This document shows, in pieces, positions 1 through 64,000 of a stretch of DNA of 64,000 nt (its first letter is position 1; the number at the start of each line of letters is the position of its first letter). Location: contig CM067372.1 of NCBI GenBank assembly GCA_034401795.1, positions 17,263,924 to 17,327,923 of the forward strand, read 5' to 3'. The stretch comes from Chaetoderma sp. LZ-2023a. Lineage: Eukaryota; Mollusca; Caudofoveata; Chaetodermatida; Chaetodermatidae. The notes under the pieces were generated by a model that saw only the letters and a program-made list of their open reading frames with translations, was not told the origin of the DNA and searched no databases. A program made the translations under genes and the position numbers.

Positions 1-470
1 CACCCACCCCTGGGGTGGGGTCAAATGTAAATGTGCTCATGTACTCCACATTGACATTGGTAACCCACAGACCAAATTTTGTTGAATTCTGTCAACTCTT
101 TCGGAGGAGATGCATTACAATCAATTTCCGCTGGTTAAAATTTGACCTTTTGACCCCCACCCCCTGGGGGCGGATCCAAATATAAATGGCCTCTTGCACT
201 CCGCAATCATATGGGTAGCATCAAATTTGGTTGAGTTCCATCTAACGATTTCAGAGGCGTTGCATTACAATTGATTTGACCTTTTGATCCATGCCACGCC
301 CCCTGGAGGTGGAGCCAAATCTGAAAAGCAGAATCATATGGGTAACCCACATACCAAATTTGATTTAATTCCACCCTATAGTTTGGGAGGAGATAGCATG
401 ACGGACAGACGGATGGAGGCGATTACAATATCCCCAACATTTTTGTAAAACGGGATAATAACATGCATGC
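1..470. repeat. Interspersed repeat of ~165-bp tandem units (upstream intron)
   Basis: Three imperfect units each carry a stretch like CACCCCCTGGGGG, then a TCAAAT-rich piece, then a line of the type 'ACCAAATTTG.TT.AATTC' and 'GGAGGAGAT.GCATTACAAT'. The last unit ends in GACGGACAGACGGATGGAG followed by GCGATTACAATATCCCC. This layout is typical of long non-coding interspersed repeats in invertebrate genomes. No coding capacity is seen. It lies in the intron upstream of the first MPHOSPH10 exon of the window. Confidence 0.5.
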
Positions 471-1049
471 CGTATTATAGGAATATTCAAGTTCTGTCTT
501 CGGATCCAGGAGATCCAAAGACAACCATTTGGTGAAGGCAGAAAAAATGCCATTAGACCAATCCACTCCATACAATAGAGTCCATATGAATAAATTTAGC
601 GGTGTACGAGTGCGAGACTGCCCTTCGAATATCTCGAGCGCTACTAGGGATACTCTACGTGGTTATTACCTCGCATATGTCACAGAACTAACACTCCTGG
701 TGTCTTTTTATGGCTATTATCTCCTATTCTAAACCACAACCTTGTCACCCAAATCGGATGCAATTCATGCAAAAAATTACTCAATTTTGCCGAAAATTTT
801 TGCATTTCATTTTATTGTAGTGTTATTGCATACAGTTGCAAAATGAAGCGAAAGGAACATATTTTTCCTCAAAAGTTTTCAGTAATTTTCAAATCTATTG
901 ATATGTGTGTCAAAAGGTCACATTATGGAGACCATCAGAAAACTGATAGTGCATCTATGAGTTAAGATGGAGGGTGTGTGGGCCAGGTGATTGGGAAGCA
1001 TTATAGATTAGCAATACTTCATTATCGTCCTTGTTGTTGTGACTTTCAG
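471..1049. other. Intron tail without recognised features
   Basis: AT-rich sequence between the interspersed repeat and the splice acceptor. The acceptor itself is convincing: a T-rich tract (TTGTTGTTGTGACTTTCAG) ends at 1049. Short open frames here have no recognisable product. The preceding coding exon, expected to encode about the first 30 residues of MPP10, is not visible and should lie before position 1. Confidence 0.5.
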
Positions 1050-2031
1050 GGTTCAAACAGAATCGGCGCACACTCTGAGAGATGTGACGAGAGATGTGTA
1101 TGACTTAAGCAAGAATACCGAGCAAGGTGGTGACCAATCTGTGACTCATGCTGCATTACCTGAGTTAATCATTCAGGGCTTTGATGATGAGCAGGTCTGG
1201 CAGGAGATTGAACTACAGAATGAACCGGTCATCAAACATCTACTGCACTCAGCAGCTAAACTCGGCATCATACAACAACACGCAGCAGCTAAATATGGCT
1301 TAGAACCACGAATATCTTTCAATGTTCAAATTCATGAACCAAGCAGAGTCTCAAAGTCTAAATTACCAAAATCGAAAAAGTTGAGTAAAATATCTAAAAA
1401 GAAACTTGTGGATATTGATAATGAAGTTGATGATGGGCATAATGGTTTTATAGAATCCTCTATATCATCTCTGTATGCTGCCGCTGGTGAACAAGACAAT
1501 GACCAGCTGTCTGATGATGATGTTAATGACCAGCATGATGATGACAGTGATGATGATAGTGATGACGAGATCACCAGGATTAAAGCCAGTCTCAAACAGA
1601 GCCAACGAGCAGACATGGCGGCTCAGGACTCCAGTGATTCAGAGCTAGAGCTTAACTTTCCTGCAGATGAATTGGAAGATGAAAATTTAGATGACGACGA
1701 TGACATTAATCTGAGTGAGTTTCCTAGAGGAAAGAAGGGAAGTAAAGATGAATTTGACGAGGAGGAATTTAGTGGCGATGACAGGATTGATAATGTAGGC
1801 AAAGCTAGTTTAAAATCTAAAGCCAAGCAGCCGAGTATTGTGGATGATAAATTCTTCCATTTGTCACAAATGGAGATGTTTCTCGAGCAGGAGGATAAAA
1901 GAGAACTGAAGAAGCAGCAGAAGGGAGGTGACACAGATGATGATGATGACAATGATGCGGACCTGGATGAAGATAATGATGTTGACATGTTTGATCGGTT
2001 GTCATCGGATGAAGAAGAAGCAGAGAAAACG
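1050..2031 (+). CDS. MPHOSPH10: MPHOSPH10 exon (second coding exon expected)
   Basis: Enters with the third base of a split codon and leaves in phase 0 at CG|GTAAGA. It encodes 327 residues: the conserved [16 protein letters not shown] block, a long Asp/Glu/Ser-rich disordered region with runs of D, and [20 protein letters not shown] near its end. The acidic stretch is typical of MPP10. Reverse-strand open frames over this exon are shadows of the GAT-rich codons. Confidence 0.95.
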
Positions 2032-5000
2032 GTAAGAAATAGAGGGATCCAGTTCCAGCTATGCCCCGCCCAGTTCTAGCTATACCCTTCCCATTTCTAG
2101 CTATGCTCCGGCCATTTCTAGCTATGTGCCGCCCATTTGTAGCTATACCCCGCCTATTTCTAGCTATGCCCCGCCCATTTCTAGCTATGTGTCGCCCATT
2201 TCTAGCTATGTCCCACCCATTTCTAGCTATGTGCCACCCATTTGTAGCTATACCCCGCCTATTTCTAGTTATGCCCAGCCCATTTTTAGTTGTGTCGCCC
2301 ATTTGTAGCTATACCCCGCCTATTTCTAGCTATGCCCCGCCCATTTCTAGCTATGTGTCGCCCATTTGTAGCTATGTCCCACCCATTTGTAGCTATGTCC
2401 CACCCATTTGTAGCTATACCCTGCCCATTTCTAGTTATGCCCAGCCCATTTTTAGTTGTGTCACCTATTTCTAGCTATGTCCTGCACATTTCAAGCTATG
2501 CCCCACCAATTTATAGCCATGTTTCACCCATTTCTACATCTGCTCCGGCCATTTCTAGCTATGTTTTGCCCATTTCTAGCTCTGGCCCGCCCATTTCCAG
2601 CTATGCCCCGACCATTTCTAGCTATATTTCGCCCATTTCTAGCTCTGGCCCGCCCATTTCCAGCTATGCCCCGACCATTTCTAGCTATGTTTCGCCCATT
2701 TCTAGCTATGTTTCGCCCATTTCTAGCTATGTGTCGCCCATTTCTAGCTATGTCCCACCCATTTCTAGCTATGTGCCACCCATTTGTAGCTATACCCCGC
2801 CTATTTCTAGCTATGCCCCGCCCATTTCTAGCTATGTGTCGCCCATTTGTAGGTATGTCCCACCCATTTGTAGCTATGCCCCGACCATTTCTAGCTATGT
2901 TTCGCCCATTTCTAGCTATGTTTCGCCCATTTCTAGCTATGCCCCGACCATTTCTAGCTATGTTTCGCCCATTTCTAGCTATGCCCCGACCATTTCTAGC
3001 TATGTTTCGCCCATTTCTAGCTATGTACCACTTTTTCATGTGTTGTAATTGATTTACATTGAATCCTGAATTCCCAGAATTCCTGCAATCCCAATTAAAA
3101 GGAAACTATATGGGTAACCTGTTGAATATTTTGAAACTAATTTGACTGGATATGGCAGCAACAGCACCCAGTCAAATTAGTTTCAAAATACTCAACAGAA
3201 TATTTATTAAATAATAAAAACATACAATTCATACACTGGCGAAACAAACTATTGAATGTTCCTGATGGAGCTGTGTACGTGATGCATCATGCATTTTGAT
3301 TGTGATGTCAGTCGACACATGGCGTAATGAATGAATCTAGTTTTAGCTATGCCCCGCTCATCTCTAGCTAAGCTCCACCCATCTCTAGCTAAGCTCCACC
3401 CACACTCCCTGTCTTGGGATCTCTGCGCTCTGAATCTCAATTTACAGACAATTATACAGGTAAGCTGTTGAATATGTTGAAACTAATTTGACTTGGTGCT
3501 GTTGCTGCCTATGACATGTTTATTAAATAGTAAAGCCATACATTTTGTGCAACCTGCAGGGATCGAAATGTCCATTTGCCCTGTTGTCCGGGGCAACCTA
3601 ATTTTCAAAAGGGCAACTAAACTTTGGCTGTTAATGGTGCACTGGGATACCTACTGTCTAACTCTTTTTGATTTAAGTCATTTATTTATTTAATTATTAG
3701 ATAGAGTAACCAGTATGCTTAATGCCATTTCTGAATAATTGTGGCTATTTTTCGAATTTACTTGACAAAACAATAGTGATTATAATTTTCTTTGTCATTT
3801 AGCTTAACATATACGGGCAGCCTTAATCTGTGGGGGGGGGGGGGGGGGCAACCTGAAAACGCATGAAATGGCATCATGGGTTGCCCTGCGAGCAACTACA
3901 TCTTTTCATTTATTTCTAACCCTGACCTGCCAGACTATTAAGTGTTTAAGACAGACAAAATCGAGTTATTAATGATGTAATGGCATCATATGATTGATGG
4001 ATAAACTGCAGTCCTCCATTGATTATGACATCAAACATGGCAAATACTTGAGTGACAGATCTGATCCATCTATATGTATTAATAACAGATAGTGGTTCTT
4101 GAAGACAGATTTTTAAGAGACCACATGTCTTAAAGAACCACATTGTTCTGCTACCAAAAGCTACATATAGCAAGTCACCTGTATGAAGAGACTATCTGTC
4201 TATCATTACTAATTGTTTGTGCTCTCTGTGAAGGTGGTCACTTAAGAAGGTTGTTTTGATACGCTAAAACATTCAACAGTGGGAATACAGATTAAGCGGA
4301 AAGGGAATAGTCCTTGGGAACATTGATTTATGATAGGACAATAATTTCATCAAACTTACATTAGTTAGGGAAATCTAGCTCAGGCGGTCTGTTGACTATT
4401 ATTAACTAGCTTCAAAATAGTTAACTATTTCAAGTTTGATTGGTGCATAGTTAACTATTGTTAGCTATGATTCCTGATTTGAACATGACCCTGGATATAT
4501 AGACCTGTCTCCCTGGTGGCATTTCCTAGTATACGTGTACAAGTGCCCACAGTACCCTTGATGTGTAGGGCTATCTCCTGGGTATGTCCTAGCATAGAAG
4601 TGCTCACAGTACCCTTGATGTGTAGGGTTGTCTCCTGGGTATGTCCTAGCATAGAAGTGCCCACAGTACCTTTGATGGGTAGGACTGTCTCCTGGGTATG
4701 TCCTAGCATAGAAGTGCGCACAGTACCCCCAGATATGTGGCCTGTCTCCTGGGTATGTCCTAGCATAGAAGTGCACACAGTACCTTTGATGGGTAGGGCT
4801 GTCTCCTGGGTATGTCCTAGAATAGAAGTGCGCACAGTACCCCCAGATATGTGGCATGTCTCCTGGGTATGTCCTAGCATAGAAGTGCACACAGTACCCT
4901 TGATGTGTAGAGCTGTCTCCTGGGTATGTCCTAGCATAGAAGCGCGCACAGTGCCATTGATGTGTGGCCTGTCTCCTGGGTATGTCCTAGCATAGAAGTG

Positions 5001-8000
5001 CACACAGTACCCTTGATGTGTAGAGCTGTCTCTTGGATATGTCCTAGCATAGAAGTGCGCAGAGTACCCTTGATGTGTGGCCTGTCTCCTGGGTATCTCC
5101 TAGCATAGAAGTGCGCACAGTACCATTGATGTGTGGCCTGTCTCCTGGATATGTCCTAGCATAGAAGTGCGCACAGTACCAGTGATGTGTAGGACTGTCT
5201 CCTGGGTATGTCGTAGCATAGAAGTGCCCACAGTACCCTTGATGTGTAGAGCTGTCTCCAGGGTATGTCCTAACATAGAAGTGCCAGCAGTACCCTTGAT
5301 GTATAGGGCTGTCTCCTGGGTCTGTCCTAGCATAGAAGTGCGCACAGTACGCTTGATGTGTAGAGCTGTCTCCTGGGTATGTTCTAGCATAGAAGTGCGC
5401 ACAGTACCATTGATGTGTAGAGCCGTCTCCTGGGTATGTCCTAGCATAGAAGTGCGCACAGTACCATTGATGTGTATGACTGTCTCATGGGTATGTCCTA
5501 GCATATAAGTGCGCACAGTACGCCTGAGGTGTAGCGCTGTCTCCTGGGTACATCCCAGCATAGAAGTGCGCACAGTACCCTTAATGTGTAGAGCTGTCTC
5601 CTGGATATGTCCTAGCATAGAAGTGCACACAGTACCATTGATGTGTAGGGCTGTCTCCTGGTTATGTCCTAGCAGAGAAGCGCACACAGTACCCTTGATG
5701 TGTAGGGCTGTCTCCTGGGTATGTCCTAGCATAGAAGTGCGCACAGTACCATTGATGTGTGGAGCTGTCTCCTGGGTATGTCCTAGCATAGAAGTGTGCA
5801 CAATACCCCAGATGTGTAGCCTGTCTCCTGGATATGTCCTAGCATAGAAGTGTGCACAGTACCCTTGATGTTTAGGGCTGTCTCCTGTGTATGTCCTAGC
5901 ATAGAAGTGCGCACAGTACCATTGATGTGTAGAGCTGTCTCCTGGATATGTCCTAGCAGAGAAGTGCGCATGGATATGTCCTAGCATAGAAGTGCGCACA
6001 GTACCATTGATGTGTAGCGCTGTCTCCTGGGTATGTCCTAGCATAGAAGTGCACACAATATCCTTAATGTGTAGAGCTGTCTCCTGGATATCCTAGCGTA
6101 GAAGTGCCCACATAGTACCCTTGATGTGTAGAGCTGTCTCCTGGATATGTCCTAGCATAGAAGTGTGCAGAGTACCCCAGATGTGTGGCCTGTCTCCTGG
6201 GTATGACCTAGCATAGAGGTGCGCATAGTAGTACCCTTGTTGTGTAGGGCTGTCTCCTGGATATGTCCTAGCAAAGAAGTGCGCACAGTACCATTGATGT
6301 GTAGAGCTGTCTCCTGGGTATGTCCTAGCATAGAAGTGCGCACAGTACCATTGATGTGTAGAGCTATCTCCTGGGTATGTCGTAGCATAGAAGTGCGCAC
6401 AGTACCCCAGATGTGTGGCCTGTCTCCTGGGTCTGTCCTAGCATAGAAGTGCCCACAGTACCCTTGATGTGTAGGGCTGTCTCCTGGGTCTGTCCTGGCG
6501 TAGAAGTGCTCACAGTACCCTTGATGTGTAGAGCTGTCTCCTGGATATGTCCTAGCATAGAAGTGCGCACAGTACCATTGATGTGTAGAGCTGTGCCTTG
6601 GGTATGTCTTACCATCAGAGTTTGAGACGTACCTTATTTCAGGCTCACCACCTATCAGATCCGTGATCTATCAATTCGCCTATAAACCACTGAATCTGGA
6701 TTTTTGGTTTTAATAGCACCATAAGATCTCTGAATGGCCATAAAATGCCACAGCATCCATCTCTTGAGTATTTAATTGACTGTAAATCAGTTAATTAGTG
6801 TTCACAGCAGCCATTAAGATTTGAATTGGGGCTCACTAATATGGGTGGATTGCATTTGAGCATAACTTTTAAAGTCACAGATAAGGAATGATCTAAAGCC
6901 CTGACCATAGAAGTGCCCACAGTACCTTTTATGTGCAGAGCTGTGTCTTGGGCATCTGACTACCGGTATCTGTTGGCATTCAAGTGACCACAACATTCGT
7001 GAAGAGATAATAAAACTGACAATAAATATGGGATTGTACAAATATATGTTCAGCAGCTTATGCATGAAGTAGAATCTCTCTATTATCTGTAGACATGGTA
7101 AAACATACATGCTGCTTTTATTGTGGAAATATATTGTTAATGTATAATTTCTTGTCTTGCCTAGATGCAACCAGAAAATTGGACGTATGAATCACTTCTG
7201 ACAAAGGTGTCATCAAATTTAATTGCGTGTGTGTTTCAAGCGATTCAATGACAATAGGGACCAGAAATTCATTTAACTCTTTGTCCTGTTACACAAGTAG
7301 GGCAAATGTAACCAGCCAGCGATGAGTATAAAAGGAAGTGCCAAAACCAGCTACTGGCATTTGGATTTCGATCCAACCTGATCATGCGTCAGAAATGGAA
7401 AACAGTCGAGACCAGTTGAAAGAAGAACTTCATTTAAATTCATAAAATTCATGTTGATATTTCAGTTTCATTTAAATTTCTTAAGTCAGAGGTTTACTCT
7501 CTCATATAATACTTTTTGGAATGTTGGGTAGGAGTTCTACATACTGCCTTTACTCTGTTGCTTTTGTTTTGTTCTGATGTAAATATTTTTGTTTCACCTG
7601 CAATGCAGAAAGCGAGACATCAGGATCACTAATTCCGGCACCATTGGCGTCTGTCATTTGATCACTTTTGATTAAGTTTTTTTAACCAACTTATTCTTCA
7701 AGAATGTCTGCTCTGATCTCAATGAAACTTTACAGAAGTGATCTATACTATACAGGGATGTAACCTGCATAACAGTAGATTCAATTTTGGGCCATTTTAA
7801 CTCTTTTTTTTATGGTTTAGGACTTATTTTTAGCTCAGCTATATGAAGTAAACCGTGCATGTTGTCCGGCGGTGGCGGCTAATTCTGCGTTTAACTTTTC
7901 TGTTTATATCTCAGGTTTGGTTAATCCAAACTTGGACACATGCCTCGTTATATTGACACGGCATCACACAATGATGTTTTGATCAAAAGGTCAACGGTCA

Positions 8001-11000
8001 AGGTCACTAATATACATCATCCATCCGACAACCTTTGTTTACAAACGCTACTCATTAACCGTTTGGCGGATTTCAACCTAATTTGGCTGGATGGACCTTG
8101 CGGGGGTAGGCTTCAGAATTGTATACAGAATTTTGACTGGTCAATTTATTTGTGTGAAAATCTTTGATTGGAGCTATTGATTCAGAATATCTTACGTCAA
8201 AATATTTAACGGAAATTGTTAAAACACTACTCATTTACCGCTTGGCAGATTTTAACCTAATTTGGCTGGAAGGACCCTAATCCTTTCAGTTTGAGAACTT
8301 GTATACAGAATTTTAATTGGTCAATTTAGTTTGGTGAAAATCATAAATTTTATGTAAAATTTACCGGAAATTGTCAAAATGCATCTCCTCCATAACCGCG
8401 TGGTGAATTTTATCCAAGTTTGGCTGGAAGTATTCTATAGTGGTAGGCTTTAGAACTTATATTCAGAATTTTGGTTGGTCAATTTTTTGGTGACCATTTG
8501 GATTTTTTGAAAACTTTCCAGAACCATTTAAAATGCTACCCCTTAATTAGTGGGCCAATTTCAATGAAACTTAGGTGGAATGATCCTATGGCGGTAGGCT
8601 TCAATATATCAAATGAGACTTTTGATTGGTCTATTTCTTTGGTGGCCATCTTGGATATTTTCAAAACCTATCCATGTCTACCGGTATTTAAATGCAAGGG
8701 GTTCAAATCATAATGGTCCAGGTTAGCATTACAGGCCCTTGGTCATCTTGTTGATAAGGCCTTCTATAATTATTTTACGTTTGAAGTCAAGCTTCATAGT
8801 TCATTGCAAAGTTGTAAAGTGGAGCTTCATCGTTGCTTTGCAACCACATTTCTGGTTCAAGAATGGCTCATCTGATCGCAATGACACTTTACAGGGATGT
8901 GATCTGCATAACAATAGATTTAATTTGGGGTCATTTTAATGGTTTTTTCCACTGTTTGAGACTTAGACTTTTTCTTTTATTTTGCCAGTGCACTTTTGGT
9001 TAAGGTTTTTACACCCCGCCAAAATAATTGGTGGGGTATTATGTGATGGCGTTTACTTGCAGCCGGGCGGGTGGCAGAGTGGTTTCCGCATGATAACTCT
9101 GCTACCATTTATCAGATCGCTATGAAACTTCATAGGATGATTGGACTAGGTCTGAGGAAAAAACCTATGGAAATCGATGATGATCTGAAATCCAAGAAGG
9201 CAGCCAGCCATCGGCGGCCATCTTGAAAATTGGTTTCTGCACGATAACTCAGCTATTGACTCGCTTTGAAACTTCATAGGATAATTAATTGGACTAGGTC
9301 TGAGTAATAAACGTAGTTTCCGCACGATAACTCCACCACCATTTATTGGATCGCTTTGAAACTTCATAGGGTAGTTGGACTAAGTAAGAGGAAGAAACCT
9401 ATCGAAAGTGCCGATGATCAGAAATTCCAGATGGCTACTGAATATGTATATTGGGAAATGTGCCAAGTTTGCTTTGCCATTGACACTATCCATGCCTTTA
9501 CAGGTTAGACATTGTACTCTTCAGCATTCTTGTTTGCTTTTGCTGTTTCAGCCAATACACAGTCGCAACGTGAAATATGACCAGTTCTTTGACGTGCCAG
9601 AAGATGAAGTGTCAGGCAATGAAATTGTGGTCAAGAAGTCTGTGCGATTTGAAAAAGAAACCAACCAACTTCGGTATGATATGATTGAAATTATTTACTT
9701 GATGGCAGGATGTAGAGCGTAGAAAGGTGTGCTGGGTAATATCTGGCACAATGATGGCAGGATGTAGAGCATAGAAAGGTGTGCTGGGTAATATCTGGCA
9801 CAATGATGGCAGGATGTAGAGCGTAGAAAGGTGTGCTGGGTAATATCTGGCACAATGATGGCAGGATGTAGAGCGTAGAAAGGTGTGCTGAGTAATATCT
9901 GGCACAATGATGGCAGGATGTAGAGAGTAGAAAGGTGTGCTGAGTAATATCTGGCACAATGATGGCAGGATGTAGAGCGTAGAAAGGTGTGCTGAGTAAT
10001 ATCTGGCACAATGATGGCAGGATGTAGAGCGTAGAAAGGTGTGCTGAGTAATATCTAGCACAATGATGGCAGGATGTAGAGCGTAGAAAGGTGTGCTGAG
10101 TAATATCTAGCACAATGATGGCAGGATGTAGAGCGTAGAAAGGTGTGCTGAGTAATATCTGGCACAATGATGGGAGGTTGTAGAAAGGTGTGCGTTGGTT
10201 GAGCATGAGTAAGATAGTCAGGTTGATGTGCATATGTGCACATGTCTATACATGTGTATATAATTTGGTGCTTGTGTCATGTGTGTGTGAGTGTGTGTGT
10301 TTCATATGTAAAATACATATGATCGTGTATGTGTGCGTGTGTTAGTGTGTGTGTGTTTGCATGTGTGCATACATATGATCATGCGTGTGTGTGTGTGTGC
10401 GTGCATGTGTGTGTGCATGCATGCGTGTGTGTGTGTGTGTGTGTGCATGCATGCGCGTGTATAATTCCAATCAAATTAAGTCCGAAATATTTAACAGTAC
10501 ATTATATTTTGTTTTGGAAAAATGTTAAGTTAATTTTTTTGCTGTAATTTAATGGCGGCTCCAGTTTTAGCCATGCCCCACTAAGCTCCACCCACACTTC
10601 ACCCGTGTTAGGATCGATCGATCCCTGAACTCCCTGACTTATCAATTACCAGAAAACTATACGGTTAAGCTGTTGAATATTTAGAAACTAATTGGACTGG
10701 GCGCTGTTATGGGCAGAAACAGCGCCCAGTCAAATGAGTTTCAAAATATTCAACAGAATGTTTATTAAATGGTAAAGACATACAATTCGTACAACAACGC
10801 TTAGTCCATCATCATTTACGTGTTTGTGACTAACTTATCTAGGTCATTCATAACATCATTGATTATAACGTCATCCTACATGTCAATTATTTGATTATGA
10901 GGTCATATGATTGATGGATGAACTGGAAAGGTCCATTATGTGGTAAATGTATACTGAATTGTGATTAGTGTATTATTGACACACCATGTGACTCACACAT

Positions 11001-14000
11001 GCTATGACCGGATTCACACTTTTTGGTGCTTATCATGCAGAGACAAGATTCTAACCCACGTCCTTTGGCATATCATTACCACCCGATCACGGGTACATGT
11101 CCCAGGGTGTGTGTATGTGGCTTATAGGTCCTAGCGAATTGACGAACCAGCATTGATTATGCGTACAGCATGTGGCAAGGCCCGTCCAGCTTGAATGATG
11201 TCACAAAAAAACCCACAAGTTTATCCAGCCATGTGTCAATTTTATGTCATTACATATAATTATATGATAGAGTGAACATGAGTTAACATGTGGAAGTGAA
11301 TGATACATGTATTTAGGAATCTGACTTTTGTTGACTTCAAGATTAATTGGGACGATGTGTCTTTATTTGACAGGAAGGTTGATGAATCACAGCTAGGAAC
11401 CCCATCATCTAAGCCTCTCTTTGGTGACAACAATGATGACAGTCATAATGGTGATATTGTCAGAGGACGAAAAGAAAAACTGACACAGTCTACATTTGAG
11501 AAAAGACAAGCAAAGGTGATTAATTCATTAACTAGTGCCAATAATTTAGCTATTTGTAGTAGCTTGTCCTCAACTTAGTGTGTATGTGAGTCTTTTTGCG
11601 ACAGCTGATGAATGCCTCAAATATCATTATGGTCCTGAGTCTGACATCTAACTTACCACCATCGAAATCTCTGTAAATAATATTTATTTCATGTCCCCTG
11701 TACTACTCATGGTGTCAGATTTTCATTTCAGTTGCGCATATATGCAGCTTAGAGAGGACCATAATTAAACTGACAGCAAAAATGTTTTCACCAAAACGTA
11801 TAAGATGCGAGGCAGCCACGACTTCCATTTCAATTAAATTTAGACTGGGATTCCTGGCTTGTAAGGCTTTAGACAAACATTTAAAGGAAATAATTGTTAC
11901 AAAAATTATTTGTTTTTACCAAAACTTATAGGATGTGAGGGAGCCACAACTTCAATTAATTTCAGACAGGGATTCCTGGCTTGTAAGACTTTAGACAGGA
12001 ACATTTAAAAGGAAATAATTGTTGCAAATTATGACATCACAGAGATTATGACATCACTGAGAGAGGAGATCACTGAGAGATAATGATGTCACTGAAAGAT
12101 TTTGACACCACTGAAATATTATGATATTACTGAAAGATTATGACATCACATGGATTATGACATCACTGAGAGATTATGACATCACTGAAAGATTACATCA
12201 CTGAAAGATTATGACATCACTGAAAGATTATGACATCACTGAGAGATTATGACATCACTGAGAGATTATGACATCACAGATATTATGACATCACTGAGAT
12301 TGTGTGACATCACTGACAGATTATAACATCACTGAGAGATTGTAACATCACAGACAGATTATGACATCACTGCAATTTTGTGAACACAGAGAGATTGTGA
12401 CATCTCTGAGGATTCAGACATCACAGAGATTGTGACATCACAGAGATTGTGACATCACTGAGACATTGTGACAACCACAGACAGATTATGATATCACTGA
12501 TAGATTGTGACATTCACTCATTAATTCCATCATATACAGAATATCTCTGGCATCACAAAGACTTTTCTATCAGATCACTAACATTTAAAGTGTTCCTGTC
12601 ATTGTTTTGTGTGTTTATTGGTTCTTTACAGTTGAAAGAGCAAATTACTCAAATGGAAGATGCCAGTTTACTAGACAAACCCTGGCAGCTGATGGGCGAG
12701 GCAGCGGCAGCATCCAGACCAGAGAATAGCTTACTGGAGGAGCATCTACAGTTTGATCATACTGCACGACTTCGTGAGTGAACGATTTATTTTTGTCTCA
12801 CAAAACATCTTGATTTAGCTATTATTCTATTGTTATCTCACTACATGTCTTGATTGAACAATTATTTCTTGATTGAACAATTATTCCATTGTTATTTCAC
12901 TAGACTTCTTGATTGAACAATTATTCCATTGTTATCTAACTAGACTTCTTGATTGACCAATTATTCTATTGTTATCTAACTAGACTTCTTGATTGAACAA
13001 TTATTCCATTGTTATCTCGCTAGACTTCTTGATTGAACAATTATTATATTGTTATTTCACTAGACTTCTTCATTGAACAATTATTCCATTGTTATCTAAC
13101 TAGACTTCTTGATTGACCAATTATTCTATTGTTATCTAACTAGACTTCTTGATTGAACAATTATTCTATTATCTCACTAGACTTCTTGATTGAACAATTA
13201 TTCCATTGTTATCTCGCTAGACTTCTTGATTGAACAATTATTATATTGTTATTTCACTAGACTTCTTGATTGAACAATTATTATATTGTTATTTCACTAG
13301 ACTTCTTGATTGAGCAATTATTCCATTGTTATCTCACTAGGCTTCTTGATTGAGCAATTATTCTATTGTTATTTCACTAGACTTCTTGATTGAACAATTA
13401 CTCTATTGTTATTTCATTAGACTTCTTGATTGAGCAATTATTCTATTGTTATTTCACTAGACTTCTTGATTGAACAATTATTCTATTGTTATCTCACTAG
13501 ACTTCTTGATTGAGCAATTATTATATTGTTATTTCACTAGACTTCTTGATTGAACAATTACTCTATTGTTATTTCACTAGACTTCTTGATTGAGCAATTA
13601 TTTTATTGTTATTTCACTAGACTTCTTGATTGAAGAGTTGTTCTATTGTTATCTCAGTCTTCTTGATTGAACAATTATTCCATTGTTATCTCACTAGACT
13701 TCTTGATTGAACAATTATTCTATCGTTATCTCACTAGACATGTTGATTGAACAATTATTCTATTGTTATCTGAGGGCATAGTGATTTAAATTTATTAAAA
13801 CAAAGCCGATCGGTCAATTTGCCCAGTGGCCATCTTGGATTTTGGCTAATTTTTAGAAATGTGTTTAAAAATCTCTGAAGCCGCTTGTGAGATCGATTCA
13901 AAATTTATGAAATATCATCTAGGGCAAGAGCTGAATCTAGTTTGTACAAGGGAAGTTGTTTGGCCAAACAGTTGGGTGGCCATCTTGGATGACCTAGTTT

Positions 14001-17000
14001 TCGATAAATTGACTTCTCCAGAGCCACTCAACTGATCGGGCCGAAATTTGGGAGATATCATTAGGGACCAAAGGCCGTTCAAGCTTGTTCCAGGGAAGTT
14101 GATAGGTAAAAAAAACATGGCCACCGTGAGCCAATCAAAATGTAGTGTGTTTGGAGGCCGTATTGGATTTTTTTATTTGAAGGATATATGTTTTTGGTTA
14201 TTCTGATTTCAAATTTGCCGTCTTCGAAACTGTCGGATAGATAGATGGTTTGGCATCATCTTGGATCTTTTTCCTGTCAAAAGTTCCCAGACTAAAGCAA
14301 TAGGAAATTTTTATGGTCTGGCAGAAAGCATCCTTATAGCACAGAGATCCAAGTTTGTTCAAACGAAGCCAATCAGCCAATTTGGGCAGCGACCATCTTA
14401 AACTTTGGCCGATTTTTAGAAATATTAAAAAAATCTCATGAGTCATGAAACGTCATTTAGGGCAAAAGCTGAAACAAGTTTGTTGAAGGGAACTTGATTG
14501 GCCAATGCTTTGGTGGCCATCTTGCATGACCTAGTTTTTGTGAGTTCAACTGCATAGACGTCCAAGCTTGTTCAAAGGAGGCTGATCAGCCAGTTTGGCC
14601 GGCAGACATCTTGTATTTTGACTGATTCTTTGAAATGTCTTTAAAATATTCTCGGAAACCGCCTGGGGATATATTCTACACTCATGAAACATCATCAAAG
14701 TCAACATCTGAACCAAGTTTGTGTAAGGGAATTTGGTTGGCCAAATGTTTCAGCGGCCATCTTTGATGACCTAGTTTTAGAGAAAATGATTTCTTCAGAA
14801 CTGCTGAATGGATCGGGTTGAAATTTTGGGAATCTGATTAGGCATTAAGGGTCATTAAGCTTTGTTCAAAGGAAGCCAATCGGCCAATTTGGCCGGTGGA
14901 CATCTTGGACGTTGGCTGATTTTTAGCAATGTGTTTAAAACTCGGAAACCGCTCTGGTGATCGATTGAAAACTCCTGAAACATCATCTAGGGAAACAGCT
15001 GAGCAAAGTTTGTTCAACGGAACTTGATTGGCCAAATTCTTCAGCGGCCATATTGGATGACCATACCTAGTTTTCGCGAAAATTACTTCTGAACCAAATA
15101 GATCGGTCTGAAACTTGGGAAATATGGTTAGGCATTAAAGGTGCATATTCACACCCGAATACTTGGAAATAAAATTGTTCAAATTGTATACATTTAGAGG
15201 CTTAGATTGTGTGACTGGACGTAATGAAACGAACTACATGTAAATCCCAACATATGGTTTCATTCCATATAAATTAATATAATTTTTTAAAGTTGTGAAA
15301 TCGAAATAGAGGCATGAGTCCTTATTTCAAAGTCACAACTTAAAAAATATTATACTAATTTATGCGGAATGAACTCGTCATATGCTAAGATTTATTTCGT
15401 TTTGTTGCATCTAGGCCCACAGTTTAAGCCTCTGAAAGTATACAATTTAAACAATTTTATTTTCATTAATTTTGCTGTAAATAAGCACATTTAATGGCCA
15501 TTAAACTTTGTTCAATGGATGTTAATACATTAAAATGTAGTGTGTTTGGTGGCCATATTGGATTTTTTAGTTGATGGGTTTTAAAGCTGACATTGGTTTT
15601 AAATAGGTTTTTGCTTAGTTCAAATGTGCCACTCTTGAAACTCAGACATACCGAATTGGTGACTTTCTTGAACTTTTTTACTGGCAAAAGCGCCTATAGT
15701 AAAGCAATGGGAAAGTGAAAATATCGCCACGAGAATCACTGGACTGATTATAACCAAATTTTGTAGAACATCTTTTTGTTCCTGTTGTGGTTCTCGCCAA
15801 ACCTTAGTGTTCTACATAAAGGTGATGACCTAGTTGAAATGCCTATGCTCCACGTGTTCGATACAGGCCGCTTGTTATTATAATTTTTTTATTCTACAGC
15901 TCCTGTTGTGACTGAGGAAACTACTAAAACTCTGGAGGAGATTATACAACAGCGTATCAAAGACAAGGTCTGTATGAATCTGCTAACAGTAGGTATAACA
16001 GACTACTCTAGTGTTATTCTGGTCTATCTGATGATCCTGACCACTGTAGTGTTATTCTGCTCTATCTGATGATCTTGGTACTGTAGTGTTATTCTGGTCT
16101 ATCTGATGATCCTGACCACTGTATTGTTATTCTGCTCTATCTGATGATCCTGGTACTGTAGTGTTATTCTGGTCTATCTGATGATCCTGACCACTGTAGT
16201 GTTATTCTGCTCTATCTGATGATCTTGGTACTGTAGTGTTATTCTGGTCTATCTGATGATCCTGACCACTGTATTGTTATTCTGCTCTATCTGATGATCC
16301 TGGTACTGTAGTGTTATTCTGGTCTATCTGGTGATCCTGACCACTGTAGTGTTATTCTGGTCTATCCGATGATCCTGGTACTGTAGTGTTATTCTGGTCT
16401 ATCTGGTGATCCTGGTACTGTAGTGTTATTCTGGTCTATCTGGTGATCCTGGTACTGTAGTGTTATTCTGGTCTATCTGGTGATCCTGGTACTGTAGTGT
16501 TATTCTGGTCTATCCGATGATCTTGGTACTGTAGTGTTATTCTGGTCTATCTGATGATCCTGACCACTGTATTGTTATTCTGCTCTATCTGATGATCCTG
16601 GTACTGTAGTGTTATTCTGGTCTATCTGGTGATCCTGACCACTGTAGTGTTATTCTGGTCTATCCGATGATCCTGGTACTGTAGTGTTATTCTGGTCTAT
16701 CTGGTGATCCTGGTACTGTAGTGTTATTCTGGTCTATCTGGTGATCCTGGTACTGTAGTGTTATTCTGGTCTATCTGGTGATCCTGGTACTGTAGTGTTA
16801 TTCTGGTCTATCCGATGATCTTGGTACTGTAGTGTTATTCTGGTCTATCTGATGATCCTGACCACTGTATTGTTATTCTGCTCTATCTGATGATCCTGGT
16901 ACTGTAGTGTTATTCTGGTCTATCTGGTGATCCTGACCACTGTAGTGTTATTCTGGTCTATCCGATGATCCCTGGTACTGTAGTGTTATTCTGGTCTATC

Positions 17001-20000
17001 TGGTGATCCTGGTACTGTAGTGTTATTCTGGTCTATCTGATGATCTTGGTACTGTAGTGTTATTCTGGTCTATCTGATGATCCTGACCACTGTATTGTTA
17101 TTCTGCTCTATCTGATGATCCTGGTACTGTAGTGTTATTCTGGTCTATCTGGTGATCCTGGTACTGTAGTGTTATTCTGGTCTATCCGATGATCCTGGTA
17201 CTGTAGTGTTATTCTGGTCTATCTGGTGATCCTGGTACTGTAGTGTTATTCTGGTCTATCTGGTGATCCTGGTACTGTAGTGTTATTCTGGTCTATCCGA
17301 TGATCCTGGTACTGTAGTGTTATTCTGGTCTATCTGGTGATCCTGGTACTGTAGTGTTAGTCTGGTCTATCTGATGATCATTGTACTGTAGTGTTATTCT
17401 GGTCTATCTGGTGATCCTGGTACTGTAGTGTTATTCTGGTCTATATGATGATCCTGGTACTGTAGTGTTATTCTGGTCTATCTGATGATCCTGATACTGT
17501 AGTGTTATTCTGGTCTATCTGATGATCCTGGTACTGTAGTGTTATTCTGGTCTATCTGATGATCCTGACCACTGTAGTGTTATTCTGGTCTATCTGATGA
17601 TCTTGATACTGTAGTGTTATTCTGGTCTATCTGGTGATCCTGGTACTGTAGTGTTATTCTGGTCTATCTGATGATCCTTGTACTGTAGTGTTATTCTGGT
17701 CTATCTGATGATCCTGGTACTCTAGTGTTATTCTGGTCTATCTGATGATCCTGACCACTGTAGTGTTATTCTGGTCTATCTGATGATCCTGGTACTGTAG
17801 TGTTATTCTGGTCTATCTGATGATCCTGGTACTGTAGTGTTATTCTGGTCTATCTGATGATCCTGGTACTCTAGTGTTATTCTGGTCTATCGGATGATCC
17901 TGACCACTGTAGTGTTATTCTGGTCTATCTGATGATCCTGGTACTGTAGTGTTATTCGGGTCTATCTGATGATCCTGGTACTGTAGTGTTATTCTGGTCT
18001 ATCTGATAATCCTGACCACTGTAGTGTTATTCTGGTCTATCTGATGATCCTGGTACTGTAGTGTTATTCTGGTCTATCTGATGATCATTGTACTGTAGTG
18101 TTATTCTGGTCTATCTGGTGATCTTGATACTGTAGTGGTATTCTGGTCTATCTGATGATCCTGACCACTGTAGTGTTATTCTGGTCTATGTGATGATCCT
18201 GGTACTGTAGTGTTATTCTGGTCTATCTGATGATCCTGGTACTGTAGTGTTATTCTGGTCTATCTGATGATCATTGTACTGTAGTGTTATTCTGGTCTAT
18301 CTGGTGATCTTGATACTGTAGTATTATTCTGGTCTATCTGATGATCCTGACCACTGTAGTGTTATTCTGGTCTATCTGATGATCCTGACCACTGTAGTGT
18401 TATTCTGGTCTATCTGGTGATCCTGGTACTGTAGTGTTATTCTGGTCTATCTGGTGATCCTGGTACTGTAGTGTTATTCTGGTCTATCTGATGATCCTGG
18501 TACTGTAGTGTTATTCTGGTCTATCTGATGGTCCTGGTACTGTAGTGTTATTCTGGTCTATCTGATGATCCTGGTACTGTAGTGTTATTCTGGTCTATCT
18601 GATGGTCCTGGTACTGTAGTGTTATTCTGGTCTATCTGATGATCATGGTACTGTAGTGTTATTAGCTCACCTGGCCAGAATGGCCAAGTGAGCTTATGCC
18701 ATGGCGACCGTCCGGCGTCTGTCTGGCGTCCGTCCGTCAACTTTTTCCTTTAAGCAACTTCTCAATAACCACTGGGCTGATTTCAATTAGATTTGGCAGG
18801 AAGTATCCTTAGGGCATAGGGATCCAAGTTTGTTCAAACAGAGCCGATCGGCCGATTTGGCCGGTGGTCATCTTGGATTTTGGCCGATTTTAGGAAATGG
18901 CTTTAAAAATCTTCTTCTCCGAAACCGCTTGTTGGATTGATTCAAAACTCACGAAATATCATATAGGGCAAGAGCTGAACCAAGTTTGTTCAAAGGAACT
19001 TGATTGGCCAAATGGTTCTGCGGCCATCTTGGATGACCTAGTTTTCGTGAAAACAACTTATTCTGCAGAACCGCTAAACGGATCGGGCTGAAATTTTGGG
19101 GATATGATTATGGTCTAAGGGCCATTAAAGTTTGTTCATGGGAAGTTGATAGGTAAAAAACATGGCCGCCGTGGACCGATCAAATTTTAGTGTGTTTGAC
19201 TGCCATATTCAATTTTTTTATTTGATGGATTTTGAAGCCGAAATTGGTTTTCTTAACTCCGCTTACTTGTCAGTCAGCTGTCGTATAGCGATGACCCCAT
19301 CCGTCTTCTGTATGTCCATTCATCCATCTGTCTGTCCATCGGCGGCTCATTTTGTTATTTCTTGATGGATTGACACCAAACTTGGTCACAATGTTAATGA
19401 CGGCATCTAATATCTGTGTTGTGAAAATGAAACGGATAGGATGCCAAATGCCAGAGTTATCACTCCTTAAATATTTGCAGTCTCACTTAGGGCAAATAAT
19501 GGTTTGTTCCCACCGTCCATTGATTTATCACCATGTCAGATTTTATTGCCAAACTAGATATTAAATTCCAATTAACAGATTAACCTTTCCAATACTGGCG
19601 AAATATTTAAGATATGTATTATGTGCTCTGACATCTATGCTCTTAAAAATATTTGAAATGTATTTGATTGAAAGTTGTTGCTGCCTTAGGCAGCAATGAA
19701 AGTTGTTGCTGCCTAAGGCAGCAATGACTCGGTCAAATTATTTTCTAAATCAACTCCAACCCACCCTACCCCTGCCGCTAACTCGGTGATTCAGCCAGAT
19801 GTGCATGTGTTAAATGGATTGTGTGGTGGTGGGGAATAACCTGCTATAAAGACTACCTACCTGCCTTTAGAGACCATTTTCTTCAAATTGTATTTAAACC
19901 TCTAGTAACCGTCTGACTGAGTTTTTGCAGACGACATATTCCAAAGGTTATATCTCTGAACCTGATAAATACTTTGAAAACAATTGGACTGAAAGTTGTT

Positions 20001-23000
20001 GGTGGCTAAGCCGCCAACAACTTTCAGTCGAATTGTTTTCAAAATATTCAACAAGTCAAGAGCTTTTGAAAATTGAAATTATTGGCTGCACTGGCTTGCA
20101 GCAGTGAGACAGTTAAGAAACCAGCTGTAGTTAGCACTGATATCATCTATTTTCACTTAAACATTGTTCAAAATCACTAATGCAAAAAAAACAGTCCAGA
20201 GATTGTTGTCAATATCTCGAAAACTAAATCATGTGACTGAAAGTCATTGGAAGTGACACTGATGGATGTAAAACTTAAGTAAGATTAGTTGAAATGCCAA
20301 TGTTCCAGGTTCTGGTCTATCTGATGATCCTGGGAGAGGGATGGAGAGGCAGATGGACAGAAATAGACAACAGATCCTTAGGGTGCGTGTGGACTTGTTC
20401 AATGCGATTGAACAAATCCCTTACATTTTCTGAATCTATTTTCAACAATCAAATATTTGTGCGTTAATGTTTTTATTTGTTCTATGCCTGGGATAATGTG
20501 TTAATGTTTCTCTGTATGTTCTATGCCTGGGATAATGTGTTAATGTTTCTCTGTGTTCTAGGCCTGGGATAATGTGTTAATGTTTCTGTCTGTGTGTTCT
20601 AGGCCTGGGATAATGTGTTAATGTTTCTCTGTGTTCTAGGCCTGGGATAATGTGTTAATATTTCTCTGTGTTCTAGGCCTGGGATAATGTGTTAATGTTT
20701 CTCTGTGTTCTAGGCCTGGGATAATGTGTTAATGTTTCTGTCTGTGTGTTCTAGGCCTGGGATAATGTGTTAATGTTTCTGTCTGTGTGTTCTAGGCCTG
20801 GGATAATGGGTTCATGTTTCTGTCTGTGTGTTCTAGGCCTGGGATAATGTGTTAATGTTTCTCTCTGTGTGTTCTAGGCCTGGGATAATGTGTTAATGTT
20901 TCTGTCTGTGTGTTCTAGGCCTGGGATAATGTGTTAATGTTTCTCTGTGTTCTAGGCTTGGGATAATGTGTTAATGGTTTTTTCTGTGTGTTCTAGGCCT
21001 GGGATAATGTGTTAATGTTTATCTCTGTGTGTTCTAGGCCTGGGATAATGTGTTAATGTTTCTCTGTGTTCTAGGCCTGGGATAATGTGTTAATGTTTCT
21101 CTTTGTGTGTTCTAGGCCTGGGATAATGTGTTAATGTTTCTGTCTGTGTGTTCTAGGCCTGGGATAATGTGTTAATGTTTCTGTCTGTGTGTTCTAGGCC
21201 TGGGATAATGTGTTAATGTTTCTGTCTGTGTGTTCTAGGCCTGAGATAATGTGTTAATGTTTCTGTCTGTGTGTTCTAGGCCTGGGATAATGTGTTAATG
21301 TTTCTGTCTGTGTGTTCTAGGCCTGAGATAATGTGTTAATGTTTCTGTCTGTGTGTTCTAGACATGGGATAGTGTGTTAATGTTTCTGTCTGTGTGTTCT
21401 AGGCCTGAGATAATGTGTTAATGTTTCTCTGTGTTCTAGGCCTGGGATAATGTGTTAATGTTTCTGTCTGTGTGTTCTAGGCCTGAGATAATGTGTTAAT
21501 GTTTCTGTCTGTGTGTTCTAGGCCTGGGATAATGTGTTAATGTTTCTGTCTGTGTGTTCTAGGCCTGAGATAATGTGTTAATATTTCTGTGTGTTTTCTA
21601 GGCATGTAATGATGTCTTAATATTTCTGTATGTTCTGGGCCATGGGATAATGTGTTAATATTTCTGTGTGCTTTCTTTAAGTGGGATAATGTGTTAATGT
21701 TTCTCTGTGTGTTGTAGGTGTGGGATGATGTGTTACTGTTTCTCTCTGTATGTTCTAGGCGTGGGATGATGTGGAACGTAAGATCAAGCCCACCGAGGAT
21801 CCTCTGGAGTACAAGAAGCGCATTACTTTAGACCAGGAGAAAAGTAAGCTGAGTCTCGGACAGATCTATGAGCAGGAATATCTGAAGCAGCAACAAGCGG
21901 TTAGTACCCTTGCACGATTATGCAGTTTTTATAATCGTGATCATTTTAGATAGATAATCGCAATCATTCAGTTAATCGTAGATGTATTAGTGGGGTATAG
22001 GTTGGAGGCATAAAACTTTCAAGACCGCTAGTATTGGCAATATCTGAAAAGATCCACCAACTACTTCGAACAAGAATTGCCAACATAGCGTTAAAAGAAC
22101 GAAAAAGTGCATCGCTGACCATACCACTAAAATCGCATCCACCACTAAAATCGCATCCACTCGTGTTCAGAAATCAGTTGATAGGCTATTATAAACAATT
22201 AGAGTACTATTTCTGACCACAATATCGATAAATCCATTTTACAATATAAGCCACCAAGACAAAATGTTCCAAGGCGGAATCAAATTAGTGACAAAAATTG
22301 CTTGAACACCCGAGAATTAAAATGTGGTTAATCGCTTCCTATGTTGGTGAGACAAAATAAACCTATTTTGCGATTGAGGCGTATCAATTGACATGTTCTC
22401 GCAAGATCTCATACGCTAACGGGAATTTGAGACATTGTTAGATCACATTGATCCTATAACTCTTCCTTGTCTGAACTGACTCCTATCAACACTCAATAAG
22501 TTGAGTTGGATACCCATTATTCTGATCTGATTAAAAATATGATACTCGGTTACCATCACGCAATGTGAATATATAAGCAATTTCGAGTTCCACGTCCAGC
22601 ATATTTATATCTCGGAGTACTCACTCTAAATATTGTTAGTGATTCTTAATTTGATTTAACCTTAGTGGATTCATAATATCATGTGATTTATATTTTATTG
22701 CGATGACATTTTGTCAAATTTTGGATTGATTTTGATGTAATAAACAATCTTCATTAAGGTATACACAATAATCAGGCACTCTGAATTAATTATTTCATTG
22801 TCGTGATGATGTTTTGTGGTATACATTAAACATAGTCGTAAGGCAGCAAGAATTTGTACTGGGAAATTGTGTCCAATTTTCATGTTATGATCTATCAGTT
22901 GGATTTGAACTTTTTCTTGAAATATCCCTAATATAATCCCACCCACTTTCTCAGCGATGTTGGTAAAAGGAAATTGAACACCTCTTGTCCTAATATATTC

Positions 23001-26000
23001 CTAGGCTACTAATAGGCGATATACACGACTATGTTTTGAAAAGTAACTATCTTGATGATTAAAAATCTTCGATTATTCGATTTTTATTTTTGTGATCATC
23101 CACAATCATATTTTTAAGAATAATCACTTAATTGAATAATCGAATAATTGTACAATCCTAGCGGTTAGTGAGTCATGTGTTCTTTAGATGGTGCAGTGTG
23201 TGTGTGCGTGGGGAAGGGGGTTGGGCTTCAGTATGGAGTGCAATGTGGCCACAATGCTGTTGTGGACAGTGGATGGGTGCGTGATTGCTTGTTTTGGTTG
23301 TTTGCAGGAGGAAGATACTGAAGTGAAGAAAGATGATCCGGAACATGAACAGATTAAGAAGTTGATGAAATACCTGTTCACCCGCCTTGACGCTCTGTCA
23401 AACTTTCATTACACACCAAAACCAGTGAGTAATGTTTGCACTACAGTTATGTGTCTGGCTCTTGTGTCTGGAAACTTGTCTGTAGTTTTAGTGATGGTCA
23501 AAGAGGAGCATCATCTTGTGCTTTTCCTAACCTGTCCATCCAGTCATCTGGGTTAGCTATCCAGTTGTTGTATAATCACAGATTGATTTACTGGCACTCA
23601 TATTAAACAGATAGTCACCTCGTTATTGTAGAATATTGTCTTGTATTTAGCTATCATTTTAATATAGCTTGCCTTCAGGCATTTGTTTCATTCACTGTAT
23701 GCATGGCACATGATGCATGTATTGATATGAAGGCATTTGTTTCATTCACTGTATGCATGGCACATGATGCATGTATTGATATGAAGGCGTTTGTTTCATT
23801 CACTGTATGCATGGCACATGATGCATGTATTGACATGAAGGTAGTAAGCATGCCATCCACATATTGTTCTTATGTTGAGAAGTATTATCCAGCCACCTGA
23901 AACTAATATTCATAGATCATAGATTGTATAAAACACTCAAGTATCATGCCTTTTTGGTGTCAAAGTTATGATCGTCGCATAATGCATCATTTATACTGCA
24001 CTTCTTAGTATCCCACTTGTATCTATAGATACAGTTACACTGTCGATTGCTGGAGACACTGTGTTCTCCTCAGGCATTTATGAGAAACCCGGCCAGAATA
24101 TTATAATCACCTCCGTCCATCCATTTGTCTGGCTATCTCCTTTGAAACAATTTCGCTAGTGGCAGAATCCCAAATTTAGCAGATTTGAATCAAATTTGTT
24201 ATGTCAATTACCCACCTGATTGTGGATAGTGTAGTGATGTTTATGGTCTGTGCTCTGGAATGGTGAGGGTGTGTGGTGATGAGGTAGGTGTGCAAACCTT
24301 CAAAGTTGGTGAAAGTGTGAGGATTTATGATGTCACACCATAGACTGCATGCTCTAGTTCTTTATAATACTACAAACACAGGATGGAAAGGGTGTACCAT
24401 TGCTGTTGTTCATAACTTTACATGTTACCATGGTTTCTGTTATACAGGCGATTCCAGAGCTGCAAATTGTATCTAACCAGCCATCCATCAGAATGGAAGA
24501 AGTGGCACCTGTTTCCATGACTGATGTTCAAAGACTGGCTCCTGAGGAACTTGAGGTAGAGTAATCAATACACCCTGCAAACATTCAGAATAAATATGGC
24601 AAATATTTAAAATGGCTGGTTAGATATTTTAAAATCAATATAACTGGAAATGTGTCGTAAGCAAGGCTTTCCATCAATATTGCTTCACAATAATCACTTA
24701 TGTAGCTCTGAACTTGGTACACAAATTAGTTTCTGATCCTAAGCTCAAGTTACATGTGCACACTATCACACCATGTTACCATTTCCCTTTGTACCTTCAA
24801 ACATACGTTAAGTTATCCTACATGTAGATGTGCAGTGTGCATTAATAGAGGTTGCATCCAATAAGCAGAGGGTGTTAACCATTTCACTGATGAATTCCTG
24901 ATATCTCATTTACAAGGCAAGCAAAGATGCAGGAAACACAGAGAATGTTCTAAAAGTAATTTGATTGGAAGCATAAGGAAGCAATGGCTTCCAGTCAAAT
25001 TAATTTCAAAATATTCAACAGAATAAGTTTTATATCGTAAAGAATTGATTTAAATTTTGTCATTGAAAGGGTTAAAGGAATTGTGCTGTATTCCTGATGA
25101 TAACTCAAGTTCTAATCTGCCAAGTGTGGCCGGCATGTTCCCTTTAGTGGTCTATTCTGCCAAGCGTGGCCGGCATGTTCCCTTTAGTGGTCTATTCTTC
25201 CAAGCGTGGCCGACATGTTCCCTTTAGTGGACTATTCTGCCAAGCGTGGCTGACATGTTCCCTTTAGTGGTCTATTCTGCCAAGCGTGGCCAGTATGTTC
25301 CCTTTAGTGGTCTATTCTGCCAACCATGGCCGGCATGTTCCCTTTGGCGGTCTATTCTGCCAAGCGTGGCCAACATGTTCCCTTTAGTGGTCTATTCTGC
25401 CAACCATGGCCGGCATGTTCCCTTTAGCGGTCTATTCTGCCAAGCGTGGCCGGCATGTTCCCTTTAGTGGTCTATTCTGCCAAGCGTGGCCGACATGTTC
25501 CCTTTAGTGGTCTATTCTGCCAAGTGTGGCCGGCATGTTCCCTTTAGTGGTCTATTCTGCCAAGCGTGGCCAGTATGTTCCCTTTAGTGGTCGATTCTGC
25601 CAAGCGTGGCTGGCATGTTTCCTTTAGTGGTCTATTCTGCCAAGCGTGGCCGGCATGTTCCCTTTAGTGGTCTATCTATTTAGGGCTCAAAAGGTCAAAG
25701 GACACGTTCATGGTGTCCCAATTAAGGAAAAGTGATTGGTGTAAAGCGTCACAATCTGCAATTGCCATTCTTATTGCATTTGATCTGCAGCTGATCAATT
25801 TAGTTTGCCATTTGTTCTATAGGACAAACAGAAGGGAGAATTGAAAGGCACGACAGAAAAGAGTGTAACTGATCGTAAGCGTGAGCGTCGTGAAAAGAAA
25901 GCTTCAAAGCGAATGCGTGAGAAGGAGAAGCGTAAGAAGCAGAAATTGATTGATAAGCTACATCCTGGTCTCGGGAACAAGTACAGTAAGGAGAAAGCGA

Positions 26001-26632
26001 TGAAGGAGCTGGAGAAGCAGAGTCATGGTGATCAGAACCTGACAGTCATTAAGGTATTCACTAGTAAACAACATCTAATGTTCTATCAATCTGTCTGACA
26101 GGAGCAAGCCACCAGACAATAATTTCAATGAGCAATAACTCTGGACCTGCTGAATATTTTGAAAAAGATTTGACTGAATGTTGGTGGCTTAGCCACCAAC
26201 AACTTTCAGTCATTTTTTCCCCAAAATATTTTGTATATCCAGAGTTAAACTCTATGGAACATGTAGTCTGCAGAAATTCAGCAGACACAGTTAATTATGT
26301 GTTTTTATATGCACACGCACGCACCCACCCACGCACGCACACACGCACGGATGCATGGACACACACTCACAGATTGCACACATGCATGCATGCATGGACA
26401 CACACACACATTGGTCGAAACAAAGCCACTTTATAGACCTGATTATTATTATATTTTTTTTCTTGTCTTCTAGGATTCATCCAAAAAGTCTAGTACGTCC
26501 TCGCTCACATCATCCAAAGCATTCTTCACACAACTTCAACAGGAAGTGACATCACAGATCAGTAGAAAGAAATCAGAAGCTGGTTCAGGCGTGAAGAAAA
26601 ACCAGAAAACATCAAAGAATTTGAAATTGTAA
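1050..26632 (+). CDS. MPHOSPH10: U3 small nucleolar ribonucleoprotein MPP10 (ten exons, 5' incomplete)
   Basis: MPP10 is a nucleolar scaffold of the small-subunit processome. It works with IMP3 and IMP4 on the U3 snoRNA and is needed for early 18S rRNA processing. Ten exons join as 1050-2031, 9552-9673, 11374-11515, 12632-12773, 15900-15967, 21759-21899, 23308-23424, 24448-24555, 25823-26053 and 26474-26632. All have GT/AG borders and matching phases, and give 736 residues plus stop. Conserved family blocks occur in order: [120 protein letters not shown], then a basic KKRE-type tail. Human MPP10, from memory, is 681 residues. The longer length here comes mainly from the acidic region of the first exon. 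The start codon exon lies outside the window. Introns make up over 90% of the locus and hold most of the tandem arrays described below. Confidence 0.96.
2044..3030. repeat. 21-bp minisatellite, ~47 units, intron 1
   Basis: The unit is close to TAGCTATGCCCCGCCCATTTC, with variants in the CCCCGCC part (TGTGTCGCC, TGTCCCACC). It starts 13 bp after the splice donor at 2031. Because 21 is divisible by three, several frames stay open for up to ~250 codons, but these are not genes. The unit matches a segment of a dispersed element seen at 3335-3400 and 10560-10600, and a hairpin element follows at 3119. Confidence 0.95.
3119..3198. repeat. Hairpin element copy 1
   Basis: The arms CTGTTGAATATTTTGAAAC... 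and the inverted ...GTTTCAAAATACTCAACAG enclose a short centre containing GGCAGCAACAGCACCC. It follows directly after the 21-bp array and the linker GAATCCTGAATTCCC, an order seen in other copies of the family. Confidence 0.8.
3335..3515. repeat. Dispersed element with a hairpin half-arm (copy 2)
   Basis: Contains TAGCTATGCCCCGCTCATC, two AAGCTCCACCCA motifs and a linker, then the single arm GCTGTTGAATATGTTGAAAC and GGTGCTGTTGCTGCC. The inverted arm is missing. It shows the ancestral order (pre-array segment, linker, hairpin) that explains the 21-bp array. Confidence 0.7.
3557..3924. mobile_element. hAT-type MITE (368 bp)
   Basis: The ends are inverted copies, CAGGGATCGAAAT at the left and the complement of CAGGGTTAGAAAT at the right. 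Related GGGCAAC motifs (CCGGGGCAACCT / GGGTTGCCCTGC) lie inside each end. CAGGG...GAAAT ends are typical of hAT non-autonomous elements. A clean 8-bp target duplication is not seen (ACCTG is shared by both flanks). A run of 17 G lies inside at 3832-3848. Confidence 0.55.
3955..4045. repeat. Dispersed repeat shared with 10840-10950
   Basis: The segment ATCATATGATTGATGGAT with nearby CATTGATTATGAC(A)TCA recurs, rearranged, at 10840-10950. It lies downstream of a hairpin-family copy in both places, so it may belong to a larger element. The rest of 4046-4529 shows nothing recognisable. Confidence 0.4.
4530..6620. repeat. 57-bp minisatellite, ~37 units, intron 1
   Basis: The unit contains GTGCGCACAGTACC, TTGATGTGTAGAGCTGTCTC and CTGGGTATGTCCTAGCATAG. 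Some units carry CCCAGATGTGTGGCC in place of the second motif. CpG positions vary as CG, TG and CA. Since 57 is a multiple of three, frames stay open on both strands (longest 318 codons, 19-residue repeat [19 protein letters not shown]). These are rejected as genes because no start, splice or conserved protein context exists. Confidence 0.96.
6621..7639. other. Intron 1 sequence with one stray 57-bp unit
   Basis: At 6906-6960 a single diverged unit of the 57-bp array (ATAGAAGTGCCCACAGTACC) stands about 290 bp outside the array. The rest is AT-rich intronic sequence in which I recognise nothing. Confidence 0.5.
7640..8990. repeat. Interspersed repeat with ~165-bp tandem units
   Basis: Units around 8046, 8228, 8391 and 8540 share 'ACC.(G/C)TTGGC.GATTT.AACCTAATTTGGCTGGA' and 'TTGTATACAGAATTTT'. 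They are flanked on both sides by related sequence (GGGATGTAACCTGCATAACA at 7755, GGGATGTGATCTGCATAACA at 8892). This suggests one repeat inserted into, or internally duplicated within, another. No coding capacity. Confidence 0.55.
9012..9410. repeat. CACCCCGCC-type repeat, short copy
   Basis: Starts with ACACCCCGCCAAAATAATTG and then GGTGGGGTATTATGTGATGG, a short hairpin. It continues with units holding GATAACTC.GCTACC, TTGAAACTTCATAGG and GGCGGCCATCTTGAAAATTG. It is the same family as 53466-54885, with about three units. It ends some 140 bp before the exon at 9552. Confidence 0.65.
9552..9673 (+). CDS. MPHOSPH10: MPHOSPH10 exon
   Basis: The acceptor is a T-rich tract ending TTTCAG. It opens in phase 0 with [18 protein letters not shown], matching the family's NLKY.DFFDP block, and continues to [13 protein letters not shown]. 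It ends inside an Arg codon at CG|GTATGA. A 52-bp array starts about 35 bp after the donor. Confidence 0.92.
9708..10190. repeat. 52-bp minisatellite, ~9 units, intron 2
   Basis: The unit includes GATGGCAGGATGTAGAGCGT, AGAAAGGTGTGCTG and GGTAATATCTGGCACAAT. It starts ~35 bp after the donor CG|GTATGATATG. The GGTAATAT part of each unit resembles that donor. Open frames on the reverse strand are repeat artefacts. Confidence 0.95.
10278..10462. repeat. (GT)n-rich simple repeat
   Basis: Runs of GTGTGTGTG broken by CATG and CGTG steps. The Cys/Val-rich open frame over it is a simple-repeat artefact. Confidence 0.9.
10560..10756. repeat. Dispersed element ending in hairpin copy 3
   Basis: Holds TAGCCATGCCCCACTAAGC and CTCCACCCACAC, a linker with TGAACTCCCTGA, and then arms CTGTTGAATATTTAGAAAC / GTTTCAAAATATTCAACAG (10670-10756). 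The paired centre is GGGCGCTGTTATGG...ACAGCGCCC. This is the most complete view of the family's order. Confidence 0.75.
10757..11373. other. Intron 2 remainder
   Basis: Contains the dispersed segment shared with 3955-4045 (10840-10950). The rest shows nothing recognisable until the acceptor TTTGACAG at 11366-11373. The open frame running into the next exon is ordinary read-through of intron sequence. Confidence 0.4.
11374..11515 (+). CDS. MPHOSPH10: MPHOSPH10 exon
   Basis: The acceptor TTTGACAG precedes the single base that completes the split Arg codon. The exon encodes [18 protein letters not shown] and ends with TFEKRQAK, equivalent to SSFEKRQEK of vertebrate MPP10. The donor is AAG|GTGATT, phase 0. 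Confidence 0.92.
11780..12028. repeat. ~125-bp tandem duplication, intron 3
   Basis: Two adjacent copies share ACCAAAAC.TATA.GATG, CAGGGATTCCTGGCTTGTAA (GGGATTCCTGGCTTGTAAG in both) and GGAAATAATTGTT. They have diverged by roughly 15%. No coding capacity. Confidence 0.75.
12040..12535. repeat. ~19-bp minisatellite (ATGACATCAC type), intron 3
   Basis: About 24 irregular units close to GAGAGATTATGACATCACT, decaying towards the acceptor at 12631. It shares the ATGACATCAC core with the unrelated satellite at 34509-40705. Confidence 0.92.
12632..12773 (+). CDS. MPHOSPH10: MPHOSPH10 exon
   Basis: The acceptor is TTCTTTACAG. The exon encodes [20 protein letters not shown] and then a conserved [15 protein letters not shown] block. 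It ends in phase 1 at CTTC|GTGAGT. The first unit of the downstream 40-bp array overlaps this donor. Confidence 0.94.
12761..13770. repeat. 40-bp minisatellite, ~24 units, overlapping a splice donor
   Basis: The unit is TAGACTTCTTGATTGAAC plus AATTATTCTATTGTTATC and TCAC. The first, most diverged unit reads CGACTTCGTGAGTGAAC and ends in CTCAC. It contains the last bases of the exon ending at 12773 and its GTGAGT donor. In later units GTGAGT has become TTGATT, so the decoys are mostly dead. Confidence 0.9.
13785..15858. repeat. CCATCTTGGAT repeat family, ~290-bp units, intron 4
   Basis: Repeated blocks read GCCGATCGGCCAATTTGGCC-like, then GGCCATCTTGGATTTTGGC, AAACCGCTTG, 'ATCATCTAGGGCAAGAGCTGAA', and GGCCATCTTGGATGACCTAG with TTTTCG. 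At least three full units occur. The tail TAGTTGAAATGCCTATGCTC is shared with the copy at 18664-20308. The head is missing here. A foldback element (15166-15464) is inserted in it. Confidence 0.65.
15166..15464. mobile_element. Foldback element (~299-bp palindrome)
   Basis: The whole segment is close to its own complement: the left end GAAATAAAATTGTTCAAATT pairs with the right end (complement GAAAATAAAATTGTTTAAAT), and the inner arms AATATAATTTTTTAAAGTTG pair with CAACTTAAAAAATATTATAC. The centre is near 15315. It looks like a MITE-type foldback. No target duplication was identified. Confidence 0.65.
15900..15967 (+). CDS. MPHOSPH10: MPHOSPH10 exon
   Basis: A short exon after the acceptor TATTCTACAG. 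It completes a split Pro codon and encodes [19 protein letters not shown] followed by KDK, matching the family's APVITEETT..LEDIIKQRI block. The donor is AAG|GTCTGT in phase 0, a weaker match to consensus than its neighbours. Confidence 0.93.
15985..18663. repeat. 37-bp minisatellite, ~72 units, intron 5
   Basis: The unit is close to CTGGTCTATCTGATGATC, CTGGTACTGTAGTGTTATT. Variants (GACCACTGTATTGTTATTCT; TTGGTACTG) form higher-order blocks. It starts right after the donor AAG|GTCTGTATGAATC, to which the unit is similar. It is interrupted at 18663 by an interspersed element, and a remnant unit reappears at 20309-20335. Confidence 0.96.
19650..19750. repeat. Hairpin element copy 4
   Basis: GTATTTGATTGAAAGTTGTTG then a perfect inner palindrome TTGCTGCCTTAGGCAGCAA, a second GAAAGTTGTTGCTGCC, and the inverted outer arm GGTCAAATTATTTTC. 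The centre appears duplicated. Confidence 0.6.
19962..20053. repeat. Hairpin element copy 5
   Basis: The arms CTGATAAATACTTTGAAAAC / GTTTTCAAAATATTCAACA enclose a long stem GAAAGTTGTTGGTGGC / GCCGCCAACAACTTTC. The flanks (AGAGCTTTTGAAAATTGAAA) resemble those of copy 7. Confidence 0.8.
20309..20462. repeat. Remnant of the 37-bp array and spacer
   Basis: TTCTGGTCTATCTGATGATC is one intact piece of the array that ends at 18663. It shows the array once ran through this point. The remaining ~120 bp are unrecognised. Confidence 0.75.
20463..21758 (+). repeat. Decoy 3' splice-site array, ~32 units of 37-41 bp
   Basis: Each unit reads GCCTGGGATAATGTG, TTAATGTTTCTCTGTGTG, TTCTAG, that is a pyrimidine-rich tract, an AG acceptor and the first ~15 bases of the next exon (GCGTGGGATGATGTG). 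The true exon start at 21759 is simply the last unit. The penultimate unit (around 21717-21735) reads GTGTGGGATGATGTG, closer to the exon than upstream units. Translated from a decoy acceptor in the correct phase, a unit gives [12 protein letters not shown] and then a stop. Confidence 0.95.
21759..21899 (+). CDS. MPHOSPH10: MPHOSPH10 exon preceded by a decoy-acceptor array
   Basis: Encodes [20 protein letters not shown] through [11 protein letters not shown], phase 0 at both ends, strongly matching the vertebrate AWDDVVRK...EIYEQEYIK block. The acceptor GTTCTAG|GCGTGG is the last member of a tandem array whose units repeat the acceptor and the first exon bases. The donor GCG|GTTAGT lies inside the target-site duplication of a hAT-like element. 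Confidence 0.94.
21897..21904 (+). promoter_or_regulatory. Splice donor inside a target-site duplication (left copy)
   Basis: GCGGTTAG is the left 8-bp duplication of the hAT-like element at 21905-23160. It is also the exon end and donor GCG|GTTAG. The same eight bases stand at 23161-23168. Confidence 0.8.
21905..23160. mobile_element. hAT-like element (1256 bp) filling intron 6
   Basis: The ends are TACCCTTGCACGATTAT (left) and, as complement, TAGGATTGTACAATTAT (right). They match the hAT pattern TAG.G.TG.AC.ATTAT and are rich in ATAATCG motifs. An exact 8-bp duplication GCGGTTAG flanks it. No transposase is seen (longest open frame about 83 codons, unrecognised), so it is non-autonomous. 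Without it the intron would be about 144 bp (23164-23307). Confidence 0.85.
23161..23307 (+). other. Ancestral intron 6 with the second donor copy
   Basis: GCG|GTTAGTGAGT at 23161 is the original donor context, now separated from its exon by the transposon. The rest runs to the acceptor GTTTGCAG at 23307. Confidence 0.7.
23308..23424 (+). CDS. MPHOSPH10: MPHOSPH10 exon
   Basis: The acceptor is GTTTGCAG. The exon encodes [20 protein letters not shown] and [13 protein letters not shown], both matching MPP10. The donor is CCA|GTGAGT, phase 0. Confidence 0.94.
23685..23845. repeat. 54-bp tandem repeat, three units, intron 7
   Basis: The unit holds AGGCATTTGTTTCATTCACT, GTATGCATGGCACATGATGC and ATGTATTGATATGA. 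Copies are almost identical. 54 is a multiple of three, so frames stay open on both strands ([18 protein letters not shown]), an artefact. Confidence 0.93.
23846..24447. other. Intron 7 remainder with an interspersed-repeat piece
   Basis: 24090-24215 (CACCTCCGTCCATCCATTTG, then TTTGAAACAATTTCGC) resembles the start of the long 'Fermi-like' CCGTCCG interspersed repeats. The rest is not recognised. Confidence 0.35.
24448..24555 (+). CDS. MPHOSPH10: MPHOSPH10 exon
   Basis: The acceptor is TGTTATACAG. It encodes 36 residues: [20 protein letters not shown] and then [16 protein letters not shown], matching the family's PEIKVVSNLPAITMEEVAPV block. The donor is GAG|GTAGAG, phase 0. Confidence 0.94.
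24943..25022. repeat. Hairpin element copy 6
   Basis: Left arm TCTAAAAGTAATTTGATTGG, short centre GAAGCATAAGGAAGCAATGG, right arm CCAGTCAAATTAATTTC and AAAATATTCAACAG. Confidence 0.7.
25110..25675. repeat. 40-bp minisatellite, ~14 units, intron 8
   Basis: The unit is TGCCAAGCGTGGCCGGCATG followed by TTCCCTTTAGTGGTCTATTC. Copies are about 95% alike, so this is a young array. CpG variants (GCGTGG / CCATGG, GGCCGGC / GGCCAAC) are present. Confidence 0.95.
25823..26053 (+). CDS. MPHOSPH10: MPHOSPH10 exon (basic region)
   Basis: The acceptor is TTCTATAG. It encodes 77 residues including [20 protein letters not shown] and further Lys/Arg clusters, as in the C-terminal basic part of MPP10 (probably nucleolar targeting and RNA contact; inference from composition). 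The donor is AAG|GTATTC, phase 0. Confidence 0.94.
26137..26248. repeat. Hairpin element copy 7
   Basis: Extended arms: AACTCTGGAC...CTGAATATTTTGA pair with CAAAATATTTTG...TCCAGAGTT. The centre stem is TGTTGGTGGCT / AGCCACCAACA. It lies in the 420-bp intron 9. Confidence 0.75.
26310..26415. repeat. CACACGCA / ATGCATGC simple repeat
   Basis: Short runs of CACGCACG, CACACACA and a GCATGCATGCATG tract. Confidence 0.8.
26474..26632 (+). CDS. MPHOSPH10: MPHOSPH10 last exon
   Basis: The acceptor is TTGTCTTCTAG. It encodes 52 residues including [20 protein letters not shown] and ends in TSKNLKL followed by TAA at 26630-26632. Human MPP10 ends in the closely similar VHKLKL. The 3' UTR beyond it is split by a transposon starting about 70 bp downstream. 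Confidence 0.94.
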   Translation, partial: DSSKKSSTSSLTSSKAFFTQLQQEVTSQISRKKSEAGSGVKKNQKTSKNLKL

Positions 26633-26702
26633 AAAGAAACTATGATAAATTCAAATATATACTACAAAAAGTTATTTGTTTAAAATTTTTATAGAATGGA
26701 AC

Positions 26703-27690
26703 TAGTCCACTTTATGGGCTGCCGTTAATGGCGCGCGAAGTCACGCAAAATAACACGACAAGCGAGATTTGCTGAGATTTTAACTTGCTAGGAATTCCGT
26801 AATGACGGAATTCTTTTTATTGCACATGATTGGTTAACATCTGTGACACGTTAATGATGTCATAACGACGTTTTTTTACGTATAAATATAAAACGTTGTT
26901 TTAGATTCAATGGACAACGTCATAATTGTTGTTTATTTTTATAAGTAACAGTAAAAAAATAAAAATGTAAAAATCATTAAAATTTAATTTCCTGGTTAAT
27001 TATTAAATAATTATTACATGATTTTGAAGGTTTATGTGAAAAATGTACATGGTTTGTAACTAAACGAAGACATAAGTATTAAAGACAATTTTGTATGGCG
27101 TTGTAGTCGAAGAAAGAAAGGACAATGTCATCATAAATTAAGCATTAGGCATAAATCATGGTTTGCTAAATCCCATCTGTCATTAAAGCAAATAAGCAAA
27201 CTGGTATATTGCTGGACAAAACATTGGTGATCATATTACTGGTGCTTACATCAATAAAATTGAGTCAACGTGGCACAGCTTGAAACAATCATTGACAAGA
27301 ACTGGAACAAGAAAAACAATGTATGTGGGATATTTTCAAGAAAATACTTTAAAAACTATGAAGAGAATTTCTTGACAAGTATATAACGTGAAGTCCTGAA
27401 CTTAATATCACTAAGAGTACAGAATCCATAATATTACATGATCATAGTGATTTCAATTAAGCTAACATATAACGTGGAAGTCCTGAACTTAATATCACTA
27501 AGAGTACAGAATACATAATATTACATGATCATAGTGATTTCAATTAAGGTAACATATAATTAGGGAAAAAAATTCCACAAAAAAACCCTTTAAATTTCTG
27601 GCGAATCCCTTAGGAACGATTAAAATCTCATTCATCACGTTATTTTGCGTGATATTGGCCGCCATTATCAGCGGCCCATAAAGTGGACTC
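26703..27690. mobile_element. Inverted-repeat DNA transposon in the 3' UTR (~0.99 kb)
   Basis: The ends are inverted: AGTCCACTTTATGGGCTGC at the left and, as complement, AGTCCACTTTATGGGCCGC at the right. Similarity runs inward for ~70 bp through TCACGCAAAATAAC and GAGATTT. A perfect hairpin GAATTCCGT/ACGGAATTC lies at 26792-26813, and a ~75-bp direct repeat at 27385-27550 (GTCCTGAACTTAATATCACT). Non-coding. The flanks share only CT, so the superfamily is uncertain. Confidence 0.8.
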
Positions 27691-27695
27691 TATCC

Positions 27696-27701
27696 AATAA
27701 A
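27696..27701 (+). promoter_or_regulatory. Candidate polyadenylation signal of MPHOSPH10
   Basis: AATAAA six bases beyond the inverted-repeat transposon. Without the transposon it would lie about 75 bp after the stop codon, a normal distance. AATAAA also occurs inside the transposon (around 26950 and 27250), so the site in use is not certain. Confidence 0.45.
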
Positions 27702-27767
27702 AATCCTTTCTGTATATTCAGAATTAAGTTTAATGATTATGTTATATGCAGACATCTTAGTTTAGAG

Positions 27768-27802
27768 TACATTATGACATCACAATACATTATGACATCA
27801 GA
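27768..27802. repeat. Left remnant of the TGACATCAC satellite
   Basis: Two units (ACATTATGACATCACAAT, ACATTATGACATCAGA) match the satellite that continues at 34509. The DIRS element lies between them, so it inserted into the satellite. Confidence 0.85.
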
Positions 27803-27980
27803 ATTCTACTTCGAATAATACTTACCAGATGTACTATTATGATAATGTCTATTATCTAGTCTAGCTCAAAATAAACAATTAAAACTCCGCACTCTCCTGG
27901 TCCTGCCCATACTGTGTCCGGGAATTACCATAGCCGCAGGTACCGAGTCAACTCCCAATCAGTCAGATTCGTCTATTTTG
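27803..27980 (+). repeat. DIRS left inverted terminal repeat
   Basis: From ATTCTACTTCGAATAATAC through AGTCAGATTCGTC. It is the inverse of 34308-34470 with only a few differences. Confidence 0.9.
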
Positions 27981-28259
27981 CGACTTGAGAAAGTCACGTT
28001 TTGTCAAAGCTCTTAAAAATTTTCAATTTTAACTGATTTAAGCGTTGTTGGAGTGCGTTACTGTTGGCATCATAGAAGACAAAGGGAAATCATCACAGGG
28101 GCAGGTTGTATCAATCTAGAATTTATACATTCGTGCCATAATGACTGTTTGAAATTTCCTTAAATTGGCACATTCTAAAATGGTAGCCATTGTTGGAGTC
28201 GCCCGGTACCCGTTAGCTTATTATTGTTAATCCGGGTACTCGGTTCTTTCTCTCTGCGA

Positions 28260-28330
28260 CTTGGTTCTTTCTAAGATGGATGCGCTGTTAGCCAAGATGG
28301 CGGCGCCCATGATGTTTATTCCGCTTGGCT
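28260..28330 (+). promoter_or_regulatory. YY1-like site in the DIRS leader
   Basis: CCAAGATGGCGGCGCCCATG matches the YY1 consensus CAAGATGGCGGC. It is kept in the second DIRS copy near 46315. A role as internal promoter is inferred by analogy with LINE-1, whose 5' UTR starts with a YY1 site. Confidence 0.4.
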
Positions 28331-28590
28331 TCGCGTGTCTATGCACTCTATTTATGCCGATTTTTAGCTCTCGTTTCATTGTCGAGGGTGTTTGTAGCGA
28401 TCAGCAGTTATTTCCTGGTCGTTTTAACGTTTGTTAACGTCTAGGTTGTGTTTTTTTTAAATTTCACTCAAAAAAGTTTCAAATATTTCCTGCCTGAGGC
28501 TTGATTATCATTAATTGAGAGAAAGTTAATGTTTTCCTAGTAATTCAATTTTACTATCAGGTCTATTGTGCGTATTGGTCGTCATCAGTC

Positions 28591-30513
28591 ATGTGCAGCG
28601 TTTTAATTCTTCTTTGTGTTCGCAGAAAGCCAAGAACCAGGACACTATGTCAGAAGTGCAACAGGTTCATGAAGCGCAAATACTCTGGTCATCACTGTGT
28701 AGCTTGCGCGAAGTGTAAAGTGGGAAGCCCATGTGATGTGTGCGCCAAGTGGTCATCAGAGATGGTGGCAGAATTTGATCGGGATCGATGTGCGCGCTTG
28801 GAGAGGATCGCGAGGGACAAGGCGGCCAAGCTGGATCAGGCGTCGTTGAGAGGACTGGAAGGTCGTCTGAATACTTGTATGGATTCAGCACTGGGCGTAT
28901 GGGCGGCCCAGTTCAAGGCAATGTTTGACTCATTGCAGTCCACGGTCCCGTCGATGCAGGCTGGTGCAGGGCAACCTTTAGGTGGTCCGGCTAGTTCTGC
29001 CCCTTCTCTGTCCTTGGCTCAAGAGCCGACGGTGGAGGAGGAAGATCTTCTCATGGAAGATTCCGGCATGCCGGATATTTCGATGACAGCAATGCCCAGT
29101 ACTTCCCAGGTGTCTCCCTCGGGATTTGTACGGGTTTGCCAGGCGGATGGTGATGTCGACGTTCCGTCGGGCATTTTCCATCCAGGGTTTGTGCAACCCG
29201 TGGTGTCGGTGGAGCCGTGTTTTGCGGTTCCTACCGGCATCCCGGCGGCGTTAGGCGTGGCTCCTATCGGATTGCCGTCGCCTGCCGTAGGCAAAGCGGT
29301 CGTGGTCCCGCCTCCCGTGTTGGAGCCGATGGACTGCGGGGAATCCGTGTCTGGCGATTCGCTGGACACCGGTGCCGCTGGTGGTCGGGCTATGGATGCG
29401 CCCTATGTTGGTAGAGGTGCGTCCCGTAGCTCACAGCATGGATCGTCGGTGGCCTTCTCATCCAAGGCAGAGAGGGAAGATGAGAACGGTAGTTCTTTAA
29501 TGGACGAATCCGTTTTCTGCACCGAAGCTGAATGGGTGCAGGTCCTTGGCTGGATGTCCGACCGTCTCGGGTTGGCATCTGAGCTTGGATCTCAGCGTGA
29601 TCCGGCTATGGAACGGATGTCAGAGCGAGCGGCTAGCGCTCTGTCAAGTGGCTCTTCTGCCATGCCGACACTCCCGTTGGACACGCAGACTTCCGACATG
29701 CTGGAAGTTGCGGCATACCGTCTGGTTCAGCCGGAGTATGCACTGCCCAAAGCCCCCAAGGGGGTGAGGAGTAGGGTCCATTTTCCGGAGCAGGCCTACC
29801 ATCAGTATGCCCGGGTTCCACGGCTTTCCGTCGGGGAGCGAGAGGCGCTGAACAGGCCGTTGGCTGGGAAGTCTAAGGGGCGTTCTCGTCCTTTGGTTTC
29901 CCAGACCAATAAAGATCCGGTTAATGAGCTTACGCTCATTGAGGATGCGGCGAGGGCAGCCATGGCTGCGCTCTCGCATGGATGTACCCTCCTGCAGGGA
30001 ATGCTTTCCTGCGCGGAGGAGGGTGGGCAGGTGCCAGAGGCTGTTCCCGGAGTTATTCGGGACACCATGCGCCTGTCTCAAGATTGCCTGGCCAGGGTGA
30101 TCACCAGGACATTGGCAGAGCGACGGAGAATGGTTCTTGATAGCGTAGAACCAGGACCAGAGATGAGGGCTGCGTTGTCGTCTGCGCCTTTCATCGGTCC
30201 AGGCTTGTTTGGCGGCTCGGCACGACAAGCTCTCTCCAAGGTCGCGTCAATGGTTGCAGAGCAGGAGGTAGTCGGGAAGTCGTGGAAGTCGACAAAGAGG
30301 ACACAGCCACAGCAGTCCTACAGGCAACATCGCCAGGAGCAGCAGAGACAGCGTCCAAGATCACCCTTCCGTCCTTCAGGTCGTGATGCCCATGAAGATG
30401 ACAGGAAGGATGGTGGTTCGGGCCGTGGCGGTTACCGTAAGGATAATCGTGGCGGCGGTTCCGGACCGTCATATTCGAAGAAGCCGCTGGGCGGCCGTGG
30501 GGGTCGGTCCTGA
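28591..30513 (+). CDS. DIRS gag-like protein (640 codons)
   Basis: A single open frame. It has a Cys/His cluster at residues ~19-53 (CQKC, HHCVACAKC, CDVC) as in the N-terminal part of DIRS gag proteins, a Pro/Ser-rich middle, a conserved block around ALNRPLAGKSKG, and a Gly/Arg-rich tail. It presumably coats the element RNA (inference from position and composition). The first in-frame ATG is taken as start. An acceptor-like TGTTCGCAG just after it leaves open a spliced leader. Confidence 0.75.
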   Translation: MCSVLILLCVRRKPRTRTLCQKCNRFMKRKYSGHHCVACAKCKVGSPCDVCAKWSSEMVAEFDRDRCARLERIARDKAAKLDQASLRGLEGRLNTCMDSALGVWAAQFKAMFDSLQSTVPSMQAGAGQPLGGPASSAPSLSLAQEPTVEEEDLLMEDSGMPDISMTAMPSTSQVSPSGFVRVCQADGDVDVPSGIFHPGFVQPVVSVEPCFAVPTGIPAALGVAPIGLPSPAVGKAVVVPPPVLEPMDCGESVSGDSLDTGAAGGRAMDAPYVGRGASRSSQHGSSVAFSSKAEREDENGSSLMDESVFCTEAEWVQVLGWMSDRLGLASELGSQRDPAMERMSERAASALSSGSSAMPTLPLDTQTSDMLEVAAYRLVQPEYALPKAPKGVRSRVHFPEQAYHQYARVPRLSVGEREALNRPLAGKSKGRSRPLVSQTNKDPVNELTLIEDAARAAMAALSHGCTLLQGMLSCAEEGGQVPEAVPGVIRDTMRLSQDCLARVITRTLAERRRMVLDSVEPGPEMRAALSSAPFIGPGLFGGSARQALSKVASMVAEQEVVGKSWKSTKRTQPQQSYRQHRQEQQRQRPRSPFRPSGRDAHEDDRKDGGSGRGGYRKDNRGGGSGPSYSKKPLGGRGGRS

Positions 30514-30639
30514 CGGGTTTCCGGCGGGACCAGTTCCGGTGACGTCAGGAACGAAGGGAGTCGAGAATCTTCACCCAAGCGATTTAGCGTCTTCACGTGC
30601 AATCTTGACCGCCAGCTGTGTGCAGATTCCTTCCGTCGG

Positions 30640-32690
30640 AGGCAGACTTCAACTGTTCTTAAGCCAATGGGAACAGGTCGTTCGAGATTGTTTAGTCTGT
30701 CAATGGATAAGAAACGGCTACGAACCGGACTGGCTCATCCATCAATCGTTAGTTCCGTTAACATCGACTCCAATATGGACTCCTGTTCCAAGGGAATCCG
30801 ATCGTCTAGATGCCATTTGCTCAGAAATAGAATCACTTCATCAGAAGAATGCGATTCATCTAGTCCGCAATCAGTCATCTCTAGGCTTCTATTCGATGAT
30901 GTTTCTCGTTCCGAAACGTACCGGAGGTTGGAGACCAATTCTCAACCTCAAACCGTTGAACAAATTTATTCTTTCTCCCAAATTTCAGATGGAGACTGTG
31001 GCAGCGGTAATGACAGGGCTGAGAAAAGGCATGTTGGCAGTGTCGATAGAGCTGAAGGATGCTTATTTTCATATTCCAATGTCAATTCCTTTTCAGAAAT
31101 ACCTTCGCTTTGCTTTCCAAGACAATGTTTGGGAATTCAATGCGCTTCCGTTCGGCCTGACCACAGCACCGAGGGTCTTCACCAAAGTGGTTCTCGCCAT
31201 GACTTCTTTCCTTCGCAGGAGAAACATAGCTGTTCATACTTACATAGATGACTGGCTGCTAAAGGGGGGGGGGGAACCCAGTCACTCTGCGCAACAATCT
31301 GCAGGTAGTCCTAGCCTTATTAAAGGATCTAGGATGGATTGTGAATCTATAGAAATCAGAATTGACTCCATCCCAGGAGTTTCTTTATCTCAGAATCTTT
31401 TTCAATCTCGGGGACGGCGTAGCTTTTCCGGCGGAGAGCAGAGTCAAGAGCCTGATTGCAGTTTTGGAGTCGGTTTCTCTAGGAGCCTATCTGACGGCGC
31501 GCCAATTTCTCAGAATACTGGGTTTACTAGTATCTCTGGAGAAGGTGGTTCCATATGCGGCACTCAGGCCCAGGCCAATTCAGATGTATCTAATGTCGTT
31601 CTGGTCTCAGAGAACGGATCCGTTATCTCTGAGGATACCAGTGAAAGAACCATTGATATTCCACCTTCAGTGGTGGAAATCAGAACAGAATCTCCTGCGA
31701 GGTGTTCCTCTACAACCTCCCCAACCTCAGATGTCCATCTTCACAGATGCATCGACGACTGGTTGGGGAGCAGTATTGGACGATCAGTCAGTGTCAGGGG
31801 AATGGGATCGGATCAATGCGCAGAAACATATCAATGTTCTCGAACTATTAGCGGTGGTATTGGCACTTCGAATGTTTGAGAGTCTAATTCAAGACAAGAT
31901 TGTCCTAATAAGGACAGACAACTCAACAGTGGTGTCTTATTTGAACCGCCAAGGCGGGACGAGATCACCAGAGTTGTGTATGATGATTTGGAACCTTCTG
32001 CTGTGGTGCCAAGAGAGGAATGTTATTCTTCGGGCAGCACACATTCCAGGAAGATTGAACATCCTAGCGTATGCTCTCAGTCGAAGGATGGCTTGTCGTC
32101 CGACGGAATGGCAGCTCAACCAGTCGGTAGCGGAAGTTCTATTCAAACATTGGGGCAAGCCAAATGTCGACCTGTTTGCGATGAAACAAAACGCAAAGAT
32201 GGTCACTTACGTGTCATCGATCCCGGACCCGCTAGCTTTAGCAGTCGATGCACTGGCGATAAGTTGGAAGGGAATGTACGCGTATGCGTATCCTCCTACA
32301 ATTTTCATCCCAATAGTTCTGGCAAAGATAAGAGAGGGAATGTGCCAAGTGCTACTGATCGCCCCTTATTGGCCAGGCCGATCATGGTTTACGGATCTGC
32401 TGGACCTTCTGGTCTGCAATCCAATCCCTCTTCCAGACAGAAGAGATCTAATATCTCAGAACAAGGGTCTGTACCTTCACGACAGACCAGAAATGTTCAA
32501 ATTGACTGCATGGATGTTATCAAGCAGCGTGCAATTGAGGGTGGCTTTTCTGAGCAAGCAGCGAAGTTTGTTGCTTCAGCCAGAAGAGGTTCAACCACGA
32601 AAACATATAATTATAGAATCAACAAATTTGCAGAGTGGTGTAAGGGAAGAGATATCAATCGCTTTTCTGAATCTGTTCAACATGTAGCAG
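30640..32690 (+). pseudogene. DIRS reverse transcriptase, RNase H and methyltransferase-like region
   Basis: RT motifs include FLVPKRTGGWRPILNLKPLN, ELKDAYFHIP, LPFGLTTAPRVF and the catalytic YIDD. RNase H shows IFTDASTTGWGAVL, ELLAVVLAL and RTDNSTVVSYL. The following stretch (PNVDLFAMKQNAK, AYPPTIFIPIVLAKI, LIAPYWPGRSWF) corresponds in position to the methyltransferase-like domain of DIRS1-type elements. The region is broken. It overlaps the end of gag and the start of the recombinase region, as usual in this group. Confidence 0.85.
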
Positions 32691-33535
32691 ATTTTATCTG
32701 TCATTTATACGAAGTTGACAAACTTGTACCTTCAACCCTAGCAGCATATAAGTCTGCATTAGCTTCAGTCATTCCCAGTCTGGCCATTGAAGGAGTGGAG
32801 AATGACACCTTGAATTAAGTTATTAAAGGAATGAGCAATCTGCGACCTAGACAGCCAATTCCTATCCCAGCATGGAATCTATCTCTTGTTCTACAGGTTT
32901 TAGGGCATGCTCCCTTTGAACCAATTGGATCTATAGACATTAAACTGTTAACTATTAAATCAGTTTTCTTGGTTGCAGCAGCGTCGGCGAGAAAGAGAAG
33001 CGAAATACATGCGCTTTCTGCCGAACAAGACCGTTTTGTCGTCACGGGTGAAGGTTTAAGACTACTTCCACGTCTTTGTTTCCTGGCAAAGAATCAGTCA
33101 CTTAAATATCCAGGACAGCCGATCAATTTGCCAAGTTTAACTAGACATGACCCAAACTCTTCTGCTTGGTGTCCTGTCAGATGTCTGAAAATGTATAAGA
33201 AACGTACTGAGGAGTGGAGAGATGACCCGAAATCTCTGTGGTTATGTCTCAAAGCTCCTCATTTACGCGCCTCGAAAGATACTATTTCTCGTTGGATAGT
33301 TGGCGCTATTCAGATGTCGCACAAAATCGCTACAGGAAAGCAGATTGATCGTGCGAATGCCCATCAGGTCCGAGCACTAGCAGCATCATCGGCCCTTTAT
33401 ACGGGTGTCTCATTAGAGGAGTTGATGTCTGTAGCACAATGGCATGCCGAGTCATCATTCACTGATTTCTACCTTCGCGACATCCCCAGCGCACTTAATC
33501 CGGTAGCCGTCGCCAATTTATCGAATCTAAACTAA
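32540..33535 (+). pseudogene. DIRS tyrosine recombinase region
   Basis: N-terminal SAM-like part (TTKTYNYRINKFAEWCKG) followed by a catalytic part with Arg in ASARKRSEIHAL, the HQVRALAASSAL box and Tyr in SSFTDFYLRD. This is the usual order of the R-HxxR-Y family. It is the integration enzyme that replaces a DDE integrase in DIRS elements and explains the lack of target duplication. Region broken. Confidence 0.85.
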
Positions 33536-34141
33536 GCCACATCCGACCACTACTTCGCACACATCACAAAGTCTTCCACTTACACTGAACAATGGCTATG
33601 CACATGACTTGAGTACGACCGTGGATTGGGCCGAGCTCCTGTGATGAACAAGAAAAGATCAAGCACTCAAAATGGTGAGTGTTTTCATTAATTAAGTGAC
33701 TATAAAAATATATTTACTTACAGTCGAAATACCAGACTGCTTAGGTAAATAGTCTGGTACAAGAGTATACTTATCCTCTCAAACAGACATTAGACTCATT
33801 CCAATTTGAAAATCTAATCGATATACTGATATTTTTTCAAAATTAGTAGTTGTAGTAGCTTCTTTGCACTCTACTGGACTGCCCTAGCTGAGACTTGGGG
33901 CTGACATGGGTCTGGTGGGTGTTGCATCCCCATTGACAGCCCTCTGAATTTTGTGCGGACAAAAGAGGGGGGAGCGCGGTCTAGACCATGGAAGTTTAGC
34001 ACTCTATGAGTCAGATGGCAGAACCCAAGCGTATGCCAGGGTTCTAGTCTCTTCACAACCTTCTCTGTTGGATGGTAGATGAGTGCTGGTTCGAGCCTCA
34101 CCTCCTCCCACCGGTATTTCCTGGCTGTCGAAATCCGGAGT

Positions 34142-34246
34142 TTATCATAATAGTACATCTGGTAAGTATTATTCGAAGTAGAATCAAAAAAGCATCCGCT
34201 TTTGTTTCTACGAGAATTCTTAATACTTACCAGATGTACTATGGCC
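34142..34246 (+). repeat. DIRS internal complementary region
   Basis: Contains the complements of both element ends fused head to tail: ...ATTATTCGAAGTAGA + AT + CAAAAAAGCATCCGC... This is the template expected for circle closure in DIRS elements and marks the exact ends of the element. Confidence 0.9.
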
Positions 34247-34307
34247 CTACCTCAGCCGCCCCGCTGAGGTGAGGCTGAGCTGCTTTCGCTGTTTGTTAAG
34301 GCAAATA

Positions 34308-34508
34308 TAAGACGAATCTGACTGTGATTGGGAGTTGACTCGGTGCCTGCGGCTATGGTAATTCCCGGACACAGTATGGGCAGGACCAGGAGAGTGCGGA
34401 GTTTTAATTGTTTATTTTGAGCTAGACTAGATAATAGACATTATCATAATAGTACATCTGGTAAGTATTAAGAATTCTCATAGAAACAAAAGCGGATGCT
34501 TTTTTGAT
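34308..34508 (-). repeat. DIRS right inverted terminal repeat
   Basis: Inverse of the left repeat, then a right-end-specific piece ending GCGGATGCTTTTTTGAT. Confidence 0.9.
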
Positions 34509-37500
34509 ACACTATGACATCACAATACTATATGACACTGCTATACACTGATATCACAATACACTGGCATCACAATACACTATGATATCACAATACACTA
34601 GGGCATCACAATACACTGTGATATCACACTACAGTATGACATCACAATAGACTATAACATCACAATACAGTATGACATCACAATACACTGTGATATCACA
34701 ATACACTCTGCTATCACAATACACTATGACATCACAATACACTATGAGATCAGAATACACTATGACATCACAATACACTGACACCACACTACACTATGAC
34801 ATCACAATACGCTATAATATCACAATACACTGTGATATCACAATACACTGGCATCAATACACTATGATATCACAATACACTATGATATCACAATACAGTA
34901 TGACATCACAATACACTATGGCATCACAATACACTGTGATATCACAATACACTATGACATCAGAATACACTATGAGATCACAATACATTATGACACTTCT
35001 ATACACTGATATCACAATACACTGGCATCACAATACACTATGATATCACAATACACAATGGCATCACAATACACTGGTATCTCACTACACTATGACATCA
35101 CAATAGACTATAACATCACAATACAGTATTACATCACAATACACTGTGATATCACAATGCACTGATATCACAATACACTCTGATATCACAATACACTATA
35201 ATATCACATTACACTGAAAATCACAATAGACTGATATCATAATACACTATGATATCACAATACACTATGACATCACAATACACTGACATCACAATAGACT
35301 ATAACATCACAATACAGTATGACATCACAATACACTATGACATCACACTACAGTATGACATCACAATAGACTATAACATCACAATACAGTATGACATCAC
35401 AATACACTATGATATCACAATACACTATGGCATCACAATACACTGTGATATCACAATACACTATGTCATCACAATACACTGATATCACAATACACTATGG
35501 CATCACAATACACTATGATATCACAATGCTCTATAATATCACAATACACTGATATCACAACACACTGGCATCACAATACACTATGATATCACAATACACT
35601 ATGATATTACAATACACTGTGATATCACAATACACTATGGCATCACAATACACTGATATCACAATACGCTATGGCATCACAATACACTATGATATCACAA
35701 TACACAATGATATTACAATACGCTATAATATCACAATACACTATAATATCACAATACAGTATGACATCACAATACACTATGGCATCACAATACACTGTGA
35801 TATCACAATACACTGTGATATCACAATACACTATGGCATCACAATACACTGATATCACAATACACTATGGCATCACAATACACTGATATCACAATACGCT
35901 ATAATATCACAATACACTATGACATCACAATACACTGGCATCACAATACACTGTGATATCACAATACACTATGACATCAGAATACACTATGAGAGCACAA
36001 TACATTATGACACTTCTATACACTGATATCACAATACACTGGAATCACAATACACTATGATATCACAATGCACAATGGCATCACAATACACTGGTATCGC
36101 ACTACACTATGACATCACAATAGACTATAACATCACAATACAGTATGACATCACAATACACTGTGATATCACAATGCACTGATATCACAATACACTGATA
36201 TCACAATACACTATAATATCACAATACACTGAAAATCACAATACACTATGACATCACAGACTATAACATCACAATACAGTATGACATCACAATACACTAT
36301 GATATCACAATACACTGTGATATCACAATACACTATGACATCACAATACACTATGGCATCACAATACACTGTGATATCACAATACAGTATGGCATCACAA
36401 TAGACTATAACATCACAATACAGTATGACATCACAATACACTATGATATCACTACACTATGGCATCACAATACACTGTGATATCACAATATACTATGTCA
36501 TCACAATACACTGATATCACAATACACTATGGCGTCACAATACACTGATATCACAATACACTATGGCATCACAATGCACTATGATATCACAATGCTCTAT
36601 AATATCACAATACACTGATATCACAACACACTGGCATTACAATACACTATGATATTACAATACACTGTGATATCACAATACACTATGGCATCACAATACA
36701 CTGATATCACAATACACTATGGCATCACAATACACTGATATTACAATACACTGTGATATCACAATACACTGATATCACAATACACTATGGCATCACAATA
36801 CACTATGATATCACAATACACTATGATATCACAATACGCTATAATATCACAATACACTATAATATCACAATACAGTATGACATCACAATACACTGGCATC
36901 ACAATACACTATGATATTACAATACACTATGACATCAGAATACACTATGAGATCACAATACACTGATATTACAATACACTATGACATCAGAATACACTAT
37001 GGCATCACAATACACTATGATATTACAATACACTATGACATCAGAATACACTATGATATCACAATACACTATGACATCACAATACACTGACATCACAATA
37101 GACTATAACATCACAATACAGTATGACATCACAATACACTATGACATCACACTACAGTATGACATCACAATAGACTATAACATCACAATACAGTATGACA
37201 TCACAATACACTATGATATCACAATACACTATGGCATCACAATACACTGTGATATCACAATACACTATGTCATCACAATACACTGATATCACAATACACT
37301 ATGGCATCACAATACACTATGATATCACAATGCTCTATAATATCACAATACACTGATATCACAACACACTGGCATCACAATACACTATGATATCACAATA
37401 CACTATGATATTACAATACACTGTGATATCACAATACACTATGGCATCACAATACACTGATATCACAATACACTATGGCATCACAATACACTATGATATC

Positions 37501-40500
37501 ACAATACACAATGATATCACAATACGCTATAATATCACAATACACTATAATATCACAATACAGTATGACATCACAATACACTATGGCATCACAATACACT
37601 GTGATATCACAATACACTGTGATATCACAATACACTATGACATCACAATACACTGATATCACAATACACTATGGCATCACAATACACTGATATCACAATA
37701 CGCTATAATATCACAATACACTATGACATCACAATACACTGGCATCACAATACACTATGACATCAGAATACACTATGAGAGCACAATACATTATGACACT
37801 TCTATACACTGATATCACAATACACTGGAATCACAATACACTATGATATCACAATACACAATGGCATCACAATACACTGGTATCGCACTACACTATGACA
37901 TCACAATAGACTATAACATCACAATACAGTATGACATCACAATACACTGTGATATCACAATGCACTGATATCACAATACACTCTGATATCACAATACACT
38001 ATAATATCACAATACACTGAAAATCACAATACGCTGATATCTCAATACACTATGATATCACAATACACTATGACATCACAATACACTATGACATCACATT
38101 AGACTATAACATCACAATACAGTATGACATCACAATACACTATGATATCACAATACACTATGACATCACAATACACTATGGCATCACAATACACTGTGAT
38201 ATCACAATACAGTATGGCATCACAATAGACTATAACATCACAATACAGTATGACATCACAATACACTATGATATCACTACACTATGGCATCACAATACAC
38301 TGTGATATCACAATATACTATGTCATCACAATACACTGATATCACAATACACTATGGCGTCACAATACACTGATATCACAATACACTATGGCATCACAAT
38401 ACACTATGATATCACAATGCTCTATAATATCACAATACACTGATATCACAACACACTGGCATTACAATACACTATGATATTACAATACACTGTGATATCA
38501 CAATACACTATGGCATCACAATACACTGATATCACAATACACTATGGCATCACAATACACTGATATTACAATACACTGTGATATCACAATACACTATGGC
38601 ATCACAATACACTGATATCACAATACACTATGGCATCACAATACACTATGATATCACAATACACTATGATATCACAATACGCTATAATATCACAATACAC
38701 TATAATATCACAATACAGTATGGCATCACAATACACTATGATATTACAATACACTATGACATCAGAATACACTATGAGATCACAATACACTGATATTACA
38801 ATACACTATGACATCAGAATACACTATGGCATCACAATACACTATGATATTACAATACACTATGACATCAGAATACACTATGAGATCACAATAAATTATG
38901 ACACAAAAGCAGATGCTTTTTTGATACACTATGACATCACAATACTATATGACACTGCTATACACTGATATCACAATACACTGGCATCACAATACACTAT
39001 GATATCACAATACACTATGGCATCACAATGCACTGTGATATCACAATACACTCTGATATCACAATACACTATGACATCACAATACACTATGAGATCAGAA
39101 TACACTATGACATCACACTACACTATGACATCACAATACGCTATAATATCACAATACACTGTGATATCACAATACACTATGGCATCAATACACTATGATA
39201 TCACAATACACTATGGCATCACAATACACTATGACATCACAATACACTGTGATATCACAATACACGATGATATCAGAATACAGTATGACATCACAATACA
39301 GTATGACATCACAATACACTATGATATCACAATACACTATAACATCACAATACAGTATGACATCACAATACACTGTGATATCACAATACACTGATATCAC
39401 TATACACTATAATATCACAATACACTGAAAATCACAATACACTGATATCATAATACACTATGATATCACAATACACTATGACATCACAATACACTATGAC
39501 ATCACATTAGACTATAACATCACAATACAGTATGACATCACAATACACTATGATATCCAAATACACTGTGATATCACAATACACTATGACATCACAATAC
39601 ACTATGGCATCACAATACACTGTGATATCACAATACAGTATGGCATCACAATACACTGTGATATCACAATACACTATGGCATCACAATACACTGATATCA
39701 CAATACACTATGGCATCACAATACACTATGATATCACAATACACTATAATATCACAATACACTATACTATCACAATACAGTATGACATCACAATACACTA
39801 TGGCATCACAATACACTGATATCACAATACACTATGGCATCACAATACACTATGATATCACAATACACTATGATATCACAATACACTATGATATCACAAT
39901 ACGCTATAATATCACAATACGCTATGATATCACAATACACTATGACATCACAATAAACTATGGCATCACAATACACTGATATCACAATACACCATGACAG
40001 AATATACTATGAGATCAGAATACACTATGACATCACAATACACTATGACATCACACTACACTATGATATCACAATACACTATGACATCACAATACAGTAT
40101 GACATCACAACACGCTATGACATCACAAAACACTGATATCACAATACAGTATGACATCACAATACACTGTGATATCACAATACACGATGATATCAGAATA
40201 CAGTATGACATCACAATACAGTATGACATCACAATACAGTATGACATCATAATACACGATGATATCAGAATACACTATGACATCACAATACAGTATGACA
40301 TCATAATACAGTATGACATCACAATACAGTATGACAGCACAATACACGATAATATCAGAATACACTATGACATCACAATACAGTATGACATCACAATACA
40401 GTATGGCATCAGAATACAGTATGACATCACAATACAATATGACATCACCATACAGTATGACATCACAATACATGATGATATCAGAATACACTATGACATC

Positions 40501-40705
40501 ACAATACAGTATGACATCACCATACAGTATGACATCACAATACATGATGATATCAGAATACACTATGATATCACAATACAGTATGACATCACAATACAGT
40601 ATGACATCACAATACATGATGATATCAGAATACACTATGATATCACAATACAGTATGACATCAGAATACAGTATGACATCACAATACAGTATGACATCAC
40701 AATAA
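34509..40705. repeat. TGACATCAC / TGATATCAC satellite (16-19-bp units, ~6.2 kb)
   Basis: Units such as ACACTATGACATCACAAT, with GATATC, GGCATC and CAGTATGAC variants. Higher-order blocks of about 1.8 kb are visible: 35583-35890 recurs at 37387-37690, and 36627 onward at 38452 onward. The last ~0.7 kb switches to CAGTATGACATCACAATA units. Open frames of up to 244 codons (Tyr/Ile/Thr repeats) are artefacts. Confidence 0.96.
38902..39060. repeat. Duplicated DIRS right end inside the satellite
   Basis: About 22 bp of the DIRS terminus (ACAAAAGCAGATGCTTTTTT) with its flank (GATACACTATGACATCAC, then ACTATATGACACTGC) repeats 34487-34640 at a distance of 4417 bp. It was copied with the satellite after the insertion. 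Confidence 0.85.
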
Positions 40706-41570
40706 TCAAATACATGCATGTTATCTGACATCATAATCAAATACACCACATGTTAGCTGATGTCACACTCAAATACGTTGTATGTTAGCTGATGTCACAA
40801 TCAAATGCGTTGCATGTTAGCTGATGTCACAATCAAATATGTAATATGGTAGCTAATGTCACAATCAAATACATCGTATGTTAGCTGACGTCACAATCAA
40901 ATACGTCGTATGTTAGCTGACATCATAATCAAATACATTGTATGTTAGCTGACGTCATAATCAAATACATTGTATGTTAGCTGACGTCATAATCAAATAC
41001 ATCATATGGTAGCTGACGTCATAATCAAATACATCGTATGTTAGCTGACGTCATAAGCAAATATGTCGTATGGTAGCTGATGTCATAATCAAACACATCG
41101 TATGTTAGCTGATGTCATAATCAAATACATCGTATGTTAGCTGACGTCATAATCAAATACATCCTATGTTAGCTGACGTCATAATCAAATACATCGTATG
41201 TTAGCTGACATCATAATCAAATACGTCGTATGTTAGCTGACGTCATAATCAAATACGTCATATGTTAGCTGACTTCATAATCAAACACATCGTATGTTAG
41301 CTGATGTCATAATCAAATACATCGTATGTTAGCTGACGTCATAATCAAATACGTCATATGTTAGCTGACTTCATAATCAAACACATCGTATGTTAGCTGA
41401 CGTCATAATCAAATACATTGTATGTTAGCTGACGTCATAATCAAATACATCGTATGTTAGCTGACGTCATAATCAAATACATCGTATGTTAGCTGATGTC
41501 ATAATCAAATACATCGTATGTTAGCTGACATCATAATCAAATACATTGTATGTTAGCTGATGTCATAATC
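40706..41570. repeat. 32-bp array with TGACGTCA palindromes, ~27 units
   Basis: The unit reads GTTAGCTGACGTCATAATC then AAATACATCGTAT. About 12 units hold the full CRE/ATF palindrome TGACGTCA. Others have TGATGTCA or TGACATCA, and ACATCGTATG alternates with ACATTGTATG and ACATCATATG. Confidence 0.94.
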
Positions 41571-41654
41571 ACAATGAAGTAGCTCCATCATGAAAATTGT
41601 AGGTCTCAGAAAAGTGGACGAATTGCATATCTTTGATGTATTTACAATATAATA

Positions 41655-41885
41655 AACATTTTGTTTAATATTTTGAAACTAAATAGACTGAGCGGTGTCT
41701 GTTGCTTCCACTAAAGGTACTTTCCAAATATTCAACAGCTTATCGCTATAGTTACCTTGAAAGTTAGAATCTTGGAATTCAGGTTTCAAATCGATTCCAA
41801 TCCATGCACAAAATGGCTGAAGCTTATCGAGAAATGGACCAGGCATAGCTCGAGATGCATTTCTCTATTGTTCTCGCGCATGGTA
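41655..41885 (-). repeat. Dispersed element with hairpin copy 8 (reverse orientation)
   Basis: Arms AATATTTTGAAACTAAATAG / CCAAATATTCAACAG at 41668-41738, followed by GGAATTCAGGTTTCAAATCG and GACCAGGCATAGCTCGAGAT, the linker and pre-array segment of the family in reverse order. Confidence 0.6.
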
Positions 41886-42012
41886 GAAGGATCTTGCACT
41901 TAGGTCTTTCCGTCTGCGTCTATGAAACTAGCAAGACAATTTGACCTCAATTTTAACACTACTGGATGTACCAAGGATCTAGGTTTGGCCCTTGGTGGTG
42001 ATCCAAGGATTT

Positions 42013-42240
42013 TAAAATGGAATGGCAAGGCTTCATCTCTGACTGTTCTTGTTTTATATAAAATGGAATGCGTCTTCAATCTCTGACTGTTCTTGTTTTA
42101 TATAAAATGGAATGAGTCTTCAATCTCTGACTGTTCTTGCTTTATATAAAATGGAATGCGTCTTCAATCTCTGACTGTTCTTGCTTTATATAAAATGGAA
42201 TGAGTCTTCAATCTCTGATTTCTTGTTTTATATAAAGTAA
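42013..42240. repeat. 44-bp tandem repeat, ~5 units
   Basis: The unit holds AAAATGGAATG(C/A)GTCTTC, AATCTCTGACTGTTCTTG and TTTTATAT. Flanking 41886-42012 and 42241-42430 show nothing recognisable. Confidence 0.9.
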
Positions 42241-42429
42241 ACAATATTGAATTCCCGCTGATTAACATTTTACTAAATTAATCGCCTACTTAACAGGCAA
42301 CAATTCTAAGTCAAATTTCTCCTAAATCAACAACAAGTGTGACTTGTATTGAAAGGTTAATGCTCCATGACACAATTTTCAATGAAATTGAACATCTGAA
42401 AATGGGGGATGACATTTCAGCCATCTCAT

Positions 42430-42471
42430 AAACATCTAGCCACATGTACAGCAGTTCAGCTGTCACTTATG
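42430..42471. repeat. Left end of the 41-bp minisatellite
   Basis: AAACATCTAGCCACATGTAC and CAGCTGTCACTTATG match units of the array that continues at 44511 beyond the hAT-like element. Confidence 0.7.
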
Positions 42472-42794
42472 TAGGCCTGGGGTCAGTTACATTTAAATGT
42501 AACTAGTTACAGTTACATTGCACTATGTCAGTTACAGTTTGTTGAGCAATGTAACTAGTTACATTTCAGCTTGCATAATGTAACTAAAGTTACATTTCAG
42601 ATACATTAGTTACTTTGACTGATAATTATTATGAAGGACTATGTGAACATCAAGATCATCATAAAATGTGCAATGTAGTCAACCAAATTGAGATATATAG
42701 TAGAAACAAAAGAGCACTAACCACTGATATAATATACTCACAGAACTGAATCCATTTCAGATATAAAGTAGAATACTTGCTGAAAATTCTTTAA

Positions 42795-42862
42795 TAAATT
42801 TGACTGAATTTTGTTACTGTCACATGCAATAACAAATTTTAATCAAGCAGTTTCCAAAATAA
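42795..42862. repeat. Eroded hairpin element copy
   Basis: AATTTGACTGAATTTTGTTA and the inverted AATAACAAATTTTAATC keep a short stem; the outer arms have decayed. Confidence 0.45.
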
Positions 42863-42978
42863 TAAGATACTAGTTTAATTCCACAGCCTTTATAGATGTA
42901 CATATATATTTCTTCCTCTAACCCTTTCAACCCAGACATGCCATATAACAAACATTAATCTTATTGTAAGAAATAATT

Positions 42979-43069
42979 GGTTGAATATTTTGAAACTAAT
43001 TTGACTGAAAGCTTTGCTACCATAGGTATCAGCATTTTTCAGTGAAATTAGTTTCAAAGTGTTCAACAG
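42979..43069. repeat. Hairpin element copy 9
   Basis: Arms GGTTGAATATTTTGAAAC / GTTTCAAAGTGTTCAACAG, centre with GCTTTGCTACCATAGGTATC. Confidence 0.75.
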
Positions 43070-43311
43070 ATTTCCGTAGAGCATTGACTTTCAATGACCA
43101 GATAATCCGCCATCTACCATGCCAGGGTAATATAACAGTTTCCCATTGAAATTAGCTTCCAAAAAGCTTTGATGTTTGCTTAATTTCAAATAGGAATTTA
43201 AATATTTTGGAAATAATTTATTACTTTCATTAGTTGCAATGACAAATTGATTCCGATCAGATAATCTGCTGAGTACTTTATACTTGCTACATTTGTAATT
43301 TACTTTCAAAA

Positions 43312-43366
43312 GCTTATGGCAGCAACAGTTCTTTCAGGTCAGATTAGTTTCAAAATGTTCAACAGC
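43312..43366. repeat. Hairpin element right half (copy 10)
   Basis: GGCAGCAACAGTTCTTTCAG then GATTAGTTTCAAAATGTTC and AACAG; left arm not found. Confidence 0.55.
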
Positions 43367-44189
43367 TTTCCAGTACACTAGTTTAATTCCACAGCCTTTA
43401 TGAATTCTGTCTGCTATACCAAAATGGTTGATGGCTTGACTTTTATCAATGGTATTGTCCTTTTATCTTTATCACCACACCTATGAGAATTGAATTTATC
43501 TTGTGTATAATTGCTGAGCAATGATGTTCTTAGCTGGCCTAATCAATAGTAGATAAAGAAAGGAACTGCACGCGGTTAACACATATTGTGGCGGATTTTA
43601 AATTTCTTTACAATTCAACATTTGCTGTTTTTAATCCTTTTAACCCTTTAACACTAAAGCTGGATAAAACAGCTTTTGCAGTGGTTTTGAGAAATGTCCA
43701 TTTTCAGACAAATATAAGATATTTTTTTTAATTTACCACTGGAATGACTGTCTTAATAACCAAGCTAATCATTTCAGTGGCAAATTTTCTAAAATAATTT
43801 TGTGGTTTGCAGATTGACATTTTCTATGAGAAAACTAGTTTATTTCAATAAATTTAATCTTTAAAAGGTAACGTTTAATTCTATAATGATTTAGTAAACA
43901 ACCTGTTTCTAAGCTACATTGTAGATTAATGTAAAAGCTGTATAAGATTTTGATTAAAGGTTGTTGTTGCCTGATGATGCAGCAATAACATTCAGAGTAT
44001 CACTGCTAAAATATCACATATACAGATATAGAGTGGGTTAACCCTTTAATGGGCAAGATTGGTCAAGAAATGTCTATTTTGTGGGCTACAAGATTCATAT
44101 TTGAAAATTTACCACTGAAATGACTGCCCCAATAATCAAAGCCAGTCATTACAATGGCAAATTTCTAAAATAAATATCACTGATGCTTG

Positions 44190-44252
44190 GAAATAGTTGT
44201 TGCCTATGGCATCAACATCTTCCAGTAAAATTAGTTTCAATATATTCAACAG
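44190..44252. repeat. Hairpin element right half (copy 11)
   Basis: GTTGTTGCCTATGGCATCAAC and the inverted arm AAATTAGTTTCAATATATTC, AACAG; left outer arm decayed. Confidence 0.55.
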
Positions 44253-44510
44253 CCTACCTGAATGATTACATTGATATCAGGATATTGGAGTGTCATGTGT
44301 ATAACAGTAGCTATGCCACAAATTAAGAAAATTGTAATAAATTTGGTAAAAAGGTTTGAAATGTAACTGAAATTTCAGTTACTGTTGCAATGTAACTGGT
44401 TACATTTCAGCTACCGTAGCTAAAAAATTCTTCAGTTACAAGTTACTTCAGTTACATGAAAAATGTAACTAAGTTACAGTCAGTTACAAGTTACAGTTAC
44501 CCCAGCCATG

Positions 44511-45799
44511 CACTTATGAACATCTAAACATGTGTTCAACATGTCAGCTGTCTCTTATGAATATCTAAACACATGTACGACATTTCAACTGTCCCTTATG
44601 AACACAAAAACATGTGTAGAACATTTCAGTTGACTCTTAGTACATATCCAACATTTCATCTGTCTCTTGTGACCATCTAAGCGCATGTATGACATGTCAG
44701 CTGTCTCGAAATCTAAACACATGTATGACATTTTGCCTGTCCCTTATGAACATCTAAGCACATGTACAACATTTCAGCTGTCCGTTATGAACATCTAAGC
44801 GCATATACAACATTTCAGCTGTCGCTCATGAACATCTAAACACATGTACGGCATACCAGCTGTCCCTTATGAACATCTAAACACATGTACAACATTTCAG
44901 CTGTCCGTTATGAACATGTAAACATGTATACACCATTTCAACTCTCTTATGAACATCTAAACACGTGTACAACATTTCAACTGTCTTATTAACATCTAAG
45001 CACATGTACAACATTTCAGCTTTCCTGTATGAAAATCTAAACATGTGTACAACATCGCAGCTGTCCTGTATGAACATCTAAACATGTGTACAACATCTCA
45101 GCTTTCCTGTAATGAACATCTCTCAGCTTTCCTGTATGAACATCTAAACATGTGTACAACATCTTAGCTTTCCTGTATGAACATCTAAACATGTGTACAA
45201 CATCTTAGCTTTCCTGTATGAACATCTAAACATGTGTACAACATCTCAGCTGTCCCGTATGAACATCTAAGCATGTGTACAACATTTCAGCTGTCCTGTA
45301 TGAAAATCTAAACATGTGTACAGCATTTCAGCTTTCCTGTATGAACATCTCTCAGCTTTCCTGTATGAACATCTAAACATGTGTACAACATCTTAGCTTT
45401 CCTGTATGAACATCTAAACATGTGTACAACATCTTAGCTTTCCTGTATGAACATCTAAACATGTGTACAACATCTCAGCTGTCCCGTATGAACATCTAAG
45501 CATGTGTACAACATTTCAGCTGTCCTGTATGAAAATCTAAACATGTGTACAGCATTTCAGCTTTCCTGTATGAACATCTAAACATGTGTACAACATCTCA
45601 GCTTTCCCGTATGAAAATCTAAACATGTGTACAACATTTCAGCTTTCCTGTATGAACATCTAAACATGTGTACAACATCTCAGCTGTCCCGTATGAACAT
45701 CTAAGCACGTGTACAACATTTCAGCTTTCCCGTATAAACATCTAAACATGTGTACAACATCTCAGCTGTCCCGTATGTACTTCTAAACACGTGTACAGC
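44511..45799. repeat. 41-bp minisatellite (main block)
   Basis: The unit is GAACATCTAAACATGTGTAC, AACATCTCAGCTGTCCCGTAT. A ~230-bp block with a truncated unit (AACATCTCTCAGCTTTCC) is itself duplicated at 45118 and 45347. It continues after the DIRS copy at 48813 and again at 49760. Confidence 0.94.
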
Positions 45800-48700
45800 A
45801 TTTCTACTTCGAATAATACTTACCAGATGTACTATTATGATAATGTCTATTATCTAATCTAGCTAAAAAAAACCCATTTAAAACGCCACACTCCATGGTT
45901 CATACTGTGTCCCAGAATTACCATAGCCGCCAGGTACAGAGTCAATTCCCAACAACAGTCAGATTCGTCTATTTTGCTCACAGTCAGATTTGTCTATTTT
46001 GCTCGACTATACAGTCGCATTTTTTCATAGTCTAAATTAGCTTGAATTTTTGCGGTTTGAGTACCCTGTGCACGATTTGATCGCTGGCTTAATGGAAGGG
46101 AAAGGAAAATCATCACAGGGGCAGGTTGTATCAATCTAGAATTAATACATTCATGCCGTAATGACTGTTTGAAATTTCCTTAAATTGGCACATTGTTTTA
46201 AAATGGTAGCCATTGTTGGAGTTGCTCCGTTACCCATTAACTTTTTAATCTTATCGGGGTACTCAGTTAATTTCTCTGGCGACTCGGTTCCTTCCAAGAT
46301 GGATGCGCCCGTAGCCAAGATGGCGGCGCCCATGATTAACGTTTTGTTTTGGCTTGGCGTGTCTATGCACTCTGTTTTATGCTGATCATTAGCTCTCGCA
46401 TCACTGTCGAGGGTGTTTGTAGCGATCGGTCTTATTTTCTTGGCTATTTTAACATTAGTTAATTACCAAGTCCTGTTTATTAAATTTTCTCTAAAAATGT
46501 TCAAATATTTCCTGCCTAAAACTTGATTATCATTCGTTTGAGAGAAAGTAAATTGTGCATGTTGCTCATCATCTTATCATGTGCAGCATTTTAATTCTTA
46601 TTCTGTGTTCGCAGAAGGGGAAGGGGCAAGGCAAGCCCCCGCCTGATACATTATGCTCGCGCTATAACCGTTTCATGAAGAGGAAGTTCACGGACCATCA
46701 CTGTTGCCTGCGTGAAGTGCAAAGTTGGAAGCCCTTGCGATGTATGCGCGACGTGGTCGTCGGAGATGGTGGTGAAGTTTGATCGTGATCGGCGTGCGCG
46801 TTTGGAGAGAATCGCGAGGGACAAGGCGGTCAAGGTGGATCAGGCGTCAGTCAAAGATCTGGAAGAGCGCCTGAATGAGCGGATGGACTCGGCCTTGGGT
46901 GTTTGAGTGGCCCAATTCAAGGCGATGTTTGAGTCTTTTCAGTCCACGGTCCCGTTGATGCAGGCTGGTGCAGGATTATCTATCAGTGGTCTGGCTAGTT
47001 CTGCGGAAGGACATACACCTGTCCTTCCTCTTGCTTTGGCTCAAGAGCCGACGGCGGAGGAAGAAGATATCCTCCTGATGGAAGACTCTGGCATGCCTGA
47101 GCTTTCACAGGTGAGTCAACCGGGTGGAGATGTCGACGTTCCGTCAGGCATTTTTCACCCAAATTTTGATCAGTCCAGACTGGCATCAGCCGTTTTATAC
47201 GGCTACCATCAGCGTCGCAGATGCTGTTATGACGGCTCTCGGAGTCCCATCTGCCGTAGTAGCGGCCGTGGTCCCAATTCCCATGCTGGAGCTGATGGAT
47301 TGCGGTGATTCTGTGTCTGGCGATTCGCTAGATACTGGAGCCGCAAGTAGTTGAGCCATGGACCCGCTTAAAGTGGGAAGTCTGGTCCATAGCTCTCAGC
47401 ATGGATCGTCGGGGGCCTTTTCATCCAAGGGTGAGAAGGAAGATGAAAATGGTAGTCCATTGATGGATGAATCATATTTTTGCACCGAAGCTGAATGGGT
47501 GCAGGTTCTTGGCTAGATGTCCGACATCGGTTCAGGGATCTCAACACGATGGAGCGGATGTCCGAGCGTGCGGCTAGCGCTCTGTCGAGTGGCTCTTCGG
47601 CCATGCCAACTCTTCCCTTGGACACTCAGACTTCTGACATGTGGGAAGTCGCGGCTTACCGTCTGGTTCCGCCGGAGTATTCTTTGCCCAAGGCCCCTAA
47701 GGGGATAAGGAGTAGGGTCCGCTTTCCAGAGCAAGCCTACCATCAGTATGCTCATGTTCCTTGGCTTTCAATCGGGGAAAGAGAAGCGCTGAATAGGCCG
47801 TTAGCCAGGAAAGTGACCCTTGGTTTCCCAGGCTAACACGGATCCCTTCAATGAGTTAACTCTCATTGAGGATGCGGCAAGAGTGGCTATGGCTGTGCTC
47901 TCGCACAGATGCACCATCCTGCAGGGTATGCTGACCTGCACGGCAGAAGATGGGGAAGTGCCAGAGGCTGCTCCCGGCTCAAGATTGCCTGGCCAGGGTG
48001 ATCACTAGGTCATTGGCGGAATGGAGGAGTGCTTCTGGATTGTGTAGAACCAGGACCAGAGATGAGGGCTGCGTTATCTTCCGCGCCCTTCATTGGTCCG
48101 GGCTTGTTTGGCATCTCGGCACGACAAGCCCTCCAAAATTACGTCTATGGTGGCAGAGCAGGAGGTTGTCGGCAAGTCGACAAAGAGGACTCGGCCGCAA
48201 CAGTTCTACAAGCAGCATCGACATGAGCAGCAGAGGCAGTGCCAAAGATCGCCTTTCCTTCTAGCCCGGAGCGCGGTCTAGACCATGAAAGTTTAGCACT
48301 ATGAGTCAGATGGCGGAACCTAAGCGTATGCTGGAGTTGTAGTCTCTTCACAACCTTCTATGTCGGATGGTAGATGAGAGCTGTTTCGAGCCTCACCTCC
48401 TCCCACCGTAGATTCTTGGCTGTCGAAATCCTGAGTTTATCATAATAGTACATCTGGTAAGCATTATTCGAAGTAGAATAAAAAAACATCGGCTTTTGTT
48501 TCTACGAGAATTGTTAATACTTACCAGATGTACTATGGCCTGTCTCAGCCGCCCCGCTGAGTTGAGGCTGAGCTGCTTTCGCTGTTTGTCAAGACACATA
48601 TAAGACGAATCTGACTGTTGTTGGGAATTGACTCATTACCTGGAGGCTATGGTAATTCATGGACACAGTATGGGCAGGACCAGGAGAGTGGAGTTTTTAT

Positions 48701-48812
48701 TGTTTATTTTGAGTTAGACTAGATAATAGACATTATCATAATAGTACTAATATTAAGCTAATGGTAAGTATTAACAATTCTCGTAGAAACAAATGCGGAT
48801 GCTTTTTTGATT
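45800..48812 (+). mobile_element. Second DIRS copy, shortened, in the 41-bp array
   Basis: Keeps both inverted terminal repeats, the leader with the YY1-like site, a decayed gag-like region (about 46600-48260) and the internal complementary region (48438-48535). It lacks the reverse transcriptase, RNase H and recombinase parts. It is the same family as 27803-34508 but clearly more diverged, hence older or a different subfamily, with many breaks. The flanks join as GTACAGC + ATT + CAGCCTTCCCG, matching an array unit to within one base, again with no target duplication. Confidence 0.88.
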
Positions 48813-49085
48813 CAGCCTTCCCGTATGAACATCTAAACATGTGTACAACATCTCGACTGTCCCATATGAACATCTAAACATGTGTACGACATTTCAGCTT
48901 TCCCGTATGACCATCTAAACATGTGTACAACATTTCAGCTGTCCCATATGAACATCTAAACATGTGTTCAAGATGTCAGCTGTCTTTTATGAACATCTAA
49001 ACACGTGTACAGCATTTCAGTTGTCTCTTATGAACATCTAAACACATGTACGATATTTTAACTGTCCCTTATTTATCTGAACACA
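48813..49085. repeat. 41-bp minisatellite, second block
   Basis: Units CCGTATGAACATCTAAACAT, GTGTACAACATC as before; the continuation of the array after the DIRS insertion. Confidence 0.92.
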
Positions 49086-49760
49086 TGTAAACAGTATATC
49101 ATCATTATAAGTAAAAGTACCCTCCCCCAAAAATATATAAATGTTTATTGTTGTATCTATAATCATAGACATCCATGTATATTATTGAACTTGACTATGT
49201 TCTGTGCTTGTCTGTTACGTAACTGTCTTGTCCTTATTTACTACCCATACGTATCGCAAAATAATAATAATAATAATAATAATAATAACCCAAGTGACTA
49301 ACTCTTACACACACCCTGTTACAGTATTATATGTTGGTTCGCGGACTGAGAGAGGCCCACTCCTGGAGTGTTTCTTTCCACTGTAATGACTGACAAGATA
49401 ATTGAACCGGTGGTGAACTCGGGGGGGGGGGGGGTGTTGGAGTGAGGTGTGAGAGGGTGCTGGGGTGTGGGGAGGGGTGGTCTCCTCTTGACCCGCAAAT
49501 TGACATATTTCCTCTTTGAAATTTAAACTTATTTTGGATCAAGGGTCAAAGTGTTAATAAGGAAGTAGTAAATGTAATGTCTGAATTTATAATTGTTTGT
49601 GTAAGTACTGTCTTGTCTAATTTATATATACCTGTATATATGTGTGTAAGGTGTCCTCCATAACAATAGGCACTGCCTTAGGCGGACAACCTGGTATGAT
49701 TTGTGAATTCGTTTATCTTGGAATTAATGAATAAATAATCTTGACTCTTGAATCTTGACT
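49086..49760 (+). mobile_element. Possible LINE-type 3' end inserted in the array
   Basis: A non-repeat block between array units. It ends in GAATTAATGAATAAATAATC and a short repeating tail CTTGACTCTTGAAT, as in LINE or SINE 3' ends that finish in short tandem repeats. It contains (AAT)n at 49261-49288 and a run of 12-13 G near 49422. No reverse transcriptase remains, so the class is a guess. Confidence 0.4.
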
Positions 49761-50560
49761 CTTATGAAGATCAAAACATGTGTAAAACATTTCAGGCGAC
49801 TCATGACCATCTAAGCACATGTATGACATGTCATCTGTCTCTTATGAAATCTAAACACATGACATTTCAGTTGACTCTTATGACCATCTAAGCACATGTG
49901 CGACATCTCATCTGTCTCTTATGAACATCTAAGCACATGTACGACATGTCAGCTGTCTTTTATGAAATCTAATCGCATTTATGACATTTCATTTGACTCT
50001 TATGACCATCTAAGCACATGTACGATATGCCAGCTGTCGCTTATGAACATCTAAGCACATCACAGCATGTCAGCTGTCTTTTATGAACATCTAAGCACAT
50101 GTACGACATGTCAGCTGTCTCTTATGAACATATAAGCACATGTACGACATGTCAGCTGTCTCTTATGAACATCTAAGCACATGTACGACATGTCAGCTGT
50201 CTTTTATGAACATCTAAGCACATGTATGACATATCAGCTGTCGCTTATTAACATCTAAGCACATGTAGGACATGTCAGCTGTCGCTTATGAACATCTAAG
50301 TACATGTACGACATGTCAGCTGTCTCTTATGAACATCTAAGCACATGTGGAACATTTCATCTGTCTATTATGACCATCTAAGCACGTGTACGACATGACA
50401 GCTGTCTCTTATGAACATCTAAGCACATGTACGACATGTCAGCTGTCGCTTATTAACATCTAAGCACATGTACGACATGTCAGCTGTCTCATGAAATCTA
50501 AGCACATGTATGACATTTCAGCTGTCCCTTATGAACATCTAAACACATTACGACATTTTG
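49761..50560. repeat. 41-bp minisatellite, third block
   Basis: Units of the type GAACATCTAAGCACATGTAC, GACATGTCAGCTGTCTCTTAT. This block uses the TCTCTTAT / AAGCACATG variant, distinct from the CCCGTAT variant of the middle block. Confidence 0.93.
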
Positions 50561-52555
50561 CCTGTCCCATATGAACCTAAGTGCACTATGTACCGATTTA
50601 AAAGAATCTGCACAGTGTACACCGATGACCAAGAAGAACTTGATGTAACTAAGAACTGTCACTGAGGACAGGAATCCGTGGTCATGACTAATTGCTGCTG
50701 CAGAATGTTCTCAAACTACTGCTGCCACAGGACACAGTATACCACAGCCACAGGACACAGTATACCACAGCCACTTAATGTATCCTGCTTCATATTATGC
50801 TTTGCTTCTGTTATCTAGAGGAGCACTTAATGACATTAAATGTACTTTGTGTAAGCTTGAACTCAGGATTATGAGTATATCTGTTACAGTCTGGCTGTAC
50901 CCCTTACTGACAGAGAACTTCACGTTCACGTTTCACCTGTTACAAAGGGTTGATAGATAAAACTAAATTTGTACAATATAATTATTTAATATTACAACGT
51001 GGGTTAAGTACTGCCTCGCATCGCATCAGAAATACAACATACTATATTATGGACTTCTAATTGCATCTATTTACTAGAGGGATCCGAGCTGTCACTCAAA
51101 TATATGACGTCGTGCTACATTACATCATATGTAGGCTGACGTCATAATACATAGTGGCGTATTTAGCTACGCTATGAACATTGAAAAGTCCATCAAGTGT
51201 ACTAATTGTGTATTTAACTCTTTATTATTGAATAGCCTGTTGAAGATTTTGAAACTCGTTTGACTGTGTGCTGTTGCTGCCATAGGTGCCAACAGCACCC
51301 AGTCAAATTAGTTTCAACATATTAAACGCGTTAGCTTGAAATTGGGAATTCAGGATTCAAAGTATATAAGTCGATCCCAACAAACGCAAAGCTTGGGCGG
51401 AGTTTAGCTATAAATGGGCGGGTCATAGCTCTAAATGAATCTGTATTATGCTGCCAAATACCCTCTGTGTATGCCCATGGTGTTTGCTTCTTGATAGTGG
51501 TGCCTGTAACATCCGCAGCCATCCCTGCTGAGAAAGACCAAACGTCTGTAGAGACCAGCAAAGCCTGATCCATAATGTGATGCTTATAGAATAGACAGGT
51601 TTGCTTGCTATGTATGATGGATCATACTAAGATAGCTCTACAAAACTGCTCGTGTGTTTAAATTAAACAAAGATAAAACCCTATAAATAAATACTTCACA
51701 ATAATTGTTTTGTGTCTTAAGGCTGTATATGCATTGAAATTAACAGACGTAAAGTGTATCACTGTTCATCGCCTCCAGAGTTATGCAGTGGTCACTTACA
51801 CACAGCGAGGTTTTTACCCATTGATTATGGGAACGGAGTGATGGCACACACACTGACAACTCAACGAAGCGTGTCCGCCCCTCCCCCGCTCCTTACTGCC
51901 TAGTTGCTACTATTTCACGTTACAAAATACATTGTTTAGTTGCAAAAAGGAAAAGCCACCTACAAATTGAAGGGAGACGTAGTTACCCTCTGCACCACGG
52001 TCTAGATTCGATATTGTGTTAAGCTATCACAGGTTCCTCAATCCTCCCCCCCCCCCTCACCACCTCCAACAAGTTGATTATTTTGATGACGAACTACGCC
52101 TAGTGAGACTTGAATCTAAACATAGAGCCATGCATGCTTCGGGCTATGCCGAGAATAATCCCGTTAGTGTTAGCTTCGCTGTTCGACTCGATACTAGAGC
52201 GTTAGTGGGAGGGCGAGACCGTTCGATAGGACGATGAGCTAAAACTGGAAAGGCCTATTGAGGAAGAGCAGAATCCAGGGCTCACTCCTCTGCACGTCAC
52301 CTGACAGTGTAAATCGCTATGTAGCCCGAAACATTGCTTTCCAGTCCTGTAACGTCCCCGTGAAAGTCCAGATGCACTTATAAGTAGCTAGATGTGTTTC
52401 AATAATGCTATATAAGTGTGACAACTGGGCAGCTCCATTGGCTCTCTTGGAAACGTGATGCTTGCCCTCGCAAGGATTTGCGAGTCCACGAATCACCTTT
52501 AACAACAGTCTAATTCGAAATGCAGCGCTTTACAAACTATGCCACACTGTTCCTC
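50561..52555. other. Mostly unrecognised sequence
   Basis: Contains a small duplication (CCACAGGACACAGTATA, around 50733-50775), a hairpin element with its linker (51237-51430) and a C-rich run near 52046. An open frame at 52016-52237 of 73 codons begins with a Pro run and has no recognised product. No gene is supported. Confidence 0.4.
51237..51430 (-). repeat. Hairpin element copy 12 with linker
   Basis: Arms CTGTTGAAGATTTTGAAAC / GTTTCAACATATTAAACG and a strong inner stem GTGCTGTTGC / GCCAACAGCACC at 51237-51328. Then GGGAATTCAGGATTCAAAG and GGCGGAGTTTAGCTATAAA, GGGCGGGTCATAGCT, the family's other segments in reverse. Confidence 0.75.
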
Positions 52556-52860
52556 TATTTGTGGTGGTAGCGTGGTTCCACTATCTATGAGTGTAGCGTG
52601 GTTTCCTCTATCTGTGAGGGTGGTGCAGGTTCCACTAACTGTGAGGGTAGTGCAGGTTCCACTATCTGTGGGGATAAGATGGTTCCACAATCTGAGGGAA
52701 GCGTGGTTCCGCTATCTGTGATGATAGCGCAGGTTCCACCGTCTCTGACGGTAGCGCAGGTTCCACTATCTGCGAGGATAGTGTGGTTCCATTATCTGTG
52801 AGGGTAGCGCAAGTTCCACAACCTGTGAGGGTAGCGCAGGTTCCACTGTCCACTAGTGCG
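52556..52860. repeat. 27-bp minisatellite, ~11 units
   Basis: The unit is close to GTTCCACTATCTGTGAGG plus GTAGCGCAG, with GCGTG / GCAGG variants. Confidence 0.92.
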
Positions 52861-53074
52861 GAATTTTAAGTACCAGGATCCAGCAAGTACATCAGGCATG
52901 CAGAAGGAGCAATCTAGGACCACTATAGCCGATAAGGAATATGACACTAGACTCGGACAAGACACGGTGGAAGGTTGAAGAAAATTTAATTATTGCAGCC
53001 GAGTTTCCACACAGATGAAGAACACAGACACTAAATCATCATCACCAATTGTTCACGCTTTAAAACCCATTATA

Positions 53075-53130
53075 TGTAGGTGATTCGCCTGGTTATAGCC
53101 GCCATATATGCAAGTGATTAGCTTAGATAT
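53075..53130. repeat. 34-bp array, left part
   Basis: GTAGGTGATTCGCCTGGTTA and GCCGCCATATATGCAAGTG match the units at 57700-57874, from which they are separated by the 4.57-kb element. Confidence 0.8.
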
Positions 53131-56100
53131 TGTAGCACGGACAGGTACGAACCATCCCAGCTTGGCTGGGTATGGAACGACTGCTCCGGGTACGTTCCAA
53201 GTACTCCCTCCTGGGTAGGATAGTGCACGTGTATAAAGCCATATGAGAGAGGGTTTCTATAAAAAGGCTAAGTCCATGAGATCGCGTAGCGCGCATGGAC
53301 ACGTGTCAGAGCTTCCCTGACAACACGTGTCAGCATTGGGAGAGAATGCGTACTTAGAGTGTACCGGGTTGGTGCACGTGATTTCTTTCAGTCACTCCAT
53401 TCTCGTCGTTCTTGGTACCAATCAGGACCAGAATGAGACGAGGATTCCAAAACTGTTTACTTTTTATACCCCGCCAAAAAATTGTGCTGGGTATTATGTA
53501 ATGTGCGCCGTCCGTCCGTCCGTCCGGGCGGGCGGGAGGTCGGGCATGCGGGCGGGTGGCAGAGTGGTTTCCCGATGATAACTCTGTTACCCTTTGTCGG
53601 ATCGTATTGAAACTTCATAGGGTGGTGGGACTAGGCCTGGGGAAGAAATCTATCGAAATTGACGATAATCCGAAATCCAACATGGCCGCCAGCCACCGGC
53701 GGCCATCTTGGAAATTGGTTTCCGGATGATAACTCCATTACCGTTTGTCGGATCGCATTGAAACTTCATAGGGTGGTGGGACAAGGCCTGGGGAAGAAAC
53801 CTATCGAAATCGACGATGATCCTAAATCCAACATGGCCGCCAGCCACCGGCGGCCATCTTGAAAATTGGTTTCTGGATGATAACTCAGTTACCGTTTGTC
53901 GGATCGCATTGAAACGTCATGGAGTGGTTGGACCAGGACTGGGGAAGAAACCTATCGAAATTGACAACGATCAGAAATCCAAGATGGCCGCCAGCCACCG
54001 GTAGCCATCTTGAAAATTGGTTTCCGGATTATAACTCCATTTATCGAATCGCTTTGAAACTTCATAGAATGGTTGGACTAAGTCTGCGGAAGGAAGAAAC
54101 CTATCGAAATGACAATGATCCGAAATCCAAGATGGCCGCCAGCCACCTGTGGCCATCTTGAAAATTGGTTTCCAGATGATAACTGTTATCGTTTATCGGA
54201 TCGCTATGAAATTTCATAGGGTGGTTCGACTACCTCTGTGGAAGAAACCTGTCGAGTATGACAATGATACGAACTCCAAGATGGCTGCCAGCCACCTGTG
54301 GTCATCTTGAAAATTGGTTTCCAGATGATAACTCTGTTATCGTTTATCGGATCGCTATGAAATTTCATAGGGTGGTTCGACTACCTCTGTGGAAGAAACC
54401 TGTAGAGATTGACAATGATACGAACTCCAAGATGGCTGCCAGCCACTGGTGGCCATCTTGAAAATTGGTTTCCAAATGATAACTCCGTTACCGTTTATCG
54501 GATCCCTTTGAAATTTCATAGGGTGGTTGGACTAGGTGGGGAGAAAAAACTTCTTGAAATTGACGATGATCCGAACTCCAAGATGGCCGCCAGCCATGGG
54601 CTGCCATCTTGAAAGTTGGTTTCTGGATTTCATTTATTGGATCACTTCCTATGGTCGTTGGAATATGTCTGGTAAAGAAATATCAAAATTTACGATAATA
54701 CGAAATCTAGTATGGCCGCCAGTCAGCAGCATCCATCTTGAAAATTGGTTTCCGGACGATACCTCCTTGACCGTTTAGCAGATCGCTTTGACACTTCATA
54801 AGGATTGCTGGTCTGATGGGGCTGAGGAAGAAATAAATATTTTCTGATAGCTCTCATTCATTGGCTTGTCATCATGGCGGGGTATTATGCGCCGTTTGCG
54901 GAGCTCTTGTTTAAAATTGGACCAGATATGGCCGAGTTATCCTTAAATGGCTCATTTAAATTATTTTCAAAATATTACTGGGACGTCGTAATCGCGTATA
55001 TGTATTAAATGAATGGGGAATGCGCCTGTCACGTGATAGCATCGTCACCTCTTCTAGCTGCACGCTGATAAGCTACAGAAAAATCAAGAATCGAGACCAC
55101 ACTTCGGCACGAGAGAGCAAGTGGTAGGGTGTGTGGCCAGAGCAGTGCTAGAGGTGGGCAACTGCTTACTGACTGTGGCTCCCTATTAGCCACAGCAGTG
55201 CCTTTCGGAATTTAGTTCTCCTAATCTGGTCAGTAATCGACATCCGCAATCACATAGTTTTTGTAAGCCCTTGGAAGGCCATCGGGGGCAACTAAATAAG
55301 TAGAGAATTCCTCACTACTAACACTTCAGAGGAGCCTTCCCGTGGATGGGCCTCGCAGCCCAGATGTAATCTCTACAGCATGTAGAACAAGTGGTAATTC
55401 TTGGTGGATAACTCATCAGATCTTCTGGACCACGCTGAAAAGTGGTATTCAAACTTCCGCGCAGTATGTCGTGTGTTTAATTAAATGTTAGGCCACAGTC
55501 TGGTGGGACTCTGCCTGGTACACCACAAGAGCTATGCGATGCATCATGTATGGTGTACCCAGTTATGTACATGCATTGTTTAATTGCAACTGTAGCCGTC
55601 TATGTTACGGGCATCTTTCAAACTACCATTACCGGACGGACAATTTAACATACTGTTTAAATTATTAAGTTATTATGACTATCTAATGGACATCCAACTA
55701 CAGCCATTCTTCTTCACCGTCTTGAGAGTGAGCCACATCAATCAACAGTTCGCCTGCAGTGATTTCCCAGCAACTTCAGAATTGTGCCATCTCGCGTTCC
55801 TCATCTGTAACGCAGTGATTTATGAACTCTTTTCGTACCGATGACCAATAGGTACTCAAGTAGCTATACTACTCAACTATTGTACTATTATATGTATTCA
55901 TTCATTCCATTATAGGTACTGATGACTAATAGTTACCTCTCCGGTCGTCTGAGACCGCATTTTATAGTTTATATCTTTTTACTGTATATATTATCCTTAT
56001 TTTTGTGCTCACAACTAACGAGCACCGCAAGGTCCTATGGCCTGATTTACTGTTAGCACTGTGATAGTTAGTTACGTATATGGCAAGCAGCCATCCTAGT

Positions 56101-57699
56101 TATTTTGTTTTGTTTATATAAAAAGTCTAGGACCGCAGTATGCTAGGCTATACTATACAGCAACATTATATCCGCATCACTATTCCCCCAGCATCAATTT
56201 TACACTGAGGTCACTGTTCATGCTAACATTGCTCGAGCCTGACATGTGATAGACTAAACCTGGCTATTCTAGCTCGACAGTATAGGTTTAAAAAAGTTAG
56301 GGACAATCTCTCCGACATTTGTGTACGCCTCTTTTCAGAATGTAGCGGATATGTAACACCATGCACTGACTAGATTGTGTAAAATTGAACAAATACCTTA
56401 GGGCCTCTTATTATTATATTGAGTGATTGTCTCTTTCTACGCTCCTCCAGCCACAGGGCTTAAATAATTGTCTGGACCTCCAATCGTCACATTCGCATGA
56501 TCCGACTCTGGGAAACTATTGGGGTTTCTGAGCGGTGAAGACCAAAGTGTCGATTTCGCATACATCCCACTCTATATCTTCGGATACAAGTTGGCTTAGA
56601 TAACCCCGCCTAAGTAGGAAGCACTGCGAAAAGATAAATATATTATGTAAAACCGGCCAGCAGTGCATCTCTGGGCATTCTGAAACTTAACCCTAACGAC
56701 AGGCAAATGTTAGTTCCCCGACACATGGGTGATGGATGGGACACAGATCTCCATCTAACTCTGTACTATGACTGGGTGCAGTCTTGGAACCCATCACGCA
56801 CTCACGGGAAGGTCACCATAGATGGATATCTGTCTCTTACTCCCCACCATAAAATACTTATGTGCTTTCCAAACTGCTTATGTGAGTGGTAACTTGTCCT
56901 AGTGATGTTATATGTGGTTGCGGTGTGATATGTAACCGGATCCAATACAGTATCTTGGACCTACATAAGATGAGGGCCTTTGAATTCTTCGGAAATCATC
57001 CGCCCTCATCTTCACGTAAGGCAGCGTGCATCACATTAATTATAATTTCACTAGGTTGACACACGCTATACATAGCATTTTGTTTGACCAAGTGAGTGGC
57101 CATTTTTGCCAGCTCTCTTCCTTCGCTTCGGCATTGAAGTCATTTTCCTGTGACGGAGGCCCACGTGAGGCACTTTCCTCTCGCAACAATAATATTTTTG
57201 TTGGGGGTATAATGGTTTATATTAAACTACATAAGAAGGCTCGTTAGGACGCCCCCTTGCAGGGATACCTCACGTATATACATGGACCGGTGAGGTACCT
57301 CTGATGGGCCCACATAAACAAGACACCAACTTTGTTCTATGTACTGTATATTTTCTCTCATCTACTAGCAAACGAGTACCATTGTTTGCATAGTATTTAT
57401 ATTTTTGATTAATTATCATGTCCAGACTCCTAAATTAAGTGATGGACCGTCATACCAGTGACACCAATAGTTGGGATGAGACCGTGAGGTTAAATGTCGG
57501 CGGCAATGGTCGGATGGCCCCACTGGAACATTATCGTTCCACTGGCTCTAGAAGCCGATCTTTGTACTTTTCAGAGGGTCGCGATATGGGGTCCATTACC
57601 CCGAGAACCATAGCTTACCAGCCCTCCCGTGCATCCTATATATGCGGTGCAACGGAGTGGAGCAACATAACAGACCAGCGAGTACTCCCGCATGCTACA
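53131..57699. mobile_element. TG...CA-bounded 4569-bp element, class unknown
   Basis: Starts TGTAGCACGG and ends GCATGCTACA: 7-bp inverted ends TGTAGCA/TGCTACA with a 4-bp duplication ATAT on both sides, inserted in a 34-bp array. TG...CA ends with a 4-bp duplication suggest an LTR-type end, so it may be a very long solo LTR. However, no internal direct repeat, primer site or protein domain was seen. It contains a nested 1.4-kb repeat (53466-54885), a TATA-like GTATAAAG at 53230, and short unrecognised open frames only. Confidence 0.65.
53466..54885. mobile_element. ATACCCCGCC-ended repeat with ~150-bp units
   Basis: The ends are inverted (ATACCCCGCC at the left, GGCGGGGTAT at the right). 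Inside are a CCGTCCGTCCG / GGGCGGGCGGG head and about eight units carrying GATAACTC.GTTACCGTTTG, 'TCGGATCG', TTGAAACTTCATAGGGTGG, and the inverted pair AAGATGGCCGCC / GGCGGCCATCTT. It is the same family as 9012-9410. The open frames over it ([13 protein letters not shown] repeats) are artefacts. Confidence 0.75.
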
Positions 57700-57874
57700 A
57701 TATTGCCGCCATATATGCATGTGATTCGCTTAGATATAATTGCCATATATGCTGGTGATTTACTTAGACATAGCCGCGATACATGCAGGCGATTTGCTTA
57801 GATATAACTGCCATATATGCAGGTGATGTACTTAGACATAGCCGTCATTTATGCAGGTGGTTCACTTAGATAAA
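57700..57874. repeat. 34-bp array, right part
   Basis: Units of the type CATATATGCAGGTGATTTAC and TTAGATATAACTGC, about five copies, ending abruptly in CTTAGATAAA where the Gypsy LTR is proposed to start. Confidence 0.88.
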
Positions 57875-58820
57875 TGTGAGATAGTGAAATTAATGGTGAA
57901 CATTTATTTCATAGTTAGACAGTGGTCGAAGTGTATTACTTCACCCCAGTCTTCCTTATCTAAGCGTTGTTGGGTATAAGTTGTATTTTATGATCCCCGG
58001 CGTTTGACGGTACTGGTTCTCCCCTAGATGTATAGTTCACATGGATATTTCACGCAGGAACTGTAGGTGACGTCGGGTGGCGTAATATTGCATGTGATCA
58101 GGTGACAGCCGCTGAGTGTCGGACCAATCGTTCCCTTAAACTTACATGTATCCAGGGTGATTCCAGTTATGGATTGGTGAGAGCCAATTCACAGGTGTTT
58201 TGGTTTTCGGTAGAGATTCAGTATTCGAATTCATGATTATGAATATCATGTTAGGTTAGGAATGCTGGGCTTAACCCACATATAATGACACCTAGAACAA
58301 TAGTTTCTTCAAAGGTTTAAATACAAATCTGCCATGGTCCGTCTTAGTTATAAACCCACTGTTGCCACTTTACCGGTAGTTATTAATATACGGCATGTTT
58401 ATTTTTGCTGATGTATTTGTTTATGAATATAATATAATGCAAAATCGACTTGTATATACAACTTTCTACATAAATGATGATTATGCCTGTCACCAACTGT
58501 AAATGAATAAACATTTTTTTATAGTTCTTCAATTTTGTCTTGGGTGAAGTCCTTGTTAGCACTATCTCGATAATCCATTGAATTTAGGCGGGTAGGGATG
58601 ACGTAAATTTCCCTCGGTTGGGCTATCGATACTCTTCCATCTAGTATTCCAGTCCTTCTCCTGAAAAGTAAGAGCATCAATCAGGTTGTTGCTTAAATAT
58701 TTCTTTTAGAAATTCTTTTCAATCTCCGCTTTATAATGCCCTACTTTTACATTTGGCCATGTTTGCCTTAGGATTGCGGATCCATTATTATAATTAGTTA
58801 AAGATCGTTTACTCCCTTAC
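57875..58820 (+). repeat. Proposed 5' LTR (946 bp)
   Basis: Starts TGTGAGATAG exactly where the 34-bp array stops and ends CCCTTACA six bases before the primer-binding site. It contains a TATA-like GGGTATAAG near 57974 and AATAAA near 58507. The 3' partner is outside the window, so the borders are inferred. Confidence 0.6.
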
Positions 58821-58825
58821 AAAAT

Positions 58826-58845
58826 TGGCGCTGTGAGTTGGATTA
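58826..58845 (+). promoter_or_regulatory. Primer-binding site, tRNA-Ser type
   Basis: TGGCGCTGTGAG...GGATT is complementary to the 3' end of animal tRNA-Ser(CGA) (recalled 3' end CTCACAGCG plus CCA): 12 consecutive matches, then further pairing in the T-arm part. Confidence 0.7.
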
Positions 58846-59433
58846 TTGATATTAAATAGTGCTGATATAGAATTGATTTCTTGTACAAGATTGAATTGTT
58901 AGGTTTAGTGACACGTGGTTCAATTTCAAGTAACAAATCTAAACTTCTGAAGAAACAATGTATAGGTGATAAGTTAGGTATTAAGGGCAACCCTGGTAAG
59001 ACATCACAGGTACTGACGGCGGTGATCGGTTCAGCTGAAACAAATACGACCATTGATCAGCAAGGCTTTCTGGATGAGATGAAGAGGATCCCTGTAAATT
59101 GAGACGCAATTCAAGAAACAACTGAATTGAGACGGAAGTCAAGAAACAGATACGCCTTAGCATCATTTATTATTTAGTTGGTTATCAGTAAGGTAATTTC
59201 GCATGAAAGGCGGATGTAGGTATCACTATTTTCAAACATATACTGTAAAGATTGTTTATTAATTTATAATATTTAATTAATCAGTGGCCAGCTATAGGTA
59301 TCACCATGGTATTACCACTGATCACCATTAATCAGATGGTGAAATATTTAACTTGTTGAGAAAGAACTAGCCTAAAAAAGGTGAGATATATAAGTCTATT
59401 AGTATTGCTAAATGAATACGTCATTTTCAAAGC

Positions 59434-60117
59434 GTGATGTCACAATGTGTACTTTGTTCCGATTCTAGGAGTCATAATTTTGATCGGTATCCACAACCAG
59501 ATTTTTCAATTAAGTATATTTTGAGACGTGGAGCAACCTCCAATACTTTGCGAATAGAAACTTTTAAATTTTTGAGTCAAACTACTGTAGATAATCAGAA
59601 TTTGAATGTTAAGGTATGCGTAGGCATTAATGATTTATTAGATAAGAATTTTCATGATTTTGGAATAGAATCGATTCCATCTAATATTTCCAGCCAAGAG
59701 CTTTGCAACCGATTATTTAAGTTCAAATCAGAGGTTCTTCAATTTGGACCAAATGCTAATTTTGGCTTTATAACAACTCCACCTTTTTCCTTTAAGGATA
59801 ATAATAAGTATTTAATTGAAGTGGGTAAATTAGAACAATCTTATTATTCAGATACACAGTTGACTTCTTTTCAAATAGGTCTTAATGCCAAGTTAACCGA
59901 GGTTAATAATTATTTGATTGGTCAAAATCCAATAGATAATGTGTTGACGGTGGAGATTATCCATTCACATGTTAAATATAACCGTGGTGGTACAGTAAAG
60001 AACGTCACAATAAGTTACCATTTTTCACGTATGTATGATGGGCTTCATGGGAAGAGCAGAGTGAAAAGAAATTGGTATCAATCTCTGGTGACAATTTTCC
60101 GAAGAGAAAAGGGATAA
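59434..60117 (+). CDS. Accessory frame of the Gypsy element, SGNH-hydrolase-like
   Basis: A 227-codon open frame between the primer site and gag. VKVCVGINDLLD (GIND at residues ~64-67) resembles the G.ND block of SGNH/GDSL hydrolases. ELCNRLFKFKSEVLQFGPNA followed by FGFITTPP resembles the helix and strand that follow it. A clear N-terminal GDS block is not seen. It could be a captured esterase-like domain or part of a divergent gag. Function not established. Confidence 0.4.
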   Translation: MMSQCVLCSDSRSHNFDRYPQPDFSIKYILRRGATSNTLRIETFKFLSQTTVDNQNLNVKVCVGINDLLDKNFHDFGIESIPSNISSQELCNRLFKFKSEVLQFGPNANFGFITTPPFSFKDNNKYLIEVGKLEQSYYSDTQLTSFQIGLNAKLTEVNNYLIGQNPIDNVLTVEIIHSHVKYNRGGTVKNVTISYHFSRMYDGLHGKSRVKRNWYQSLVTIFRREKG

Positions 60118-60149
60118 AGCATCAGTGTATTGATAACAACGAAATATTA

Positions 60150-60998
60150 AAGTAATTATGACTGAATTAGCCGAAACTAAAAAGGAGCTTGAACGTATCA
60201 AAGTGGAATATGCTGAATTCAAGGCTTCTACAGATCAACCAAGGATTGTGTACTTGGCATCAGAACGTAAAACTGGTAGGTTTGGTGAAGCTCAAAGACT
60301 TACTGCTAGAGGAGTGGATTGCCGATATCAAGGCACACTTTACTACACATAATATGACAGATCGCCAGGCTTGAGTTAAATACACCAAATGACATTTTTA
60401 GGGTCCTCCGATTGGTATTTGATGAAATTGGGACAATTCATCAATGTAGAAAGATTTTTTATGAACGAAAACAGGGATCGAGAGAAACTATATTGGATTT
60501 TTCTCATGATTTGATACGGCTGGTCAAATCAATCGAACAATTAGATTCAAGCAAAAAGTTGCCCGGGATGTATTTCTAAAATCACAATTGGCAGAAGGGG
60601 TGGCAGATGTTGCACTTAAAAGCGAATTACACCGGAAGTTAAGGGAATCAGAGGGGGAGGATTTCTTTGAACTCAGGGATTGGGCAATTGAATGGCAATG
60701 AAGAGGTCAAAAGGTGGATGGTTATGGAGCAACGGAAAGTAAAGGTGTGTTTGCGTGAGAGAATGAGAGCATGAAAATTTTATTGGACAAGGTAGAGTCC
60801 ATGGAGCTCCGATTGAAGAAACAAGAAGATTTGAGCAACTCAACAAATGAACGATTAGGGGTGATTTTGCAAGCTGTGCAAGCACCTAAGTCAAAAGGGA
60901 GTTATTCTTGTGGAAAAAGTTGTCATATTGCCAGAAATTGTACACAAAATCCTAGGAGAGGTAATGGAAATTCTGCAGTAAATAATTCCAGACTGTGA
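60150..60998 (+). pseudogene. Gypsy gag remnant with zinc knuckle
   Basis: A decayed region with gag-like helical stretches (AETKKELERIKVEYAEF) and a CCHC-type knuckle CGKSCHIARNC near 60906-60940. Broken. Confidence 0.65.
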
Positions 60999-61693
60999 GT
61001 CAAAATTACAATGTAACAGATTATGACTCCTTATTGGATAATGCGATTGGATGGTGTCGCGAAGGTTTGGCGAGGGTAGGTGATATCTATATCCCGTGTC
61101 TATTGAATAGCGGAGCAGAAGTGGCTGCAATTACGGAATCATTTTATTATGGACAATTACAACCGAAGGGTTTCAATTTAGTGGATGTAACTTCATATAT
61201 TAAAATTTCAGTAGCCAATGGAATGGATTTTCCATTTTTGGGATATGTGGAAATGGATATTTTCTTATCAGATATTTTGTTACCAAAAATGGGATTTCTA
61301 GTAGTAAAAGATCCTGAGGGTATTCCACCCACAGATAGAAAATCTCGGTTACCAGGGGTAATAGGATGTAATATCTTGAGGCATTTACATGAAATGGCTA
61401 GTGAAGATAAAGATATTGTGAATACATTATCCAGACAGACGGGTAGGAGATCATGGTTGGAGGTTTTGTCATTATATAGACAGTTACCTGGAATGGACCA
61501 ATGTAAGGGGGTTCTCGGCTTTGTAACAGTGGAAGGAGTCCGCCCTATTTGTATTCTGGCTGGAGCATCTCGAATAATTTCGGCTACAGGTAGAAAATAT
61601 CCGTCAAATAAAATGTATCATGCTTTAGTTAAACAAATGAACGCATCTAGTAATTTACCAGAGGGTCTATTAATAAGTCCTGCATTGGTATAA
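60995..61693 (+). CDS. Gypsy protease region
   Basis: An open frame with the retropepsin-like segment YIPCLLNSGAEVAAIT at residues ~30-45 and the later strand GVIGCNIL. It corresponds to the aspartic protease between gag and reverse transcriptase. Confidence 0.65.
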   Translation: MSQNYNVTDYDSLLDNAIGWCREGLARVGDIYIPCLLNSGAEVAAITESFYYGQLQPKGFNLVDVTSYIKISVANGMDFPFLGYVEMDIFLSDILLPKMGFLVVKDPEGIPPTDRKSRLPGVIGCNILRHLHEMASEDKDIVNTLSRQTGRRSWLEVLSLYRQLPGMDQCKGVLGFVTVEGVRPICILAGASRIISATGRKYPSNKMYHALVKQMNASSNLPEGLLISPALV

Positions 61694-61989
61694 GTGAATA
61701 ATGGAAATTTGCCTATCAGGATAGCGAATTTCACAGAGGAAAATATATATTTGAAAAAAGGTCAAAGAATCACTTTGCTTAAGCAAGGGGCCTTGCTTCA
61801 AGAAGTAAACTGAGAAATTAGAAAAGGAGCAAATTGAACCTGAGGAAACTGATAACAATTTCCAAAAAGTCTTGTCTAATTTAGATATTGGTGATGATAT
61901 TTCTCAAATACAGCCAGAAAAATTACATGTTTTAATTTAAAAACATTTACATTTATTCAGTTTAGGAGACCATGATTTGGGATATTGTA

Positions 61990-63520
61990 GTGAGGTTAAA
62001 CATTCAATAAATTTAACTGATAATATTCCTATTAAATTACTGCATAGACGAATTCCGCCCAATCAGTTACAACAGGTTCAAGAATATGTGGACACTCAAC
62101 TTAAGGCTGGAATTATATGACCTAGTAAGTCGCCATATGCCTCAGCTGTTGTATTAGTGAAAAAACCAGATGGGATCATACGAATTTGTGGGGATTTTCG
62201 TCTCTTAAATTCTAAAACGGTTAATAACGCTCATCCATTGCCAAGGGTAGAAGAAGCTTTTGATGCCTTAAAAGGATCTCAGTATTTTTGTGCCGTAGAT
62301 TTAGCCCATGGTTTTTACAATGTGCTATTGAAGAAGCAGATATACCTAAGACCGCATTTAGGGTGGGATTTTCTGGTCTTTATGAATATTCTCGGATACC
62401 TATGGGTCTTTGTAACAGTCCTACCACGTTTTCTCGGATGATGCAGGCTTGCCTGGGTGATCAAAATTTATTGTCTTTGATAGTCTATATTGACGATATT
62501 TTGGTATTCGGAAGATCGTCAGAGGAAATGTTAGAAAGACTGGAATTAGTCGTTTCATGATTGGAGAAATTTGGTTTGAGAAAGAAACCCAAGAAATGTC
62601 ATCTGTTTAAGAGAAGTGTCAAATATTTAGGTCATGTTATTTCAGCAAACGGGGCATCTACCGATCCAGAAAAGATATCATGTATACGTGATTGGAAAGT
62701 CCCTAAGTCAGGGACTGAATTGAGGCCATTTTTAGGGCTAGCCAGCTATTTTCGGAGATTTATTAAAGGTTTTGCTCAAATAGCTAAACCTTTAAATATG
62801 CTTTTGAGTTGAGGAAACAGAAAAGCCCAGAAGGTAAATGTTTCAAATACACAGTTTCAAACAGGCTGGAATGGCCAATGTGATTTAGCATTCCAGGAAT
62901 TGAAGGAAAGTTTAACTAATAGTCATTTATTAGGCTATCATGATTTTTCCAAACCATTCATTGTTGAAACTGATGCCAGTTTAAAAGGAGTAGGAGCTGT
63001 TTTATCCCAATGTCAAGATGATCGATTGGATGTAATCGCATATGCTAGTAGAGGATTAAAGTTGGCTGAACGAAATGATGCCAATTACAGGTCCGTGAAA
63101 CTGTTAGCCTTAAAATGGGCCATTACTGAGAAGTTTCGTGATTATTTGATCGGATCAAAATTTACTGTATATACCGATAATAATCCTCTAGCTTATATAC
63201 AAACAGCCACGCTGGGTGCTACTGAAATGAGGCGGGTGGCTCAGTTAACTCAATTTGATTTTGGTATAAAATATTGGTCAGGTAAGGGTAACCGTCATGC
63301 GGATGCGTTAAGTAGACTTCATCCATTACCCTTGCAGGGATTGGAGGCCTTGTTTGAATTTCAGGAAAGTACGGCATTGTCTAATGAATTACGCATAAAA
63401 ATGGTGCAGGAGGTTTCAGGTCATGGTTTCCGTAATGAAATTCACAGGGTACCTAATATATCTCCTATGTATAAGATGGATGACCTTCAAAAACTCCAGG
63501 TGTTATTACCAGATTAATCC
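61990..63520 (+). pseudogene. Gypsy reverse transcriptase and RNase H
   Basis: RT motifs: VKKPDGIIRICGDFR, PLPRVEEAF, FCAVDLAHGFYNV, IPMGLCNSPTTFSRMM, IVYIDDILVFG and KYLGHVIS. RNase H motifs: FIVETDASLKGVGAVLSQ, FTVYTDNNPL and NRHADALSR. This is a typical Ty3/Gypsy arrangement; the region is broken in places. Confidence 0.88.
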
Positions 63521-63619
63521 ATTATAGAGAATTGGATCGGAAACCTTGTTTGAAGGAGCTGAGGAAAGAAAGTATGATGGTCAGAAAGTTATTAAAGCAA
63601 TGGGATCGTATTCAGGAGT

Positions 63620-64000
63620 TAGAAGGCATACTTTACTGGACATTAGAAGATAATGGATACAAGGTAAATCAACTTTTGTTGCCTGTAATTTTGAAGGAAA
63701 GGATACTGAAGGAATTGCATGATGGCATGGGTCATCAAGTTAAGGAGAGAACTTGGCTGCTCTTGAAGCAGAGATATTACTTTCCAGGTATGTATAGGGA
63801 GTGCGAGAGGTATTGCAAAAATTGTAATCAATGCCTTATGGCTAAAGCTAGTCCACAGGTAAGAACTGAAATGAAACATTTATTGGCAAATCGTCCATTG
63901 GATGTGTTGGCTATGGATTTCACATTAATGGAAAAGTCAAGCGATGGAAAAGAAAATGTATTAGTATTGTCAGATGTATTCTCCAAATGTGTGCAATGCA
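63620..64000 (+). pseudogene. Gypsy integrase, N-terminal part
   Basis: HHCC zinc domain (ELHDGMGHQVKE ... YFPGMYRECERYCKNCNQC) followed by the start of the core (LDVLAMDFTLMEKS) up to the window edge. Incomplete because the window ends. Confidence 0.8.

Follow-up and report, generated by a model that had tools for sequence, protein, structure and literature searches.

Tandem copies of an intron–exon junction in MPHOSPH10: a probable mirage-type minisatellite, very probably in a mollusc

How does an intron come to contain more than thirty near copies of its own 3′ end, and how could the true exon start be recognized among them? The question is raised by a gene in the window analysed here (a stretch of 64,000 bases, part of a 178.5-Mb contig in a genome of 2.44 Gb). 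The gene had been named MPHOSPH10 in a preliminary description of this DNA, and the identification holds: the Pfam family Mpp10 matches with 455 bits, and ten modelled exons join in frame, giving one open frame with a terminal stop. The exons, all on the plus strand, are at 1050-2031, 9552-9673, 11374-11515, 12632-12773, 15900-15967, 21759-21899, 23308-23424, 24448-24555, 25823-26053 and 26474-26632. The first exon was not found among the ATG frames of the 4.5 kb immediately upstream of the window. The C-terminal part of the protein aligns with MPP10 of 7mq8, which we take to be the human protein, and in which the motif AWDDV is at residue 437.

The array in question is on the plus strand at 20463..21773 and has 33 units, each 37-41 bp long, the last of which is the true exon start, as defined by Tandem Repeats Finder, the unit table and alignment; its last 15 nt are coding. 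In the one assembly, Tandem Repeats Finder reports positions 20478-21773, with a period of 41 and 32.6 copies, and anchoring on the exon start gives 33 units, the exon included, with starts from 20486 to 21759 (a poor partial match at 20457, with 6/15 mismatches, was left out of the count). The array crosses the intron–exon boundary at 21758|21759 and its right end, according to Tandem Repeats Finder, is 15 nt past the true acceptor, inside the exon that begins at 21759. Thus, the true exon is the last array unit, as had been proposed. This exon (21759..21899, plus strand, 141 nt, phase 0) is the source of the exon-like part of the array, and the donor 15967|15968 of the upstream exon (15900..15967, plus strand) must join it at 21759.

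From left to right, the units (plus strand) differ in the state of their acceptors. The two leftmost (starts 20486 and 20525; 20463..20539 in the unit table) have TAT instead of TAG and are dead decoys. The following 27 decoy acceptor units (starts 20562 to 21602; 20540..21616) each have a branch-like TTAAT or TTCAT, then a tract rich in pyrimidines, TAG and an exon-like stretch of 15 nt, according to the unit table, the alignment and the acceptor scores. Two degenerate units (21617..21693; unit table and acceptor scores) come next: that starting at 21640 has lost its AG and has GG instead, and in that starting at 21679 the AG is displaced by 3 nt (the first base after it being 21682) and its context is weaker. 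The decoy nearest the exon, TTGTAG|GTGTGGGATGATGTG (21694..21732), is 41 nt upstream of the true site and has 1/15 mismatch to the exon, and the true 3′ splice site region, defined by the gene model and unit alignment, is at 21733..21758. Over the whole array, the acceptor AG is kept at the aligned place in 28/32 non-exon units, always as YAG, so that in these 28 units an intronic splice signal and 15 exon-like nucleotides are found together. Not all of the about 32 tandem decoys described earlier are thus acceptors.

The likeness of the units to the exon start is close. Against the exon 15-mer GCGTGGGATGATGTG, one of the 32 other units has 1 mismatch, 21 have 2, eight have 3 and two have 4, so the two differences per unit originally described apply to 21/32. 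Elsewhere in the window, 125,190 positions on the two strands yielded just one match with 2 mismatches, which falls on the minus strand of another exon; nothing was found with 0, 1 or 3. The probability of ≤2 mismatches in 15 at one fixed register is 9e-7; the 32 units are not independent tests, because they are copies of one another. The last unit has 5 differences from the consensus over 42 aligned columns. The unit at 21718 had been called the most exon-like. With 1 mismatch it is so for the 15-mer, but alignment of complete units places others nearer the exon (differing columns: 4 for u12 and 7 for u33).

The match between exon and array does not end at the exon border: it runs upstream of the AG through the pyrimidine tract, in register with the AG. 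The alignment of unit to exon gave a junction score of 64, whereas none of 2000 random stretches exceeded 31, and so is better than random. The direction of copying can also be deduced. AWDDV is encoded at the exon start and recurs in 103/120 listed homologs (985 having been matched), which identifies the exon as the source of the array. A search of the 2.44-Gb genome for exact TTCTAGGCCTGGGATAATGTG gave 18 matches, every one inside the array. As the exon start is old coding sequence and the array core is found nowhere else in the genome, the array was copied from the junction rather than the reverse. The register, the tract and the conserved exon start together confirm, at the level of sequence, the proposal that the intron/exon junction of MPHOSPH10 gave rise to the array; the copied piece, as read from the alignment, is that from the putative branch region to exon base 15. 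Slippage or unequal exchange would have duplicated about 41 bp across this junction, comprising the branch-point region, the pyrimidine-rich tract, the AG and the first 15 exon bases; later rounds would have extended the intron side to 32 extra units, the true junction remaining the terminal unit.

Other junctions of the same genome appear to have been struck by the same process. In MPHOSPH10 itself, an array at 12768..13774 (plus strand) has a 40-bp unit that spans the end of exon 12632..12773 (plus strand; boundary 12773|12774), the 3′ end and donor of which were copied according to the gene model and unit table. Here GACTTC|GTGAGTGAAC was copied as GACTTC|TTGATTGAAC, with a junction score of 42 (best of 2000 random stretches, 32). 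The unit table has TT at the donor in 24 rows (12804 to 13737), and a stricter count gives TT instead of GT in 23/23 copies; a weak match just past the array, at 13775 (6/16 mismatches, with GT), was not taken as a unit. One mutation from GT to TT before amplification would suffice to explain this. In CCT1 (locus L022, named from PDB matches), a 28-bp unit starts exactly at the donor: the exact word GTGAGGAGCA is present in 17 copies, the true donor being the first (Tandem Repeats Finder also gives 17.0 copies), and the copies are evenly spaced at 28 bp (once 26), without room for an altered copy. PSMA6 (locus L054) has an acceptor array of 80-bp units, each of which includes 49 nt of the exon. 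CCAG|CTGA is shared by the true site and five decoys, which have 1, 1, 1, 2 and 6 mismatches to the start of the true exon over these 49 nt, in a count that takes in copies with up to 10 differences.

Arrays of this kind have been described before as the mirages of amphioxus (PMC3087553, PMC3902484), so the view that an array of acceptor sites is new is not upheld. According to these papers, amphioxus mirages occur in Adh3 and in the globins BflGb6 and BflGb9, to which PMC3902484 adds PGBD5 and troponin C; they have been proposed as seeds of new introns (PMC3087553). The MPHOSPH10 acceptor array has in common with mirages, as there defined, that it spans the boundary, includes a splice signal with exonic bases, and has a unit of minisatellite size. 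The units given there are 10-72 bp for Adh3 and 150-160 bp for BflGb6, compared with 37-41 bp in the acceptor array; the 40, 28 and 80 bp of the MPHOSPH10 donor, CCT1 and PSMA6 arrays are also within the mirage range. Copy number is higher, with 33 units in MPHOSPH10 compared with the 3 and 6 described for BflGb6, and, unlike the amphioxus mirages as described, the array 12768-13774 has its donor disabled in every scored copy.

The host also differs: mirages are known from a cephalochordate, whereas the animal here is very probably a mollusc. The eight best protein matches of MPHOSPH10 are all from molluscs. In a protein tree of 30 rows, the window sequence falls within an 18-row set that comprises molluscs plus four rows without a name (its support, 91/96, not reaching the star level), with a chiton adjoining it at weak support (85/63); when 22 rows were used for another tree, the window row was in none of the starred sets. 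Amphioxus as host was rejected, both by the molluscan matches and by an AU test against grouping with two Branchiostoma sequences (p 0.0099), which was done after the first tree had been viewed. Grouping with the chiton was not rejected (AU p 0.47).

Three other known systems invite comparison. Intron gain by tandem genomic duplication likewise involves duplicated splice signals (compare PMC4974935, PMC2891723), whereas the MPHOSPH10 array extends only 15 bases into the exon, is otherwise confined to an existing intron and is without a GTRAG donor. In NAGNAG and other tandem alternative acceptors, several acceptors likewise compete for one donor; in MPHOSPH10, by contrast, repeat expansion has produced 28 competing, complete site modules at a spacing of about 40 nt, each of which would lead to a premature stop. 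Intronic VNTRs with an effect on splicing, such as that of ABCA7, are likewise intronic tandem repeats linked to splicing, but description of the ABCA7 repeat at the level of title and abstract makes no mention of splice-junction copies. Mirages outside amphioxus were not found in titles and abstracts among the matches listed, which mostly leave aside the subscription literature.

Thus, we consider it probable that the array is a mirage-type minisatellite that arose by junction duplication and is neutral or mildly costly, the spliceosome mostly using the last acceptor by exon definition. To the known mirages the present data add two further genes, a companion array in which the donors are dead, a high copy number and, very probably, a new phylum. 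As such, mirages, which in the literature found are reported for amphioxus only, would now extend to what is very probably another phylum, to housekeeping genes and to higher copy numbers.

An alternative is that arrays start preferentially at junctions (by way, for instance, of transcription or R-loops), in which case mirages would mark a junction-linked mutation process. Within MPHOSPH10, 5/10 intronic arrays are ≤40 nt from a junction, a number that random placement reaches in about 1.5e-4 of trials, and for four of these five the start given by Tandem Repeats Finder is 17-36 nt after a donor. The 40-nt limit was, however, picked after the data had been seen, the ten arrays omit four smaller ones found by Tandem Repeats Finder (3344, 19669, 22123 and 26314; <100 bp), and only two of the five near arrays have any likeness to their junction. 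The wider evidence comes from a survey of CCT and proteasome search loci (L013-L040 and L049-L068, i.e., 48/50 loci, with 96 ends), L011 and L012, which lack introns and look bacterial, having been excluded. Each end is that of a profile match, not a confirmed splice site, so that more distant junctions would be missed, and all 96 were kept, including single-exon or pseudogene-like matches (L013, L017), overlapping loci, and L015 and L016 with the same peptide. True junction duplications were found at 2/96 exon ends (the CCT1 donor and the PSMA6 acceptor); a third end above the score limit, that of L039, is a simple ACT repeat. Among control intron 60-mers, 26/286 exceeded the same limit (two more having been dropped for N), a control somewhat easier to pass because each was compared with a third of the other flanks and the ends with all of them. 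Fisher's p for ends against controls is 0.022 at 2/96, or 0.073 at 3/96 with the microsatellite edge counted, and with a laxer limit (any advantage) the counts are 6/96 and 39/286. Thus, junction arrays are not very rare and junctions are, if anything, spared. A preference for junctions, suggested by MPHOSPH10 alone and not borne out by the 96-end survey, is therefore unlikely.

If junction duplication is the origin, there remains the second part of the question, i.e., what the copies mean for splicing. Acceptors were scored with a matrix built from the nine other acceptors of the gene and with a second, generic matrix. On the former, 20/28 decoys equal or exceed the true site, which thus does not stand out among them; on the generic matrix, 2/28 do so. 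Among other AGs of the intron, 0/157 reach the median decoy score on either matrix. The motif yTnAy is present in 32/32 non-exon units, with its A 19-23 nt ahead of the exon-like start; the true unit alone is without it in the stretch scanned, TTACT replacing TTAAT, and the near-match GTTAC of that unit may well serve as its branch site. Judged by these features, the 28 intact decoys could pass for functional 3′ splice sites.

No GTRAG donor was found among the 199 GT dinucleotides of the array, so use of a decoy would lengthen the exon rather than create a new one, unless a weaker GT were used. No new intron bounded by duplicated splice sites is evident, the gene being in frame with the modelled introns and the array without GTRAG. 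Nor is there a recursive (zero-exon) site, an acceptor followed by GTRAGT, there being no GTRAG in the array; among units with AG, AG|GT occurs only at 21718 and continues as GTGTGG. The preliminary description had predicted that decoy use would add a short peptide and a stop. A premature stop does follow in 28/28 AG decoys (the shifted AG of unit 21679 being outside this count), and the peptide predicted was roughly right: the common predicted products are two peptide types with near variants, plus A-stop.

The last acceptor would win because it alone is directly joined to the short exon body, with a donor 141 nt downstream. Exon definition is to be expected in this gene, since its exons are short (68-231 nt past the first modelled one) and its introns long (420-7520 nt). 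Exon definition could readily extend to the decoy 41 nt upstream and may thus, by itself, not exclude it. Rare use of decoys leads, in the predicted transcripts, to premature stops, and such messages would presumably be removed by nonsense-mediated decay (NMD).

The array could alternatively be a rheostat of poison acceptors, in which decoys are used at a real rate, their products are lost to NMD, and array length tunes the output of MPHOSPH10. This would be consistent with the retention of YAG in 28/32 units and of a branch-like motif in 32/32, with decoy scores like those of real acceptors and unmatched by other AGs of the intron, and with the premature stop that every AG decoy gives. Recent homogenization would, however, preserve the AGs without selection, and amphioxus mirages are reported (PMC3087553, PMC3902484) not to disturb regular splicing. 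Thus, we regard such a rheostat as unlikely. Its extension, that junction-copying minisatellites are common genome-wide and that long acceptor arrays act as copy-number-dependent poison acceptors, with array length a heritable dial, is more speculative still and appears quite improbable. If it were true, every extra unit would raise the loss of message to NMD and the level of a ribosome-assembly factor would be set by array length.

Multiplication of short repeat units by mis-assembly is very unlikely. There is a single assembly, and no second copy of the array locus was found in it by genome searches with the exact word and with the C-terminal part of MPHOSPH10 (four matches, all at the array locus); against an artefact are the ordered unit variants (37- and 41-bp forms, GAGAT variants, and degenerate units at both edges) and the independent junction arrays at other loci. 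An ordinary intronic minisatellite that is exon-like by chance, or was later co-opted as an exon start, would find some support in the density of minisatellites in the window (the arrays analysed occupy 21,597/64,000 bases), but is in effect refuted by the match in register with the AG and through the tract, with its score far above the random stretches, and by an exon start that is conserved coding sequence.

With junction duplication as the favoured origin, these arrays offer two opportunities. In MPHOSPH10, one true acceptor is accompanied by 28 near-identical ones that differ chiefly in their distance to the real exon body and donor, which amounts to a natural test of context-based choice. 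Three arrays with live decoys can be set against one in which all scored donors are dead, which provides a way to measure selection on cryptic sites.

The window has many other repeats. Downstream of MPHOSPH10 donors, arrays at 2049-3026, 9700-10184 and 16004-18663 start at distances of 17, 26 and 36 nt and do not clearly resemble those donors. That at 16004-18663 was considered as a donor mirage, which was not established (p 0.07 gapped, p 0.46 ungapped), and the arrays starting at 2049, 9700, 12028 and 25111 had no likeness to the single junction tested for each. A 6.2-kb array at 34507-40704 has 352 copies of the 18-bp unit ATACACTATGACATCACA, and similar ATGACATCA units are present at 12028-12518 and in locus L038. 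A unit of 21-22 bp, built around TTTCTAGCTA or the reverse complement of this word, is found at 2049-3026 of the window, at 2088-2256 of L053 and at 1771-2127 of L064; as these loci are unrelated, some minisatellites are dispersed families rather than local copies. Retroelement-like open frames are present at 28519-33532, 46552-48261 and 59416-63999, of which two are related copies of DIRS-like appearance and one is Ty3-like; relatives of the frame 31353-32684 carry a reverse-transcriptase family.

The genome searches led to two further observations on the assembly. Contigs C18 (4.76 Mb) and C19 (0.54 Mb) have full-length, single-frame matches to the Cpn60 family, and C18 has two long open frames of the COX1 family, the only COX1 matches of the assembly, one of which, when searched, was closest to bacterial cytochrome o ubiquinol oxidases. 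These contigs are probably a bacterial chromosome, from a symbiont or a contaminant, within the assembly. The CCT-family matches of contigs C1286 and C1564 (L041-L048) are similarly spaced and look like two versions of one CCT gene region, the 151-bp arrays of the two contigs being of equal lengths, and L015 (C15, 132.70 Mb) and L016 (C1286) read an identical peptide. Both pairs are probable alternative haplotypes or duplicates.
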